NCBI RefSeq assembly: GCF_005877055.1
Contig: NZ_CP039424.1
Location: 868,001-932,000, forward strand
Origin: Citricoccus sp. SGAir0253
Lineage (GTDB): Bacteria; Actinomycetota; Actinomycetes; Actinomycetales; Micrococcaceae
Direction: 5' to 3'
DNA length: 64,000 bases
A program made the position numbers and the translations under genes. How positions within the stretch are numbered: the first letter of the stretch is position 1; each line of letters begins with the position of its first letter. Positions 1 to 64,000 of the stretch are shown in pieces. The notes beneath the pieces were generated by a model, which saw only the letters and a program-made list of their open reading frames with translations, was not told the origin of the DNA and did not search any database.

Positions 1-859
1 GGGAGGCGTTCAGCGCGGCGAACATGCGCTCGAAGTAGGCCTGCGGGCGGCCGGTGAACCCGTCCCGGCGGGCGGTCTCCTCGTAGAGCGCCTGCCACGC
101 CGGCAGGTCCGCCGCCGTGCCCTCGGTGACGGTCAGCTCCGAGCGGGTGGACTTGCGGGTCTGCCGGCGGGAGGTGGAGTCCATGCGGGACAGGGCGGCC
201 TCCACGGCCGGGTCGAGGGCGTCCTTGCCGGTGCGCTCGGTGCCGTACAGCTCCGGCTGCAGGGGGATCCGGGCCTGGAACTGGGGCTGGCCGGCCTCGA
301 AGGCGGCGGACTCGGCGGGCGCCCTCCACCCCATCGCCAGCAGCCGCCGGCGCAGGTCCTCGGCCTCCGGGTCCGTCTCGACCGGCTCCAGGTCCGTCAC
401 GCTGCGGTGGCCGCCCGCCGCGAGTGCCTTGCGCACCACGGCACCGTCCCAGCGGCGCTCCACGCCGGGCAGGCCCACGCGGACGAGGAACGCGCCGCGG
501 GAGCGCAGGTACTCCACGAGCGGGGGCAGCACGGCCTCCACGGGGACCGCCGAGCGGTCGAACACCGGACCCTCGGCCACGTAGGCCAGGGAGCGGTTCC
601 GCAGCCCCGGCACGGGCACGGGCAGGCGGCGGAACAGCACGAGCGCGGCGGCGCGCAGGGTCCCGCCGTCGAACAGGCCCACCGACTCGCCGCGCCAGTC
701 GACCTTGACGCGCGGCCACTCGGGGTTCTGCAGGAAGGACGCCAGCGGGTGCTCGGCCAGGAACCGGCCGTGCTCCTCGGTGGTGATGCTGCGGACGGTC
801 AGGGCGCGGGGGGTCTGGACACGGGGGGTCTGGTCGATCTCGGGCACGCCCCTCACCAT
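1..859 (-). CDS. FemX/FemAB-type peptidoglycan aminoacyltransferase (3' end cut by window)
   Basis: The gene reads leftward off the window, leaving about 286 N-terminal residues. The start ATG at 859 opens MVRGVPEIDQ, followed by HPLASFLQNPEW, the typical FemAB opening (substrate-proximal Asn-Pro-x-Trp), and a GNAT-like half ending near LFRRLPVPVPG. Residues SRRQTRKSTRSEL near 245 match the stretch that follows the first GNAT half in FemX/MurM. Family members use aminoacyl-tRNA to build the interpeptide bridge on lipid II at the inner membrane face. It lies back to back (57 nt apart) with an ATP-grasp ligase, suggesting joint work on cross-bridge assembly. No clear Shine-Dalgarno sequence precedes ATG 859. 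The family call is firm; the amino acid added is unknown. Confidence 0.85.
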   Translation of the reverse strand, partial: MVRGVPEIDQTPRVQTPRALTVRSITTEEHGRFLAEHPLASFLQNPEWPRVKVDWRGESVGLFDGGTLRAAALVLFRRLPVPVPGLRNRSLAYVAEGPVFDRSAVPVEAVLPPLVEYLRSRGAFLVRVGLPGVERRWDGAVVRKALAAGGHRSVTDLEPVETDPEAEDLRRRLLAMGWRAPAESAAFEAGQPQFQARIPLQPELYGTERTGKDALDPAVEAALSRMDSTSRRQTRKSTRSELTVTEGTAADLPAWQALYEETARRDGFTGRPQAYFERMFAALNAS

Positions 860-902
860 AGCGTCCGGCCCGGCACGGGCCGGGTGCGCCCCGCCCCGCC
901 GG

Positions 903-908
903 TAGCAT
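903..908 (+). promoter_or_regulatory. -10 box of leaderless ATP-grasp gene
   Basis: TAGCAT matches the actinobacterial TANNNT -10 pattern. It ends 7 nt before ATG 916, so transcription would start at or next to that codon. This spacing decides the start chosen for the ligase. Confidence 0.5.
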
Positions 909-915
909 GAGGGCC

Positions 916-2202
916 ATGATGGTCCCCGCCGAGCAACCCTTCGTCCCCGTGATCACCGGAGGGGACGTGGGGGCGTACTCCCTGGCCCGCGAGTTCCACG
1001 AGGCCTACCGGGTCGTCTCCGCCGTGGTCCCCACCGCCGAGAACCGCAACCTGCGGCACTCCTCCATCCTGCAGGCGTTCCCCGCCGGGCCCATGACCGA
1101 GGAGGGTCCGGTGGTCGAGGCGCTCGTGCGCGTGGCCGGGGAGCTGCTCGCCGCCGGCCCTCGCCGGCCGCTGCTGCTGCTGGCCGGCTACGACCACCTC
1201 GTCCGCTTCGCCGCCCGCCACCGGGCCACGCTCGAGGCGCACGGCTACACGGTGCCGTACCCGGACGAGCGGGCCCTGGACGCGGCGGCGCTGAAGGAGA
1301 ACTTCTACGCGCTGTGCGACCGGCTCGGCGTGCCCTACCCCGGCACGCGGGCCTACGACGCCGGCGCGCACACCCCGGCGGCGCTCGAGGCCTTCGTCGC
1401 GGGGCTGGGGGAGGGGAGCGGGGCGGTCGCCTTCCCCGTCATCCTCAAGGCCGGCGACGGCGGCGCCTGGGCCGACGTCCGCTTCGAGGGCCGGCGCAAG
1501 GTGCACGTGGTCCACGAGGCCGGGGAGCTCGCCACGCTCATCGGGCGCGCGTGCGCCGCGGGCTACCGGGGCTCGCTCATCGTCCAGCGGCTCGTCCCGG
1601 GCCCGGACTCCCAGCTGGGCATCGCCACCTTCTTCCGCGACGGCGCGGGGGACACCCGGCTGGTCTCCTACGGCGAGGTCATCGTCGAGGACCACGCCCC
1701 GGGCACCGAGGGCAACGCCCGGGCGGTGCTCGCCGGCGAGCACCCCACGGTCGCCCGGCAGGGCGCGGCGCTGCTGGACGCCCTCGACTGGCGGGGCTTC
1801 GCCATGTTCGACCTCAAGGTCGACCCGCGCGACGGCGTCGCCCAGTTCCTGGAGATGAACCCCCGGCTGGGGCGCAACCACTACTACCTCACCGCCGCGG
1901 GGGCCAACCCGGCGCGCTACCTGCTGGGGGAGTACCTGCCGGAGTGCGCCGGCGGCGCCCCGGGCGTGCCCGAGGGCACCGTGACGACCACGGGTCCCGT
2001 GCTCACCACGACCATCCCCCTGGCCCTCGTGCGCCGGCATGCCTCGGCCGCCCAGCGCGAGCGGATCCGCGCCGCCGCGCGGGCCGGGCGGATCGTGCGG
2101 CCCTTCGAGTACGCGGCGGACCGGGACCTGCGGCGCCGCGCCGCCCTGCGCGCCGCGGAGCTCGCGAGCGTGCGTGCCTTCCGCCGGTACCCGCCGGCCT
2201 GA
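916..2202 (+). CDS. ATP-grasp carboxylate-amine ligase, probable peptidoglycan bridge/stem ligase
   Basis: The 428-residue product has an ATP-grasp layout: a Rossmann-like N-terminal part with ITGGDVGAYSLAR, a central nucleotide-binding part with FPVILKAGDGGAW (around residues 170-185), and the metal-binding motif FLEMNPRLGRNHYY (around 313-326), whose Glu and Asn would bind Mg. The overall form resembles the D-aspartate ligase (Aslfm) and other amino-acid ligases that join an amine to a carboxylate via acyl phosphate. The divergent FemX neighbour suggests the substrate is a peptidoglycan precursor. Micrococcaceae include A4-alpha walls with D-Asp or Glu in the bridge, and M. luteus carries Gly on D-Glu, so either activity is possible. 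ATG 916 is preferred because a TAGCAT box ends 7 nt upstream; ATGs at 907 and 919 are alternatives. Confidence 0.7.
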   Translation: MMVPAEQPFVPVITGGDVGAYSLAREFHEAYRVVSAVVPTAENRNLRHSSILQAFPAGPMTEEGPVVEALVRVAGELLAAGPRRPLLLLAGYDHLVRFAARHRATLEAHGYTVPYPDERALDAAALKENFYALCDRLGVPYPGTRAYDAGAHTPAALEAFVAGLGEGSGAVAFPVILKAGDGGAWADVRFEGRRKVHVVHEAGELATLIGRACAAGYRGSLIVQRLVPGPDSQLGIATFFRDGAGDTRLVSYGEVIVEDHAPGTEGNARAVLAGEHPTVARQGAALLDALDWRGFAMFDLKVDPRDGVAQFLEMNPRLGRNHYYLTAAGANPARYLLGEYLPECAGGAPGVPEGTVTTTGPVLTTTIPLALVRRHASAAQRERIRAAARAGRIVRPFEYAADRDLRRRAALRAAELASVRAFRRYPPA

Positions 2203-2242
2203 GCGCGCCGCTCCCGATTTCCCGGGCGCTCGCCCCGGGTGG

Positions 2243-2248
2243 TAGTCT
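2243..2248 (+). promoter_or_regulatory. Putative str operon -10 box
   Basis: TAGTCT fits TANNNT and lies about 205 nt upstream of rpsL. It is the only good -10 candidate in the 250-nt gap after the ATP-grasp gene and implies a long transcribed leader. Confidence 0.45.
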
Positions 2249-2264
2249 GGAGCCAATTGTTTTT

Positions 2265-2321
2265 GTGTGGCACGAGGGACACGGTCCGGGCTGCGGGGTT
2301 CTTGCGCAGCGAATGCCACAC
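2265..2321 (+). other. Long-range stem in rpsL leader
   Basis: GTGTGGCA (2265-2272) and TGCCACAC (2314-2321) are perfect 8-nt inverted arms separated by 41 nt. In a transcript from the TAGTCT promoter they would form a stem in the str leader, possibly an autoregulatory or RNA-stability element. This is structure seen by eye; no known leader family was recognised. Confidence 0.4.
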
Positions 2322-2452
2322 TTTTGCACGCCTGCGGTCGTTCAGCTCGAACCCCCGGGTGCGTAAGGAAACGACCACCAAGCAGTCCTGGTTGACGCGG
2401 GCCCGTCCTGTGCGCCCGCCGGACTGGAAGCCAAACGACGGAGAGACCCAGA

Positions 2453-2827
2453 GTGCCTACGATTCAGCAGCTGGTCCGTAAGGGCCGCTCACCGAAGGTC
2501 GTCAAGACCAAGGCCCCTGCCCTGCAGGGGAACCCCATGCGTCGTGGCGTGTGCACCCGCGTGTACACCACGACCCCGAAGAAGCCGAACTCCGCCCTGC
2601 GCAAGGTCGCCCGCGTCCGCCTCAACGGCGGCGTCGAGGTCACCGCGTACATCCCGGGCGAGGGCCACAACCTGCAGGAGCACTCGATCGTGCTCGTGCG
2701 CGGCGGCCGCGTGAAGGACCTCCCGGGTGTCCGCTACAAGATCGTCCGCGGCGCCCTCGACACCCAGGGTGTCAAGGGCCGTGGCCAGGCCCGCAGCCGC
2801 TACGGCGCGAAGAAGGAGAAGAAGTAA
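2453..2827 (+). CDS. rpsL: 30S ribosomal protein S12
   Basis: This 124-residue protein is collinear with bacterial S12 from [11 protein letters not shown] to the basic tail GAKKEKK. S12 sits at the decoding centre. The conserved [13 protein letters not shown] loop and [12 protein letters not shown] loop keep the lysines whose mutation gives streptomycin resistance (K43 and K88 in E. coli numbering), so the allele looks streptomycin sensitive. The start is GTG 2453, with GGAGAG 8 nt upstream. It is the first gene of the str operon, and its stop overlaps the rpsG start (TAATG). Confidence 0.97.
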
Positions 2828-3297
2828 TGCCTCGTAAGGGCCCCGCGCCGAAGCGCCCCCTCGTCGTCGACCCCGTCTACGGGTCCCCGCTGGTCACCCA
2901 GCTGATCAACAAGGTGCTGGTGGACGGCAAGAAGTCCACCGCCGAGCACATCGTCTACGGCGCCCTCGAGGGCACCCGTGACAAGAGCGGTGCCGATCCG
3001 GTGGCCACCCTCAAGAAGGCCATGGACAACGTCCGCCCGGCCCTCGAGGTGAAGTCCCGCCGCGTCGGCGGCGCCACCTACCAGGTCCCGGTCGAGGTCA
3101 AGCCGGGCCGCGCGACCGCCCTGGCGCTGCGCTGGCTCGTGGGCTACTCCAAGGCCCGTCGCGAGAAGACGATGACCGAGCGTCTCATGAACGAGATCCT
3201 CGACGCCTCGAACGGCCTGGGTGCCGCGGTCAAGCGCCGCGAGGACACCCACAAGATGGCCGAGTCGAACAAGGCCTTCGCCCACTACCGCTGGTGA
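2827..3297 (+). CDS. rpsG: 30S ribosomal protein S7
   Basis: The 156-residue product begins [11 protein letters not shown] and ends AFAHYRW, the usual length and ends of bacterial S7, the primary binder of the 3' major domain of 16S rRNA. ATG 2827 shares one base with the rpsL stop, implying translational coupling. An in-frame open stretch extends upstream into rpsL, but its translation is the out-of-frame shadow of S12, so the overlapping ATG is the real start. Confidence 0.97.
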
Positions 3298-3389
3298 GCC
3301 ACGAGCGCCCGGGAGCCGGATGACCGGTTCCCGGGCGCCGTGCCGCCCAGCAGTACCGGACCCACACACCAAACCCCAAGGGAGACACC

Positions 3390-5504
3390 GTGGCACAGGA
3401 CGTGCTGACCGACCTCACCAAGGTCCGCAACATCGGCATCATGGCGCACATCGATGCCGGCAAGACCACCACCACCGAGCGCATCCTCTTCTACACGGGC
3501 GTCAACCACAAGCTGGGCGAGACCCATGACGGCGCCTCCACCACCGACTGGATGGAGCAGGAGAAGGAACGCGGCATCACCATCACCTCCGCCGCGGTGA
3601 CCTGCTTCTGGAACAACAACCAGATCAACATCATCGACACCCCGGGCCACGTCGACTTCACCGTCGAGGTGGAGCGCTCCCTGCGCGTGCTCGATGGCGC
3701 CGTCGCCGTCTTCGACGGCAAGGAGGGCGTGGAGCCGCAGTCCGAGACCGTGTGGCGGCAGGCCGACAAGTACAACGTCCCCCGCATCTGCTTCGTCAAC
3801 AAGATGGACAAGCTGGGCGCGGACTTCTACTTCACCGTGGACACCATCATCAACCGCCTGGGCGCCAAGCCGCTGGTGATGCAGCTGCCGATCGGCTCCG
3901 AGAACGACTTCGTCGGCGTCGTGGACCTGCTGACCATGAAGGCCTTCGTGTGGGAGGGCGACGCCAAGGGCGACGTCACCATGGGCGCCGCCTACCAGAC
4001 CCAGGAGATCCCGGCCGACCTGCAGGACAAGGCCGAGGAGTACCGGACCGCCCTCATCGAGGCCGTGGCCGAGACCTCCGAGGAGCTCATGGAGAAGTAC
4101 CTCGAGGGCGAGGAGCTCACGACCGAGGAGATCCAGGCCGGCGTGCGCCAGCTGACGATCAACGCCGAGGCCTACCCGGTCTTCTGCGGCTCCGCGTTCA
4201 AGAACCGCGGCGTGCAGCCGATGCTGGATGCCGTCGTGGCCTACCTGCCCTCCCCGTCCGACGCCGGCGCCATCAAGGGCCACGCCGTGGGCGACGAGGA
4301 GCAGGAGATGACGCGCGAGCCGTCCAAGGACGCGCCGTTCTCCGCCCTGGCCTTCAAGATCGCGGCCCACCCGTTCTTCGGCCAGCTCACCTACGTGCGC
4401 GTGTACTCCGGCAAGATGGCCGCGGGCTCCCCGGTGCAGAACACCACCAAGGGCAAGAAGGAGCGCATCGGCAAGCTGTTCCAGATGCACGCCAACAAGG
4501 AGAACCCGGTCGACGAGATGACCGCCGGGCACATCTACGCCGTCGTGGGCCTGAAGGACACCACTACCGGTGACACCCTGTGCGACCCGTCCGCCCCGAT
4601 CATCCTCGAGTCGATGACCTTCCCGGAGCCCGTGATCTCCGTGGCCGTCGAGCCGAAGACCAAGGGCGACCAGGAGAAGCTCTCCACCGCCATCCAGAAG
4701 CTCTCCGCCGAGGACCCCACGTTCACCGTGAACCTCGACGAGGAGACCGGCCAGACCGTCATCGGCGGCATGGGCGAGCTGCACCTGGACATCCTGGTGG
4801 ACCGCATGAAGCGCGAGTTCAAGGTCGAGGCCAACGTGGGCAAGCCGCAGGTGGCCTACCGCGAGACCATCAAGAAGAAGGTCGAGAAGGTCGACTACAC
4901 GCACAAGAAGCAGACCGGTGGTTCCGGCCAGTTCGCCAAGGTGCAGGTGTCCTTCGAGCCCCTCGACACCGCCGAGGGCGAGATGTACGAGTTCGAGAAC
5001 GCCGTCACCGGCGGCCGCATCCCGCGCGAGTACATCCCGTCGGTGGACGCCGGGATCCAGGACGCCATGCAGTTCGGCGTCCTGGCCGGGTACCCGATGG
5101 TGGGCGTCAAGGCGACCCTGCTCGACGGTGCCTACCACGACGTCGACTCCTCCGAGATGGCGTTCAAGATCGCCGGCTCGATGGTCTTCAAGGAGGGCAT
5201 CCGCAAGGCCAACCCGGTCCTGCTCGAGCCCCTCATGGCCGTCGAGGTCCGCACCCCGGAGGAGTACATGGGCGACGTCATCGGCGACCTGAACTCCCGC
5301 CGTGGCCAGATCCAGTCCATGGAGGACGCCCAGGGCGTCAAGGTCATCAAGGCCGGCGTGCCGCTGTCCGAGATGTTCGGCTACATCGGCGACCTGCGGT
5401 CCAAGACCCAGGGCCGCGCCGTGTACTCCATGACGTTCGACTCCTACGCCGAGGTCCCGAAGGCCGTGGCCGACGAGATCATCCAGAAGAACAGCGGCGA
5501 GTGA
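3390..5504 (+). CDS. fusA: Elongation factor G
   Basis: This 704-residue translocase GTPase carries G1 AHIDAGKTT, the switch II motif DTPGH and G4 NKMD in the N-terminal G domain. It is followed by domain II, the domain III motif [10 protein letters not shown] and the domain IV tip region [11 protein letters not shown]. It drives mRNA-tRNA movement on the ribosome after peptide transfer. The start is GTG 3390 behind AAGGGAGA. Length and motifs are canonical, with no sign of a truncated paralogue. It lies 92 nt after rpsG within the str operon. Confidence 0.98.
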
Positions 5505-5525
5505 GCCCCGTTCTCTAGCAATTCT

Positions 5526-5576
5526 TGTCCGGACCGGACGGCGGGGCCCGCGAGGGTCCCGCCGCCGGACCGGACA
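5526..5576 (+). terminator. Hairpin between fusA and tuf
   Basis: TGTCCGG...CGGCGGG and CCCGCCG...CCGGACA form a long GC-rich imperfect hairpin directly after fusA. It lacks a U tract, as is common in actinobacteria. It probably attenuates read-through, leaving tuf largely on its own promoter. Confidence 0.6.
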
Positions 5577-5715
5577 GGTGGGCCGGCCGCACTCCGGAGG
5601 CCGGAACCACCACAGGACGGAAGGTCCGGTCCGCGGAACAGGCGGTCCGGGTGGCCTGTTCCAGGACCGGTCCTGACGCAAGCCGGAGGATTTATCACCA
5701 GCAGCCAGATCGAAG

Positions 5716-5721
5716 TAGACT
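5716..5721 (+). promoter_or_regulatory. Putative tuf -10 box
   Basis: TAGACT at 5716-5721 fits TANNNT, and TTTATC at 5691-5696 is a weak -35. A promoter here would give tuf an independent leader of about 60 nt, in line with its high expression. Confidence 0.5.
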
Positions 5722-5789
5722 TTCCCAAGTTGTCAGCACGCCACCGCGGCTGAGAAGTCTCTTCAGATGAACAGTTCTAGGAGGAACCT

Positions 5790-6980
<1,191 letters not shown>

Positions 6981-7000
6981 TCTAGGGCGCTGACAACGAG

Positions 7001-7036
7001 ACGACCCCCCTCCGGCCCCGGCCGGAGGGGGGTCGT
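7001..7036 (+). terminator. Terminator after tuf
   Basis: ACGACCCCCCTCCGGC and GCCGGAGGGGGGTCGT are perfect 16-bp arms around a CCCC loop, 20 nt after the tuf stop. There is no U run. It closes the str operon. Confidence 0.85.
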
Positions 7037-7047
7037 CCCGTTCCCGG

Positions 7048-7053
7048 TAGACT
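7048..7053 (+). promoter_or_regulatory. -10 box of leaderless small gene
   Basis: TAGACT ends exactly 7 nt before ATG 7061, directly behind the tuf terminator. The spacing predicts a leaderless transcript. Confidence 0.6.
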
Positions 7054-7060
7054 GGGGGCC

Positions 7061-7201
7061 ATGGAGTTCCTCATCGCCCTCGTGATCGGCCTGGCGGTGC
7101 TCGGCGCCGTCGTGGCCGGCGTGCTCAAGGCGCGCCGCACCTTCGCCCCCGAGCTCGAGCGCGCCCGGCGCATCCGCCGCGCCAACGGCCGGGACCGCTG
7201 A
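7061..7201 (+). CDS. Small single-pass membrane protein, 46 aa
   Basis: The 46-residue product starts MEFLIALVIGLAVLGAVVAG, one transmembrane helix at about residues 2-22. It is followed by a basic and acidic helix rich in Arg (LERARRIRRANGRDR). No function is recognised. The gene is supported by its own TAGACT box 7 nt upstream, a preceding terminator, and tight spacing (3 nt) to the next membrane-protein gene, with which it is probably co-transcribed. Confidence 0.65.
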   Translation: MEFLIALVIGLAVLGAVVAGVLKARRTFAPELERARRIRRANGRDR

Positions 7202-7204
7202 CCC

Positions 7205-7744
7205 GTGACGCAGGCCGACACCCGCCCCGGACCCGCCACCGCCTCCACCCGCCGCCCCGCCGGCACCCCGCTGCCCGGACCGCGCGCCCTGTTCCGTGCC
7301 GCGGCGACGGCCGAGATGGGCACGTGGGCGCTGCTGCTGACCGCGATGGTCCTGAAGTACTCCGGCACCACCGAGGCCCTGATGCCGCTCGCCGGCGGCC
7401 TGCACGGCTTCGTCTTCCTGTGCTACGCGCTCGTCGCGGCCGCGGTGGGCACCGACCAGCGCTGGGGCACGGCCCGGCGCGCCGCCGCCGTCGCGCTGGC
7501 CGTGGTGCCCTTCGCCACGGTGCCCCTCGAGCGCCGACTCGACCGCCGCGGGGCCCTGGGTCCGCAGTGGCGGCTGGCCGCCACCGCCGGCCGGCCGGCC
7601 GGCACCCCGCGGGGGCCGGCCGAGCGGGTCCTGGCCTGGGTGCTGCGGCACGTGCTGCTGGCCGCCGTCCTCGCGGTCGCCGCCGTCGTCCTCGTCTTCC
7701 TCGCGCTGCTCGCCGCCGGCCCGCCGGGGGAGTGGCTGGGCTGA
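7205..7744 (+). CDS. DUF3817-family integral membrane protein
   Basis: This 179-residue membrane protein contains FRAAATAEMGTWALLLTAM, then LKYSGTTEALMPLAGGLHGF, then LATVPLER-type segments. These are the marks of the DUF3817 family found across Actinobacteria next to diverse housekeeping genes. About three to four transmembrane helices are visible, the last near residues 145-170. The start is GTG 7205, 3 nt after the small upstream gene. The N terminus to about residue 30 is Pro/Arg-rich and probably cytoplasmic. No biochemical role is known for the family. Confidence 0.75.
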   Translation: MTQADTRPGPATASTRRPAGTPLPGPRALFRAAATAEMGTWALLLTAMVLKYSGTTEALMPLAGGLHGFVFLCYALVAAAVGTDQRWGTARRAAAVALAVVPFATVPLERRLDRRGALGPQWRLAATAGRPAGTPRGPAERVLAWVLRHVLLAAVLAVAAVVLVFLALLAAGPPGEWLG

Positions 7745-8069
7745 ATTCGCGCGTTCGCGGCTGATCTGTCATACTGGATCAGTTGCTCAAGCGCATGGGT
7801 GCGCGTGGGGCCGTTTCCGGCACCGCCGCCCGTGACCAAACACAACACCAATCCCCACACTGGATCGGCGGTCCGGTGCGCCTGCCCGCGATTGCGGAGC
7901 AAGTCACGACACGCCCGACCGCGTGGGTCGATGCCCCGGCAGGGCGAGGAACCCGGAGGACTCCGGATTCGGCCTGCGCGGGTGAAGAGAAGAAGCGCGG
8001 GACCGGCACGCCGGCCCCGTCGCACACAGGGACAGGTACGGACAACAAGTACGAAAGAGGCATGACGCC
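7745..8069 (+). promoter_or_regulatory. S10 operon promoter and leader region
   Basis: This gene-free stretch of 325 nt precedes rpsJ. CATACT at 7770-7775 is the likely -10 box. It lies inside an inverted repeat, CTGATC (7761-7766) / GATCAG (7777-7782). A related sequence, CACACTGGATCGG (7856-7868), resembles the -10 region CATACTGGATCAG (7770-7782). Within the leader, CCGGAG-GA-CTCCGG (7953-7966) is a tight dyad. An S10-type leader controlled by L4 is possible but not recognisable here. Confidence 0.5.
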
Positions 8070-8378
8070 ATGGCGGGACAGAAAATCCGCATCCGGCTGA
8101 AGTCGTATGACCACGAGGTCATCGACACTTCGGCTCGGAAGATCGTCGACACGGTCACGCGCGCAGGCGCAACGGTGGTGGGCCCGGTGCCGCTGCCCAC
8201 CGAGAAGAACGTGTACGTCGTGATCCGCTCTCCCCACAAGTACAAGGACAGCCGCGAGCACTTCGAGATGCGCACGCACAAGCGGCTCATCGACATCATC
8301 GACCCGACGCCGAAGGCCGTGGACTCGCTCATGCGCCTCGACCTGCCGGCGGACGTCAACATCGAGATCAAGCTCTGA
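8070..8378 (+). CDS. rpsJ: 30S ribosomal protein S10
   Basis: The 102-residue S10 runs from [19 protein letters not shown] to NIEIKL, full length for the family. S10 belongs to the 30S head and also pairs with NusB in antitermination. It opens the S10 operon, with the ATG preceded by GAAAGAGGC. The tip residues [14 protein letters not shown] are intact. Confidence 0.97.
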
Positions 8379-8398
8379 GAGGGAGGTGCTGAGAAACT

Positions 8399-9049
8399 AT
8401 GACCATCACCCGTAATGTCAAGGGCCTGCTGGGCACGAAGCTCGGCATGACCCAGGTGTGGGATGCCGACAACAAGCTCATCCCCGTCACCGTCGTGCAA
8501 GCCGAACCCAACGTCGTCACCCAGCTGCGCTCCGCCGAGGCCGACGGCTACACCGCCGTCCAGATCGCCTACGGCCAGATCGACCCGCGCAAGGTCACCA
8601 AGCCGCTCGCCGGCCACTTCGAGAAGGCCGGGGTCACCCCGCGCCGCCACGTGGTCGAGCTGCGCACCGCCGACTCCGCCGACTACACCCTGGGCCAGGA
8701 CGTCACCGTCGAGGTCTTCGAGGCCGGCCAGAAGGTCGACGTCGTCGGCAACACCAAGGGCAAGGGCTTCGCCGGTGCCATGAAGCGCCACGGCTTCTCC
8801 GGCGTCGGCGCCTCCCACGGTGCCCACAAGAACCACCGCAAGCCGGGCTCGGTCGGCGGTGCCTCCACCCCGGGCCGCGTCTTCAAGGGCCAGCGCCTGC
8901 CGGGCCGGATGGGCAACGTCCGCCAGACCACCCAGAACCTCACCCTCCACGGCGTCGACGTGGAGAAGAACCTGCTGCTCATCAAGGGCGCCGTCCCCGG
9001 CCCCCGCGGACAGGTCGTCCTGGTTCGCACCGCAGTGAAGGGAGCATGA
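8399..9049 (+). CDS. rplC: 50S ribosomal protein L3
   Basis: This 216-residue L3 starts [20 protein letters not shown]. It carries the long internal loop [20 protein letters not shown] that reaches towards the peptidyl-transferase centre. An RBS, GGGAGG, lies at 8380-8385. It lies 20 nt after rpsJ. The C terminus overlaps the possible upstream start of rplD. Confidence 0.97.
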
Positions 9050-9054
9050 GCTTC

Positions 9055-9705
9055 ATGGCCACGAACTCTGAAGCCAAGGTCGTCTCCGTCGATCTCCCCG
9101 CCGAGATCTTCGACGTCCAGTCCAACGTGCCGCTGATGCACCAGGTCGTGGTGGCCCAGCTGGCCGCCGCCCGCCAGGGCACCCACAAGGTCAAGCGCCG
9201 GGGCGAGGTGTCCGGTGCCGGCCGCAAGCCGTTCAAGCAGAAGGGCACCGGCCGCGCCCGCCAGGGCTCCATCCGCGCCCCGCACATGACCGGTGGTGGC
9301 GTGGTCCACGGCCCCGAGCCGCGTGACTACTCCCAGCGCACCCCCAAGAAGATGAAGGCCGCCGCCCTGCGCGGTGCCCTGTCCGACCGTGCCCGCAACG
9401 GCCGCGTCCACGTGATCGAGGAGCTGGTCTCGGCCGGCACCCCGTCCACGAAGGCCGCCAAGTCCGCCCTGGCCTCGCTGACGGCCGGCCGCAAGAACGC
9501 CCTCGTGGTCATCGACCGCGCGGACGACGCCGCGGCCCTGTCCGCCCGCAACCTGGAGTCGGTGCACACCCTGTACTTCGACCAGCTGAACACCTACGAC
9601 GTCCTGGTCAGCGACGACGTGGTCTTCACCAAGGCTGCCTTCGAGGGCTTCGTCCAGGCGGCGTCCGCGGCGAAGGCCGGCGCACAGAAGGAGGATGCCC
9701 AGTGA
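9055..9705 (+). CDS. rplD: 50S ribosomal protein L4
   Basis: The product is 216 residues from ATG 9055 ([19 protein letters not shown]). The extended loop [17 protein letters not shown] lines the exit tunnel. ATG 9046 is in frame (MSFMATNS) and would overlap the rplC stop, but GGAG at 9041-9044 sits too close to it and better fits ATG 9055. L4 commonly autoregulates the S10 operon in other bacteria; nothing here proves that. Confidence 0.95.
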
Positions 9706-10007
9706 GCGGCTCCATCAACAAGAACCCCCGCGACGTGGTCATCGCCCCGGTCGTGTCGGAGAAGAGCTACGGCCTGATCGACGAGGGTAAGTACACCTTC
9801 CTGGTCGACCCGCGCTCGAACAAGACCGAGATCAAGCAGGCGGTGGAGGCCATCTTCTCCGTCAAGGTTGACTCGATCAACACCCTTAACCGTGCCGGCA
9901 AGCGCAAGCGCACCAAGTTCGGTTGGGGCTCCCGCAAGAGCACCAAGCGCGCGGTCGTGACGCTCAAGGAAGGCACGATCGACATCTTCGGAGGTCCGCT
10001 CGCCTGA
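9702..10007 (+). CDS. rplW: 50S ribosomal protein L23
   Basis: The 101-residue L23 has [20 protein letters not shown] at the front and [15 protein letters not shown]-like basic strands behind. It sits at the tunnel exit and is the docking site for SRP and trigger factor. GTG 9702 overlaps the rplD stop by four bases, implying coupled translation. Confidence 0.97.
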
Positions 10008-10044
10008 CGGCGCGGCGGAGACCACTTAATCGAGGAACTGACAC

Positions 10045-10884
<840 letters not shown>

Positions 10885-10896
10885 GAGCCTGGAGAC

Positions 10897-11178
10897 ATGC
10901 CACGCAGCCTGAAGAAGGGCCCCTTCGTTGATCAGCACCTCTACCTCAAGGTGGACGCTGAGAACGAAAAGGGCACCAAGAACGTCATCAAGACCTGGTC
11001 CCGCCGGTCCATGATCATCCCCGACATGCTCGGGCACACGATCGCGGTGCACGACGGTCGCAAGCACGTCCCGGTGTTCATCACCGAGTCGATGGTCGGG
11101 CACAAGCTCGGCGAGTTTGCCCCCACGCGCACGTTCCGCGGCCACGTGAAGGACGACCGGAAGGGCAAGCGCCGCTGA
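10897..11178 (+). CDS. rpsS: 30S ribosomal protein S19
   Basis: This 93-residue S19 ([15 protein letters not shown] to KDDRKGKRR) is a canonical 30S head protein that contacts S13 and the A-site finger. TAGGAGCC lies at 10882-10889, and the gene begins 12 nt after rplB. Confidence 0.97.
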
Positions 11179-11224
11179 TCGCGGTGACTGCCCCGCCGAC
11201 AGAGAATTCGAAAGAAGGAAAGCA

Positions 11225-11587
11225 ATGGAAGCCAAGGCAATTGCGCGCCACCTGCGTGTAACGCCGATGAAGGCCCGGCGCGTCGTCGACCTTGTCCGTG
11301 GCAAGCAGGCGAACGAAGCACTGGCCATCCTGAAGTTCGCCCAGCAGGGCGCTTCGGAGCCGGTGTACAAGCTGGTCGCCTCCGCGGTGGCCAACGCCCG
11401 GGTGAAGGCCGACCGTGAGGGCCTGGCGTTCAACGAGGACGCCCTGTTCATCACCGAGGCCTTCGTCGACGAAGGACCGACCATGAAGCGGTTCCAGCCG
11501 CGGGCCCAGGGCCGCGCCGGACGCATCAACAAGCGCACCAGCCACGTCACCGTGGTCGTTGCCACCGAGGAAGAGGAGGGGAAGTAA
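11225..11587 (+). CDS. rplV: 50S ribosomal protein L22
   Basis: The 120-residue L22 starts [19 protein letters not shown]. It ends with the extended beta hairpin [20 protein letters not shown] that narrows the exit tunnel; changes in this loop cause macrolide resistance elsewhere, and none is apparent here. AAGAAGGAAAG precedes the ATG. It is part of the S10 operon. Confidence 0.97.
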
Positions 11588-11590
11588 CCC

Positions 11591-12397
11591 ATGGGTCAGA
11601 AGATCAACCCGAACGGATTCCGCCTCGGCATCACCACCGACCACGTCTCGCACTGGTTCGCTGACTCCACGAAGGAGGGCCAGCGGTACAAGGACTTCCT
11701 CAAGGAAGACATCAAGATCCGCGAGCTGATGACCGACGGCATGGAGCGCGCCGGCATCTCCAAGGTGGAGATCGAGCGCACCCGTGACCGCGTGCGGGTG
11801 GACATCCACACCGCCCGCCCGGGCATCGTCATCGGCCGCCGCGGCGCCGAGGCCGACCGCATCCGCGGCGAGCTCGAGAAGCTCACCGGCAAGCAGATCC
11901 AGCTGAACATCCTCGAGGTCAAGAACCCCGAGGTCGACGCGCAGCTGGTCGCCCAGGGCGTCGCCGAGCAGCTGGCCTCCCGCGTGGCCTTCCGCCGCGC
12001 CATGAAGAAGGCCATCCAGTCGGCCACGCGCGCCGGTGCCCAGGGCATCCGGATCCAGTGCGCCGGCCGCCTGGGCGGGGCCGAGATGTCCCGCTCGGAG
12101 TTCTACCGCGAGGGTCGGGTGCCGCTGCACACCCTGCGGGCGAACATCGACTTCGGCAAGTTCGAGGCCAAGACGACCTTCGGCCGCATCGGCGTGAAGG
12201 TCTGGATCTACAAGGGCGACCTGACGGCCAAGGAACTGGCCGCCAAGGAAGCCGCAGCACCGTCCGGCCGTGGCCGCGGTGGCGACCGTCGTGGTCCGGG
12301 CGGCGGCGGCGAGCGTCGCCGGCGCCAGGACCGGGCGCCGCGCGAGGCCGGCCAGCAGGGCGCGCCGCAGGGCGCCGCTGAAGGAGGCAACGCCTGA
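11591..12397 (+). CDS. rpsC: 30S ribosomal protein S3 with low-complexity C-terminal tail
   Basis: The product is 268 residues against about 233 in E. coli. The KH domain carries [17 protein letters not shown] (GxxG loop), and the S3 C-terminal domain carries [18 protein letters not shown]. After about residue 218 it continues as a Gly/Arg/Pro/Gln tail ([16 protein letters not shown] and onward). S3 forms part of the mRNA entry channel. Such tails are seen in related Micrococcales. Its stop overlaps the rplP start by one base. Confidence 0.97.
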
Positions 12398-12813
12398 TGC
12401 TGATTCCCCGTCGAGTCAAGTACCGCAAGCAGCACCACCCGAAGCGCTCGGGCAACGCCAAGGGCGGCACCGCCGTCACCTTCGGCGAGTGGGGCATCCA
12501 GGCCCTGTCCCCGGCGTACGTGACGAACCGGCAGATCGAGTCCGCCCGTATCGCCATGACCCGCTACATCAAGCGTGGCGGCAACGTGTGGATCAACATC
12601 TACCCGGACCGTCCGCTCACCAAGAAGCCGGCCGAGACCCGCATGGGTTCCGGCAAGGGTTCCCCCGAGTGGTGGGTCGCCAACGTCAAGCCGGGACGCG
12701 TGCTCTTCGAGCTCTCCGGCGTGAGCGAGGACGTGGCCCGCGAGGCGCTGCGCCTGGCAATGCACAAGCTGCCGCTGAAGGCACGTATCGTCCGCCGAGA
12801 GGGTGGTGAGTGA
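12397..12813 (+). CDS. rplP: 50S ribosomal protein L16
   Basis: This 138-residue L16 runs from [19 protein letters not shown] to [11 protein letters not shown]. It organises the tRNA-facing side of 23S rRNA, and the loop [14 protein letters not shown] (around residues 80-93) is intact. The start overlaps the rpsC stop by one base. Confidence 0.97.
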
Positions 12814-12815
12814 TC

Positions 12816-13091
12816 ATGGCTATCGGTTCCAAGGAACTGAACGTCGAGGCCCTGGACGGCCTGGACAACGCCCGTCTGGCCGAGGAGCTCAAGCGCTCCA
12901 AGGAGGAGCTGTTCAACCTGCGGTTCCAGTCGGCCACCGGCCAGCTGGACAACCACGGCCGCCTGAAGACCGTGAAGCGGGACATCGCCCGGATCTACAC
13001 GATCCTGCGCGAGCGTGAGCTGGGCATCCGCGAGGACGTCGTGGCCCCGGCCGCCGACAAGACCGAGAAGACCGAGGAGGAGGCGAAGTGA
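12816..13091 (+). CDS. rpmC: 50S ribosomal protein L29 with acidic/lysine tail
   Basis: The 91-residue product has the L29 core [18 protein letters not shown] and [19 protein letters not shown]. It extends past the usual 65-70 residues by a Lys/Glu-rich tail ([11 protein letters not shown]). ATG 12816 (MAIGSKE) matches related actinobacterial L29. GTG 12810 would overlap the rplP stop and has AGAGGG at better spacing, so two extra residues (Met-Ile) are possible. Confidence 0.93.
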
Positions 13092-13366
13092 CCGAGAACG
13101 TGAGCACCGAGGCCGCACGCGGCTACCGCAAGTCCGTCCGCGGGATCGTGGTCTCCGACAAGATGGACAAGACCATCGTCGTCGAGGTCGAGGACCTGAA
13201 GAAGCACGCCCTGTACGGCAAGGTCATGCGCTCGACCAAGAAGGTCAAGGCGCACGACGAGGAGAACTCGGCCGGCATCGGCGACCGCGTGCTCCTCTCC
13301 GAGACCCGCCCGCTGTCCGCCACCAAGCGGTGGCGCCTGGTGGAGATCGTCGAGCGCGCCAAGTAA
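13088..13366 (+). CDS. rpsQ: 30S ribosomal protein S17
   Basis: This 92-residue S17 has [20 protein letters not shown] and VGDRVLL-type motifs of the OB fold that binds 16S rRNA helix 11. GTG 13088 overlaps the rpmC stop by four bases. It is the last gene before a strong terminator, so it ends the S10 transcription unit. Confidence 0.97.
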
Positions 13367-13382
13367 GGCGAACCCCCCGGAC

Positions 13383-13423
13383 ACAGGGGCCCCGGACTGC
13401 GATTGGCAGACCGGGGCCCCTGT
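13383..13423 (+). terminator. Terminator ending the S10 operon
   Basis: ACAGGGGCCCCGG (13383-13395) and CCGGGGCCCCTGT (13411-13423) form a perfect 13-bp stem with a 15-nt loop, 17 nt after rpsQ. Confidence 0.8.
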
Positions 13424-13702
13424 GCGCTAGGATGGTGTGGCTGTGCGCCCTTGTTGGCGGGACTATCCACCCCGCGCGCCAGGGGTTTCGCGAACAACCT
13501 CCCGACCAGCCGCCTCGGCCTTGCCCTGCGGACTGCGGGTGCGGAGCACCGTCGTCGCCCGTCTGAACCGGGGCCACGGCAGGACCGGACCGGCGGATCC
13601 GCCTCCAGGGGCAGGGGTAAGCAGCCCGGGAAGACAACAATATCCGTTCCGCAAGGCTCGCCCAGGTCTGGGGGAGAACCAGCGCGACGACAGGAGTAAC
13701 GA
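13424..13702 (+). promoter_or_regulatory. spc operon promoter and leader
   Basis: TAGGAT at 13428-13433 is a TANNNT -10 box placed 5 nt after the S10 terminator. The remaining ~270 nt up to rplN hold no credible gene and would be transcribed leader. AGGAG at 13693-13697 is the rplN ribosome site. No known leader motif was recognised. Confidence 0.55.
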
Positions 13703-14071
13703 GTGATTCAGCAGGAGTCGCGGCTCAAGGTCGCCGACAACACCGGGGCCAAGGAGATCTTGACCATCCGTGTTCTCGGCGGGTCCGGACGCCGCTACGC
13801 AGGCATCGGCGACACGATCGTCGCCACCGTCAAGGACGCCATCCCCGGCGGCAACGTCAAGAAGGGCGACGTCGTCAAGGCCGTCATCGTGCGGACCAAG
13901 AAGGAGCGCCGTCGTGCCGACGGTTCCTACATCCGCTTCGACGAGAACGCCGCCGTCATCCTCAAGGCCGACGGCGAGCCGCGGGGCACCCGCATCTTCG
14001 GCCCCGTGGGCCGCGAGCTGCGTGACAAGAAGTTCATGAAGATCGTGTCGCTGGCACCGGAGGTGATCTGA
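13703..14071 (+). CDS. rplN: 50S ribosomal protein L14
   Basis: The 122-residue L14 runs from [19 protein letters not shown] to [11 protein letters not shown], full length. It binds 23S rRNA and the silencing factor RsfS. GTG 13703 has AGGAG 5 nt upstream. As first gene of the spc unit it has its own promoter here, unlike species in which S10 and spc are continuous. Confidence 0.97.
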
Positions 14072-14076
14072 CCACC

Positions 14077-14418
14077 ATGGCAAAGATCAAGAAGGACGAT
14101 CTCGTCCAGGTCATCGCCGGCAAGGACAAGGGCAAGCAGGGCAAGGTCCTGCGCGTGTTCCCGTCCCGTGACCGCGTGCTCGTGGAGGGCGTGAACCGCG
14201 TCACCAAGCACCTGCGCGCCGGCCAGAACAACAACGGTTCCACCGAAGGCGGCCTGCAGGTCGTCGAGGCCCCGGTCCACATCTCCAACGTGGCCGTCGT
14301 GGACCCGGAGACCAAGAAGCCGACCCGCGTGGGCTACCGCTTCGAGACCGTGGAGAAGAACGGCGAGACCAAGACCGTCAAGGTCCGCTTCGCCAAGGCC
14401 TCCGGAAAGGAGCTGTGA
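14077..14418 (+). CDS. rplX: 50S ribosomal protein L24
   Basis: This 113-residue L24 starts [20 protein letters not shown], the KOW motif, and includes [16 protein letters not shown]. It is an assembly initiator for the large subunit. It begins 5 nt after rplN, and its stop overlaps the rplE ATG (ATGA). Confidence 0.97.
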
Positions 14419-15014
14419 TGACTGAGGTGCAGACTGCAGACACCACCGCTGCCCCGAAGGTGACCCCGCGCCTGAAGACGAAGTACCGCGAGGAGATCCG
14501 TGCTGCCCTGCAGGACGAGTTCACCTACGGCAACGTCATGCAGGTCCCCGGCCTGGTCAAGGTCGTGGTGAACATGGGCGTCGGCGAGGCCGCCAAGGAC
14601 TCGAAGATCATCGACGGCGCGATCCGCGACCTGACCCTGATCACCGGCCAGAAGCCGCAGGTCACCAAGGCCCGCAAGTCCATCGCCCAGTTCAAGCTGC
14701 GCGAGGGCATGCCGATCGGCACCCACGCCACCCTGCGCGGGGACCGCATGTGGGAGTTCCTGGACCGCCTCGTCACGTTCGCGCTGCCGCGCATCCGTGA
14801 CTTCCGCGGCCTGAGCCCGAAGCAGTTCGACGGCAACGGCAACTACACCTTCGGCCTGTCCGAGCAGTCGGTCTTCCACGAGATCGACCAGGACAAGATC
14901 GACCGCGTGCGCGGCATGGACATCACCGTGGTGACCACCGCCAAGAACGACGACGAGGGTCGTGCGCTGCTCAAGGCGCTCGGCTTCCCGTTCCAGACGA
15001 CCGACAAGAAGTAA
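14418..15014 (+). CDS. rplE: 50S ribosomal protein L5
   Basis: The 198-residue product has an L5 core from [17 protein letters not shown] to FPFQTTDKK. It holds the 5S rRNA-binding surface with [15 protein letters not shown] and [17 protein letters not shown]. About 15 extra N-terminal residues ([15 protein letters not shown]) precede the core. ATG 14418 has GGAAAGGAG upstream and overlaps the rplX stop. No S14 gene fits in the 71 nt before rpsH. Confidence 0.97.
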
Positions 15015-15085
15015 GCATCTACGTCGCAGGTCCCCACCGGTGAACCGGGAAGGGAAACCACGACGAGGAAGGGCACGAAGCCCAC

Positions 15086-15484
15086 ATGACCATGACAGAT
15101 CCTGTCGCAGACATGCTCACGCGTCTGCGCAACGCCAACTCGGCCTACCACGACTCGGTCGAGATGCCGTCCTCCAAGCTGAAGATCCGGGTCGCCGAGA
15201 TCCTCAAGGCCGAGGGCTACATCGCCGACTACACCGAAGAGGACGCCCAGGTGGGCAAGAAGCTCGTCATCGAGCTGAAGTTCGGTCCCCAGCGCGAGCG
15301 GGCCATCGCCGGCCTGCGCCGCATCTCCAAGCCGGGCCTGCGCGTGTACGCGAAGTCCACGAACCTCCCGCACGTGCTGGGCGGCCTGGGCATCGCCATC
15401 CTGTCCACCTCCTCCGGTCTGCTCACCGACCGCCAGGCAGCCAAGAAGGGCGTGGGTGGGGAAGTCCTCGCCTACGTCTGGTAA
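15086..15484 (+). CDS. rpsH: 30S ribosomal protein S8
   Basis: This 132-residue S8 begins [18 protein letters not shown] and ends [26 protein letters not shown]. The STSSGL and GGE motifs bind 16S helix 21. Either ATG 15086 or 15092 could start it. S8 represses the spc operon in E. coli; this is not demonstrable here. It follows rplE directly because rpsN is absent. Confidence 0.96.
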
Positions 15485-15513
15485 TCGGCGCAACGGAAGA
15501 AAGGTAGAACAGC

Positions 15514-16047
15514 ATGTCACGTATTGGACGTCTTCCGATCACCGTGCCGTCCGGCGTCGATGTCACCATCGACGGCTCGACCGTGTCCGTCAAGGGCCCC
15601 AAGGGTGAACTGAGCCACGTGGTGGCCAACCCCATCGAGGTCTCGCTCGAGGAGGGCACCCTGACGGTGACCCGCCCGAACGACGAGCGCGAGTCCCGGT
15701 CCCTGCACGGGCTGACCCGTACCCTCATCGACAACATGATCGTGGGGGTGACCAACGGCTACGAGAAGCAGCTCGAGGTCATCGGCACCGGTTACCGCGT
15801 GCAGGCCAAGGGCCAGGACCTCGAGTTCGCCCTCGGCTACTCCCACCCCGTCCCGGTGAAGGCCCCCGAGGGGATCACCTTCACGGTCGCCGGCAACAAG
15901 GTGACCGTGGCCGGCATCGACAAGCAGCAGGTCGGCGAGACCGCTGCGAACATCCGCAAGCTGCGCAAGCCCGACCCGTACAAGGGCAAGGGCGTGCGCT
16001 ACGCAGGCGAGGTCATTCGCCGCAAGGCCGGAAAGGCAGGTAAGTGA
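15514..16047 (+). CDS. rplF: 50S ribosomal protein L6
   Basis: The 177-residue L6 ([17 protein letters not shown] to [12 protein letters not shown]) has both duplicated domains. The C-terminal [15 protein letters not shown] contacts the sarcin-ricin loop region. AAAGGTAG precedes the ATG. Its stop overlaps the rplR start (ATGA). Confidence 0.97.
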
Positions 16048-16421
16048 TGTCCACGCTGAAAGTGAAGGGCAAGGGCAAGTTCGTCTCCCGCACCCGCCGC
16101 CACCTCCGTGTCCGCAAGCGGATCTCCGGCACCGCCGTGCGCCCGCGCCTGGTCGTCAACCGCTCTGCCCGGCACATGTTCGTGCAGGTCGTGGACGACA
16201 CCCGCGGCGTGACCCTGGCCTCGGCCTCCACCATGGAGGCGGACCTGCGCGCCCTCGAGGGCGACAAGTCCGCCAAGGCACGCCGCGTGGGTGAGCTGGT
16301 CGCCGAGCGCGCCAAGGCCGCCGGCATCGAGGCCGTCGTGTTCGACCGCGGCGGCAACAAGTACCACGGCCGCGTGGCCGCCGTCGCGGACGGTGCCCGG
16401 GAGGGTGGGCTGCAGCTGTGA
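16047..16421 (+). CDS. rplR: 50S ribosomal protein L18
   Basis: This 124-residue L18 includes [19 protein letters not shown] and [24 protein letters not shown]. It binds 5S rRNA together with L5. ATG 16047 overlaps the rplF stop; GTG 16044 in frame would add one residue. Its stop overlaps rpsE. Confidence 0.97.
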
Positions 16422-17197
16422 GCGAGACCAACAACGAGAAGGGCACTCAGGTGACCGAAAGCACTGAGAACACTGCCGCCGGCACCGTCTCGGAGACCGC
16501 GGCCGGCTCGGCCGGCCAGTCCACCGAGGCCGGCCGCGGCGGCAACGACCGCGGCGGCCGGGGCAACGACCGCGGCCGTGGCGGCAACGACCGCGGTGGC
16601 CGCGGCGGTCGCCGCGACGACCGCGGTGGCCGCGGTGGCCGCGACGAGGAGAAGGACAAGTTCCTCGAGCGCGTCGTCGCGATCAACCGCGTCTCCAAGG
16701 TCGTCAAGGGCGGCCGTCGGTTCTCCTTCACCGCGCTGGTCGTCGTCGGCGACGGCGAGGGCCTGGTGGGCGTCGGCTACGGCAAGGCCAAGGAGGTCCC
16801 CGCGGCGATCTCCAAGGGCGTGGAGGAGGCCAAGAAGTCCTTCTTCCGCGTGCCCCGCGTCGGCTCCACCATCCCGCACCTCGTGCAGGGCGAGGACGCC
16901 GCCGGCGTCGTCCTCCTGCGCCCGGCCTCCCCGGGTACCGGCGTGATCGCCGGTGGTCCGGTGCGCGCCGTGCTGGAGTGCGCCGGTGTCCACGACGTGC
17001 TCTCCAAGTCCATGGGGTCCGCCAACGTGATCAACATCGTGCGCGGCACCGTGGACGCCCTGAAGAAGCTGGAGGAGCCGCAGGCCGTGGCTGCCCGCCG
17101 TGGCAAGTCGCTGGACGAGGTCGCTCCCCACGCCATGCTCCGCACCCTGGAGCAGGACCGTGCGAAGAAGAAGGCAGGTGTGGCGGCGAATGGCTAA
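16418..17197 (+). CDS. rpsE: 30S ribosomal protein S5 with RGG-repeat N-terminal extension
   Basis: The product is 259 residues, against about 166 in E. coli. Residues from about 80 ([20 protein letters not shown]) are standard S5, which takes part in decoding fidelity and mRNA helicase activity. The first ~80 residues are Thr/Glu-rich and then a run of Gly-Arg-Asp repeats ([20 protein letters not shown]). GTG 16418 overlaps the rplR stop; GTG 16451 would remove only the acidic opening. The extension is probably solvent-exposed or RNA-binding. Confidence 0.96.
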
Positions 17198-17426
17198 CAC
17201 CAACAACGGCAGCACCCGGAAGAACCTGGCCGCGAGCGGTGCCACGCTGGCGATCACCCAGGTCAAGTCCGCCATCGGCGGGAAGCAGAAGCAGCGCGAC
17301 ACCCTGCGCTCCCTGGGCCTGAAGCGGATCGGCCACACGGTCACCCGCACGGCCGACGAGGTCACCGTGGGCATGGTCAACGCCGTGCCGCACCTGGTGG
17401 CAGTTGAGGAGGTCAACAATGGCTGA
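17190..17426 (+). CDS. rpmD: 50S ribosomal protein L30
   Basis: The 78-residue product has the L30 core [20 protein letters not shown] and [11 protein letters not shown]. An N-terminal stretch of about 15 residues ([15 protein letters not shown]) is longer than in E. coli. ATG 17190 lies within the last codons of rpsE (8-nt overlap), and the 3' end overlaps rplO by 8 nt, so the three genes are tightly coupled. Confidence 0.96.
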
Positions 17427-17877
17427 CGAGATCCAGAACGCCATCAAGGTCCACGACCTGCGCCCCGCGCCGGGGTCCAAGAAGGCCAAGACCCGCGTGG
17501 GTCGTGGTGAGGGCTCCAAGGGCAAGACCGCCGGTCGCGGTACCAAGGGCACCTCGGCCCGCTACCAGGTGAAGGCCGGCTTCGAGGGCGGGCAGCTGCC
17601 GCTGCAGATGCGCCTGCCGAAGCTGCGCGGGTTCAAGAACCCGTTCAAGGTCGAGTACCAGGTCGTGAACCTGGACAAGCTGTCGGCGCACTTCCCGGCC
17701 GGCGGCGACGTGACCGTGGACGACCTGGTCGCCAAGGGCCTGGTCCGCAAGAACCAGCCGGTGAAGGTCCTCGGGACCGGCGAGATCACCGTGGCCGTGA
17801 ACGTGAAGGCCCACGCCTTCTCCGCGTCCGCGGTCGAGAAGATCTCCGCCGCCGGCGGCTCCACCGCGACGGCCTGA
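17419..17877 (+). CDS. rplO: 50S ribosomal protein L15
   Basis: This 152-residue L15 starts [20 protein letters not shown]. It includes [18 protein letters not shown] and [18 protein letters not shown], the Gly-rich tail that threads 23S rRNA. TGAGGAGG lies at 17405-17412. It ends the ribosomal part of the spc operon; a long hairpin follows immediately. Confidence 0.97.
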
Positions 17878-17909
17878 TCCCCGCCGCGATCGGATCCGAT
17901 CCCCCCTGC

Positions 17910-17972
17910 GCACGGCCCCCGTGCCGCGTTCCCCCCGTCCGCCGGGCGGGGGACGCGGCGCGGGGGCCGTGC
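17910..17972 (+). terminator. Long hairpin between rplO and secY
   Basis: GCACGGCCCCCG...GCCGCGT...CCCCC (from 17910) pairs with GGGGG...ACGCGGC...CGGGGGCCGTGC (to 17972), giving an almost continuous stem of about 28 bp. It is a strong terminator-like structure splitting rplO from secY. Confidence 0.8.
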
Positions 17973-17981
17973 CGTTTCCGA

Positions 17982-17987
17982 TAGACT
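17982..17987 (+). promoter_or_regulatory. Putative secY promoter -10 box
   Basis: TAGACT is a TANNNT box 10 nt after the hairpin and about 60 nt before the secY start. It would let secY-adk-map be transcribed separately from the ribosomal proteins. Confidence 0.55.
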
Positions 17988-18048
17988 CGCCCAGTGGCCC
18001 GGCCCGTGTGCCCGCGGCCGCAGCCCCACCCCACCTCCAGGAGGACGC

Positions 18049-19356
18049 TTGTTCAGCGCGATTGCCCGGGTCTTCCGGACGCCCGACCTGCGGCGAAAGA
18101 TCTGGTTCACCCTCGGGATCATCGTCATCTACCGGCTGGGCGCCTTCGTCCCCGCCCCGGGGGTGGACTACGGCACCGTCCAGGTGTGCCTGGACCAGGG
18201 CAACACCTCCGGCGGGCTGTACTCGTTCGTGAACATGTTCTCCGGCGGCGCCATGCTGCAGGTCTCCGTCTTCGCGCTGGGCATCATGCCGTACATCACG
18301 GCCGCGATCATCATCCAGCTGCTGCGCGTGGTCATCCCGCGCTTCGAGGAACTGCAGAAGGAGGGCGCGCAGGGACAGTCGAAGCTGACCCAGTACACGC
18401 GCTACCTCACCATCGCCCTCGCGCTGCTCAACGCCACCACGATCGTCTCCCTGGCCCGGACCGGGGCGCTGCTGGGCTGCAACCTGCCGATCGTGCCGGA
18501 CGACTCCCTGTGGACGATCCTGCTGATGATCGTCGCGCTGACCGCGGGCGCCATCCTCGTGATGTGGCTCGGCGAGCTCATCACCGAGCGCGGCGTCGGC
18601 AACGGCATGTCCCTGCTGATCTTCCTGTCCATCGCCGCGGGCTTCCCGGCCGGCCTCGGCCAGATCTGGACCACCCAGGGCTGGCGCGTGTTCGGCATCG
18701 TGACGGTGGTGGGCCTGCTGACCATCATGGCCGTGGTGTTCGTGGAGGAGTCCCAGCGCCGGGTGCCGGTGCAGTACGCCAAGCGCCAGATCGGCCGGCG
18801 CACCGTGGGCGGCACGACCACCTACATCCCGATCAAGGTCAACATGGCCGGCGTCATCCCGGTCATCTTCGCGTCCTCGATCATGATGCTCCCGGGCATC
18901 CTGGTGCAGTTCAACACCCCGCAGGACGGCAGCACGCCGCCGCCGTGGGTCCTGTTCCTCTCCCAGTACTTCGGCACGGGCTCGCACCCCGTGTACATGA
19001 CCCTGTTCTTCCTGCTGACCGTGTTCTTCACGTACTTCTACGTGACCATCACGTTCAACCCGGTCGAGATCAGCGACAACATGAAGAAGTACGGCGGCTT
19101 CATCCCCGGCGTGCGCGCCGGGCGCCCGACCGAGCGCTACCTCGAGTACGTCATCAGCCGGATCACGTTCCCGGGCGCCCTGTACCTGGGCATCCTGGCG
19201 ATGATCCCGATGATCGCGTTCGTCCTGATCAACGCCAACCAGAACTTCCCCTTCGGCGGCATTTCCATCCTCATCATGGTGGGCGTGGCCCTGCAGACCA
19301 TCAAGCAGATCAACGCCCAGATGGAGCAGCACAACTACGAGGGGCTGCTCCGGTAG
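18049..19356 (+). CDS. secY: Preprotein translocase subunit SecY
   Basis: This 435-residue, ten-helix membrane channel receives Sec substrates from SecA and the ribosome. It starts MFSAIARVFRTPDLRRKI. The plug-region glycine-rich FSGGAMLQVSVFALGIMPYI, the cytoplasmic loop EESQRRVPVQYAKR and the C5-loop IPGVRAGRPTERYL are intact. The start is TTG 18049, supported by AGGAGG at 18038-18043. It leads a secY-adk-map unit with its own promoter. Confidence 0.97.
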   Translation: MFSAIARVFRTPDLRRKIWFTLGIIVIYRLGAFVPAPGVDYGTVQVCLDQGNTSGGLYSFVNMFSGGAMLQVSVFALGIMPYITAAIIIQLLRVVIPRFEELQKEGAQGQSKLTQYTRYLTIALALLNATTIVSLARTGALLGCNLPIVPDDSLWTILLMIVALTAGAILVMWLGELITERGVGNGMSLLIFLSIAAGFPAGLGQIWTTQGWRVFGIVTVVGLLTIMAVVFVEESQRRVPVQYAKRQIGRRTVGGTTTYIPIKVNMAGVIPVIFASSIMMLPGILVQFNTPQDGSTPPPWVLFLSQYFGTGSHPVYMTLFFLLTVFFTYFYVTITFNPVEISDNMKKYGGFIPGVRAGRPTERYLEYVISRITFPGALYLGILAMIPMIAFVLINANQNFPFGGISILIMVGVALQTIKQINAQMEQHNYEGLLR

Positions 19357-19397
19357 CAGGTAGCATTCCCCCTGACCGACGACAGTAAGGAACCACC

Positions 19398-20027
19398 ATG
19401 ACCCGCATGCTGATCATGGGCCCTCCCGGGTCCGGCAAGGGAACCCAGGCTGCCCGCATCGCGGACAAGCTCGGCATCGTGGCCATCTCCACGGGCGACA
19501 TCTTCCGCTACAACGTCAAGGAGATGACGGAGCTGGGCCGCGAGGCCAAGCAGTACATCGACAACGGCGACTTCGTGCCGGACGACGTCACCAACCGGAT
19601 GGTCGCGGACCGGCTGCGCCAGCCCGACGCCCAGCACGGGTTCCTGCTGGACGGCTACCCGCGCACCGCGGGCCAGGTCGAGGCCCTGGACGCGATGCTC
19701 GCCGAGCGCGACGAGAAGCTGGCCGTCGTGGTCGAGCTGACCGTGCCGGACGAGGAGCTCGTCGCCCGCCTGCTGCACCGCGCCGAGACCGAGGGCCGCG
19801 CGGACGACACCGCCGAGGTCATCCAGCACCGCCTGGACCTGTACCACGAGCAGACGGAGGCCGTGGTCGGCTCCTACGTGGAGCGCGGCATCGTGGCCCG
19901 CGTGGACGGCACCGGGCAGATCGACGACATCACCGAGCGCCTGCTGCAGGCCGTGTACTCGGTGCGGGAGAGGACCGGCACGCTGCCCGTCGTCTCCAAG
20001 GTCGACGCCGGCGACGCGGAGTCCTGA
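19398..20027 (+). CDS. adk: Adenylate kinase
   Basis: The 209-residue enzyme interconverts ATP+AMP and 2 ADP. The P-loop MGPPGSGKGTQAARIADKLG, the AMP-site DGYPRT and the short LID (HRAETEGRADDT) without zinc cysteines mark the short actinobacterial form. AAGGAAC precedes ATG 19398. The last ~20 residues extend beyond the core. It lies 41 nt after secY, as in other Gram-positives. Confidence 0.97.
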   Translation: MTRMLIMGPPGSGKGTQAARIADKLGIVAISTGDIFRYNVKEMTELGREAKQYIDNGDFVPDDVTNRMVADRLRQPDAQHGFLLDGYPRTAGQVEALDAMLAERDEKLAVVVELTVPDEELVARLLHRAETEGRADDTAEVIQHRLDLYHEQTEAVVGSYVERGIVARVDGTGQIDDITERLLQAVYSVRERTGTLPVVSKVDAGDAES

Positions 20028-20031
20028 GCGC

Positions 20032-20877
20032 TTGCCCGTGACCAGCCGCCAGGTCGAGCTCAAGACCGTCCCGCAGATGCAGACCATGCACCGCGCGGGA
20101 CTGGTCCTCCACCGCGCCCTGGACGCCGCCGTCGCCGCGGCCGTCCCGGGGACCACCACGGCCGCCGTCGACGCCGTCTTCGCGGGCGTCCTGGCCGAGG
20201 CCGGGGCCACGCCCAACTTCCTGGGCTACTACGGCTACCCGGCCACCATCTGCGCCTCGGTCAACGAGGAGGTGGTGCACGGGATCCCGGGGGAGCGCGT
20301 GCTGCAGGCCGGTGACGTGCTGAAGATCGACGGCGGCTGCATCATCGACGGCTGGCACTCCGACTCGGCGCGCACGGTGGTGCTCGGCAGCTCCGCCGCC
20401 GGCACGGCCGACCCCGAGGACGAGCGCCTGTCCGAGATCACCCGGCAGGCACTGTGGGTGGGCATCGCCGCCTTCGCGACCGCCAAGTACGTGGGGGACA
20501 TCGGGGACGCGATCGACGACTTCGTCTCCTCCCAGCCGGGCGCCCCGCTGGGGATCCTCGAGGACTACGTGGGCCACGGCATCGGCACCGCCATGCACCA
20601 GGCCCCGGACGTGCTCAACTACCGCTCGCGGCACCGCGGGCCGAAGGTCAAGCCGGGGCTGTGCCTGGCGATCGAGCCGATGCTCGTGCGCGGGGGACTG
20701 GACACGGACGTGCTCGAGGACGAGTGGACGGTCGTCACCCGTGACGGCGCCCGCGCCAGCCAGTGGGAGCACTCCGTGGCCCGGCACCGCGGCGGGATCT
20801 GGGTCCTCACCGAGCCCGACGGCGGCGCCGCCGGCCTGGCGGCCCACGGCGTCGTCCCGGTGCCCCCGGGCGCCTGA
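20032..20877 (+). CDS. map: Methionine aminopeptidase, type I
   Basis: This 281-residue metallopeptidase removes N-terminal Met. Its dimetal ligands are in view: IDGGCIIDGWHSDSART (two Asp), VGHGIGTAMHQAP (His), LAIEPML (Glu) and SQWEHSVA (Glu), with substrate His in EEVVHGIPG. The start is TTG 20032 (MPVTSRQVELKT), only 4 nt after adk; GTG 20038 is an alternative. Insertions such as GSSAAGTADPEDE are within family variation. Confidence 0.96.
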   Translation: MPVTSRQVELKTVPQMQTMHRAGLVLHRALDAAVAAAVPGTTTAAVDAVFAGVLAEAGATPNFLGYYGYPATICASVNEEVVHGIPGERVLQAGDVLKIDGGCIIDGWHSDSARTVVLGSSAAGTADPEDERLSEITRQALWVGIAAFATAKYVGDIGDAIDDFVSSQPGAPLGILEDYVGHGIGTAMHQAPDVLNYRSRHRGPKVKPGLCLAIEPMLVRGGLDTDVLEDEWTVVTRDGARASQWEHSVARHRGGIWVLTEPDGGAAGLAAHGVVPVPPGA

Positions 20878-20952
20878 ACCCCACCGGTCCGGCCACCGCG
20901 GTCGGGTCTCCCCGGTCCGGCGAGCCGATTTCCCTTCCTTGGCGCCAGCCGC

Positions 20953-20958
20953 TACCAT
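20953..20958 (+). promoter_or_regulatory. Putative infA promoter -10 box
   Basis: TACCAT fits TANNNT in the 210-nt gap between map and infA, with TTCCTT about 17 nt upstream as a weak -35. This would give a leader of about 125 nt. Confidence 0.4.
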
Positions 20959-21087
20959 GGATTGCTGGTTGTCTCTGCGGTGCGTCAGCGCCCGGATCCG
21001 GCAACCGGTACCATCCCCGTCCTGTCCCGTCCCACCGCGGCCGCGTGCCGTCGGGGGAGTGGACCGGGCACTACGTAAGTGGAGGAC

Positions 21088-21309
21088 ATGGCTAAGAAGG
21101 AAGGTGTCATCGAGGTCGAGGGCACGGTCAGCGAGGCATTGCCGAATGCGATGTTCCGCGTCCGCCTGCAGAACGATCACGTCGTTCTGGCGACGATCTC
21201 GGGAAAGATGCGTCAGCACTACATCCGGATCCTCCCCGAGGACCGGGTCGTGGTGGAACTTAGCCCGTACGACCTCAACCGGGGTCGCATCGTGTACCGC
21301 TACAAGTAA
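21088..21309 (+). CDS. infA: Translation initiation factor IF-1
   Basis: The 73-residue S1-like OB-fold protein ([20 protein letters not shown] to GRIVYRYK) binds the 30S A site during initiation. ATG 21088 is preceded by GGAGG at 21081-21085; a GTG nine bases upstream is in frame but would place the RBS inside the gene. It leads infA-rpmJ-rpsM-rpsK. Confidence 0.97.
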
Positions 21310-21350
21310 ACCCGCCCATTCACTGAACAGCTAGCGCTGGAGGAGGAACC

Positions 21351-21464
21351 ATGAAGGTTCAGCCGAGCGTGAAGAGGATCTGCGACAAGTGCCAGGTCGT
21401 GCGCCGCAAGGGCCGCGTCCTCGTCATCTGCGAGAACCCACGCCACAAGCAGCGCCAGGGCTGA
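21351..21464 (+). CDS. rpmJ: 50S ribosomal protein L36, zinc-ribbon form
   Basis: This 37-residue protein starts [20 protein letters not shown]. The zinc ligands C-x2-C, then C and H ([10 protein letters not shown]), are all present, so this is the C+ zinc-binding type. GGAGGAGGAACC precedes the ATG. It is 41 nt after infA. Confidence 0.96.
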
Positions 21465-21738
21465 CCTCGTCCCCCGACGGGATCGTCCGCGCGCAGCACC
21501 CCCCGGCCCCCTGAGGGGCCAAGGTCCAGTCCGGACCGAACAGCAGCACAGCCGTCCTCGTGGCGGCAACCCCTGGACGCAGAGGCCGGGGACCCGAACC
21601 GCGGTCACGCCCGGGTCGGCGGGATGATCCTCCGGAACTTCGCCGGGGCCGCCGCAGGGCACCGCAGGGAAGAGATTCCCGGGTGAGGGGACGTGCTGGT
21701 GCAGACCTCTGCTCCAGAAGAACCAGGAGGACGGCCAC
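21465..21738 (+). other. rpmJ-rpsM intergenic leader
   Basis: These 274 nt hold no gene. GGCCCC-CTGA-GGGGCC (21505-21520) is a compact hairpin, and GGTCCAGTCCGGACC follows as a second dyad. This could be an attenuator or leader structure before rpsM. No good promoter was seen by eye. Confidence 0.35.
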
Positions 21739-22107
21739 ATGGCACGTCTAGCAGGCGTCGACATCCCGCGCGAGAAGCGCGTCGTCATCGCTCTTACGTA
21801 CATCTTCGGCGTGGGCCAGACCCGCTCCGAGCAGACCCTGGCGGCGACCGGGATCGATCCGAACACCCGCGTGAAGGATCTGACCGACGATCAGCTGGTG
21901 GCCCTGCGCGACTACATCGAGGGCAACTTCAAGGTCGAGGGCGACCTGCGGCGCGAGGTCGCCGCGGACATCCGCCGCAAGGTGGAGATCGGCTCCTACG
22001 AGGGCCTGCGCCACCGTCGTGGCCTGCCCGTCCGCGGCCAGCGCACCAAGACCAACGCCCGCACGCGCAAGGGTCCGAAGAAGACCGTTGCCGGCAAGAA
22101 GAAGTAA
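21739..22107 (+). CDS. rpsM: 30S ribosomal protein S13
   Basis: The 122-residue S13 ([20 protein letters not shown] to KKTVAGKKK) holds the HhH-like [17 protein letters not shown] region and the basic tail [15 protein letters not shown] that contacts P-site tRNA. CCAGGAGGAC precedes the ATG. Confidence 0.97.
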
Positions 22108-22153
22108 CGACTCTTCCGGCCCCGCCAAGATCCAGCTTTCGTAGGAGACACAC

Positions 22154-22558
22154 ATGCCCCCCAAGACACGCGCTGCGGGCGTCCGCAAGCCTCGTCGCAA
22201 GGACAAGAAGAACATCACCGTGGGCCAGGCCCACATCAAGAGCACCTTCAACAACACCATCGTGTCCATCACGGACACCACCGGTGCCGTCATCTCGTGG
22301 GCCTCGGCTGGCGAGGTGGGCTTCAAGGGCTCGCGCAAGTCCACCCCGTACGCCGCGCAGATGGCCGCCGAGAAGGCCGCCAAGGCTGCCCAGGAGCACG
22401 GGCTGAAGAAGGTCGACGTGTTCGTGAAGGGTCCCGGCTCCGGTCGCGAGACCGCGATCCGTTCGCTGCAGGCCGCCGGGCTCGAGGTCGGTTCCATCTC
22501 GGACGTGACCCCCTCCGCCCACAACGGTTGCCGTCCGGCCAAGCGCCGCCGCGTCTGA
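22154..22558 (+). CDS. rpsK: 30S ribosomal protein S11
   Basis: This 134-residue S11 has [20 protein letters not shown], the [11 protein letters not shown] motif and the tail [14 protein letters not shown]-type end ([18 protein letters not shown]). It lies at the 30S platform near the Shine-Dalgarno helix. TAGGAGAC precedes the ATG. The next gene would normally be rpsD; here a large hairpin and rpoA follow. Confidence 0.97.
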
Positions 22559-22570
22559 CCCCCGTACCGA

Positions 22571-22625
22571 GCGCACGCCCCGGGCGGTGGTCCACGTCCA
22601 GTGGACCCCGCCCCGGGGCGTGCGC
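22571..22625 (+). terminator. 25-bp hairpin between rpsK and rpoA
   Basis: Left arm 22571-22595 (GCGCACGCCCCGGG...GGTCCAC), loop GTCCA, and right arm 22601-22625 (GTGGACC...CCCGGGGCGTGCGC) pair almost throughout. It is among the strongest hairpins in the window and sits where rpsD lies in many bacteria. It could terminate, or protect the upstream message. Confidence 0.75.
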
Positions 22626-22672
22626 GCCGGTGCTTCCAGCCCACCCCATTCGTTTCCACCCATCGTGTGCGT

Positions 22673-22678
22673 CATATG
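22673..22678 (+). promoter_or_regulatory. Possible rpoA promoter -10 box
   Basis: CATATG lies 28 nt before GTG 22706 and just downstream of the rpsK-rpoA hairpin, which would otherwise cut rpoA off from the upstream promoters. Confidence 0.35.
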
Positions 22679-22705
22679 GCGGACGCTCGCCGAAAGGAAA
22701 TGTCA

Positions 22706-23707
22706 GTGCTCATTGCACAGCGCCCCACGCTGACTGAAGACGTCGTCGCCGACAACCGCTCCCGGTTCATCATCGAGCCCCTGGAGCCCGGCTTCGGCTA
22801 CACCCTCGGAAACTCCCTCCGCCGGACCCTGCTGTCCTCCATCCCCGGCGCTGCCGTCACCAGCATCCGCGTGGACGGGGTGCTGCACGAGTTCAGCACC
22901 GTCGCCGGTGTGAAGGAAGACGTCACCGAGGTCATCCTGAACATCAAGAAGCTCTCGGTCTCCTCGGAGCACGACGAGCCCGTCGTGGCCTACCTGCGCA
23001 AGCAGGGCCCCGGCGTCGTCACCGCCGCGGACATCACGTCCCCGGCCGGCGTCGAGATCCACAACCCGGACCTGCACATCGCCACCCTGAACGGCAAGGG
23101 CAAGTTCGACATGGAGCTCATCGTGGAGCGTGGCCGTGGCTACGTCACCGCCGCCCAGAACAAGGCCGCCGACGCGGAGATCGGCCGGATCCCGGTCGAC
23201 TCCATCTACTCGCCGGTCCTGAAGGTCACCTTCAAGGTCGAGGCCACCCGCGTGGAGCAGCGCACCGACTTCGACCGGCTGATCCTGGACGTGGAGACCA
23301 AGGAGTCCATGCTGCCGCGTGACGCCGTGGCCTCGGCGGGCACCACCCTGGTGGAGCTCTTCGGCCTGGCGCGCGAGCTGAACGTGGACGCGGAGGGCAT
23401 CGAGATCGGCCCGAACCCGACCGAGTCGGACATCACGACCGACCTGGCCCTGCCGATCGAGGACCTCGAGATGACCGTGCGCTCCTACAACTGCCTGAAG
23501 CGCGAGGGCATCCACACCGTCGGCGAGCTGGTCGCCCGGTCCGAGGCCGACCTGATGGACATCCGGAACTTCGGTGCCAAGTCCATCGACGAGGTCAAGG
23601 AGAAGCTGACCGAACTGGGTCTGTCCCTGAAGGACTCCCCGGCTGGCTACGACCCCTCGATGCACTCCCAGGAGTCCGACGAGGAGTCCTACGGCGCCGA
23701 GTACTGA
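22706..23707 (+). CDS. rpoA: RNA polymerase alpha subunit
   Basis: The 333-residue alpha subunit starts [14 protein letters not shown], as in other actinobacteria. The N-terminal dimerisation domain includes [21 protein letters not shown]-type sequence. The C-terminal domain includes [20 protein letters not shown] and [16 protein letters not shown] for UP-element and activator contact. GTG 22706 is chosen because AAAGGAA at 22693-22699 gives correct spacing; ATG 22700 (MSV) would sit on top of it. A short acidic tail, [10 protein letters not shown], ends it. Confidence 0.97.
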
Positions 23708-23777
23708 GCCGCCGTACCACCACCCATAGCGTCCTGGCGGCCGGCAGCCGCCAGGGTCCATCTGAGGAGAAACACCA

Positions 23778-24338
23778 ATGCCTACCCCCACCAAGGGACC
23801 GCGCCTGGGCGGCGGCCCTGCCCACGAGCGGATCATGCTGGCCAACCTCTCGGCCAACCTGTTCGAGCACAAGAAGATCACCACGACGGTGACCAAGGCC
23901 AAGCGCCTGCGTCCCTTCGCCGAGCGCCTGATCACCTTCGCGAAGAAGGGTGACCTCGCGTCCCGCCGCAAGGTCCAGGGCATCATCTCGGCCAAGAACC
24001 GCACGAACAAGACGATCGTGCACGAGCTGTTCACCGTGATCGCCCCGGCCATGGCCGAGCGCGAGGGTGGCTACACCCGCATCACGAAGATCGGCAACCG
24101 CCACGGCGACAACGCCCCGATGGCCGTCATCGAGCTCGTCATGGAGCCGGTGTCCGCCAAGCAGGCCGTGGTGAAGGAGGCCGAGAAGGCCGCCGAGACC
24201 GCCGCGCCGGCCGAGGCCCCCGCTGCCGGGGCTCCCGCTGCCGGGGCTCCCGCTGCCGAGTCCACCGAGGCGCCCGCCGCCGAGGCCCCGGCCACCGAGG
24301 CTCCGGCCGAGACCGAGGAGAAGACCGAGGACAAGTGA
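23778..24338 (+). CDS. rplQ: 50S ribosomal protein L17 with Ala/Pro-rich C-terminal tail
   Basis: The product is 186 residues against ~125 in E. coli. The core [20 protein letters not shown] to [10 protein letters not shown] is standard L17, near the tunnel exit. From about residue 135 it becomes Ala/Glu/Pro-rich with perfect GAPAA repeats (DNA repeat GGGGCTCCCGCTGCC from about 24225). It is the last gene of the alpha operon, followed by a strong terminator. Confidence 0.96.
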
Positions 24339-24370
24339 TCCTCGCCTGATCCCCGGCACCCGCCGACGGA

Positions 24371-24410
24371 CCGGCCCGCCCCCAGCACCACGGTGCAGGG
24401 GGCGGGCCGG
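24371..24410 (+). terminator. Terminator after rplQ
   Basis: CCGGCCCGCCCCC (24371-24383) and GGGGGCGGGCCGG (24398-24410) form a 13-bp stem, with GCACC/GGTGC extending it inside. It serves the rightward alpha operon and possibly the leftward gene that ends at 24468. Confidence 0.85.
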
Positions 24411-24467
24411 ACCCGTTTGACGACGGCGGCGGAACCGCGGCGGTCGCGGAGCGACCCGAGGCGGGCG

Positions 24468-25307
24468 TCAGACGAGGCCCGAGGCGAGGACGAAGATCGC
24501 TCCGCCGTGGGCGACCGTCGCGCCGAGCACGCCCTGGCGCATGGCCACGACGGCGCACACGAGTCCCTCGAGGAGGGTGAAGGCGACGACCGGCCAGCCG
24601 AGGTCGGTCAGCAGGTACGCCAGGGCCAGGTGCGCGGCGGCGAAGACCAGCCCGGACAGCAGGGCCGCCCGCCACCGTCCGGTGCGCCCCGGGGTGGCGT
24701 CCTCGAGGTGGGCCTGCAGGAAGCCGCGGAACAGCACCTCCTCCACGAGGTTGCCGCACAGTGCGAACACGGCCAGCGCGACGAGGACCCCGCCGGCCAC
24801 CGCCCCGCCCCGCTCGTCCAGGGGCACGACGCCGGCCCCGCCCGCGAGGGCCGGGAACCACGTGCCGAGGGTGCCGTAGAGCCAGAGGAAGGGCGCGACG
24901 ATCACCGCCGCGCCGGCCAGGCCGGCGAGGACGGAGAGCCACCAGCGCGGTCCGCTCCACAGCACCGTCCAGCGCAGGTCCCGGCACGCGAGCACGATGC
25001 CGGCCGCCAGCGCGAGCGAGGCGACGGCCAGGACCAGGAGGGCGACCGGGTCGTCGGTGAAGCGCAGCCACGGCACGGGCGGGACTGCGGTACCCGGGAC
25101 GGCGTCCGGCCCGCCACCGGCCTCCCGGCCCACGACGCCCATCTCCCACAGCCCGTGGGTGGTCATCGCGTCGCGGGCGAAGACGAAGCCGAGGACCAGC
25201 ACGAGGATCCGCACGCCGTGGGCCTGCCGGGGGAGCAGGGCGGCGATGATGCCGATGAGCACGAGGCCCGGCGTGACGGTGAGCAGGTACGGGATCCACG
25301 ACTCCAT
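24468..25307 (-). CDS. CPBP-family intramembrane protein (Abi-like)
   Basis: The product is 279 residues with about eight hydrophobic helices. NLVEEVLFRGFLQAHL supplies the EExxxR motif, and AAHLALAYLLTDLGW supplies the second conserved motif (His) of the CPBP (CAAX protease and bacteriocin-processing) family. A Gly/Val/Arg-rich loop (around 70-90) separates early helices. ATG 25307 (MESWIPYLL) is preferred because CAGAAT, a weak -10, ends 7 nt upstream on this strand; ATG 25316 adds three residues. It is divergent from truA. Substrate unknown. Confidence 0.75.
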   Translation of the reverse strand: MESWIPYLLTVTPGLVLIGIIAALLPRQAHGVRILVLVLGFVFARDAMTTHGLWEMGVVGREAGGGPDAVPGTAVPPVPWLRFTDDPVALLVLAVASLALAAGIVLACRDLRWTVLWSGPRWWLSVLAGLAGAAVIVAPFLWLYGTLGTWFPALAGGAGVVPLDERGGAVAGGVLVALAVFALCGNLVEEVLFRGFLQAHLEDATPGRTGRWRAALLSGLVFAAAHLALAYLLTDLGWPVVAFTLLEGLVCAVVAMRQGVLGATVAHGGAIFVLASGLV

Positions 25308-25314
25308 GCCAGCC

Positions 25315-25361
25315 ATTCTGCCGTGGCGGCTGGGAGCCCGGTGCCGTCGTCGTCCTAGGAT
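25315..25361. promoter_or_regulatory. Divergent leaderless promoters for CPBP gene and truA
   Basis: On the minus strand, CAGAAT (25320-25315) ends 7 nt before ATG 25307. On the plus strand, TAGGAT (25356-25361) ends 7 nt before ATG 25369. Both spacings predict transcripts starting at the initiation codon. Confidence 0.5.
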
Positions 25362-25368
25362 GAAGCCC

Positions 25369-26412
25369 ATGCTCCCGTCGCTCCCGTCCCCGCCGCCCGC
25401 CCCGGACGCGAGCCCGGAGGCACGTCCGGACGCGGCTCCGGCAGCCCCGGGGCCGGACGAGGCCCTCGGCCTGGCGCCACGGAGCACCCCGGACGCCCCC
25501 GCCCTCGTGCGGGTCCGCCTCGACCTCGCCTACGACGGGACCGACTACAGCGGCTGGGCCACCCAGCCCGGGCTGCCCACGGTCCAGGGGGCGCTGGAGG
25601 AGGCCCTCGCGACGATCATCCGCCGCCCCGTGCGCACCGTCGTCGCCGGCCGCACGGACGCGGGGGTGCACGCCCGCGGTCAGGTCGTCCACCTCGACCT
25701 CACCGAGGCCGAGTGGCAGGGGGTGACGCGGAACCGCGAGGGCCTGGAGCCGGCGTCGACCCTCGTCCGCCGGCTGGCCGGTGCGCTGGGCCGCGAGCAC
25801 GGGGCGCTGGCCATCCACCGCGCGGCGGTGGCGCCCGAGGGATTCGACGCCCGCTTCTCGGCGCTGTGGCGCTCGTACAGCTACGCGATCAGCGACGTCC
25901 CGGCCACGCGCGACCCGCTCAATCGCCGGTACACCTACTGGCACAAAGCTCCGCTGGACGTGGCCGCGATGCAGGCCGAGGCCGAGTCGGTCCTGGGCCT
26001 GCACGACTTCCTGACCTTCTGCCGACCGCGCGAGGGGGCCACCACCATCCGCGAGCTTCAGGACTTCGGGGTCACCCGGGACGAGCGCACCGGACTCATC
26101 ACGGCCCGGCTGCAGGCGGACGCGTTCTGCCACAACATGGTCCGGGCGCTCGTGGCGGCCGTGGTCCAGGTGGGGGAGGGCCGCCACGAGCCGGGGTGGG
26201 TCGCCCGGCGGCTCGGCGCCATGGTCCGCGACGCCCAGACCCGGCTGGCCCCGCCGCACGCCCTCGTGCTCGAGCACGTCCAGTACCCCGACGACGGCGC
26301 GGACCCGGGTGCCCACGCCGCGCGCGCCGAGGGGACCCGGGCGCGCCGGTCGGCGCACGAGACGGCACGGGAGCCGGCGGGAGAGGACGGAGCCCGGTCA
26401 GCCGGCCAGTAG
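25369..26412 (+). CDS. truA: tRNA pseudouridine synthase A with Pro/Ala-rich extensions
   Basis: This 347-residue enzyme makes pseudouridine at positions 38-40 of the tRNA anticodon arm. The catalytic Asp lies in AGRTDAGVHARGQVVHLDL, preceded by LDLAYDGTDYSGWA. The first ~45 residues (MLPSLPSPPPAPDASPEARP) and the last ~40 are low-complexity additions to the usual ~270-residue enzyme. ATG 25369 is chosen over ATG 25360 because TAGGAT ends 7 nt upstream. Its 3' end overlaps the converging prepilin peptidase gene by 15 nt. Confidence 0.95.
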   Translation: MLPSLPSPPPAPDASPEARPDAAPAAPGPDEALGLAPRSTPDAPALVRVRLDLAYDGTDYSGWATQPGLPTVQGALEEALATIIRRPVRTVVAGRTDAGVHARGQVVHLDLTEAEWQGVTRNREGLEPASTLVRRLAGALGREHGALAIHRAAVAPEGFDARFSALWRSYSYAISDVPATRDPLNRRYTYWHKAPLDVAAMQAEAESVLGLHDFLTFCRPREGATTIRELQDFGVTRDERTGLITARLQADAFCHNMVRALVAAVVQVGEGRHEPGWVARRLGAMVRDAQTRLAPPHALVLEHVQYPDDGADPGAHAARAEGTRARRSAHETAREPAGEDGARSAGQ

Positions 26413-27198
26413 CACCACGGACAGCGTGCCGAGCAGCATCGCGGGGCCGTAGGCGAAGCGGTCCCGCCGGCCGGCGAGCCGGGCCAGCAGCAGCACCGTC
26501 GCCATGACGGCGCCGAGCACGAAGCCGGACAGGGCCGTGGCCACCCACGCCGACCAGCCCAGCCATCCGCCGTAGGCGCCGAGCACGGCGGCGATCTTCA
26601 CGTCGCCCATGCCCAGGCTGCCCGGCGAGACGAGCGCGAGCAGCAGGTACACGGCGAACAGCCCGGCGGCCCCGGCGGCGGCCCCCGCCAGGCGCAGCGG
26701 CTCGCCGAGCCCGAGGGCGGCCACCGCCAGCGCGACCGCCGCGGCCACGCCGAAGGGCCCCACGAGCCGGTTCGGCAGCAGCCGGCTGCGCAGGTCGATC
26801 GCGCCCAGGGCGACGACGCCGGCCCCGAGCACCAGCGCGGCCGGCCACGCCCAGGGGGAGGTGACGGCCAGCACGGCGGCGGCCCAGGCGATCGCGGTGG
26901 CGAGGGCCAGGACGGGACGCCAGCGGCGGGGCAGCGTCGTGCGCTCCTCGGCGGCGGCCAGCGACCAGCCCCACCAGCCGACCCCGGCGCCCGCCACCGC
27001 GGCGAGTCCCGCGAGGAGGAGGGTGACCAGGAGGTCGGGAGCGCCGGGAGTGCCGGGGAAGGCGGACAGGACGGGGAGGGCCGGCAGGTCGAGGGCGCCG
27101 GACGGGACGGGGAGGGCCGGCAGGTCGAGGGCGCCGGACGGGACGGGGAGGCCGGACAGGACGGGGAGCGGGGCGGGAAGCACGGCGGGGACGGTCAT
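26398..27198 (-). CDS. A24 prepilin peptidase (TadV/CpaA type)
   Basis: The 266-residue aspartic membrane protease trims the Flp prepilin leader. Both catalytic aspartates are visible: GAIDLRSRLLPNRL (around 131-144) and the GxGD motif in LGMGDVKIAAVLGAYGG (around 197-213). About seven helices follow a Pro/Leu/Ala N terminus that contains two perfect 12-residue repeats (PALPVPSGALDL). ATG 27198 overlaps the histidine-kinase stop by four bases, so the two are co-transcribed. It is the leftmost gene of the Tad island. Confidence 0.85.
   Translation of the reverse strand: MTVPAVLPAPLPVLSGLPVPSGALDLPALPVPSGALDLPALPVLSAFPGTPGAPDLLVTLLLAGLAAVAGAGVGWWGWSLAAAEERTTLPRRWRPVLALATAIAWAAAVLAVTSPWAWPAALVLGAGVVALGAIDLRSRLLPNRLVGPFGVAAAVALAVAALGLGEPLRLAGAAAGAAGLFAVYLLLALVSPGSLGMGDVKIAAVLGAYGGWLGWSAWVATALSGFVLGAVMATVLLLARLAGRRDRFAYGPAMLLGTLSVVLLAG
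27071..27142. repeat. 36-bp tandem repeat inside prepilin peptidase
   Basis: Two identical 36-bp units, 27071-27106 and 27107-27142, are followed by a partial third copy. They are in frame (12 codons) and encode the PALPVPSGALDL repeats in the leader-like N terminus of the prepilin peptidase. Copy number could vary between strains. Confidence 0.9.
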
Positions 27199-29012
27199 CG
27201 GCTCCTCGCGTCCGCGGGGTCGTGGGCGGGGTCGTGGGCGGCATCGTCGGCGGGCCCGCCGGACCGGCCACCAGGCCGGTCACCGGCGGGGGAGGGCGCG
27301 CCGGACCGGGGGCCGGGGCGGCCGCCGTCGGGCGCCTCGTCCGCGGCCAGGGGCAGGCGGACGGTGAAGGTGGTCCCCTCGTTGGGGCGGCTGCGGCACT
27401 CGATGGTGCCGCCGTGGGCGTCCACGATCGACTTGCAGATGTACAGGCCCAGGCCCACGCCCGGCACCGCGCTGTGCCGCGCCGAGTCCGCGCGGTAGAA
27501 CCGGGTGAAGGCGTTGCCCGCCTCCGCCTCCGTCATGCCGCGGCCCCGGTCCTGGACCTCCACGACCGCCTCGCCGTCCTCCGAGGCGAGGGCCCGGACG
27601 AGCACCTCCCCGCCGACGGGTGAGTACTTGATGGCGTTGACGAGCAGGTTGTCCAGGACGCGGCGCATCCGGATGGGGTCCACGAGTGCCGGCAGCTGGT
27701 GCGGGAGGTCGAGGGCGAGGTCCACCTCCGCGTCGGTGGCCGCGTGCTCCGCCGCCGCCACGGTTTCCTCGATCAGCTCCACGAGGTCCGCGGGCAGGGG
27801 CACGGCCTGCGGGGCGCCGGCGGAGGAGTGCAGCAGGTCCTGGACGATGGACTGCATGTGCTCGGCGCCGTGGACGATCGCCGCCAGGTCCCGCTCCGCA
27901 CGTTCCGGCAGCCCGCCGCGCTCGAGGGCCAGGTCCGCCCGGCCCAGGATGGCGGACAGGGGGGAGCGCAGGTCGTGGGTCACCGTGGCCAGGAGCTGGT
28001 CCCGGGCGGTGACGGCGTGCAGCAGGTCGGTGACGTCCGTGAACGCGAGCACGGAGCCGCGCCGGGCCGGGCCGTCCCACACCGACCTCGCGGTGACGGA
28101 CACGGCCCGCGGGTGCTCGCAGTCCCCGATCCACAGCAGCTGGCGGGAGAAGTCCTCCCCGGACAGCGCCCGGGCCACCGGGCGGCGCGCGGCCGACACG
28201 GGGCGGCGGCCGTCCGCGCCGAGCACGAGGAAGTCCGGCTCGGACGCGGCCGGGTCCTCCGCCGCGCGCGGGTCCCCGGGGGCGGCCACCGCCAGCAGCC
28301 GCTGCATCTCGGCGTTGCGGCTCACGGCGTGGCCGTCCTCGTCGATGACGAGGATGCCGACGTCGATGGCCGCCAGTCCCGCGCTGAGCAACTCGGCCGA
28401 GTGACGGGACTCCTCCACCGCCCGCTCGGCGGCCTCGCGCTGCTCGGCGAGCAGGCGGTCCTGCTCGCGCTGGTGGACCGTGGCGGCGTGGACGGAGACC
28501 GCCAGGGCGATGACGCCCAGCGGCAGGAGCAGGGCCAGCACCGTCTGGCCCGGTGTGGTGGGCGGATGGCTCAGCCAGGCCGGGAGCGCGACCAGGGCGG
28601 CGCCCATCAGCAGCAGGGTGAGCATCCACCGGCCGTGGAGGCCTGAGGCGGCCAGCCAGACGGCGGGGAAGACGACCAGCATGCCCAGGGCGTGCCCGTA
28701 GCCGGGCACGGCCAGGACGGCCAGCGCGACGGCGGCGACGTCCAGGACGGGGATCACCAGGGGACTGCCCGGCGGGAGCCGGGGCCACGGCACCGCGAGC
28801 CCGAGGACGAGGAGGGCCAGGGCGCCCAGGAAGGCCGTGGCCGTGATGACGGCCGCCGTGGCCGTGCCGCCCGTGGTCGCCGTGCTGATCCAGACGAGGG
28901 CGAGGAGCCCGGTCAGCGGGAGCTGCAGGATCGTCGTGGCCGTCCGGCCCTCACGGACCTGCAGCAGGCTCCGCGCCAGCGCGGTGGTCCAGGTCTCCGG
29001 TGAGCGGCTCAT
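27195..29012 (-). CDS. Membrane sensor histidine kinase with PAS domain
   Basis: The product is 605 residues. Six hydrophobic segments (about 30-175) are followed by a short coil (180-205), a PAS-like domain (210-330, ending AFTDVTDL), a HisKA box TVTHDLRSPLSAILGRADLA with phospho-acceptor His346, and a HATPase with LDNLLVNAIKYSP (N box) and VQDRGRGM (G1). No large outer loop is seen, so the signal is probably sensed in the membrane or cytoplasm. ATG 29012 lies 6 nt after a CATACT box, suggesting a leaderless message. The cognate regulator is divergent at 29181. It shares an operon with the prepilin peptidase, implying control of pilus formation. Confidence 0.85.
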   Translation of the reverse strand: MSRSPETWTTALARSLLQVREGRTATTILQLPLTGLLALVWISTATTGGTATAAVITATAFLGALALLVLGLAVPWPRLPPGSPLVIPVLDVAAVALAVLAVPGYGHALGMLVVFPAVWLAASGLHGRWMLTLLLMGAALVALPAWLSHPPTTPGQTVLALLLPLGVIALAVSVHAATVHQREQDRLLAEQREAAERAVEESRHSAELLSAGLAAIDVGILVIDEDGHAVSRNAEMQRLLAVAAPGDPRAAEDPAASEPDFLVLGADGRRPVSAARRPVARALSGEDFSRQLLWIGDCEHPRAVSVTARSVWDGPARRGSVLAFTDVTDLLHAVTARDQLLATVTHDLRSPLSAILGRADLALERGGLPERAERDLAAIVHGAEHMQSIVQDLLHSSAGAPQAVPLPADLVELIEETVAAAEHAATDAEVDLALDLPHQLPALVDPIRMRRVLDNLLVNAIKYSPVGGEVLVRALASEDGEAVVEVQDRGRGMTEAEAGNAFTRFYRADSARHSAVPGVGLGLYICKSIVDAHGGTIECRSRPNEGTTFTVRLPLAADEAPDGGRPGPRSGAPSPAGDRPGGRSGGPADDAAHDPAHDPADARSR

Positions 29013-29018
29013 GGCATC

Positions 29019-29024
29019 AGTATG
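29019..29024 (-). promoter_or_regulatory. -10 box of leaderless histidine kinase gene
   Basis: CATACT on the minus strand ends 6 nt before ATG 29012. There is no ribosome-binding sequence in the gap. Confidence 0.45.
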
Positions 29025-29131
29025 ACGCGGGACACGGACACGCACGGGGCACCGCGCGGTCCGGTGCCGACCGGATGACCGAGCATGACGACCGGGCGTG
29101 ACTAGGGATGTCGGTGAACGCCGGGGATCGG

Positions 29132-29137
29132 TAGGCT
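29132..29137 (+). promoter_or_regulatory. Putative response-regulator -10 box
   Basis: TAGGCT fits TANNNT and lies 43 nt before ATG 29181, which has a GGGAGGGGAG ribosome site. This separates the regulator's promoter from that of its kinase. Confidence 0.45.
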
Positions 29138-29180
29138 GGCCCGAGCCGGAGGTCCGGCGCCGGGACGGGAGGGGAGCTGG

Positions 29181-30389
29181 ATGCCGAGGCGTGAGACCGC
29201 CCTCGTGATCGACGACGACGAGCAGATGCGGTCCCTGCTGTCCGAGATGCTGAAGGAAGCGGGCTTCAACGTGCTCGAGTGCTCCCGCGGGGCGGACGCC
29301 GTCCAGGCCGTGGACAATCACGGCCCGCTCCTGGTGACCCTCGACATCGGCCTGCCGGACATGGACGGCTTCGAGACGCTGCGCCGCATCCGCAGCCGCT
29401 CGAGCTGCTACGTCATGATGATCTCCGGCCGGGACGACGAGATGGACCTGCTGAGCAGCCTGCAGCTCGGGGCCGACGACTTCATCACGAAGCCCTTCCG
29501 CGCCCGGGAGCTGCGGGCCCGACTGAACGCCATGCTGCGCCGGCCCCGGACGGCGGCGCTGCCCCCCGCCCTGCGCACCGGCCGGGGCGGTGCCCCGGAG
29601 CCGCGCGGTCCCGTGCGGTCCGTGTCCGGGAACCCGGGCGATGTCCTGGGCGCCGGGGAACCGGTGACGCGGCCACGGACGGACGGCGGTGCCGGCAGCG
29701 ACGCGAGGGGCGCGGGGGGACCTGCCCGGGGCAACGCGGGCCCGCACGCGACGGGGACGGTGTGGCCGGTCGGCGACCTGGGGCGCGGGGGTCCTGCGCT
29801 CGCCGGCGCCGAGCGTCCGGAGTCCGCTCGCCCCGGTTCCGCCCCCTCGCGTCCTGCTCCTCCTGGAAACCGCCACGCCGCGGATCACCACCCCTCCAGC
29901 CACCCCGGCTCCGTACAGCGGGACGCGCCTCCCGGAGCGGCCCCCGCGCCGGGGTCGACCGGCTCCACCGGCGTCCCGGGCCCCGCCGCCTCGACGGCCG
30001 GGTACCGCCGGGTGCCGCCGGGGCCCTCGGAAGCCGTGCGCCGCGGCGTGCTGTCCCACCTGGGCCTCGTGCTGGACCCCGCCGGGCGCGAGGTGACCGC
30101 GGACGGTGTCCCCGTGCCGCTGACCCGGATGGAGTTCGACCTGCTGCACGAGCTCATGCGGGCCGGTGGGGCCGTCAGGACCAAGCAGGACCTGGTCCAG
30201 GCCCTGCGCGGGGACGAGCAGTCCGCGGGCGCCCCGAGCGACTACGTCAGCACGGCGGACGAGCACGCCCTCGAGGTCCACATGGGCAACCTCCGGCGCA
30301 AGCTGGGGGAGCGGCGCGGCTCCCCGCGCTGGGTGATGACCGTGCGCGGGGTGGGTTACCGGCTCACCCCAAGACCCCGAGGGCATTGA
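29181..30389 (+). CDS. OmpR-type response regulator with ~165-residue disordered linker
   Basis: The product is 402 residues, against about 230 for the family. The receiver domain (1-120) has the acidic pocket Asp11-Asp13, phospho-site Asp55 in VTLDIGLPDMDGF and Lys104 in FITKPFRARE. Residues ~122-285 are Pro/Gly/Ala/Arg-rich and lack hydrophobic pattern. A winged-helix DNA-binding domain follows (LLSHLGLVLDPAGREV to VRGVGYRLTPR). It is divergent from the sensor kinase. The last 26 nt overlap the converging tadC gene. Targets are probably the Tad genes on either side, by inference. Confidence 0.88.
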   Translation: MPRRETALVIDDDEQMRSLLSEMLKEAGFNVLECSRGADAVQAVDNHGPLLVTLDIGLPDMDGFETLRRIRSRSSCYVMMISGRDDEMDLLSSLQLGADDFITKPFRARELRARLNAMLRRPRTAALPPALRTGRGGAPEPRGPVRSVSGNPGDVLGAGEPVTRPRTDGGAGSDARGAGGPARGNAGPHATGTVWPVGDLGRGGPALAGAERPESARPGSAPSRPAPPGNRHAADHHPSSHPGSVQRDAPPGAAPAPGSTGSTGVPGPAASTAGYRRVPPGPSEAVRRGVLSHLGLVLDPAGREVTADGVPVPLTRMEFDLLHELMRAGGAVRTKQDLVQALRGDEQSAGAPSDYVSTADEHALEVHMGNLRRKLGERRGSPRWVMTVRGVGYRLTPRPRGH

Positions 30390-31239
30390 TCACCGCCGGC
30401 CCGAGCAGCACGATGAACAGCACGGGCATGATGAACAGCATCAGCGGCATGAGGATCTTCACGGGGATCTTCTGCGCCGCCTCCTCGGCACGCAGGCGCC
30501 GCCGGATGCGCATCTCCTGGGCCTGGGTCTTCAGCACGGCGGCGATGGTTACGCCGAGCGCCTCCGCCTGGACGATCGCCCGGACGAACTGGCGCAGGTC
30601 CGCGCTCGTGTTGCGCTCGGCCATGGCCACGTAGGCGTCCCGGCGGCTGCGTCCGACCTGCACGTCCTGCAGGGTGCGGACGAACTCCACGGACAGGGGG
30701 CCCTGCGAGTTGTGGGCCACGTGGGCGACCGCCGCGTCGAAGCCGAGGCCGGCCTCGACCGCGATGGTCATCTGGTCGAGGGCGTCTGGCAGGGCCTTGG
30801 TGATCTTCTGCTGCCGCTCCTGCCCTCGGCCGGTGAGCACGAGGTCCGGGACGAAGTACCCGAGGACCGTCAGGGCGAGGGCCAGCAGCAGCGGCAGGGG
30901 ACCGTGCAGGGACCGCAGCAGGAGCGCCCCGAGCAGGAGCCCGACGCCGGCCGCGATCACCTTCGCGGCGAGCACGCGTTCCAGCGGCCACGAGGCCGGC
31001 CGGCCCACGAGGGACAGCTGCCGGTCCAGCCGGGCCCGGAGGGACGGCGGCGTCAGCTTGACGACCAGGCTCCGGAAGGGTTGGGGGGACTCGACGTTCA
31101 GGCCGGGGGCCGACAGGCCCCGGGAGAGGTTGGTCCGCACGGCCTGCTCGAGCGGGGTGGCGCCGCGGAACAGGGCCCAGCCCAGGAGGGGGAGCGCCAG
31201 GCCCACGGCCAGGGCCGCGGCGATGATCACGGGGGGCAT
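30364..31239 (-). CDS. tadC: Tad pilus inner-membrane protein TadC
   Basis: The 291-residue T2SSF-domain protein has the GspF-type segment LPDALDQMTIAVEAGLGFDA and helices near 5-25, 85-130 and 255-290. With TadB it forms the platform that couples TadA ATP hydrolysis to Flp pilin insertion. It ends the main tad transcript and overlaps the response regulator tail to tail by 26 nt. The start is ATG 31239 with GAGGAGAC upstream; 10 nt separate it from tadB. Confidence 0.88.
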   Translation of the reverse strand: MPPVIIAAALAVGLALPLLGWALFRGATPLEQAVRTNLSRGLSAPGLNVESPQPFRSLVVKLTPPSLRARLDRQLSLVGRPASWPLERVLAAKVIAAGVGLLLGALLLRSLHGPLPLLLALALTVLGYFVPDLVLTGRGQERQQKITKALPDALDQMTIAVEAGLGFDAAVAHVAHNSQGPLSVEFVRTLQDVQVGRSRRDAYVAMAERNTSADLRQFVRAIVQAEALGVTIAAVLKTQAQEMRIRRRLRAEEAAQKIPVKILMPLMLFIMPVLFIVLLGPAVINALGVLG

Positions 31240-31249
31240 GGTCGTCTCC

Positions 31250-32185
31250 TCAGAACTCGATGGTGATGACGCGGCGCATCCAGACGCCGCCGATGACGAA
31301 CATGAGGACGCTCGCCACCAGCAGGCCGATCCCCAGCGGGTGCGTGAAGAACGCGCCGATGTAGGAGGGTTGGATGACGCTCAGGAAGAGGCCGATGGCC
31401 ACGGGCAGGCCCATTAGGACCATGCCGGAGAGCCGCCCGTCGGCGCTGAGCGAGCGGATCAACCCGATGATCTGCTGGCGCTCGCGGATGGTGCGCCCCA
31501 CCTCGTCCAGGACCTCGGCGAGGTTGCCGCCGACCTCCCGGTGGATGGCGATCGCCTGGGTCACCCAGTGGAAGTCCTTGCAGTCCATCCGCTCGGCGGT
31601 CTCGTGGAGTGCCTCCGAGACGTCCCGGCCGAGCCGGACCTGGTTGACGACGCGGGAGAACTCCTCGCGGGTGGGCGAGTCCGACTCCTGCACGAGGCTG
31701 TCCAGCGCGCGCAGCAGGCTGGACCCGGCGCGCAGGCTGCCGGCGATCAACTGTAGGGAGGACTCCAGCTGCCGCGCGAAGGCGGCCCGTCGCCGGGAGG
31801 CCAATACGCCCAGGACCACCCGCGCGAGGACGGGCACGAGCACGGCGAGGACGATGCCCAGCACGAGCACCCCGCCCAGCGCGCCGAGGGCGAGGCAGAC
31901 GAGCATCACCACCCCGAGGATGACCAGGAAATCCGGCGCGGAGACCCGCAGACCGGCCAGGTCGAGGGCCCGGGAGAGGGAGTGGCTGCGCTCGCCGCGC
32001 CGCAGGAGCGAGTCGGCGGCCTGGGAGGTGCGGTCGGCCAGCCGGGACAGCAGGCTCGCCGCCTCCGGGCGCTGGACGCGCCCGGCCAGGTTGGCGGCAC
32101 CGGCGGAGGGGCCCAGCTGCCAGACGGCCAGCAGCAGGGCGGCGTAGACGAGCACCAGCCCGGCCACGATGACGAGGGTGCTCAT
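31250..32185 (-). CDS. tadB: Tad pilus inner-membrane protein TadB
   Basis: This 311-residue T2SSF protein starts MSTLVIVAGLVLVYAALLLA. It carries LESSLQLIAGSLRAGSSLLR and HRE(V)GGNLAEVLDEVGRTIRER, the TadB hallmarks, and has C-terminal helices. It partners TadC in the pilus assembly platform. ATG 32185 overlaps the tadA stop (ATGA), giving coupled translation. Confidence 0.88.
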   Translation of the reverse strand: MSTLVIVAGLVLVYAALLLAVWQLGPSAGAANLAGRVQRPEAASLLSRLADRTSQAADSLLRRGERSHSLSRALDLAGLRVSAPDFLVILGVVMLVCLALGALGGVLVLGIVLAVLVPVLARVVLGVLASRRRAAFARQLESSLQLIAGSLRAGSSLLRALDSLVQESDSPTREEFSRVVNQVRLGRDVSEALHETAERMDCKDFHWVTQAIAIHREVGGNLAEVLDEVGRTIRERQQIIGLIRSLSADGRLSGMVLMGLPVAIGLFLSVIQPSYIGAFFTHPLGIGLLVASVLMFVIGGVWMRRVITIEF

Positions 32186-33642
32186 CGCCGCCCCCTCGCG
32201 GGTGCGGCCCCGAGGGGCCCGGAGGGTGCCTCGAAGATGCTCGCCGGGACCTCGATCCCGAGGTCGTGCATCCGCTCCGTGAAGGAGGGACGGATCCCCG
32301 TGGAGATCGCCTGGCCGAGGAACCGGCCCTGCGCGTCCACCCCGGCGGCGTAGTCGAAGACGAAGGCGTCCTGGAGCGTGACGACGTCCCCCTCCATGCC
32401 CTGGACCTCGGTCACGTGCGTCACGCGGCGGGTGCCGTCCCGCAGGCGGGTCAGCTGGACGATGACGTCCACGGCCGAGGCGAGTTGCTCCCGGATGGCC
32501 CGCAGCGGCAGGTCCATCCCGGCCATCAGGACGAGCGTCTCCAGACGGGCGAGGGCGTCTCGGGGGCTGTTCGCGTGCACGGTGGACAGCGAGCCGTCGT
32601 GGCCGGTGTTCATGGCCTGGAGCATGTCCAGCGTCTCCCCGCCGCGGACCTCGCCCACGACGATCCGGTCGGGGCGCATGCGCAGGGAGTTGCGGACCAG
32701 GTCGCGGATGGTGACCTGCCCCCGGCCCTCCACGTTCGCCGGCCGCGACTCGAGGCGCACCACGTGCTCCTGCTGCAGCTGCAGCTCCACGGCGTCCTCG
32801 ATCGTGATGATGCGCTCGCCGTCCGGGATGAACGAGGAGAGGACGTTGAGCAACGTCGTCTTGCCGGTGCCGGTGCCCCCCGAGATGATGACGTTCAGCC
32901 GGGCGCGGACGCAGGCGTCGAGCAGCTGGGCCATGGACGTCGTCATGGTGCCGAACCGGACGAGGTCGTCCACCTTGAGGGGGTCGCGGGAGAACTTGCG
33001 GATCGTCAGGGCGGAGCCGTTGACGGCCAGCGGCGGGATGATCGCGTTGACGCGGGACCCGTCCTCGAGGCGCGCGTCCACGAGCGGGGAGGACTCGTCC
33101 ACGCGCCGGCCGATCTTGGTGACGATGCGCTCGATCACCTGGCGCAGTTGCTCCTCGGAGGCGAACCGGACGCCGCTGCGGGTGATCCGCCCGTGCTGCT
33201 CCACGTAGACGAGGTCCGGCCCGTTGACCATGACCTCGGTGATGGAGTCGTCGTCGAGCAGGCGCTGGATGGGCCCGTAGCCGAGCACGTCGTCCGTGAC
33301 GCCCCGGACGAGGCGCTGACGCTCCTCGCGGGACAGCGGGATCTCCTCCTGCGCCACCACGCTGGACAGTTCTTGGTGGACCAGCTGGCGCAGCTGGGCG
33401 TCGTCGAGGGACGTGTCGGAGAGGCGGGCACCGAGCCGCTCGAAGAGCTGCGCGGAGGCCGTGTCCTTCAGCGCCGTCAACGCATCGCTGAGCGGGGCGG
33501 CGTCGCCCGCGGGCGGGGCCGCGGTGGTCGACGTCGGCGCCGAGGCGGGGGCCGGCGGCGTCACCAGCGCAGGGATCTGGGCTGCCGAGGCTGCGGCGCC
33601 CGTGGGGGCGCCGCCCGACTGGAGGCGTTCGGAGAGCTTCAC
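32182..33642 (-). CDS. tadA: Tad secretion ATPase TadA/CpaF
   Basis: This 486-residue hexameric ATPase powers Flp pilus assembly. The N-terminal ~100 residues are Ala/Pro-rich, then comes QLRQLVHQELSSVVAQEE and the core. The core has Walker A SGGTGTGKTTLLNVL, the Asp box ITIEDAVELQLQQEHVVRLE, Walker B with MRPDRIVVGEVRGGE, and the His box TGHDGSLSTVHANSPR. GTG 33642 is chosen because GGAAGGAA lies upstream and it overlaps the tadZ stop (GTGA); in-frame upstream sequence is only the tadZ shadow. Confidence 0.92.
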   Translation of the reverse strand: MKLSERLQSGGAPTGAAASAAQIPALVTPPAPASAPTSTTAAPPAGDAAPLSDALTALKDTASAQLFERLGARLSDTSLDDAQLRQLVHQELSSVVAQEEIPLSREERQRLVRGVTDDVLGYGPIQRLLDDDSITEVMVNGPDLVYVEQHGRITRSGVRFASEEQLRQVIERIVTKIGRRVDESSPLVDARLEDGSRVNAIIPPLAVNGSALTIRKFSRDPLKVDDLVRFGTMTTSMAQLLDACVRARLNVIISGGTGTGKTTLLNVLSSFIPDGERIITIEDAVELQLQQEHVVRLESRPANVEGRGQVTIRDLVRNSLRMRPDRIVVGEVRGGETLDMLQAMNTGHDGSLSTVHANSPRDALARLETLVLMAGMDLPLRAIREQLASAVDVIVQLTRLRDGTRRVTHVTEVQGMEGDVVTLQDAFVFDYAAGVDAQGRFLGQAISTGIRPSFTERMHDLGIEVPASIFEAPSGPLGAAPARGRR

Positions 33643-34838
33643 ACCCGTTCCTTCCGGTGGCGGGCCCGTGCGCCGGCCCCGACGGGCCGCGACGAGCCGT
33701 AGTACTGGACGAGCCGCTGCAGTTCCTTCGCGGCGGGATTGCGCGGGGCCTTGAGCAGGATCGGCACCCCCTCGTTCGTGGCCACGCGCATGGCCCGGTG
33801 CTCGGGGACCATCACGTCGGCCTTGATCCCGAGGGTGGCCTCGGCGTCCGGGCGGCTCAGCCCGTTGCGGGGGTGGGTCGCGTTGAGGACGATGCGCCGG
33901 GACAGCGTGCCGAGTTCCAGCATCTGCAGCACCTCGAGCTCGCGGTGCATGCCGCGGATGCTCGGCACGTCCAGCCCGCCGACCATGACGAAGTCCGTGG
34001 CGGCGTCCAGGGCCGAGAGCGTGTGCTCGGTCAACCCGGGCGAGGTGTCGATGACCACGAAGGCGTACTGCTCGGCGAGCTGCTCGAGCAGGTCGGTGAC
34101 CTGCTGGGGGCCGATCTGGTCGGCGTCCGCGGCGGCCTCGGGGGCGCACAGTACGTAGAGCCCGTCCGGGTGGGGCGTCAGGTGGCTCTTGAGCACCATG
34201 CTGTCCCGCAGGGAGTCCGGCTGCACCGCATCCACGATGGTGTGCTTCGGGTACAGGTGCAGCGCCGAGGCGACGTCCCCGAACTGGAGGTCCAGGTCCA
34301 CGAGGACCACCTCCTGCGGGAAGTCGACGGCCAGTCCGGTGGCGAGGTTGGTCGCCACCGTGGTCTTGCCGGCCCCGCCCTTGGGCGAGAGCACGGGGAT
34401 CACGCGGCCGCGGGCCGGGACACCGTCATCGCCGGAGGCGAAGGGCCGGCGGGCGGTGGCGCTGCGGGTGGCGCGCTGGACCAGCTCGCGGATCTCGGCG
34501 ACCTCGGCCTCCGGGGGGATGATGTCCCGGACCCCGGCGCGCATGGCGGACAGCATGAGGTCTGTCGTCGGCTCGCCGACGACCAGGACGCTGACGTCCG
34601 GCCGGACCACGGCGAGCGAGGCGGCCATGCGCAGGGACTCCTCCACCGGCAGTCCGTCGCCGAGGACGACGACGTCGAGGAGGGCGGGCCGGTCCAGGCC
34701 GGCCGTGACCTGTTCGGGCTGGTGGGGGACGTCGTCGCCGGTCCACGTGGTGACCTGCCCCTCGAGGGGGCCGGTGATCGCCGCGAGGAAGCGCTCGTGG
34801 AAGGTGGGGGACGGGCCCAGCAGGGCGTAGCGGCTCAT
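33639..34838 (-). CDS. tadZ: Tad localisation ATPase TadZ/CpaE
   Basis: The 399-residue protein has an atypical receiver-like N-terminal domain (about 1-125, VVRPDVSVLVVGEP) and a MinD/ParA-type ATPase domain. The deviant Walker A is LSPKGGAGKTTVATNLATGL, with VLVDLDLQFGDVASAL behind it. In other bacteria TadZ marks the site where the Tad machine assembles. It shares four bases with both tadA (downstream) and cpaB (upstream). The C terminus is Arg/Lys-rich. Confidence 0.9.
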   Translation of the reverse strand: MSRYALLGPSPTFHERFLAAITGPLEGQVTTWTGDDVPHQPEQVTAGLDRPALLDVVVLGDGLPVEESLRMAASLAVVRPDVSVLVVGEPTTDLMLSAMRAGVRDIIPPEAEVAEIRELVQRATRSATARRPFASGDDGVPARGRVIPVLSPKGGAGKTTVATNLATGLAVDFPQEVVLVDLDLQFGDVASALHLYPKHTIVDAVQPDSLRDSMVLKSHLTPHPDGLYVLCAPEAAADADQIGPQQVTDLLEQLAEQYAFVVIDTSPGLTEHTLSALDAATDFVMVGGLDVPSIRGMHRELEVLQMLELGTLSRRIVLNATHPRNGLSRPDAEATLGIKADVMVPEHRAMRVATNEGVPILLKAPRNPAAKELQRLVQYYGSSRPVGAGARARHRKERV

Positions 34839-35611
34839 TCGTGCACCTCTTCCTTGGTGACGGGGCGGGAGCCGTCGTCGGTGGTGTCCTTGGTCTGGTG
34901 GGAGAGCCAGGTGAGTCCGAACTCCTGGGCGTAGACGAGGCGCTCGGCGTCCGGGGTGTCGAGCGCCAGGGTGACGATCACGGCGTCCTCGGGGACGGCC
35001 GGGGCGTCCGGGTCGGTGGAGCCGTTCGCGGACGGCTCCTGGCCGTCGGCCTTCGCGCCGGTCTCCGCCTCGACCGCGGGCAGGCCCTGCACCTGGGTGA
35101 CGAGGACCTGGTGGAGGGCCAGCTGGGAGAAGGGAATGTCCTTCGACTTCTTCGCTCCCTCCAGGGAGACGAAGACGCCCACGAGGTCGCCGGCCTCGAG
35201 CTGGCCGCCGACGACGCGCTGCGGCGCCAGGGCGACGGAGATCTCCTGGAGGCCCTTGGGCACCGGGACCTTCCGCTTCTCCTCGAGTTCCTCGGGGGTG
35301 GCGAACCGCGAGGCCAGGACCTGCTCGCCGGGCTGGAGCTCGACGGTGGACACCCGGCCCTCGAGCTCCGTGAGGGAGCGGACGGCGTCGGACGGGACGG
35401 CCTTGGCGGGATATTCGGTGGCCTCGACGTACTCGGGCAACTGCTGGGCAGTGGTCCCGGCGGGTACGGCGGTGGTCACGACGTAGACGGAGGTGGCCTT
35501 GGCATCGCCCATCGCGCGGCTCTCGGCCGCGGAGACGTACTGGAGGATGAGGACGGTGCCGACGACGGCCAGCAGGACGGCGATGAGACCGCCGATGATG
35601 CGCTTTTTCAC
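34835..35611 (-). CDS. cpaB: Flp pilus assembly protein CpaB/RcpC
   Basis: The product is 258 residues with one N-terminal membrane anchor (MKKRIIGGLIAVLLAVVGTV). A SAF domain follows (VYVVTTAVPAGTTAQQL to LQPGEQVLASRFA), then an RcpC-type beta domain with ISVALAPQRVVGGQLEAGDLV. In Gram-negatives it gates the secretin; no secretin exists here, so it probably guides the pilus through the wall. The start is GTG 35611 with AGGAG upstream. Confidence 0.85.
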   Translation of the reverse strand: MKKRIIGGLIAVLLAVVGTVLILQYVSAAESRAMGDAKATSVYVVTTAVPAGTTAQQLPEYVEATEYPAKAVPSDAVRSLTELEGRVSTVELQPGEQVLASRFATPEELEEKRKVPVPKGLQEISVALAPQRVVGGQLEAGDLVGVFVSLEGAKKSKDIPFSQLALHQVLVTQVQGLPAVEAETGAKADGQEPSANGSTDPDAPAVPEDAVIVTLALDTPDAERLVYAQEFGLTWLSHQTKDTTDDGSRPVTKEEVHE

Positions 35612-35651
35612 GATGCTCCTGGGGCTGGTGGGGAGGGTGCGGACCGGGGGA

Positions 35652-36731
35652 TCAGTCCACGAGGGTGACCAGGCGGGTGCCGAGGTCGAGGGGATTGGGG
35701 CCGAAGTCGTAGTCCTGCTCCGCGGCGTCGAGGGTGACGAAGGAGACGAATTCGCCGATGATGCCGCGGCAGGTGCCGACGCAACTGTTCGGAGGGGTGG
35801 TGTTGTTCTCCCGGCTGCCGCTGAGGTTCCAGCCGTGCAGCTGGAACGAGGCGAAGCCGATGATGCGGTACTGGCCGCTCATGCCGGCCCCCATCACCTC
35901 GGTGAAGATGGGCACGAGGACGGGCTCGTCGAGCATGTCGTACAGGTCGTCCCGGCAGGCGTTGGGCACGTCGTTGCCGGGGTTGCCGTCCATGACCGCC
36001 GTTGTCGAGGGATCGGAGAGGTCGAGGCCAGACAGGTCGATCGAGGTCCCGCAGACGGTGCTGTCCGGGAGGTCGAGCCAGCCGAAGCCGCCGGGGAGTT
36101 CCGGACCGCCCGTGCCCGAGTATCCGGGGGCGCCGCTCGACGGGCATCCGGGGACCGTCTCCGTGGGGTTCGTGCTGGTCCGGATGACCTGCACGCCCGC
36201 ATCGAGCTGGTACTCGAACTGGCACCAGGAGATGGCGAGGGGGAGCACCCGCGGGCCGCCCGTGGGAACGAACCAGCCGGCCTCCGCGTCAGCCGTCAGG
36301 ATGGCCTCGCCAAAGTCGGGATCCGCGGCCCGGGCCGGGTCGAGGAGCATCTGCACCACGGGGGCGAACGCCAGCGCCAGCGGATTGTCCGCCGGGGTGG
36401 CCGCCGTCACGCGGACGCGGCCGGCGCCGAGGTCGATCTGCGGGGGGTCGGCGGTGGCGTCGTCGTCGTTGGCATTGTCGCTGGCCATCTCGATGGCGAG
36501 GCCCTGCGGGTCGCCCGGGCAGGTACCCAAGGCGCAGTCCTGGGCGATGGCCAGCGCGCCGGCGTCGGCGCCGTTCTGGAGCTGGGCCCGTTCGAAGTAG
36601 AGCAGGCCCACGTCCACGACGATGGCCGTGAACCCGAGCAGGGCGACCATGAGGAACGCCGTGAGGACGGAGACGGTTCCCCGCTCCTCGTCGCGGAGGC
36701 GCCGGCCGAGGCGGGAGGTCACACGCCGCAT
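35652..36731 (-). CDS. TadG-like Flp pilus-associated protein
   Basis: The product is 359 residues. After a basic opening, the segment RGTVSVLTAFLMVALLGFTAIVVDVGLLYFERAQLQNGADAGALA is the Tad (TadE/G-like) hydrophobic signature; it anchors the protein or makes it a pseudopilin. The long exported part has several cysteines (CALGTCPGD, CQF, CPSSG, CGTS, CRDD, CVGTCRG) that could form disulfides. ATG 36731 (MRRVTSR) overlaps tadE by 13 nt. It is the most divergent part of the cluster and possibly decorates the pilus. Confidence 0.8.
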   Translation of the reverse strand: MRRVTSRLGRRLRDEERGTVSVLTAFLMVALLGFTAIVVDVGLLYFERAQLQNGADAGALAIAQDCALGTCPGDPQGLAIEMASDNANDDDATADPPQIDLGAGRVRVTAATPADNPLALAFAPVVQMLLDPARAADPDFGEAILTADAEAGWFVPTGGPRVLPLAISWCQFEYQLDAGVQVIRTSTNPTETVPGCPSSGAPGYSGTGGPELPGGFGWLDLPDSTVCGTSIDLSGLDLSDPSTTAVMDGNPGNDVPNACRDDLYDMLDEPVLVPIFTEVMGAGMSGQYRIIGFASFQLHGWNLSGSRENNTTPPNSCVGTCRGIIGEFVSFVTLDAAEQDYDFGPNPLDLGTRLVTLVD

Positions 36732-37162
36732 CTCATCACCCCCGTGCCGGTGAGGGGCGTGGCCGCACCGAAGAGGCCGGTCAGCGAGTCCACGGAGTGG
36801 TTGATGGTGACGGTGACCTCGGAGCCGGCCGGGCAGGGGTTGGCCGCCGTCCCGGCCGGCACCACGGCGATGTTGACGCTCGCGGGGGCGATGGGCACCG
36901 TCGGAGCGGAGGCCAGGGCGACGTTGACCGCGTCGCCCATGGCGGTCGCCGGTTCGTCGGTGATGGAGACGACGCGGGCCGCGTCGCGGGCCGCGGCGGT
37001 CACCTGGATCTGGGCGTTGAAGATCATGCCGAACTCGATGATGCCGAGCACGATGGCCAGGAGCACCGGGACGACGAGCGCGAATTCGACGGCGGCGGCA
37101 CCGCGCTCGCGCTCCTCGGCGGCGGTGCAACCCGGTGAGACGGGACGGGGCTGCGGGGTCAT
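36719..37162 (-). CDS. TadE-like pseudopilin
   Basis: This 147-residue protein starts MTPQPRPVSPGCTAAEERER. It continues GAAAVEFALVVPVLLAIVLGIIEFG, the TadE pseudopilin signature, with processing expected between Gly and Ala before the Val-Glu pair. A short exported domain follows. The start is ATG 37162 with GGAG upstream. It lies between flp and the TadG-like gene and may be a minor pilin. Confidence 0.85.
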   Translation of the reverse strand: MTPQPRPVSPGCTAAEERERGAAAVEFALVVPVLLAIVLGIIEFGMIFNAQIQVTAAARDAARVVSITDEPATAMGDAVNVALASAPTVPIAPASVNIAVVPAGTAANPCPAGSEVTVTINHSVDSLTGLFGAATPLTGTGVMRCGV

Positions 37163-37312
37163 GCTCGCTCCAAGTCTGGGGATGGACTCATGAACGGCGG
37201 AGGCTGGGTGCCGGGGGATCGTCGGCGGGACCAACGCAGAAGGGGCGGCCTGGCGATGTGCTGCCGGCCGCCCCCTCACGCGGTGGGCTGTGTCAGCTCC
37301 GCGGATCCGTGA

Positions 37313-37498
37313 TCACGCGATCGGCGTCAGGGAGTCGAGGACCCGATCGAACATGTCGTTCAGCTCGGGGCCGAGCAGGAGCAGGGTGGCGACGATGGCG
37401 ACTGCGATGAGGCCGACCAGCAGGCCGTACTCGACCGCGGTGGCGCCCTCCTCGTCACGCTTGATCATGGCGAACAGGGAGGTCAGGAAGTGCTGCAT
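37313..37498 (-). CDS. flp: Flp/Fap major pilin
   Basis: The 61-residue pilin MQHFLTSLFAMIKRDEEGAT continues as AVEYGLLVGLIAVAIVATLLL. The Gly-Ala-Thr-Ala-Val-Glu-Tyr processing site (Glu5 of the mature pilin) is typical of Flp. The mature pilin is about 43 residues. AAGGAGA precedes ATG 37498. A ~150-nt gap separates it from tadE, which suits much higher expression of the pilin than of the machine. Confidence 0.92.
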   Translation of the reverse strand: MQHFLTSLFAMIKRDEEGATAVEYGLLVGLIAVAIVATLLLLGPELNDMFDRVLDSLTPIA

Positions 37499-37848
37499 GG
37501 GATTCTCCTTGAGACAGGTACTGCGGTGATGGACGGGGAAGAGCGCCGGTCGATCGTCTGTTCAGGTGAGTCGGTGGGCTCTTACCGTGCTGTCCTTGGG
37601 GACATTTCGAGCGTAAGGCGAATCACATTCTCGTGTCTCGGGAAATGGGCATTCTTGCTTGAAGCCTGAAGATCCCCTGCGAAACGTCGAGTGTCTTGCG
37701 GGACCGCTGACCGTCACCGGTGCGCATCCTTGGGGAAACGCTGAACTACGGGCGCCGATCCTCAAGGGCCCGGGCCCACCTCAAGACTCAAGGGCACAAC
37801 CTCAAGGACCGGGACTTCCAGCAGCTCGGCGGCCGGCGGCCGGCGCCG
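37499..37848. other. Gap upstream of flp
   Basis: These 350 nt between the HNH gene (3' end) and flp (5' end) hold no gene. They must contain the flp promoter and leader, but no single -10 box stands out. They are visibly less GC-rich near 37565-37700. CTCAAG repeats (37761-37807) and a GGGCCCGGGCCC palindrome (37766-37777) lie at the HNH end. Confidence 0.5.
37761..37807. repeat. Four CTCAAG direct repeats
   Basis: CTCAAG occurs at 37761, 37780, 37787 and 37801, three of the copies followed by G. The role is unknown; it could be a protein-binding array upstream of flp or chance. Confidence 0.4.
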
Positions 37849-39540
37849 TCATCGTCGCCAGTAGCGATTGCGCCGAAGCCGTTGCTGTGGGTCGAGGTAG
37901 GGCGCGGGGATGAACCATGGCCGCCCCGAGTCCATCTCGATCTCCCAGGCCCCCGCGTGCACCGCGTGATGGTGGTGGTTGCACAGGAGTACCCCGTTGT
38001 CCACGGAGGTGGGGCCGCCGCGTTCCCAGTACTGCACATGGTGCACGTCGCACCACGGCGCGGGGATGGAGCATCCCGGGGCGGCGCAGCCGCCGTCCCG
38101 GGCGGCGATCGCCTGCCGCAGCCGTGCGGGGAAGAGCCGCTGGGCCCGGCCGACGTCGAGGACCTGCCCCTCCGCCCCCAGCACGACCGGCAGGATGTCG
38201 GCATCGCAGGCCAGCGTGCGGATCAGCTGGGGGTGCACGGAACCGGTGAACGTGGCCGAGGACTCGAAGCCGGCCAGGTCCTCGGCCGAGGCGGCGCCGG
38301 CGGTCACGAGGTCGCCGAGGAGGGTCCGGTAGTCGATCGTGACGGCCACCTGCGGACGCGTCCCACCGGTCCACGGCAGGGCCTTGCTGTCGGCCACCGA
38401 CAGGCCGGCGGACAGGCAGGCGATGAGTCCGTCCAGCGACCTCTGATGCCGCGAGCGCGGGTCCAGCGCGGTGTCTGCAGGCCCGTTCGCTGATGGTCCG
38501 TTCCCCGCGGACTCGTCCACGGGCCCCGCGGCGCCTCCCGCCGGGGGAACCTCCTCCGCCTCGGGGGCCTCCTCATGGCCCTGCCGCGCGCGGGGGTTGT
38601 TCGCGGCCTCGGCGACGGTCCGAAGCGTCTCGTGCTGGGCGTCGTTGGCGGCCAGGAGCCAGTGGTGGAAGCCGTTGCGGCGGCCCTTGTAGACCAGCCC
38701 CTGCTCGCGGGGCGCGTCCAGGTCCGTGGGCTCCGTGCCGTCCGGGTCCACGGCGGCCTCGAACCACCGGAGCCAGTGGTGGCACACCCGGCGCAGCATC
38801 GCGGGCTCCATGGCCTGGCCCTGGTCCACCATCGTGGCCTCGCCCTCGGTGATCAGCCGCTCGACGACCTCCGGGTCGGCCTCCGCCCGCGTCGCGATCC
38901 GCCGGGCCTCGGCGACGGTTCCCCGGACGTGGTCGATGGCGGCGCGGTCCAGGGTGCCGGCGTGCACCGCCGCCGACAACTCCGGCAACTGCGGGGGGAG
39001 CGCCTCCCCGGTGAGCACCCGAGAGGCGCACAGCACGTCGGCGTGCCGGAGCCGCCGCTTCGCCTCGGAGGTGTCGATGCGGAGCATGCCCCGGAGGTAG
39101 TCCGCGGTGTCCCGGAAGGCGGTCTTGCCCTCCGGCAGCCCGAGGAGCCGCGACCGTGTGGCGGGGACCTCGAAGACCTCGGACGTGTGCCGCGCCAGGG
39201 ACATCTGCGCCGCCGCGATCGACCGGGCCACGGACTCGAGGGCATGGTGCAGGACGGGCAGCGTGAACGATGCCGCTCCCTCCGTCGCAGCGAGGGGGGT
39301 GGGGTGGGTCTCGCCGGCTGTGGTTTTCCCGCCGTCCGTGGGAAGCATGGCGCCCCAGTCGGCTGCGGCCTCCTCCGGCCGTGGCGCCGGCGACAGCTCG
39401 TGGAGCGACGCTGTCGAGGCAAGCCTCCGGGTGAGCGATCGCGTGGCCTCGTGGGCCAGGCGCATGAGGTCCTCCAGCGGGAGCCGGTCCAGATGGGGAA
39501 CCTCGGGGACGTCGAACGGCGGCGTGTGCTGGATCGTCAT
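37849..39540 (-). CDS. DUF222 and HNH endonuclease-domain protein
   Basis: The 563-residue product starts MTIQHTPPFDVPEV behind GGAGGGGG. Its middle is the helical DUF222 domain (13E12-repeat family), followed by an acidic, disordered stretch (EEAPEAEEVPPAGGAAG). The C terminus is a zinc-type HNH nuclease: CAAPGCSIPAPWCDVHHVQY and NGVLLCNHHHHAVH. Such genes are multicopy in Micrococcales and mycobacteria. The function is unknown; nuclease activity is inferred from intact His and Cys residues. It lies between the Tad island and rplM. Confidence 0.85.
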   Translation of the reverse strand: MTIQHTPPFDVPEVPHLDRLPLEDLMRLAHEATRSLTRRLASTASLHELSPAPRPEEAAADWGAMLPTDGGKTTAGETHPTPLAATEGAASFTLPVLHHALESVARSIAAAQMSLARHTSEVFEVPATRSRLLGLPEGKTAFRDTADYLRGMLRIDTSEAKRRLRHADVLCASRVLTGEALPPQLPELSAAVHAGTLDRAAIDHVRGTVAEARRIATRAEADPEVVERLITEGEATMVDQGQAMEPAMLRRVCHHWLRWFEAAVDPDGTEPTDLDAPREQGLVYKGRRNGFHHWLLAANDAQHETLRTVAEAANNPRARQGHEEAPEAEEVPPAGGAAGPVDESAGNGPSANGPADTALDPRSRHQRSLDGLIACLSAGLSVADSKALPWTGGTRPQVAVTIDYRTLLGDLVTAGAASAEDLAGFESSATFTGSVHPQLIRTLACDADILPVVLGAEGQVLDVGRAQRLFPARLRQAIAARDGGCAAPGCSIPAPWCDVHHVQYWERGGPTSVDNGVLLCNHHHHAVHAGAWEIEMDSGRPWFIPAPYLDPQQRLRRNRYWRR

Positions 39541-40177
39541 CGTGCTGCCCCCTCCGCGCTGTTGTCCGGACCATTGATCGAAGATGTGTTCGAATATGAC
39601 CATCTCAGCACTGCCCGTGCGGCGCCGACAGGGGTTCGCGAAGTCTGTGGATGACACGCCCAGAAGAGGTTCCTGTGCAGGAGCGGCCTGCGGGACCCGG
39701 GGAGGGTGCTGGCGGGGTGTTGTCGGGAATCCGCACGGACCGGCGCCCGCCCGTTGCCGGGCGATGGCCGCCGGGGCCCGGCCGGGATCGGCCCGGGTCG
39801 CCTCTCCACAGCCGCTCCGAAGCCCTCCGCGGCCTCTCGGTATCCCCTCCGCGCCCTCGCTACCCCCGCCGCCCGCACGGGCCGGGACGGCCGCCGTCGG
39901 GCCCGGCGCCTTGCCGGTTGCTTTGCCGGTTCCGGGCCGAACCGGTAGTATGGACCTTCGTTGTGCGTGTCCTTTCCCGGATCCGCTGCGCCCACGGGTG
40001 GCCTGGTTGCATGGCCGCTCACGCCCGGGGCGCCGCCGGGAAGCTTTCGGACCCGGCCTCACATCAGCCCTCACCTGGTGTGCCGGTTGCGCACCGAAGA
40101 ACGTCAGTGCCCGCGCCGAGGACTCACGCCCCACGGCCAGGTCGCTGTAACCGACACCGAAAACGAAGGCAAACACC
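39541..40177. promoter_or_regulatory. Divergent intergenic region HNH / rplM
   Basis: These 637 nt hold no credible gene. The rplM promoter has TTGCCG (39923-39928), a 17-nt spacer and TAGTAT (39946-39951), leaving a leader of about 220 nt before GTG 40178. On the minus strand, a T/A-rich TCATATT near 39596-39602 may be the HNH-gene -10. The rest (about 39660-39900) is high-GC sequence with no visible signal. Confidence 0.6.
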
Positions 40178-40621
40178 GTGCGTACGTACACTCCCAAGCC
40201 CGGCGACGCCGACCGCCAGTGGCACGTCATTGACGCCACCGACGTCGTGCTGGGTCGTCTTGCCAGCCAGACCGCAACGCTGCTGCGCGGAAAGCACAAG
40301 CCGACCTTCGCCCCCCACATGGACATGGGCGATTTCGTCATCATCATCAACGCCGAGAAGGTGGCCCTGACCGGCGCCAAGCTCGAGAAGAAGCGCGCCT
40401 ACCGCCACTCCGGCTACCCGGGCGGTCTCTCCTCGGTCTCCTACGCGGAGCTCCTGGAGAAGAACCCGGTCCGCGCCGTGGAGAAGGCCGTGCGCGGCAT
40501 GCTCCCGAAGAACTCCCTGGCCGCCGAGCAGCTGCACAAGCTGAAGGTGTACCGCGGTGCCGAGCACCCGCACGCCGCCCAGCAGCCCAAGACGTTCGAC
40601 ATCACCCAGGTCGCCCAGTAA
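40178..40621 (+). CDS. rplM: 50S ribosomal protein L13
   Basis: This 147-residue L13 runs from [20 protein letters not shown] to [10 protein letters not shown]. It holds [20 protein letters not shown] and [16 protein letters not shown]. It is an early 50S assembly protein. GTG 40178 starts it. In most relatives it directly follows truA; here ~13.7 kb of Tad and HNH genes intervene. Confidence 0.97.
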
Positions 40622-40655
40622 CGGGTCAGCCACCCCAAGTCTTTCAAGGAGAACC

Positions 40656-41153
40656 ATGACTCTCAACGAGAATGAGTCGACCGAGGAAGTGGAGCTGACC
40701 AGCTACACCTCCGAGTCCGCCCCGGCCGCCGAGGCCGTCGCCGTCACCGAGCGCCCGGCCCTCACCGTCGCCGGTGCCGCCGTGGGCCGCCGCAAGCAGG
40801 CCATCGCCCGCGTCCGCGTGGTCCCGGGCTCCGGCCAGTGGACCATCAACGGCCGCGCGCTGGAGACCTACTTCCCGAACAAGCTGCACCAGCAGGAAGT
40901 CAACGACCCGTTCAAGCTCCTCGAGCTCGAGGGTGCCTACGACGTCATCGCCCGCATCTCCGGCGGTGGCCCCTCCGGCCAGGCCGGCGCCCTGCGCCTG
41001 GGCGTGGCCCGTGCCCTGAACGAGATCGACCGGGACAACAACCGTCCGGCGCTCAAGAAGGCCGGCTTCCTGACCCGCGACCCGCGCGTCATCGAGCGCA
41101 AGAAGGCCGGCCTCAAGAAGGCCCGCAAGGCCTCGCAGTTCTCGAAGCGCTGA
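40656..41153 (+). CDS. rpsI: 30S ribosomal protein S9
   Basis: The 165-residue product has an S9 core from [20 protein letters not shown] to the conserved tail [12 protein letters not shown], which contacts P-site tRNA through its last Arg/Lys. The first ~45 residues ([20 protein letters not shown]) form an acidic extension. AAGGAGA precedes ATG 40656, 34 nt after rplM. Confidence 0.97.
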
Positions 41154-41236
41154 TCCTCCACCCTTCCGGTGCGGGTGCCTGGCATCCCGCGCCGGAAGGT
41201 CCCGACGGCGGCGGCCCGCCTGCCGCCCTCGGCCCA

Positions 41237-41283
41237 CGGAACCCCGTGGTCCGGTCCTCGACGGACCGGGCCGCGGGGTTCCG
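41237..41283. terminator. Terminator between rpsI and the glycan operon
   Basis: CGGAACCCCG (41237-41246) pairs with CGGGGTTCCG (41274-41283), and the inner TCCGGTCC/GGACCGG extends the stem around TCGAC. It lies between converging genes and could serve both strands. The rest of 41154-41433 shows nothing further. Confidence 0.75.
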
Positions 41284-41433
41284 CCGTGTCCGGGCCCCGA
41301 CGGGGTCCATGGAGCCATGCCGGGCCTTGAGGACCTGCCCGTCGCGGGCCATGGTGAAGTGCTGGCTCACACCAGCCGGCGGCGTGAGGACACGAGGCTG
41401 GTGCCGCGTGCGACGGGAGCCGACCGGGCTCGA

Positions 41434-41901
41434 TCAAGCATCGGGGTAAGGCGAGGAGGGCAGTGGAACCGGTCGCCGCGCCGACGGGGAGGAAGCCTCC
41501 TGGGCGGCATAGACCACCTTCAGGTGATAGCCATAGCGGAGGAAGAACGCAGCGAGGAGTGTCACGGACTGTGCCAGCGGACTGAGGACATGGGCCACCT
41601 CGACCAGGAACCACAGGAATGGTATGCGGGCGCCTGTCTCCAGGGTGTTGAAGGTGAACGACCTCACGAACCGCTGTGGCAATGACCGGTGGGTACCGGA
41701 GAGGTGAGTGAAGACAAGCTTCTCCTGCATGATGAAGTTCGTGATGATGGTGAGTTCCCCGGCGACGATGGCCGCTAGTACGTACTCGGTCTGCAGGGAG
41801 ATCAGGGCCACCATGATGAGGACGTTGAGCACCGCTCCGAAGGCCCCGATGAGGGCGAACCGCGAGATCTTGGCGTTGGCCAGGCGGACCAGCCTGTTCA
41901 C
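41434..41901 (-). CDS. GtrA-family membrane protein
   Basis: The 155-residue product has four helices. FALIGAFGAVLNVLIMVALI and a Thr-rich third helix region with ITNFIMQEKLVF are typical of GtrA, proposed to flip polyprenyl-phosphate sugars or assist GT-C enzymes. GTG 41901 overlaps the upstream transferase stop (GTGA) and has GGGAGAGAAG upstream; an ATG at 41961 would create a 64-nt overlap. It is the last gene of the five-gene glycan operon, probably supplying lipid-linked sugar. Confidence 0.85.
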   Translation of the reverse strand: MNRLVRLANAKISRFALIGAFGAVLNVLIMVALISLQTEYVLAAIVAGELTIITNFIMQEKLVFTHLSGTHRSLPQRFVRSFTFNTLETGARIPFLWFLVEVAHVLSPLAQSVTLLAAFFLRYGYHLKVVYAAQEASSPSARRPVPLPSSPYPDA

Positions 41902-43556
41902 CGCTTCTCTCCCGTCAAGGTTGGTGACGCGCCATCCGGCAGCACTTCTCGAATCCTCCATTCACCGAAGGAAACGACAACGCGAGAGTTCTGCAACGCC
42001 ACATCGGCATCCTTGAGCGCGAGGTTCTCGATGTTGCGAACCGTCGGCGGCCCCTCGACGATCCAGTCGATGCTCCGCCAACCGCCGGGGTGATGGGCAT
42101 CGTACTCCGTGTCCAAATCCATCTTCTCCAGCGCGATGACCTTCCAGGGATCGTGGCGACCATCTGCGTTGATGTCCTGCCACATGGAGTACGGCACGAG
42201 GGCGACGTCTTCCCGTGGCAGGTTCTGCTGTGACCACTGCAATGCCTTGTGCCAGTCGTCGTTGGCCGTGTTGGTGAGGAGCCCCCGATTCATCGAGTAC
42301 CACGCGGGGATGAGCATGCCGAGGACGAGTGCCGTAAGCGTTCCAGCCACACCCACGGAAACCAGCCTGAGACCTGCAGATGACTTCGTCTTGGCGGCGT
42401 GCCGACCGCGGTAAGGGACTCGAGGGAACAGTCGGGACACCGTCGCCCATGCGATGTCGGTGGCGATGGCGATGGCAAGCGCCAGGAGGGGAATGGCCGC
42501 AACGATGTACATGGCCGGGAGGTAGCCGTGCCCGATCACCACTGGCGCGGAGAACAGGAGCAATGCGGCGGGTATCCAACGGGCCTCGCGGCGCAGCAGG
42601 CACAACAGTGCTGCCCCCATGCCGATGAGTATCAAGTAGCTGTCGTAGTACAACCAGCCGCCGACCAACTCCGTACGTCCGGAGGAGGGATCGAAGAGGC
42701 TTCCGGACCCGGGACGAGAGAGGAACTGGAACCTGAGCGCGTCCTGTAGTGAGACGTGGCCGGCCCCGGCGATCAGTTCCCCGCGCAGGACAGCCAGCAA
42801 GGGGAAGAACGCCAGGACCAGCCCTCCGACGGACAGGAACCCGATCACGGAGAAGAAGCGGGTCTGCCAGTACGGGCGATGCAGCAAGGCCAGCAGCAAG
42901 GCGGGGCCGAAGATGGCCAGCGTCTCCTTGGACAGGACCGCCACGGCGAAGCACGCCCCGGCGCCAATGTGGTGCCACAACTTGAGCTCGAGCGACAACG
43001 CCAGGTAGAAGGCCAAGAGGAGCCAGGGTATGCCCACGTTGTCGATGAAGACCTGACGGCCAAGGACGAGGGACAGGGGAGAGAGGCAGAAGAGCAGCGC
43101 GCCCATGATGGCGAACGGGAGCGACGCTCTCAACCGGCGCGCCAGAAGGAACACGAGCAACGTGGTGGCGACGAAGAACAGTCCCACGACGTAGCGCATC
43201 TGCCCCACGGCCGTCTCGTCTCCGTGGCCCAGCAGGGTGGGGATCCACGACAGCACTGCTAGCTGCAGCCACCCCAGCGGTGGGTGGTCGTACCAGTAGG
43301 TATAGGGAGCAAGGCTGCCGTTGAGCGACGAAAGGGCTTGTGCAGTATAGGTGCCTTCATCATCCTGATACGCCGACGCGTGAAGGACGTTCCAACTGGC
43401 AACTACAGCCGCCAGCAAGGCCACAATCATCGCTGCTTTCTGGTTCGGCGTACGCGCCTTGGAGAACTGCAGGACAGACGCCACCATGCCGCGGAGACGC
43501 GACGACCACAAGACGGCTGCCGGCAGGAATCGCCAGGCCACCACCGCGGGCTTCAT
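41898..43556 (-). CDS. GT-C membrane glycosyltransferase (PMT/ArnT-like, GT39 type)
   Basis: This 552-residue, 11-13-helix membrane enzyme has SAYQDDEGTYTAQALSSL in the first outer loop; its Asp-Glu is the catalytic or metal motif of the PMT/ArnT group. YWYDHPPLGWLQLAVL follows. A C-terminal soluble domain of about 120 residues faces outside. It should use a polyprenyl-phosphate sugar, fitting the GtrA partner. ATG 43556 overlaps the GT2 stop (ATGA). The acceptor is unknown and could be the polymer made by the GT2 neighbour or an exported protein. Confidence 0.82.
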   Translation of the reverse strand: MKPAVVAWRFLPAAVLWSSRLRGMVASVLQFSKARTPNQKAAMIVALLAAVVASWNVLHASAYQDDEGTYTAQALSSLNGSLAPYTYWYDHPPLGWLQLAVLSWIPTLLGHGDETAVGQMRYVVGLFFVATTLLVFLLARRLRASLPFAIMGALLFCLSPLSLVLGRQVFIDNVGIPWLLLAFYLALSLELKLWHHIGAGACFAVAVLSKETLAIFGPALLLALLHRPYWQTRFFSVIGFLSVGGLVLAFFPLLAVLRGELIAGAGHVSLQDALRFQFLSRPGSGSLFDPSSGRTELVGGWLYYDSYLILIGMGAALLCLLRREARWIPAALLLFSAPVVIGHGYLPAMYIVAAIPLLALAIAIATDIAWATVSRLFPRVPYRGRHAAKTKSSAGLRLVSVGVAGTLTALVLGMLIPAWYSMNRGLLTNTANDDWHKALQWSQQNLPREDVALVPYSMWQDINADGRHDPWKVIALEKMDLDTEYDAHHPGGWRSIDWIVEGPPTVRNIENLALKDADVALQNSRVVVSFGEWRIREVLPDGASPTLTGEKR

Positions 43557-44833
43557 GACTGGACCGCCATGTATCCGAGGTGCGAACCGGCATGCTTGGT
43601 CTTCTCCCATCTGAAGTCGCTCTGCCTGAACTTAACGAAGGCCCGGAGCGCTGAGAAGGCGAGGAGCATCTGGTAGAAGGGCGTTCCCAGGACGAGCCGG
43701 GCATAGTCGAAGAGCCGGATCCGGTATCCGTGGTCGCGCCCGAATTCCCGGAGCATGCAGATGTCGAATGCGAGAGCTGCTACGGCCGGGACCAGGGGGA
43801 CGAACGTCAGCAGTGCTACGGGCACCGGCACCTTGCCGAAGAGCGCAGTGGCGATGCAGATTGGTATGCAGAGTCCGGTAAAGGCCATGAAGTGCTGCTG
43901 AAGGAGCGTCCACCATGCGATGACTCTCTGCCTGAAGGTCGGCAGGGATGCCCAATCACGCTTGGCATAGACCTGCATGAATCCCAAGGACCACCGCGTC
44001 CGCTGTTTGACCAGTGCGCGGATCGAATCCGGGGTTTCCTCCTTGGTCACCAAGTGGGGAGAGTACGCGATGACGATCTTCCGGTGGAGGACGGACAGCC
44101 GGACACCGAGATCACAGTCCTCAGCCAGGCAGTCACCGTCCCATCCGTCGATGGACCGCAGGACGTCGCGGCGGACGAAGACCGTGTTCCCGCCCAACGG
44201 GATGAACCCCCGTTTCGCGTAGGCGTGCAGCCGGGAACGGAACCACATGAAGTACTCCAGGCAGTTCCGCAATGCGTACCACGAGTCGCGGTAGTTGATC
44301 AGCTGGACGGCTCCTTGGACGACATCAGCGTTCTTCACCTGGAAACAGCTGTCAACGTGGCGAAGCAGGTCGGGCGCCGCGATCGACTCAGCGTCGAAGA
44401 CACCGATCACGTCATTGCGGCACAGGGCCAGGGCAGTGTTGAGTTGGCGCGGCTTGCTCTTCACTGGACCGGTGTCCACACTGACCCGGACCATCCCCCC
44501 CCGTTCCGCGGCCAACTTCCGGGCGATGGCCACGGTTTCCGGGTCGTCGTCACCGACAGAGATGATCACCTCGACACGCGGATGGTCCTGGCTGCATAGG
44601 TGGGCCAGAGTCGTCCGCATGACCCGTTCGCTCTCGTGGCGGCAGGGCATGATCAGTGAGAAGGAGGAACCGAGGGTGGGCAGCAACTCCGTGTACGAGG
44701 TCGACGCCTGGGTCCTCGGGTCCCACCACGCATGGGTCGTGACATGCAAGGTCGACAGGGCGATGAGGAACAACACCCCGGAGATCGCGACAAGCAGTGT
44801 TCCCAACAGAACGGCGAGTGTCGTGGTCAGCAT
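43553..44833 (-). CDS. Processive family 2 glycosyltransferase (CslA/cellulose-synthase-like)
   Basis: The product is 426 residues: one N-terminal helix (5-30), a GT-A domain, and C-terminal helices (305-360, 380-400). The processive D,D,D,QxxRW set is complete: Asp95-97 in SVGDDDPET, Asp147 in IGVFDAES, Glu238-Asp239 in CLAEDCDLGVRL, and Gln277/Arg280/Trp281 in KQRTRWSLGF. Such enzymes polymerise and extrude beta-linked polysaccharide. An AA5 oxidase in the same operon recalls Streptomyces cslA-glxA. The enzyme is shorter than typical BcsA and lacks a PilZ domain. No good RBS precedes ATG 44833. Confidence 0.85.
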   Translation of the reverse strand: MLTTTLAVLLGTLLVAISGVLFLIALSTLHVTTHAWWDPRTQASTSYTELLPTLGSSFSLIMPCRHESERVMRTTLAHLCSQDHPRVEVIISVGDDDPETVAIARKLAAERGGMVRVSVDTGPVKSKPRQLNTALALCRNDVIGVFDAESIAAPDLLRHVDSCFQVKNADVVQGAVQLINYRDSWYALRNCLEYFMWFRSRLHAYAKRGFIPLGGNTVFVRRDVLRSIDGWDGDCLAEDCDLGVRLSVLHRKIVIAYSPHLVTKEETPDSIRALVKQRTRWSLGFMQVYAKRDWASLPTFRQRVIAWWTLLQQHFMAFTGLCIPICIATALFGKVPVPVALLTFVPLVPAVAALAFDICMLREFGRDHGYRIRLFDYARLVLGTPFYQMLLAFSALRAFVKFRQSDFRWEKTKHAGSHLGYMAVQS

Positions 44834-44941
44834 CGTCAGCCGATTCAGTCGCAGGTGCTATGGGCGAAGGTCCACAGGGGCTGAGTGATAGTCGGCCCAT
44901 CCAGCGAGGGCCTGGCGGACTGCTGCCCGCCGCCCTGCCCG

Positions 44942-45607
44942 TCAGTCATCACCTGCATCACAGGCCCTCCCGTCGCGATCGGTGTCCAGGCGTTGCGGGT
45001 CGACGCCCTTCCGGCGCACGGCTGCACCATCCGGGAAGTACTTCCGGAGCTCCGAACAGGACCAGCGGTGCTCCATGGTCGACGGGGAAATGCCGGCATC
45101 CGCCATGTCCCTGAGATGCCCCGCCATGCTGGGAGGAACCACCGGGACGCACTGACCGTTCTCGCCGTATTCGCGGAGGCACCCGCCGACGCCGTTTCCG
45201 CCCGGTGCGTGGACCTGGGACGGAAGGACCTTTCCTCGGAGCGTGGGCGGGGGACCCTGTCGAGCGGGGGAACGGTCCTTGAGGGGATGTTCTGTACCCG
45301 CGGCCTGAACCAGCGACGTCTGCTTCCTGTTGGCCGGATGGGTCTCGTCCGACGGTCCCGGATTGGCCGGTCCCAGGCGGGGGGCTGCGGGCAGGCCGCT
45401 CAATGGCGACTGGGCCAGCGCCGAGTGTTCGGCATGGTTGGAATCGGCGAACGCCGCCGCGCCTCCACGGGCGGCATATCCCGGCTCCGGACTCCGCGAG
45501 TTGTTACCCGACGGGTCGTGCGCCAGGGCTAGGAGAACGGTCAGGCCCAGGGCCACGACGATGTTCCGCACCCATCCGGCTGCCTTGCTGCCTCGGAATC
45601 CAGTCAT
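44942..45607 (-). CDS. Exported excalibur-domain protein
   Basis: The 221-residue product has an N-terminal helix (WVRNIVVALGLTVLLALAHD) acting as signal or anchor, then a low-complexity Pro/Ser/Arg region. Two Cys (GGCLREYGENGQCV) follow, then a C-terminal excalibur domain: CSELRKYFPDGAAV and LDTDRDGRACDAGDD, a DxDxDG calcium-binding loop. Excalibur domains occur in secreted and surface proteins. ATG 45607 overlaps the oxidase stop (ATGA), so it is translated with it. Perhaps a calcium-dependent wall or glycan binder. Confidence 0.75.
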   Translation of the reverse strand: MTGFRGSKAAGWVRNIVVALGLTVLLALAHDPSGNNSRSPEPGYAARGGAAAFADSNHAEHSALAQSPLSGLPAAPRLGPANPGPSDETHPANRKQTSLVQAAGTEHPLKDRSPARQGPPPTLRGKVLPSQVHAPGGNGVGGCLREYGENGQCVPVVPPSMAGHLRDMADAGISPSTMEHRWSCSELRKYFPDGAAVRRKGVDPQRLDTDRDGRACDAGDD

Positions 45608-48189
45608 GAGATCCACACCCATTTCGCGATACTCGGGATGTCATTGGCGTCGAGGACCGTCAGCATGTACGGACCGGGCGGCAACAGGTTCGGGTTGTTG
45701 GGGATGGTGGCGCTGACAGTCCCGCCCTTGGTGGTCATGGGCAGGTCCACCAGTCGAGCGTTGGTGTCCGTCTGGTGGGTGGCGGACATCGGGGACATCA
45801 GCTGTGCTGCCTTGAGGGTGCCCTTGGTTCGCAGCGTGATCTTTTCGCCGTAGGTGGCCTTCGCAGGGGCTGAGGTGATCGCGGGCCGTGTTCCGTTGAA
45901 CATGTACTTGGGTGAGTAAACGGAGATGCGCAGCTCGAACGAGTTGTTCAGCGGATTGGATCCCAGGACCGCCACCCTTCCGTCTGGCAGGAGGATGGCC
46001 GACGAATGGTAATTCCGGCCCACCGGGTCTGGGGTGATGCTGAGCCAGTCATTGGTGCTCGGCCGATACACCGCCGCTGTCATCACGTTGTCCGAGCGGT
46101 TGTGGCGCGCCCCGTTGGCCGCCAGGACGGTGCGGTCCGGGAGGTTCAGCAGGTTGACGTAGCCCTTACCGGGACCTGGGAGATCGGGTCCGGGCACATA
46201 GGCGGGATTGGGCTGGGACAAGTCGATGATGTCCACCAAGTTGATGGCCGGGGAATTCATGTCGGTGTTCCCGCCACCGACGATCATGACCTTCTGGTCC
46301 TGTGCCGGGCCGAGGAGAACCGACCCAGCCTGGTCGCGCAGGTCCTTCTCTCGTAGTCCGGGCACGTCCCACATGCGGGCGCTCTTCCAGTCATAGAGGG
46401 AGGCCCCCGTGCCCGGCAGGCCGTTGCCGAAGGTGTGGCTGCCGGAGTAGAACAACCGCCCATCGTTGAGCAGGTACATGTGGGGGTAGGTTCCCCAGTA
46501 GCTCCACGTCTGCGGCACGCTGGCCGAGGGCAGCCATTTCCGGGTCGAGGTCTGGAACATCTCGGTGAGGACGGTCCCCTCCGCCTTCTCGTCCAGGCCG
46601 CCGGCGGCCCAGACATCTCCGTTCCCCAGCTTGGTGAGGGTGGGGTACCAGTGCCCCCCCGCCATGTCACTGACCGGATGGAACCTGTCATTCGTGGGGT
46701 CGAAGTAGTAGCTCTTCTTCGAGCCCTTGAACGTGGTGGGGCCTTCGCCTGCGGTGGGGTAGGCCAGCGTCCCACCGCCCAGCAGGACCTTGCCGTCGGG
46801 CAGCGTCACGTGGCCGGCACAGAACATGTCATAGGGAACGGGGATGTCGGTGAAGACGCCCGTGGCTGGGTTCCACACCGAGGCCTTGAACGTTCCCGCT
46901 GCGAAGGCCGCGCCCTCATTGCCAGACCCCGCGATCAGCAGCAATCTGCCATCACTCAGGAGCGTGGAGTGGACCGACCGCAGTGGCATGGGTGCCTTGA
47001 ACACTTCCCACGACCCTAGCTGGGCCGGCGTGCCTGGAGGTGGTGGAGGCGGAACGACTTCCTTCAGGGAGTAGTTGGTCGTCTTCAGCGTTCCGTTGGC
47101 GTGGAGGGAGATCCCGAAGGACAGGGCGTCGACGCCCTCGGGGATGACGGGGGTGGTGGCTGAGGCGGTAGTCCAGGCTTCCGAGGCTGCCGGTTGGGCC
47201 AGATCAGTCCAGTACGCCCATCCTGCCGCCGTATGCGTGAACACCGTGATCGAGTTACCCGGGGACGTGGACTTGTACTCGACTCTGAGGGTGTATGTGC
47301 TTCCGGCCTTGACGGCAGGGGCACACGCAGGGGTTTCGGACTGCACCAGCTTGGCATCGCCGCTGGAGTAATCGCTCATGGTGATGGACCAGGACCGAGA
47401 GCCGGCTGGAGCAGTCGTCGGGATGTCCGTGGACAGCCCTTGCGATACCGTGCGGGCGCCCCACCCTGTTGCCGTGAAGCATTCCGGGACCGGACTTCCC
47501 GTGGCAAGGGTGCCGTTGGTGACGAGTTCCCCATCATCAGGCGGGGGTGGGGGAACGGTGCTGGTGGCGAACAACGAGTAGTCGTCGGTCGTCAGTTCTC
47601 CATCGGCTGCGATGGACAAGCCGAAGACGATGCGGTCCGTTCCGGCCGGAATCGGTGGTGTTTGAACCGCGGCTTCCGCCCAGTCCGCCGACGCGGGGAC
47701 GCGTCCGAGATCCCCCCAGTAGGTCCAGCCGCCGGCAGTGTGCCTGAAGGTCGTGATGGACACCTCAGTCGTGGCCTTGTACCAGACGCCGAGATTGTAG
47801 GTCTGGCCCTCGGTCACTGAAGGTGCGCAGTCCATGGTCTCCTTCTGGAGAGCCTTCCGGTCACCGGACGTGTAGCCGGTGATGGACACGGTCAGGGCGC
47901 GCTCACCGGTCCGGCCGGGCGCGAAACTCCAGGCTCCTGCAGTGCCCCATCCCGCGGCGGTGAAGCAATCAGGGAAGTCGGCACCGGTCTCGAGCGAGGG
48001 GTTGCTGACGAGGTTGGGACCAACGCTCTCGGCAGCCGAGACCGGGCGCACCGGGACGCCCCAAGAGCTCAGGAGGAGGCACAGCGTGGCCAAGGTCGCC
48101 AGGAGGACTCGAAGCCTGACGCGTGGCAGAATCGGGGCCCTCCTGGTTCGGCCCTCCGTATGCACGGGCAGCGACGTGGCCGAAGTCAT
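45604..48189 (-). CDS. Secreted AA5 copper-radical oxidase with two N-terminal CBM-like repeats
   Basis: The product is 861 residues. A signal peptide (about 1-52) is followed by two tandem ~145-residue repeats (57-205 and 222-376), each with SNPS/TNGT, PDCF/PECF, and GGWTYWGDL/AGWAYWTDL, resembling jelly-roll carbohydrate-binding modules. A Pro linker leads to a kelch beta-propeller plus Ig-like end, as in galactose oxidase/GlxA. Every copper and radical ligand has a counterpart: Cys457 (YDMFCAG) with Tyr515 (GGHWYPT) for the Tyr-Cys cofactor, Tyr727-His728 (GRNYHSS), and His805 (SATHQTD). It should oxidise sugar alcohols or aldehydes to release H2O2. It is the first gene of the operon, and the RBS is AGGTAGG. 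The substrate is inferred to be the GT2 product. Confidence 0.85.
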   Translation of the reverse strand: MTSATSLPVHTEGRTRRAPILPRVRLRVLLATLATLCLLLSSWGVPVRPVSAAESVGPNLVSNPSLETGADFPDCFTAAGWGTAGAWSFAPGRTGERALTVSITGYTSGDRKALQKETMDCAPSVTEGQTYNLGVWYKATTEVSITTFRHTAGGWTYWGDLGRVPASADWAEAAVQTPPIPAGTDRIVFGLSIAADGELTTDDYSLFATSTVPPPPPDDGELVTNGTLATGSPVPECFTATGWGARTVSQGLSTDIPTTAPAGSRSWSITMSDYSSGDAKLVQSETPACAPAVKAGSTYTLRVEYKSTSPGNSITVFTHTAAGWAYWTDLAQPAASEAWTTASATTPVIPEGVDALSFGISLHANGTLKTTNYSLKEVVPPPPPPGTPAQLGSWEVFKAPMPLRSVHSTLLSDGRLLLIAGSGNEGAAFAAGTFKASVWNPATGVFTDIPVPYDMFCAGHVTLPDGKVLLGGGTLAYPTAGEGPTTFKGSKKSYYFDPTNDRFHPVSDMAGGHWYPTLTKLGNGDVWAAGGLDEKAEGTVLTEMFQTSTRKWLPSASVPQTWSYWGTYPHMYLLNDGRLFYSGSHTFGNGLPGTGASLYDWKSARMWDVPGLREKDLRDQAGSVLLGPAQDQKVMIVGGGNTDMNSPAINLVDIIDLSQPNPAYVPGPDLPGPGKGYVNLLNLPDRTVLAANGARHNRSDNVMTAAVYRPSTNDWLSITPDPVGRNYHSSAILLPDGRVAVLGSNPLNNSFELRISVYSPKYMFNGTRPAITSAPAKATYGEKITLRTKGTLKAAQLMSPMSATHQTDTNARLVDLPMTTKGGTVSATIPNNPNLLPPGPYMLTVLDANDIPSIAKWVWIS

Positions 48190-48832
48190 GCCGGACCTAC
48201 CTGTGGACTAGACGCACATACCTGTGCCGGGACGTGAAGAGACACCATTCCCCCTGGGAAGACCTCACCTGGGTACCTCGAGCCACGACGAAAGGAACCT
48301 GCCGTCTGGCCATGGATGCGCTCCAGCAGTCAATCTATTGGACGGGAGGCGCTGACTCGCCCATTGGGCGTCACTCTGTGGATCACGTGGATACGACGGT
48401 AGGAGCGTCCACTCGTCTCCACATGGGTGCCCGGTACTCATGCGGCACCTGACTCCTCAGTTCCCGTACTCGAATGGCACGCGGAATGACGCGCTCGGTG
48501 GAGGGACGGCACTCGTCCCCGTCATCTCGGCCCATGTGGGGCCCGCGAGGACGGCTTCTGAGGAGAATCGAGAGATACAGGTGAAACACCGCGGCGCGAA
48601 GGCGGGGATGGTTCCCGATGGTCCTCACCAAGCGGCCAGGGCCGCTGGCAGGGAAGCCAGGGCCCGTCCGACACGCTGGTTCCCGCCACAGGGTGCGTGC
48701 TCGCCCCGGGTCGCCGTCCCCGCCGTTCCGGTCACCGGTGCGAGGCTCGACGAGGAGGCAGGAGTGCGGCGCTCCGCAGTCAGGTCTCGTCGATGCGCGG
48801 CGCCCCGGCCCGGGACGCCCACGTCACGTCGT
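48190..48832. other. Gene-free region upstream of glycan operon
   Basis: These 643 nt between the oxidase start and the amidase end hold no credible gene; a minus-strand open frame at 48383-48631 lacks support. They should contain the glycan-operon promoter. CACAGGTA occurs twice just upstream of ATG 48189, within 48195-48230 on the minus strand. The region is less GC-rich than its right flank. No terminator was recognised after the amidase. Confidence 0.4.
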
Positions 48833-50101
48833 CTACCGCCCGCGCTTGAGCGAGAACCAGGTCTGCGGGCCGGCGACGCCGACCGGGGGCAGACCGCGGG
48901 AGGACTGGTAGGAGCGCACCGCGACCTGCGTGGCGGGGCCGAACCGGCCGTCGACGACGACGCTCCTGCGCAGCGTCGCGGACAGGCCGCGCTGCAGGTG
49001 CCGCACCTGGGTGCCCGAGTCCCCGCGGGACAGCGAGGTGCCGCGTGCCGGCCGGGTGACGATCGAGCCCCACGTCCGCGGCCCGGCCACGCCCTCCACC
49101 GACATGCCGAGCGCCCGCTGGTAGGACCGCACCGCCCGTTCGGTCCGCGCGCCGAAGACGCCGTCCACCGCTCCCGGGGAGTGGCCGGCGTCGCGCAGGG
49201 CGGACTGCAGGCGGCGGACCGCCGCGCCCCGGGCCCCGCGGCGCAGGCTGGGGTAGCTGCCGCCTGCTCCGGCGCTGCCGGCGCTCCCGCCGCCGGCCGC
49301 GCCGGCGAAGCCCAGGGTGCTGCCGCCCAGCGCCGCCGCCACGGCGCGGCGCAGCGCCGGCAGCCGCGCGTAGAGGGCGTCGCCGCAGCACTCCGTCCGG
49401 GCGCCCGGGACGTCACGGTGGGCGATGATGTCCTGCACCCGGATGCCGTACCGGCGGCACGCGTAGGCGCACAGCCGCACGAGCGCGTTCCACTGCGCCG
49501 CCGTCGGGAGGGCGCTGACGTACATCCCGTCCACCTCGATGCCGATCGACTCGTCGTTGAAGCCGTAGGCGTGGGCGCCCTCCACGAACCGCGTCCCGGC
49601 GTCCAGGGCGGCCGCGGAGCCGTGGCGGCCCTCGAGGACCTGCCCGCCGCGCGCGATGGTGAAGTGCTGGCCCGTGTCCGCCCAGCCGCGGCGCAGGTGG
49701 TTGCGCTGGAGCAGGCGTCCCAGCGCGTGCGCTGCCCCGGCGGATGTGCCCGCTCCGTTCTCGTGCGCGGTGTGGTGGATGACGAGGTACCCCGGGCGGC
49801 GCGCGATCGTGTGCAGGTGCCGCCGTGGCGGGCGGGCGCCCCAGGCGGCGGTGGTGATGATCGCCGGGCGGCCCACGGCGTGCGCGTGGGCGGCCTCCGG
49901 GGCGACGGCGGCGCTGCCCACCGCGAGCGCCCCGAGGGCCGCGGTGCCCAGCAGTAGGCGGCGGCGGGAGAGTTCCGGTCCGGGGGAGGGCGCCGTGGTG
50001 GACCCGGGCGCCGGGAGGCCGGCGCGGCCGTCCCGCGGCCCGGGGCGGGGTGACGTCGGGCGAGGCGACGCGGCCTCGGCCGGGGTGGGGTTCTCGGTCA
50101 T
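48833..50101 (-). CDS. Tat-exported N-acetylmuramoyl-L-alanine amidase with two PG-binding domains
   Basis: The product is 422 residues. A twin-arginine signal, ELSRRRLLLGTAALGALAVG (around 43-62), is followed by an Amidase_2/PGRP domain with zinc ligands in LVIHHTAHENG (His), AHRDVPGART (His) and a downstream Cys. Two tandem peptidoglycan-binding type 1 repeats follow (GARGAAVRRLQSALRDAG and GDSGTQVRHLQRGLSATL). It cleaves the MurNAc-L-Ala bond in the wall. ATG 50101 has GGGAG upstream. It is divergent from the sortase gene, so both act at the surface. Confidence 0.88.
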   Translation of the reverse strand: MTENPTPAEAASPRPTSPRPGPRDGRAGLPAPGSTTAPSPGPELSRRRLLLGTAALGALAVGSAAVAPEAAHAHAVGRPAIITTAAWGARPPRRHLHTIARRPGYLVIHHTAHENGAGTSAGAAHALGRLLQRNHLRRGWADTGQHFTIARGGQVLEGRHGSAAALDAGTRFVEGAHAYGFNDESIGIEVDGMYVSALPTAAQWNALVRLCAYACRRYGIRVQDIIAHRDVPGARTECCGDALYARLPALRRAVAAALGGSTLGFAGAAGGGSAGSAGAGGSYPSLRRGARGAAVRRLQSALRDAGHSPGAVDGVFGARTERAVRSYQRALGMSVEGVAGPRTWGSIVTRPARGTSLSRGDSGTQVRHLQRGLSATLRRSVVVDGRFGPATQVAVRSYQSSRGLPPVGVAGPQTWFSLKRGR

Positions 50102-50417
50102 GTCAGGCTCCCATCGGCGGTGGCTGGCCGGTCGGGTGCGCCGGCCCGGGGAGGGGGCGGGTGCAGGGTGACCGGCGGTCGCGCGCACCGTAGGCACAGG
50201 CCGGCGGGGGAGTGGTCGAGAAACGCCGAGGTCAGGACAGGACGGTACTTAAGTGCATAGCCACGGCCCGCAGAGGCGCGGGACGAGCGGTGGGCAGGCG
50301 TCCAACACGCGTCCGACCGCATCCTCTCCCGTGGGAGTGGGGTACGGGGCACTCGTGCCCGGGCCGGGGCTCCTTCCTAGTCTCGAAGGTGTCGATCCGA
50401 CGGGAAGGTAGGTCGTC
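50102..50417. promoter_or_regulatory. Divergent promoters amidase / sortase
   Basis: This is a 316-nt gap. TAGTCT at 50378-50383 is a plausible sortase -10 with GGGAAGGTAGG as its ribosome site. An AT-rich patch (GGTACTTAAGTGCATAG, 50244-50260), unusual here, may carry the amidase promoter on the minus strand. Nothing else was seen. Confidence 0.4.
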
Positions 50418-51365
50418 ATGGCGAAGCCCCGCGGTGCCGCCGCCTCGGCCGCCCGGCGCGCGACGTCCACGATCCTCCGGGGCGGCGCCGAGCTGCTCCT
50501 GACCGCCGGCGTCCTCATGCTCCTGTTCACGGCCTGGCACCTGTGGTGGACCAACCTCGCGGCGGACGAGGCGCAGGCCTCCGCCGTCGCCGAGACCGTC
50601 CGGGAGTGGAGCGGCCAGGACGACGGGGCGGTCGAGACCTCCGCGGCCGGCGAGCCGATCCGGGCGGAGGACGGCACGGGGGCCGCCGCGGTGCGGGCAC
50701 CAGGGGCGGAGGAGGCCATCCGGGCGGAGGCCCCCGGGGCCACCGCCGAGGCTGCCCCCGAGACGGGGACCGGGAACGGCGCGGGGAGCGGCACCGTGCA
50801 GGGGCCCGGCGCCGAGCAGGCCGCCCGGGACGGCGGTGTCCCGCAGGCCGCCGGGCCGGCCCTGGACAGCGGGGTGTGGGGCATCCTCTACGTTCCCCGC
50901 TTCGGGCCCGACTACGCCAAGCCCATCGCCGAGGGAGTGGACCCGGACGTCCTGGACTCCGTCGGCATCGGGCACTACCCGGGCACGCAACGTCCGGGAC
51001 AACTCGGGAACGTCGGCCTGGCCGGGCACCGGCAGACCCACGGCGGGGTCTTCTGGCACATGGACAGGCTCGGTCCCGGAGACCGGGCCTACCTCCAGAC
51101 CCGGGAGGGCGTCTACACCTATGTCTACCGGAGCACGGAGATCGTGCCCCCTTCCGGGATCCAGGTGCTCTACCCGGTGCCGGGGGACAGCGGCGCGGTC
51201 CCCACGAGGAGGCTCCTGACCCTCACCACGTGCCACCCGCCCTTCACCACGGACCTGCGCATGGTCGTCCACCTGGAACAGGGCTCGTTCGTCCCGGCCG
51301 GGACCACGGCGCCGCCGGAGGTCCGGGACGTGGTCCGCCGGGCCGCCGGCCTCGAGGGAGCGTGA
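50418..51365 (+). CDS. srtE: Class E sortase
   Basis: This 315-residue transpeptidase has one N-terminal helix (about 25-48) and a long, probably disordered Ala/Gly/Glu linker (50-150). The sortase barrel then holds His204 in GLAGHRQTHGG, catalytic Cys272 in LTLTTCHPP and Arg281 in TTDLRMVVH. Class E enzymes of high-GC Gram-positives cut LAxTG-type signals and anchor proteins to the wall. The linker is longer than usual. No sortase substrate is encoded in the window. The next gene begins 3 nt downstream. Confidence 0.9.
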   Translation: MAKPRGAAASAARRATSTILRGGAELLLTAGVLMLLFTAWHLWWTNLAADEAQASAVAETVREWSGQDDGAVETSAAGEPIRAEDGTGAAAVRAPGAEEAIRAEAPGATAEAAPETGTGNGAGSGTVQGPGAEQAARDGGVPQAAGPALDSGVWGILYVPRFGPDYAKPIAEGVDPDVLDSVGIGHYPGTQRPGQLGNVGLAGHRQTHGGVFWHMDRLGPGDRAYLQTREGVYTYVYRSTEIVPPSGIQVLYPVPGDSGAVPTRRLLTLTTCHPPFTTDLRMVVHLEQGSFVPAGTTAPPEVRDVVRRAAGLEGA

Positions 51366-51368
51366 GCC

Positions 51369-51590
51369 GTGTACGCCTGGATCTTCCGCCACCTGCCCGG
51401 ACCGCTGTGGCTGCGCGTCCTCGAGTCGCTGGTCCTCCTCGGCCTGGTCCTCGTGGCGCTGGTGACCGTCGTCTTCCCGTGGGCGAGCCCGTTCTTCCCC
51501 TGGACCGCGTCCACGGTGGAGGCCGTGACCGTGCCCGTTCCCGCGTGGCCCTGGGGCGGGGGCGCCGGGTCGGGGCCACTCGGGGGCTGA
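51369..51590 (+). CDS. Small membrane protein linked to class E sortase
   Basis: The 73-residue product MYAWIFRHLPGPLWLRVLES has one helix (about 18-38) and then a Pro/Trp/Phe-rich exported end (PWASPFFPW). Proteins of this form (starting MYAW-RHLPGP) sit directly after class E sortase genes in many actinobacteria. GTG 51369 lies 3 nt after srtE, so it is co-transcribed and possibly a sortase partner. Its role is undescribed. Confidence 0.75.
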   Translation: MYAWIFRHLPGPLWLRVLESLVLLGLVLVALVTVVFPWASPFFPWTASTVEAVTVPVPAWPWGGGAGSGPLGG

Positions 51591-51613
51591 CGCGGGCGAC
51601 GGGCGGGGCGCTC

Positions 51614-52117
51614 CTACCGCAGGCCGAGGCCGAGGATCCAGAACACCCCGACGGCGAGGGCGACCCAGCCGAGGACCTTCCCCACCGGCGCCCTGCCGCC
51701 CAGCCGCTCGGCCTTCGCGGCCTTGGACAGGGCGATGGGGCCGAAGATGATGCCGAGGCTGCCGAACACGATGCCCAGGATGCCCAGGACCATGGCGTTG
51801 CGGGCGGCCCGGTCCGCGGCGGCCTGCTGGGGGTCCGGCAGGCCGGGGAGGGGCCCGCCGGTCGGATAGGCGGGTGGGTACGCGGGCGGGTAGCCGGCGC
51901 CCCACGGCCCGGGCGGGCCCGGGTGGGGATAGCCCTGCTGGTAGTCCGGGCGCTCGGGCGACGGCGGGTATCCGGGGCCGGGCTGGCCGCCGTACCGCGG
52001 GGCGGCCGCGTCCTGGGCGTCGGCGCCGGTGGCGGGATCCCCGAGGCCGGGCTGCAGGTACCACTCCGGCGTGGAGCCGCGGTGGTCGTCCGGCCGGTCG
52101 GACTGCTGGTCGTTCAT
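51614..52117 (-). CDS. DUF4190-type membrane protein with Pro/Tyr-rich N terminus
   Basis: This 167-residue protein has a low-complexity cytoplasmic half, MNDQQSDRPDDHRGS then YPPAYPPAYPTGG repeats (to about 95). Two helices follow, NAMVLGILGIVFGSLGIIFG (around 108-127) and KVLGWVALAVGVFWILGLG, the DUF4190 hairpin. ATG 52117 has a GGGGG ribosome site. It converges on the sortase-linked gene. Function unknown. Confidence 0.7.
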   Translation of the reverse strand: MNDQQSDRPDDHRGSTPEWYLQPGLGDPATGADAQDAAAPRYGGQPGPGYPPSPERPDYQQGYPHPGPPGPWGAGYPPAYPPAYPTGGPLPGLPDPQQAAADRAARNAMVLGILGIVFGSLGIIFGPIALSKAAKAERLGGRAPVGKVLGWVALAVGVFWILGLGLR

Positions 52118-52170
52118 GTCGCCCCCTGGGTGCCCGTGATGGGGCCCGAGCCTACCGGTGCCGCAGGAGT

Positions 52171-53142
52171 TCAGCACCCCTCGGCGCGGCCGCGCTTCCA
52201 GTAGCCCATGAAGGACACGCACGTGCGGTCGATGCCCAGGTCCTTCACGAGGTGCCGTCGGATCCCGGTGATCGTCCCCGCCTCGCCGGCCAGCCAGGCG
52301 TACCAGCGCCCGCGCGGGCCCTCGTCCGGCACCTCCCACAGCCGACCGTCCTCGGCCTCCGCGGGGCCCGGCGCGCCGCCGTCGGGTCCCTGGGGGTCCG
52401 CCAGCCGGCCGCGGTCGGCCACCTCGGCCCCGTGCTCCCGGCCCCACGCGTGCAGGGCCTCGGTGAGCGCCTCGCCGTGGGGGCGACCGTCCCGGGGCAG
52501 CCAGTGCACCTGCACGGAGGCGAGGGTCATCACGGGCAGCACGTCCGCCGCCGTGGGCACCTCGAGGTAGACGTGGCCGGAGTGGCGCTCGCCGAGGGAC
52601 TCGAGGATGGAGCAGATGGCGGGGGCGGCGGTCTCGTCACCGGCCAGCAGCAGCGTGGTGGCCTCGCCCGGGTCGAACTCGATGCCGCCGCTGCGGCCGC
52701 GGCCGCCGGTCTCGGAGCGCTCGTCCGGGCCGATCACCACGATCTCGTCCCCCACGGCGGCCGTGCTCGCCCACGCCGAGGCCGGCCCCTCCGTGCCGTG
52801 CAGCACGAAGTCGACGTCGATCTCCCGGGCATGGGGACGCACGGCGCGCACCGTGTAGGTGCGCATCGGGTTGCGCTCCTCGTCCGGCAGCGCGCGCCAG
52901 CGCTGGTACCACTCCATGACGGCGGGGGCGGGGTCGGCGAACAGGCCGATCTCCGGCAGGGTCCCGTCCGGCCGCGGGATCATCAGCTTGATCCGCTGGT
53001 CCAGGCCGCCGGTGCCGAAGTGCACCAGGTCCTCGCCGGTGAGGGTGAAGCGCACGAAGTGCTCGCTGAGCGGGCTGATCCGGGCCACGCGCGTGCGGTA
53101 CGCGCGGGTGGTCGGGTAGGTCCGGGTGGCCGTCACGGTCAT
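52171..53142 (-). CDS. Siderophore-interacting protein (ferric-siderophore reductase, SIP family)
   Basis: The 323-residue flavoprotein has an FAD-binding barrel with MRTYTVRAVRPHAREIDVDF (the RxYTxR flavin motif around 104-109) and an NAD(P)H domain with LLLAGDETAAPAICSILESL (around 180-200). The family reduces Fe(III)-siderophores in the cytoplasm to free Fe(II). Control is visible: a DtxR/IdeR-like box sits over its promoter (53183-53201). ATG 53142 has GGAG upstream. An FMN-reductase-like gene lies next to it on the same strand. Confidence 0.88.
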   Translation of the reverse strand: MTVTATRTYPTTRAYRTRVARISPLSEHFVRFTLTGEDLVHFGTGGLDQRIKLMIPRPDGTLPEIGLFADPAPAVMEWYQRWRALPDEERNPMRTYTVRAVRPHAREIDVDFVLHGTEGPASAWASTAAVGDEIVVIGPDERSETGGRGRSGGIEFDPGEATTLLLAGDETAAPAICSILESLGERHSGHVYLEVPTAADVLPVMTLASVQVHWLPRDGRPHGEALTEALHAWGREHGAEVADRGRLADPQGPDGGAPGPAEAEDGRLWEVPDEGPRGRWYAWLAGEAGTITGIRRHLVKDLGIDRTCVSFMGYWKRGRAEGC

Positions 53143-53182
53143 GGTCGGATGCTCCGTCGGGTCAGGGTGCCGCACCCCCCTT

Positions 53183-53209
53183 TGAGGTAAGGCTTGCCTA
53201 AATAATCTA
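53183..53209 (-). promoter_or_regulatory. DtxR/IdeR iron box over SIP promoter
   Basis: On the minus strand, TTAGGCAAGCCTTACCTCA (53201-53183) matches the DtxR consensus TTAGGTTAGCCTAACCTAA at about 15 of 19 positions. It lies just downstream of a -10-like TAGATT (53209-53204). Binding of Fe-loaded repressor here should block transcription of the siderophore-interacting gene when iron is replete. Confidence 0.8.
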
Positions 53210-53266
53210 CGGAGCCATGGCCTAATGCGCAATGGGAGGTCGTCATGTGACGTGCGAGGACGGGCC

Positions 53267-53893
53267 TCAGCCGGCCGGATAGGGCTCCCCGCGCAGCAGC
53301 CGGGCCAGGTGCACGGCGTTGCGGACGAGCCCGTCGTGGGTCGCGGCCACCGGTTCCGGCACCTCCTCGAGGTCCTGGTAGTCCACGGTCTGCATGGCCT
53401 CGCCGACCCAGTAGGTGCCGCCCTGCGCCGGGACGGAGAAGCCGACGTCGTTCAGGCCCTGGAACAGCTGGGCGATCGTGTGGTGGGCGCCGTCCTCGTT
53501 GCCGACCACCGCGACGGTGGCGACCTTGTCGTACATGACCGGGCGGCCGGCGTCGTCCGTCTCGGAGAGGTCGGCGTCGAGGCGCTCGAGGACCTGCTGG
53601 GCCACGCTGGCGGGGTGTCCCATCCAGATGGGCGTGGCCAGGACGAGGATGTCCGCGGCGAGGACCCGCTCCCGGAGGGCGGGCCACTCGTCGCCCTCGC
53701 CCATGTCCACCTCCACCCCGGGCCTCACCACGTGGTCCACGATGCGCACCGAGGAGGTCCGCACGCCCCGGGCCTCGAAGCGGTCCAGCAGGTGCCGGGC
53801 CATGAGCTCGCTGCTGGAGGGCGCGGGGGAGGGCGTCAGGGTGCAGACGAGGGCGAGGGCGGACAGGGCGGGGGTGGGATCGTGGTCGGTCAT
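53267..53893 (-). CDS. Flavodoxin-fold NAD(P)H-dependent FMN reductase-like protein
   Basis: The product is 208 residues with a flavodoxin fold: VCTLTPSPAPSSSELMARHL (phosphate-binding loop), LVLATPIWMGHPASVAQQVL (flavin isoalloxazine loop) and VATVAVVGNEDGAHHTIAQL. The family passes electrons from NAD(P)H to quinones or flavins. Neighbouring SIP and iron box raise a ferric-reduction role, but the gene has its own 5' end about 125 nt from the box. ATG 53893 lacks a clear ribosome site. Confidence 0.75.
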   Translation of the reverse strand: MTDHDPTPALSALALVCTLTPSPAPSSSELMARHLLDRFEARGVRTSSVRIVDHVVRPGVEVDMGEGDEWPALRERVLAADILVLATPIWMGHPASVAQQVLERLDADLSETDDAGRPVMYDKVATVAVVGNEDGAHHTIAQLFQGLNDVGFSVPAQGGTYWVGEAMQTVDYQDLEEVPEPVAATHDGLVRNAVHLARLLRGEPYPAG

Positions 53894-53920
53894 GGCGGCA
53901 GTCCACCACGCCGGACGCGG

Positions 53921-53965
53921 ACGACCCCAGCCCTGGCGCACGCCGCGGTGCCGGGCTGGGGTCGT
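53921..53965 (-). terminator. Terminator after the amino-acid ABC operon
   Basis: ACGACCCCAGCCC (53921-53933) and GGGCTGGGGTCGT (53953-53965) form a perfect 13-bp stem directly after the ABC ATPase gene (read leftward). Confidence 0.8.
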
Positions 53966-53983
53966 CGTCGGGGTCGGAACCGG

Positions 53984-54766
53984 TCAGAGGACCTTGGAGA
54001 GGAAGTCCTGCAGGCGGGGGGATTGGGGGTTGCCGAAGACCTCGGCCGGCGGGCCCATCTCCACGATCCGGCCGTCGTCCATGAACAGCACCCGGTCGGC
54101 GACCTCGCGGGCGAAGCCCATCTCGTGGGTCACCAGCACCATGGTCATGCCCTCCTCGGCGAGGTCGCGGATGACCTGCAGCACCTCGCCGACCATCTCC
54201 GGGTCGAGGGCCGAGGTGGCCTCGTCGAAGAGCATGATCTGCGGGTTCATGGCCAGGGCCCTGGCGATCGCCACGCGCTGCTTCTGGCCGCCGGACAGGG
54301 ACGCGGGCCGGGCATCGGCCTTGGCGGCCAGGCCCACGCGGGCGAGCAGCCGCTCGGCGGTGGCGCGGGCCTCGGCCCTGGAGGCCTTCTTCAGCTCGAC
54401 GGGGGCCAGCATGACGTTCTCCGCCACGGTCATGTGCGGGAACAGGTTGAACTGCTGGAACACCATGCCGATGCTGCGGCGCACGGCGTTGATGTCCACC
54501 TTCGGGTCGGTCAGGTCGAAGCCGCCGACCGTGACGGTGCCGGAGGTGGGCTCCTCGAGCCGGTTCAGGCAGCGCAGGAACGTGGACTTGCCGGACCCGG
54601 AGGGCCCGATCACGCACAGCACCTCGCCCTCGTGGATCTGTCCGGTGATGCCCTTGAGGACCTGGTGGTCGCCGAAGGACTTGGTGAGGTCCGCGACGTC
54701 GACGACGACCTTCCGGTCGCCGGCCGCGCCGGGGCCCGCTGGGGTGTGTGGGGCCGCGGTGCTCAT
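53984..54766 (-). CDS. Polar amino-acid ABC transporter ATPase (GlnQ type)
   Basis: The 260-residue ATPase has Walker [19 protein letters not shown], signature [15 protein letters not shown], Walker [13 protein letters not shown] and the switch His in VTHEMGF. It pairs with the fused binding-protein/permease encoded just upstream, with which it overlaps by four bases (ATGA). The first ~18 residues are an extra Ala/Pro stretch. Glutamine or glutamate is the likely substrate by family only. Confidence 0.92.
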
Positions 54767-56280
54767 GCGTTGACCTTCCTGTCCACGTAGTTGGCGAGCT
54801 GGGTCAGCAGGGTGATGACCACGAAGTAGATGACCGCCACGATCAGCAGCACCTCGGTGACGCGGAAGTTCGAGGCGTAGATCTGCTGGGCCTGGTACAG
54901 CAGCTCGGCGAAGCCGATGGCCAGCAGCAGCGAGGAGTCCTTGAGCATGATGACCAGCTGGTTGATCAGCGAGGGCGTCATGATCTTGAACGCCTGCGGC
55001 AGCACCACGCGCTGCATGGACTTGCCGTAGCCGAGGCCGAGGGACCGGGCGGCCTCCATCTGGCCCGGGTCCACGGCCTGCACGGCGCCGCGGACGATCT
55101 CCGCGATGTAGGCGGCGCCGTTGAGCGTCAGGGTCAGCACGCCGGCCACCCAGATGTTCACCGGGGTGCCGATGAGCTGGGGCAGGCCGAAGTAGAAGAA
55201 GAACGCCCAGACGAGGATCGGGGTGCCGCGGAAGACGCTGACGAACGCCACCGCGATGCCGCGCAGCACGGGGTTGCGGGAGATCTTGAAGAACCCGAAC
55301 ACCACGCCCAGCACCATGGCCAGGGCGAAGGAGATGAGCGTGACCAGCAGGGTGTTGCCCAGGCCGGTCATCAGGGCCGGGATGGCGGTGACGACCAGGC
55401 CCCAGAACGTGGAGCGGTCCACGCCCTCGTCCTCGGCGGCGAGGTACTCGTCCAGGATCTGCTGGTACTCGCCGGAGGCGCGCAGCTCCGCGAGGCCCTC
55501 GTTGAAGGCCTGCAGCAGCTCGGGGTTCTGGTCCTTGTTGACGGCGAAGCCGTAGTCGCCGGCCTCCACCTGCTCGCCCACCGTGACGAGCCCGGAGCCC
55601 TGGGTGATGCCGTAGGCGATCACCGGGAAGTCGTCCATGAGGGCGTCCGCGTTGCCGGACTTCACCGATTCCACGAGGGTGGTGGTCTGGTCCAGCGCGG
55701 TGACCTCGTAGCCGTACTGCTCCTGGCGCTCCTTCGCGACCTCCTCGGACAGGGAGCCGGTCTTGACGACCAGTCGCTTGCCCTCGAGGTCCTCCCAGTC
55801 GGAGATCTCGCCCTCGTCGCCCTCGTTGACGGCGAGGGTCACGGTGCCGGTGAAGTAGGGATCGGAGAAGTCGTAGATCTCCTGGCGCTCGTCCGTGATG
55901 GACATGCCGGCGATCACGCCGTCGGCCTGGTCGGCGCTGAGCGCCTGCAGGGCTGCATTGAAGCCGAGGGAGCGCCACTCGACCTCGAAGCCCTGGTCCT
56001 CGGCGATCGCCTCCATGAGGTCGATGTCGATGCCCGTCAGCTCGCCGGCGGAGTCACGGAACTCGAAGGGGGCGAAGGTGGTGTCGGTGGCGATGACGTA
56101 GGTCTGCCCGGAGACGTCGCCGGTACCGGAGGCCTCGGCGCCGGCCTGGGCGGCACCGGAGGCGTGGGCGGGGGTGACGGCCCCCAGCAGGGCGGTCACG
56201 CCGAGCAGCAGTGCTGCCAGGACGGTGAGCACCGCCTGGAGTGGTCTGGAGTGGATGGCTCTCACGAGGGTTGTCCCCAT
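54763..56280 (-). CDS. Fused substrate-binding protein and permease of polar amino-acid ABC transporter
   Basis: The product is 505 residues. A signal-anchor ([20 protein letters not shown]) precedes an SBP type 3 domain (about 55-285: [47 protein letters not shown]). It is joined without a break to a permease domain (about 290-505) with the EAA loop [21 protein letters not shown]. The fusion keeps one binding domain per permease, as in lactococcal GlnP. ATG 56280 is chosen; a GTG seven codons on is possible. It is divergent from the LuxR gene across 267 nt in which no signal stood out. Confidence 0.9.
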
Positions 56281-56547
56281 CTCTGGTGGGTCGGGCCGCG
56301 GGGAGGGCCCTGCTGGGGCCGGCCGCCGGGGCGCGCGGGAGGTGCGGTGCGGCACACGGTGGGTGCGCCGCACCAGAGTACCCACAGTCGGGGCCCCCGA
56401 CGCCGCGCCGTGCCGTCCGTCCATGACGGGTCATGTCAGCGCCCGGCCGCCGCCCCGGGACACCCGGAGGAGACGTGTGACACACTGACCTTTCCAGCGC
56501 CAGGACGCGCCCGCCGCGCCAGCACGAACCGTGGAGCCGCGCCACCC

Positions 56548-58953
56548 ATGACCCCGACCATCGCGATCGACGACCCGGAGCACCCCCACCCGGCACTGGG
56601 CCGGTTCCGTGGCGCGCACGCCGGCGACGAGCGGCTGCTCGTCGTCCGCGCTCCGGGCGGGACGGGGGCCCGCTGGTTCGCGAGCGGCTGGGTCGGCCGG
56701 GACGTCGCCCGGCGCGTGATCGCCTCCCCGCGCCGCGTCATGGACGTGGAGGCGGTGGTCGAGGCGGTGGGGACCCTGCTGGACGAGGACGACGCCGGCC
56801 GCGTCGCCGTCGTCGGGGGCGCGGACCTGCCGGTCCGTCACCTCGTGGCGGCCTTCCCCGCGCTCGTGGCCGGGCCCGCCGACCTCATGCTGACGCCCGA
56901 GGAGGTCCGGCGGGCGATGGCCTCCCACGCCGCCGGGTTCCGGCCGCCGGGCTACGGCGCGCCCGGACCCGGCGCGCGCCCCCGGACGGCGCCGCCCGCG
57001 GGCGCCACCGCGCGTCCGCTGACCCCGGAACGGATCCACGAGAAGACCGGGGGCTGGCTGCAGGCGGTGTGCATCCTCCTCGACGACCCCGCGGGGGCGC
57101 GGCTGGCCAAGCAGTCGATCTACTCGCCCCTGCTGCGCTGGCTGGGCCCGCGCGACCGGGACGGGGACATCGCGGAGACGGCGTTCCTGCCGTTCTACTC
57201 GGACGAGATCCTCGAGGCCTTCCGGCCCGAGCGCACGACGCCGGCCCCCACCCTGCGCACGCTGCAGGAGCTGGGCCTGGTGGTCCGGTCCCCGGAGGGC
57301 CGGTGGACCATGCCCGTCCTGGTCCGCGAGGTGCTCCGGGAGTCCCTCGCGGACGACGACCCGCAGCGGGCGCGGGAGGCCGCCGAGGCGGCGATCGACG
57401 CGACCGCCGCCCAGGGCGGGGCGCAGCTGGCGCTCGAGACGGCCCTCGGGGAGCGGTCCTGGAAGCGCATGGTGGACCTGCTGCTGGACCACTGGGTGGA
57501 CCTCTACGTCCAGAACGCGCCGGCCCTGGCCCGGCTCGTCGGCCGGCTGCCGCGGTTCGCGCTCGGCGGCCTGGACGTCACCGGGCTGGCCGCGCGCCTC
57601 GTGGCCGTCACCGAGCCGACGACCACGGAGATCCCCGTCCCGGAGGCCAGGCCCGAGTTCGCCCGGGACGACATCGCCCAGCGGCTGCACGCGCTGTCCA
57701 CCCGGCTCTACCGGACCCCCGACCAGCGGGCGATCGCCGTGGGCATCGCCGAGAACGGCCACCTGCGCCTCGGCGGGCACTTCGAGGAGGCGGCCCTCGC
57801 GGCCGAGCGGCTGCGCGCGGCCGTCGAGGCCGTCCGCCGGCAGGGCGGGGTCCGGCCCGTGGTCGCGGGCTTCGCCGAGCTGCAGGCGGGCATCTCCCTG
57901 CACCGCGCCGACCGGCTGCCCGAGGCCCGGCAGGCCTACGAGGCGGCGTACTACACCGCGCTGAACGGGCGGGTGGACTTCGTCCTGGCCGATGCCGCCG
58001 GCAAGCTGGCGCTCGTGTGCGCCCAGACGGGGCAGACGGCCCGGGCGCGGTACTGGCTGGACCAGGCCGAGGGGCCGCTGCGCCGGCTCGGCTGGGGCCG
58101 GCCCATGGTGGAGCGGGCGGTCATCCTGGCGCGGCTGCACGTCGCGCTGGCCGAGCTGGACCAGGACGCGCTGGAGGGACTGTTCGCCCAGTTGCCGGCG
58201 GAGCCGGACGGGGACGAGTTCTGGGCGGTCCACGCCTACCTCGTGGCGGTGTCGATGACGATCGCCGGCCTCGGGGAGGCCGCCGCGGCGCGCGTGCTGG
58301 ACTGGCGGCAGGACCGCGCGGCGGCCACCGCGCCCCTGGCCACCCGGCTGCTCAGCGAGGCCTACCACGCCGCGCGGCTGGCTGGCGGGAACACGGGCGT
58401 GGTGCCCGGCTGGGACCAGAGCCAGATGCTCGCCAACTTCGAGGCGCTGCGCTGCCTGGCCACGCAGGACACGGACGGCGCCCTGCGGGCACTGCGGCTG
58501 CCCGAGCGGACCAGCCCGCGGCACCGCACCGTGGCGGCCATGATCGGGGTGATCGCCCGGGCCAAGGCCACCCCGGAGACCGCCGACGACCACGTGCTGC
58601 GCCAGCTCGCCGCGATCCACCGCCAGGACGGGGAGCTGGCGGACCTGGTGAACTTCCACCCGCTGGGGTGGACCCCGCTGTTCCGCCGGGCCGGCATGGT
58701 GGGGGACGAGGCCGTGGCCCGGCTGGAGCGGCTCACCGGCTTCGACCTGCGCCCGGACCTGGCCCCGGCGCTGACCCCGCGCGAGCAGGAGGTGCTGCGC
58801 ATGCTGCGCGAGGGCCTGACCCGGCGGGAGATGGCCACCTCCACCTACCGCTCCGAGAACACCATCAAGGGGCAGCTGCGCACCCTGTACGGCAAGCTCA
58901 ACGCCTCCAGCGCGCAGGAGGCGCTGGAGTCGGCGCGGAACTACGGCCTCTGA
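56548..58953 (+). CDS. Large LuxR-family regulator (MalT/LAL-like, no Walker A seen)
   Basis: The product is 801 residues. The C terminus is a LuxR HTH: LTPREQEVLRMLREGLTRRE and STYRSENTIKGQLRTLYGKL. The middle (about 300-700) is alpha-helical and TPR-like (EEAALAAERLRAAVEAV, LPEARQAYEAAYYTAL). The N-terminal 120 residues resemble a MalT-type ATPase region, but the P-loop GxGKT is missing (APGGTGARWFASGW stands near its place), so ATP binding is doubtful. Residues 155-250 match the MalT winged-helix relay (ERIHEKTGGWLQAVC). It lies 54 nt before the type III PKS gene on the same strand and is the best candidate for its regulator. Confidence 0.75.
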   Translation: MTPTIAIDDPEHPHPALGRFRGAHAGDERLLVVRAPGGTGARWFASGWVGRDVARRVIASPRRVMDVEAVVEAVGTLLDEDDAGRVAVVGGADLPVRHLVAAFPALVAGPADLMLTPEEVRRAMASHAAGFRPPGYGAPGPGARPRTAPPAGATARPLTPERIHEKTGGWLQAVCILLDDPAGARLAKQSIYSPLLRWLGPRDRDGDIAETAFLPFYSDEILEAFRPERTTPAPTLRTLQELGLVVRSPEGRWTMPVLVREVLRESLADDDPQRAREAAEAAIDATAAQGGAQLALETALGERSWKRMVDLLLDHWVDLYVQNAPALARLVGRLPRFALGGLDVTGLAARLVAVTEPTTTEIPVPEARPEFARDDIAQRLHALSTRLYRTPDQRAIAVGIAENGHLRLGGHFEEAALAAERLRAAVEAVRRQGGVRPVVAGFAELQAGISLHRADRLPEARQAYEAAYYTALNGRVDFVLADAAGKLALVCAQTGQTARARYWLDQAEGPLRRLGWGRPMVERAVILARLHVALAELDQDALEGLFAQLPAEPDGDEFWAVHAYLVAVSMTIAGLGEAAAARVLDWRQDRAAATAPLATRLLSEAYHAARLAGGNTGVVPGWDQSQMLANFEALRCLATQDTDGALRALRLPERTSPRHRTVAAMIGVIARAKATPETADDHVLRQLAAIHRQDGELADLVNFHPLGWTPLFRRAGMVGDEAVARLERLTGFDLRPDLAPALTPREQEVLRMLREGLTRREMATSTYRSENTIKGQLRTLYGKLNASSAQEALESARNYGL

Positions 58954-59007
58954 GGCCTCCCCGGCCGGGCCATTGTGCCCGGCCACGGCGGCTGACACGA
59001 TGTGCCC

Positions 59008-60159
59008 ATGGCCCTGATCCGCTCCCTGCACACCGCCGTCCCGCCCGTCGTGCTGCACCAGGACGTGGTGCGGGACGTGATGGCCGCCCAGCCCGGGCTG
59101 AGCCGGCTGGGCCAGCGGCTCGTGCCGGCCGCGTTCAACGCCTCCGGGATCGAGCGCCGGCACACCGTGGTGGAGGACTGGCGCGTGGACGAGAGCGGCA
59201 CGCGGGGCCGGCTCGGCACCTTCTTCGAGCCGGAGACCGGGCACATCCTCAACCCCAGCACCGGCACCCGCAACCTCATCTACACCGAGCACGCCGCCGG
59301 GCTGTTCGTGGAGGCGGGCCGGGGCGCGCTCGAGGCCTGTCCCGGCGTGGGCCCCGAGGACGTCACGCACGTCATCACGGTGTCCTGCACCGGCTTCTTC
59401 TCCCCGGGCCCCGACTACCAGCTGGTGCGCCAGCTCGGACTGCCGGCCACCACGAAGCGCGTCCACATCGGGTTCATGGGCTGCTACGCCGCCTTGCCGG
59501 CCCTGCGCGAGGCCGCCTCGATCTGCGAGGCGGACCCGGCCGCCGTCGTGCTCGTGGTCAGCGCGGAGCTGTGCACCCTGCACGTGCGGGTCGGCAACGA
59601 CCAGGACACGATCGTGGGGGCCTCGCTGTTCTCGGACGGCGCGGCCGCCGCGGTGGTCACGGCCGCGATGCCGGCCCCCGGGGCGGAAGACGGCCGGGGC
59701 GGCACACCGACCGCCCTGTGCCTGGACGGCTTCGCCACCGTGCTGACCCCCGTGGGGGAGGAGGCGATGGCGTGGAACATCGGGGACCACGGCTTCGAGA
59801 TGATCCTCGGCACCTACGTCCCGCACATCATCGACGAGCACATCACCACCGCCCTCGAGCCGCTGCTGGCCGCCGAGCCGGGGCTGGCGGCGCGGCCCCA
59901 CGCCGAGATCGAGCACTGGGCCATCCACCCGGGCGGGCGGAGCATCCTGGACAAGGTCGAGTCGCGGCTGGGTCTCAGCGAGGAGCAGCTGCAGCCGGCA
60001 CGGGAGGTCCTGCGGGACTTCGGGAACATGTCCAGCGCCACCGTGATGTTCGTGCTCCAGCAGATCATGCAGGGCCCCGGGCAGGCCGGCGAGCGCGTGT
60101 GCGCCATGGCCTTCGGCCCCGGGCTCACCGTGGAGTCGGCCCTCATGACCCGGGCGTGA
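59008..60159 (+). CDS. Type III polyketide synthase (alkylresorcinol/alkylpyrone type)
   Basis: This 383-residue chalcone/stilbene-synthase-fold enzyme has the Cys-His-Asn triad: Cys127 in ITVSCTGFFSPGPDYQLV, His307 in WAIHPGGRSILD and Asn340 in DFGNMSSATVMFVL. It condenses acyl-CoA starters with malonyl-CoA. Small residues along the tunnel and the partner genes fit long-chain starters and phenolic lipids, as for SrsA of Streptomyces griseus. ATG 59008 is used; a GTG two codons upstream is possible. The sequence CACGAT 6 nt before it hints at a leaderless start. Product inferred. Confidence 0.88.
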   Translation: MALIRSLHTAVPPVVLHQDVVRDVMAAQPGLSRLGQRLVPAAFNASGIERRHTVVEDWRVDESGTRGRLGTFFEPETGHILNPSTGTRNLIYTEHAAGLFVEAGRGALEACPGVGPEDVTHVITVSCTGFFSPGPDYQLVRQLGLPATTKRVHIGFMGCYAALPALREAASICEADPAAVVLVVSAELCTLHVRVGNDQDTIVGASLFSDGAAAAVVTAAMPAPGAEDGRGGTPTALCLDGFATVLTPVGEEAMAWNIGDHGFEMILGTYVPHIIDEHITTALEPLLAAEPGLAARPHAEIEHWAIHPGGRSILDKVESRLGLSEEQLQPAREVLRDFGNMSSATVMFVLQQIMQGPGQAGERVCAMAFGPGLTVESALMTRA

Positions 60160-60166
60160 CGCGCGC

Positions 60167-60928
60167 GTGAGGACGCCCCGGCCCGGACTGCCGGGCGTGC
60201 CGGACCTGTCCGTGCGCCGGCCCGGGACGGTCGAGCACATGGACAGCCCGGAGTGCGACCTCGCCGCCCTGCACCGCACCTACCGCGGCTTCGGGGCCGT
60301 CAACGCGGTCGTCGCCGGCTGGCAGCTGACCTACCGCTCCCTCATCCGGCCCCTCGCACGCGAGCACGCGGGGCCGTTCACCGTCGTGGACATCGGCTCC
60401 GGCGGCGGGGACCTGGCCCGGACCCTGCTCCACCGGCTCCGCCGGGACGGGGTGGACGCGCGGGTGACCGCCGTGGACCCCGACGCGCGGGCGAACGCCT
60501 GGGCGCGGGTGCACCGGTCCGGAGCGGGGCTGGAGTTCCACCGGGGCACGAGCCGGGACCTCGTCCGCGAGGGCCGGCGGTTCGACGTCGTGCTCTCCAA
60601 CCACCTGCTCCACCACCTGGACCCGCCCCAGCTGGAGGACCTGCTGGCGGACTCGGAGGCGCTCGCGGTCCGGCGGGCGGTCCACTCCGACATCCACCGC
60701 AGCACGCTCGCGTACGCCCTGTTCTCCGTGGGGACCGCGCCCTTCTTCCCCGGCTCGTACATCCGCCACGACGGGCTCGCCTCGATCCGGCGCAGTTATA
60801 CCCCCGAGGAGCTCGCCGCGGTGGTGCGGCCCGGGTGGCGGGTCCGGGGCCAGGTGCCGTGGCGGACGCTCGCGGTGTGGGACGCCGGACCCCTGGCCGG
60901 CCGCGAGGGCGCGGAGCGGGGGTGGTGA
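60167..60928 (+). CDS. Class I SAM-dependent methyltransferase of the PKS set
   Basis: The 253-residue Rossmann methyltransferase has motif I VVDIGSGGGDLARTLL (around 72-87), then VTAVDPDARAN and FDVVLSNHLLHHLDPPQL. It begins 7 nt after the PKS and overlaps the monooxygenase (GTGA), so the three form an operon. Expected to methylate the phenolic product. To my knowledge the methyltransferase of the S. griseus srs set is an isoprenylcysteine-type membrane enzyme, so this soluble type is a different solution. The N-terminal 25 residues before MDSPECDLAALHR may be untranslated (ATG 60239). Confidence 0.8.
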   Translation: MRTPRPGLPGVPDLSVRRPGTVEHMDSPECDLAALHRTYRGFGAVNAVVAGWQLTYRSLIRPLAREHAGPFTVVDIGSGGGDLARTLLHRLRRDGVDARVTAVDPDARANAWARVHRSGAGLEFHRGTSRDLVREGRRFDVVLSNHLLHHLDPPQLEDLLADSEALAVRRAVHSDIHRSTLAYALFSVGTAPFFPGSYIRHDGLASIRRSYTPEELAAVVRPGWRVRGQVPWRTLAVWDAGPLAGREGAERGW

Positions 60929-62187
60929 GCGGGCGTGCCGCGCGGACCGAGGTCCTCATCGTCGGCGCGGGCCCCACGGGCCTGTTCCTCGCCGGGCTGC
61001 TGGCCCTGCGCGGGGTGGACGTGGCGGTGCTCGAGCGGCGGCCCCGGCCGGTGGAGCACTCCCGGGCGATCGGCCTGCACCCCCCGGCGCTGCACGCCCT
61101 GGACCGGCTGGGCCTGGCCGCGCCCGCCGTGGCCGCGGGGGTGTGCGTGGGCCGGGGGGTCGGGTACGCCGGCGGTCCCGGGCCGGGCGGCGTGCTCGGG
61201 GAGCTGTCCCTCGCCGCGGCGGACCCGGCGTACCCCTTCGTCCTGACCCTGCCGCAGGTGCGCACGGAGGCGCTGCTCGCCGAACGGGTGGAGTGGCTCG
61301 CCCCGGGGGCCGTGCACCGCGGGGTGGAGGTGATCGGGGTCGAGCAGACCGGTGTGGTGACGGGGCCGGAGGGCCGGGTCTGGGAGGCCGCCGTCGTGGT
61401 CGGCGCGGACGGCACGCGCAGCCGCGTCCGCGAGCTGGCCGGGCTCGGGGTACGTGAGCGGGACTGGGGGGACTGCTACCTCATGGGCGACTTCGACGAC
61501 ACCGGGGACACCGGGGACGCCGGGCACGCAGGGGCCGCCGGGGACGCCGGCGCGGCGGAACCGGCGGCGCACCTCCACCTGCACCGCGACGGCGTGGTGG
61601 AGCGGTTCCCGCTGCCCGGGGGCCGCTGGCGGTGGGTGGTACACACGGGCCGCACGCTCGTGCCGGAGACCGCGGAGGGGATCGCCGAGCGGGCGCGGGA
61701 GCGGATCGGCCTCGCCCCGGACCCGGCCACGGCCACGATGCTCAGCGCCTTCCGGGTCCAGCGGCGGCTCGCCACGGGCCTCGTGCGGGGCCGCACCGTC
61801 CTGGCGGGGGACGCGGCCCACGGCATCAGTCCCATCGGCGGGCAGGGGATGACGCTGGGGTGGATGGACGCGATCGCCCTGGAGCCGTTGCTGCTGGAGC
61901 TGCTCCGCGGCGGGGCGCGGCCGGGCCCGGCGGGCGGCGGATCCGGTCTCGCCGCGGGGGACCGGACCGGGGGTGCCCTCGAGCGGCACCCGGGCTTCGC
62001 GCGGTACGACCGGGGCCGGCGTCGGGCCGCCCTGCGCGCCGCGCGCCAGGCCGAGGCCAACATGCTGCTGGGGCGGCCGATGCCCGCGGCCGCCTGGCGG
62101 GCCCGTGACGCGGTGGCGCGGGCCGCGCTCGCCGGTGGGGCCGGGTCCGCGCTCACCCGGCTGTACACGATGGGCTGGGCGGGCTGA
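60925..62187 (+). CDS. FAD-dependent aromatic monooxygenase (UbiH/PHBH family)
   Basis: The 420-residue flavoprotein has GxGxxG in EVLIVGAGPTGLFLAGLLAL, the DG motif in VVVGADGTRSRVRELAG and the GD motif in VLAGDAAHGISPIGGQGMTL. It hydroxylates aromatic rings with NAD(P)H and O2. In the srs pathway such an enzyme decarboxylatively hydroxylates alkylresorcylic acids or resorcinols to hydroquinones, and the same role is inferred here. GTG 60925 overlaps the methyltransferase stop. A Gly/Asp/Ala-rich insertion (DTGDTGDAGHAGAAGDAGAA, about 190-212) is unusual. Confidence 0.88.
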   Translation: MSGRAARTEVLIVGAGPTGLFLAGLLALRGVDVAVLERRPRPVEHSRAIGLHPPALHALDRLGLAAPAVAAGVCVGRGVGYAGGPGPGGVLGELSLAAADPAYPFVLTLPQVRTEALLAERVEWLAPGAVHRGVEVIGVEQTGVVTGPEGRVWEAAVVVGADGTRSRVRELAGLGVRERDWGDCYLMGDFDDTGDTGDAGHAGAAGDAGAAEPAAHLHLHRDGVVERFPLPGGRWRWVVHTGRTLVPETAEGIAERARERIGLAPDPATATMLSAFRVQRRLATGLVRGRTVLAGDAAHGISPIGGQGMTLGWMDAIALEPLLLELLRGGARPGPAGGGSGLAAGDRTGGALERHPGFARYDRGRRRAALRAARQAEANMLLGRPMPAAAWRARDAVARAALAGGAGSALTRLYTMGWAG

Positions 62188-62220
62188 GCCCGGCCGGTGC
62201 GCCACCCGGGCTCCGGCGTC

Positions 62221-62241
62221 AGTACACGACAGCCTGTACTG
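62221..62241 (+). promoter_or_regulatory. Operator dyad and -10 of metal-sensor operon
   Basis: AGTACA (62221-62226) and TGTACT (62235-62240) are perfect inverted arms with an 8-nt spacer. The right arm overlaps TACTGT (62236-62241), a TANNNT -10 box ending 7 nt before ATG 62249. This is the arrangement expected for ArsR/CmtR repression of a leaderless transcript. Confidence 0.75.
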
Positions 62242-62248
62242 TGTGGGC

Positions 62249-62587
62249 ATGACCGCGACTCCCGTCAGTCCCGCCCACGCCTCGGCGCTGTCCCGCTGGG
62301 GGTACGCGATCGCGGACGACACGCGCGCCCGCGTCCTGCTCGCCCTGCGCGGCGGCGAGGCCCGGCCCTCGGACCTCGCCGCGCTGCTGGGCGTGTCCCG
62401 GCAGGTCATGTCCAACCAGCTGGCCTGCCTGCGCGGATGCGGGCTCGTGGAGGGCCGCGCCGAGGGGCGCAGCACGTGGTACCGCCTCGCGGACGAGCGG
62501 ATCGGCACCGCGCTGGACGGGCTGCTGGACCTCGTCGTCGCCCTGCGGCCGGACTGCTGCGCGCCGGAGGGGTGCACGTGCCGATGA
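62249..62587 (+). CDS. CmtR-like ArsR-family metal sensor
   Basis: The 112-residue winged-helix repressor has recognition helix [18 protein letters not shown] with Cys60 and Cys64 (CxxxC), and a Cys-rich tail, Cys103-Cys104 with Cys109 and Cys111 (CCAPEGCTC). Mycobacterium tuberculosis CmtR binds Cd/Pb through Cys57, Cys61 and Cys102, exactly this pattern. It should release the AGTACA-N8-TGTACT operator on metal binding. It overlaps the exporter gene by four bases. The exact metal is inferred. Confidence 0.88.
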
Positions 62588-63291
62588 CGAGCCACTCCCT
62601 CTCGCCCGTCCCCCGGGCCGAGGTCCGCCGATCCGTGCTGCGCCGGCGCATCCGCTGGATCGTCGCAGCGACCATCTCCTACAACGTGGTCGAGGCGGTC
62701 GTGGCCCTGGCGGCGGGGGCGGTGGCCTCGTCCTCGGCGCTCATCGGCTTCGGCCTGGACTCGGTCGTGGAGGTCCTCTCCGCCGCGGCAGTGGCCTGGC
62801 AGTTCGCCGGAGCGGACCCGGAGCGCCGGGAACGGACGGCCCTGCGGCTCATCGCGGTCTCGTTCCTCGGCCTGGCGGCGTTCGTGGCGGTGGACGCCGT
62901 GCGCACGCTGCTCGGCGCCGCCGAGCCGGAGCACTCGCCCGTGGGGATCGCCCTGGCCGCGGTCAGCCTCGTGGTCATGCCGGCACTGTCCTGGCTCGAG
63001 CGGCGCACCGGACGCGAGCTGGGCTCGGCCTCCGCGGTGGCGGACTCGAGACAGACGCTCCTGTGCGCCTACCTCTCGGCAGTGCTGCTCCTCGGCCTGC
63101 TGCTCAACAGCCTGGCCGGGTGGACCTGGGCGGATCCGCTCGCCGCCCTCGTGATCGCGGGCTTCGCGGTGCGCGAGGGGCTCGAGGCGTGGCGGGGCGA
63201 GACGTGCTGCACGCCGGTGTCCGTGCTGACCGGGGAGGCGGGACCGGGCGCGGACGGCTGCGACGGCGGCCCCTCCTGCGGCGCGTCCTGA
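62584..63291 (+). CDS. CDF-like cation exporter with altered metal site
   Basis: The 235-residue, six-helix product has CDF features: [20 protein letters not shown] in helix 2 and [13 protein letters not shown] in helix 6. The transport site differs from standard D-D/H-D: Asp59 and Glu63 in helix 2, and Gln157 and Cys161 in [13 protein letters not shown] where HxxxD is usual. No cytoplasmic CDF dimer domain follows; instead there is a short tail with CC (208-209) and two more Cys. Together with the CmtR-like repressor this suggests a soft metal such as Cd, Pb or Hg. ATG 62584 overlaps the regulator stop. Confidence 0.85.
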
Positions 63292-63405
63292 CCCGAGGGT
63301 CCCGGCCGGCCGGGTCGCCGTCCTCCGGGCCGTCACATGACGTCCCGCAGCCCCCATCCGACAGGTCGCGCCGCGTCCCTGGGAGGACGGCCCAGCCCCG
63401 GGGCA

Positions 63406-63411
63406 TACAAT
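63406..63411 (+). promoter_or_regulatory. glmM -10 box
   Basis: TACAAT ends 8 nt before ATG 63420, so glmM is probably leaderless. The 128-nt gap after the exporter gene holds nothing else. Confidence 0.5.
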
Positions 63412-63419
63412 CCGAGGTG

Positions 63420-64000
63420 ATGAGCAGACTATTCGGAACCGACGGAGTCCGTGGCCTGGCCAATGGGGACCTGACCGTCGAACTTGCAACCCAACTGGCA
63501 CAGGCCGCCGCCGTGGTCCTCGGACACCGGGAGTCGGACGGGCGCCGCCCGGTGGCCGTGGTGGCCCGTGACCCCCGCATCAGCGGCGAGTTCCTCAACG
63601 CCGCCGTGCAGGCCGGACTGGCCAGCTCGGGCGTTGACGTCTTCGACGCGGGCGTGCTGCCCACCCCGGCCGCGGCCTTCCTCGTGGGGGACGTGGAGGC
63701 CGACTTCGGCGTGATGATCTCCGCCTCCCACAACCCGGCCCCGGACAACGGCATCAAGTTCCTGGCCCGCGGTGGGGAGAAGCTCACGGACGAGCAGGAG
63801 GACGCCATCCAGCTGGAGATGGGGCTGGCCCCCCGTCGTCCCACGGGAGCGGACGTCGGCCGGATCCAGCGCTTCGCGGACGCCGAGGACCGCTACGTGC
63901 TGCACCTGCTGAAGTCCCTGCCCAACCGCCTGGACGGGCTCAAGGTCGTCCTGGACTGCGCCCACGGCGCGGCGGCCGGCTGCTCCCCGCAGGTGTTCGC
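63420..64000 (+). CDS. glmM: Phosphoglucosamine mutase (5' part)
   Basis: The first 193 residues are present and the rest lies beyond the window. [20 protein letters not shown] opens the enzyme, and the phospho-serine loop [16 protein letters not shown] places catalytic Ser at 103. GlmM converts glucosamine-6-phosphate to glucosamine-1-phosphate for UDP-GlcNAc and thus peptidoglycan. ATG 63420 is favoured by the TACAAT box 8 nt upstream; GTG 63417 is adjacent. In relatives glmM usually follows rpsI closely; here about 22 kb separate them. Confidence 0.96.

Follow-up and report, generated by a model that had tools for sequence, protein, structure and literature searches.

The genome of Citricoccus sp. 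SGAir0253, a soil-type actinobacterium, carries an operon that, judging from its gene content, probably builds a branched sugar polymer at the cell surface for subsequent oxidation by a copper enzyme. The operon is real and conserved, and it is apparently undescribed: as the preliminary description had suspected, no account of it was found in the mostly open-access literature that we searched. In the window, i.e., the whole 64,000-nucleotide stretch analysed here, all five minus-strand genes that had been called are present, and the family assignments of four of them (AA5, GT2, GT-C, and GtrA) were matched by Pfam. On the minus strand, the operon encodes an AA5 radical copper oxidase (45604..48189; 861 aa) with a hydrophobic segment at residues 24–42, twin modules, a kelch propeller and an E-set domain; an excalibur-like protein (44942..45607; 221 aa when read from the overlap start); a membrane GT2 glycosyltransferase with D, D, ED, and QRTRW motifs, which is the proposed polymer synthase (43553..44833; 426 aa); a PMT_2-like GT-C transferase with the motif DDEGTY (41898..43556; 552 aa from the overlap start); and a GtrA family membrane protein, proposed as a lipid-sugar flippase (41434..41901; 155 aa from the overlap start). 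Pfam scores in the window were 82 bits for the galactose-oxidase-like E-set domain, 140 bits for Glyco_tranf_2_3, 44.5 bits for PMT_2 and 55.8 bits for GtrA_DPMS_TM. The starts of the excalibur, GT-C and GtrA genes had been placed where the longest open reading frames begin; they more likely lie at 45607, 43556, and 41901, where each gene overlaps the preceding one by four bases (ATGA at the AA5/excalibur and GT2/GT-C junctions, GTGA at GT-C/GtrA). The excalibur and GT2 genes are separated by approximately 100 bases. The ATGA overlap of the AA5 stop with the excalibur start is kept in 18 of the 23 non-duplicate loci listed, the remainder having TTGA (one), GTGA (two) or TAA (two).

That the five genes stay together in homologues had been set beforehand as a condition for the reading, and all five lie within 10 kb in 19 of 25 non-duplicate loci with a window-type AA5 gene (the window; L033–L048; L054, L055, L057, L058, and L060; L099–L101), so the clustering is not due to chance. 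Seven duplicate loci (L056, L059, L062, and L069–L072) were dropped from the counts. Contig ends cut three of the 25 (L034, L044, and L045), and three were partial: L043 holds only the AA5 and excalibur genes, with the other three not nearby, L054 has its GtrA gene about 3 kb off on the other strand, and no GtrA gene was found at the L057 locus. The synthase half runs in the opposite orientation at L058 and L060, where it includes a second GT-C gene. The five-gene loci span at least two families, Micrococcaceae and Microbacteriaceae, and two further genomes of the order that are assigned to another family; hosts of the AA5 gene include Arthrobacter, Pseudarthrobacter, Cryobacterium, Agromyces, Galactobacter, and Kocuria. 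Among the 25 widest gene clusters, six loci have flanks in common with one another and the others do not.

The oxidase has the features of the AA5 family, i.e., a Cys-Tyr pair, an axial Tyr and two His ligands on a kelch propeller with an E-set domain. The ligand numbering given earlier was right, and Cys457, Tyr515, Tyr727, His728, and His805 are invariant in 27 aligned AA5 proteins, as is Trp514, the neighbour of Tyr515. Trp514 corresponds to GlxA Trp288, because the W288A mutant structure (5lqi) has RAYP where 4unm has RWYP. By alignment to GlxA, the catalytic part with all of these residues covers residues 388–861 (45607..47028, minus strand). Two beta-rich modules precede it on the same strand, with their strands seen in the structure model, at about residues 53–212 (47554..48033) and about residues 217–382 (47044..47541); they are 46% identical over 155 residues, which bears out the two tandem repeats noticed at the outset. 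Twin modules of this kind are common to AA5 and CE4-type proteins (polysaccharide deacetylases), and the polymer could thus be acetylated or of amino-sugar type and not a plain hexan. The single hydrophobic segment may serve as a signal peptide or as a membrane anchor of the kind that GlxA has at its N-terminus, and the oxidase is probably secreted. The AA5 tree was built from 29 of the available proteins; L047 was left out of both the alignments and the tree, since its AA5 frame is split.

The earlier view that the oxidase is structurally related to GlxA and keeps all ligands held, and in structure it is closest to GlxA. It is nevertheless not a GlxA by the curated standard, scoring 425.6 bits against a cut-off of 800 for the GlxA equivalog NF052501, whereas a control GlxA from the same bacterial family (L065) reached 941.9 bits. 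GlxA domain 2 (PF21110), an insertion in the propeller, gave no Pfam match in the window protein and 71 bits in that control, and in the alignment the 4unm residues between 114 and 230 have no counterpart. Identity is 29% to the galactose oxidase of Pseudarthrobacter siccitolerans (9g43) and about 25% to fungal AA5_2 enzymes, which share the fold, the copper ligands and an extra domain before the propeller. A 2013 survey, in its consulted part, reports GlxA orthologues among actinobacteria only from Streptomyces and Frankia (PMC3543389); the window AA5 family is outside that picture.

The GT2 protein contains the full D,D,D,QxxRW set that had been reported (DD at 95, DAES at 147, AEDC at 237, and QRTRW at 277). 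QxxRW alone is no proof of the processivity that had been called; it is found in non-processive enzymes too. The supposed likeness to CslA did not survive. The best curated match was the PgaC/IcaA equivalog, at 66.5 bits and thus below its cut-off of 422, followed by HpnI (58 bits), and CelA was weak (35 bits, cut-off 699). Phylogenetically, 20 operon GT2s form one clade (support 99/97), apart from the CslA-type synthase that stands beside the true GlxA in L065, from E. coli BcsA, from PgaC and from DPMS-type enzymes; the outer placement of the clade is unsure because the deep branches are long. A profile search against solved structures gave 6yv7, a family 2 transferase, as the best match (39 bits) and cellulose synthases at 34 bits, and it returned no close solved processive synthase. 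A simple plot shows three clear hydrophobic segments, which counts against a polymer synthase.

The GT-C gene adjoins the GT2 gene in 39 of 41 non-duplicate GT2 loci, whether the oxidase is present or not, and both misses lie at contig ends (five further GT2 matches are outside this count); it is thus a more constant neighbour of GT2 than AA5 is. Across 295 genomes of the family, a GT2 of at least 59% identity occurs in 11, all with AA5; two genomes have the AA5 clade and lack such a GT2, and seven more have a GT2 of 49–53% identity without a window-type AA5. Fifteen GT2 loci have no AA5 gene nearby. Eight of them hold GH8, DUF4397 and sortase genes, one has a weak GH8 match, and two (L102 and L103) carry a GH5 protein before GT2 at the usual place of AA5 and a second GH5 downstream; one is cut by a contig end. 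No recognised hydrolase was found among the genes checked in the remaining three, which counts against the polymer reading. GH8 and GH5, and GH26 in the cellulose-synthase-like variants, are typical of beta-1,4-hexans, hence our proposal of a beta-1,4 backbone.

Other arrangements involve different synthases. A paralogous locus in the same genome encodes GtrA, GT2, a CE4 deacetylase, GT-C, an AA5 protein of 1098 aa and an excalibur protein with, by eye, a lipobox-like start; a further protein there matches GH18 weakly (20.8 bits against a cut-off of 29.6). L061 combines GtrA, AA5, excalibur, a BcsA-like GT2, GT-C, GH26, and PIG-L, while an Actinocorallia locus (L050) has a BcsA-like GT2, GH26, GT-C and a run of four consecutive AA5 genes, with excalibur and GtrA matches absent at the locus. 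For the AA5-excalibur clade, the neighbouring GT2 and GT-C genes come in three different synthase settings. The recurrence of AA5 with GT-C across at least three kinds of synthase is the strongest ground for inferring a link between the oxidised group and the sugar that GT-C adds.

GT-C shows 10 hydrophobic segments by a simple plot, and in the 16 sequences aligned from those at hand, Asp66, Gly68, Thr69, and Tyr70 of DDEGTY are invariant. Its profile matched no PDB relative, and the PMT_2 family itself is broad. Immediately before GtrA, 16 of the 19 complete loci encode a DPMS-type domain, its frame being split in L100, and Pfam finds the DPMS and GtrA domains in one protein in L037 and L058; the window, L033 and L047 have GtrA only, without the DPMS half. 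A search of the window's own genome at E 1e-5 returned just one other DPMS-like gene, 32% identical, and perhaps the polyprenyl-phosphate hexose donor comes from such a gene elsewhere in the genome. The decoration branch proposed earlier for the GT-C/GtrA pair is plausible from families and linkage, and the pair is kept with GT2 in relatives. A scheme of lipid-linked sugar, flippase and outer GT-C has been proposed for teichoic acid glycosylation in the part of that report consulted (PMC5836110).

The excalibur assignment holds for the family more than for the window protein, which had no Pfam match at E 0.001 and reached 13.3 bits for PF05901 at a loose limit (cut-off 22); most homologues do match, i.e., 17 of 22 at E up to 10, with a best E of 2.4e-4. 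In this protein, a single hydrophobic helix and a disordered linker lead up to a compact C-terminal domain, modelled at pLDDT 84–93 from residue 151 onward (67.6 for the whole protein). In the alignment of 22 of the sequences at hand, this domain holds four invariant Cys residues and a DxDxDG-type loop, and His169, Met173, Met183, and His185 (numbered on a 226-residue reading) are at least 90% conserved. The linkage between excalibur protein and oxidase is strong: in the 295 genomes of the family, 13 have both the excalibur protein and the window-clade AA5 (E 1e-170 or better), none has either alone and 282 have neither (Fisher p 6e-23). The count leaves out a marginal excalibur match in G072 (E 5.9e-6, N-terminal and linker part only), the only one among those 282. 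Genomes within this set that have only other AA5 types gave no excalibur match.

We propose that the products of the operon synthesise a cell-surface polysaccharide, decorate it and then oxidise it; to this scheme as a whole we give an even chance. Counting against it are also the lack of the DPMS half in the window's GtrA, the patchy occurrence of the operon and the L043 locus with its two genes. GT2 would polymerise the backbone, a chain of beta-linked hexose probably of the beta-1,4-glucan or mannan type, and export it. In most complete relatives the operon also encodes a DPMS-type enzyme; such an enzyme would make polyprenyl-phosphate hexose, GtrA would flip it, and GT-C would place the hexose on the growing polymer as side groups, as families and linkage suggest. 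Outside the cell, AA5, for which the ligand set and the fold are established, may bind the polymer through its two modules and oxidise a primary alcohol, most simply the C6-OH of the added sugar, to an aldehyde and H2O2; the aldehydes could cross-link the matrix to amines. Given its co-occurrence with AA5, the excalibur-like protein would work outside the cell as a partner dedicated to the oxidase and might help with copper loading, calcium-dependent folding or anchoring. A wider and decidedly tentative proposal is that Micrococcales possess a family of decorate-then-modify polymer machines, in which a core GT2 and GT-C pair fed by polyprenyl-phosphate sugar is combined with exchangeable finishers (AA5 plus excalibur, GH8-DUF4397-sortase, or GH5). 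The AA5 version would turn side sugars of a branched polymer, galactomannan-like or a branched glucan, into matrix cross-linking aldehydes, with excalibur as a new dedicated maturation or anchoring factor that stands in for the DtpA route of Streptomyces. GlxA maturation depends on Sco and the DyP peroxidase DtpA, according to the sections consulted of PMC4736821; a search of the window's genome found no DyP peroxidase N-domain.

Several other explanations were weighed. The operon might perform three-component glycosylation, as in CsbB/YfhO, GtrABC and Arn-type systems, and make no new polymer: GT2 would form a lipid-linked sugar or glycolipid (HpnI or GtrB type), GtrA would flip it, GT-C would move it to a wall polymer or protein, and AA5 would oxidise it. 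Such systems share with the operon GtrA, a multi-span GT-C with an acidic motif before the second hydrophobic segment and, in most relatives, a DPMS-type GT2. The rank of HpnI among the GT2 matches and the occurrence of QxxRW in non-processive enzymes also fit, as does the lack of a second, DPMS-type GT2 in the window operon. The set proposed for teichoic acids likewise combines a GT2 in the cytoplasm with a flippase and an outer GT-C (PMC5836110, as consulted). On the other hand, where the separate DPMS-type domain precedes GtrA (16/19 loci), the QxxRW-type GT2 would be redundant under this account, and GH8 or GH5 polysaccharide hydrolases, as found in the sister loci, are expected beside polymer synthases. 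The operon is further set apart by its tie to this second GT2 and to an oxidase or hydrolases, and its acceptor is probably a polymer that it makes itself; we consider three-component glycosylation unlikely. Quite unlikely, in our estimate, is a role of AA5 chiefly as a protein partner by which the synthase is activated or stabilised, with oxidase chemistry secondary. According to the consulted part of PMC11022532, CslA-GlxA makes cellulose in vitro, where the activity of CslA depends on GlxA and is lower with a truncated GlxA. However, 14 loci have GT2-GT-C pairs with no AA5 nearby, so AA5 is not needed for this GT2 family as such, and the window AA5 keeps all of its copper ligands invariant and lacks GlxA domain 2.

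The two remaining explanations are both very unlikely in our view. The oxidase could serve H2O2 production or scavenging of environmental sugars, with co-transcription being regulatory only; the solved Pseudarthrobacter galactose oxidase (9g43) would agree with this, as would the other AA5 types in the family (L063, L064, and L066–L068), near which none of the other four genes was found. The three synthase contexts of the excalibur-AA5 clade, the translational overlap and the modules common to polysaccharide deacetylases argue against it. Slightly less probable again, and already disfavoured, is the reading that a non-filamentous host simply has a CslA-GlxA cellulose system, beside which GT-C and GtrA are bystanders. 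The operon does resemble CslA-GlxA(-CslZ) of Streptomyces in outline, as had been claimed: a synthase gene accompanies an AA5 gene with a GlxA-like active site (Trp beside the Tyr that is cross-linked in GlxA), for a surface glycan. With a non-CslA synthase and an AA5 that is under the GlxA cut-off and without domain 2, it is not orthologous to that system. The window GT2 is neither CslA nor BcsA, belongs to another clade and is shorter (426 aa against 646 in the CslA control), GT-C is its steadier companion, and AA5 has the twin modules, with GT-C, GtrA and excalibur added. A scan of flanking genes showed an amidase, a sortase and a DUF222/HNH gene and no endoglucanase (CslZ), no AA10 LPMO was found in the window's genome, and a genome-wide GH6 search gave no match, the control likewise matching nowhere. 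BcsA-BcsZ and PgaC-PgaB are similar in their membrane GT2 with D,D,D,QxxRW, in the GH8 of sister loci (GH8 is the BcsZ family) and in the CE4 deacetylase of the paralogous locus; the operon differs from them in its separate GT2 clade, in scores far under both curated cut-offs and in AA5 replacing the hydrolase or deacetylase.

The preferred reading, a polymer that is made, decorated and oxidised, would join two known kinds of system, oxidase-coupled glycan synthesis and lipid-linked outer glycosylation, and its function is well motivated by gene content. The reason for coupling a radical copper oxidase to bacterial glycan synthesis is a question even in Streptomyces, where GlxA acts on glycolaldehyde but, in the consulted part of PMC4736821, not significantly on galactose or various other sugars. 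In the present operon, the oxidase is encoded together with a transferase that could itself provide the side sugar to be oxidised, and natural core pairs without the oxidase allow a direct test of the substrate question. To our knowledge, Arthrobacter-type genera form no mycelium. The operon is also a candidate source of enzymes for glycan aldehydes, with the excalibur-like protein as a new partner.

The operon is patchily distributed in the host genus, with AA5 found in two of eight sampled genomes, its own counted; horizontal gain would fit this distribution. The G+C content of the operon genes is 62 to 69%, compared with 79% for the amidase gene and 74% for the nearby DUF222 gene; that of the ribosomal genes adjoining the operon is likewise just 68%.

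The GT2 and GT-C genes were also found together in loci that carry other enzymes. In L102 and L103, the set of GT2, GT-C and DPMS/GtrA genes is bordered on both sides by genes for GH5 proteins, the one before the GT2 standing at the place taken by the AA5 oxidase in other loci (5416-7134 and 11643-12839 within L102; 5264-7801 and 12337-13431 within L103), and a GH5 protein of L103 matches a mannanase-type binding domain. Sister GT2-GT-C loci without an oxidase encode DUF4397, GH8 and sortase proteins (L085-L088, L090 and L104-L106), three of them (L104-L106) with an additional DPMS-type gene; the sister loci likely represent a separate polymer system. The window operon is itself flanked by genes for an amidase with peptidoglycan-binding repeats (48833-50197) and a class E sortase (50418-51365), both of which are absent from the 25 widest gene clusters common to the compared loci.

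Several other arrangements of AA5 were observed. L065 contains a CslA-type synthase gene adjoining a true GlxA gene (942 bits; 6512-10499); its host belongs to the same family as that of the window, and falls outside the genera listed by a 2013 survey of GlxA (PMC3543389), which among actinobacteria placed GlxA orthologues only in Streptomyces and Frankia. In L063, multicopper oxidase domains precede the AA5 domain within one 1174-aa reading frame (9265-12789). Two Actinocorallia loci carry tandem AA5 genes, four in L050 (9884-18864) and three in L051 (5369-12160). The AA5 frame of L047 is broken into two overlapping ORFs (9920-12564), attributable to sequencing error or decay.

Citricoccus sp. 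SGAir0253 has a second AA5 locus (L053; C1:1105000-1124999), with genes at 3784-14326 encoding GtrA, GT2, a CE4 deacetylase, GT-C, an AA5 oxidase of 1098 aa and an excalibur protein with a lipobox-like start, together with a weak GH18 match.

On the conjugative plasmid pYA7-1b of Arthrobacter sp. YA7-1, L096 (1-7023) encodes a GT2/GtrA fusion, GT39 and, 2.5 kb further on, a deacetylase that shares the twin modules of the window's AA5 oxidase. Three GT2 copies, each adjoined by GT-C genes, lie within 17 kb in L089 (genome G280).
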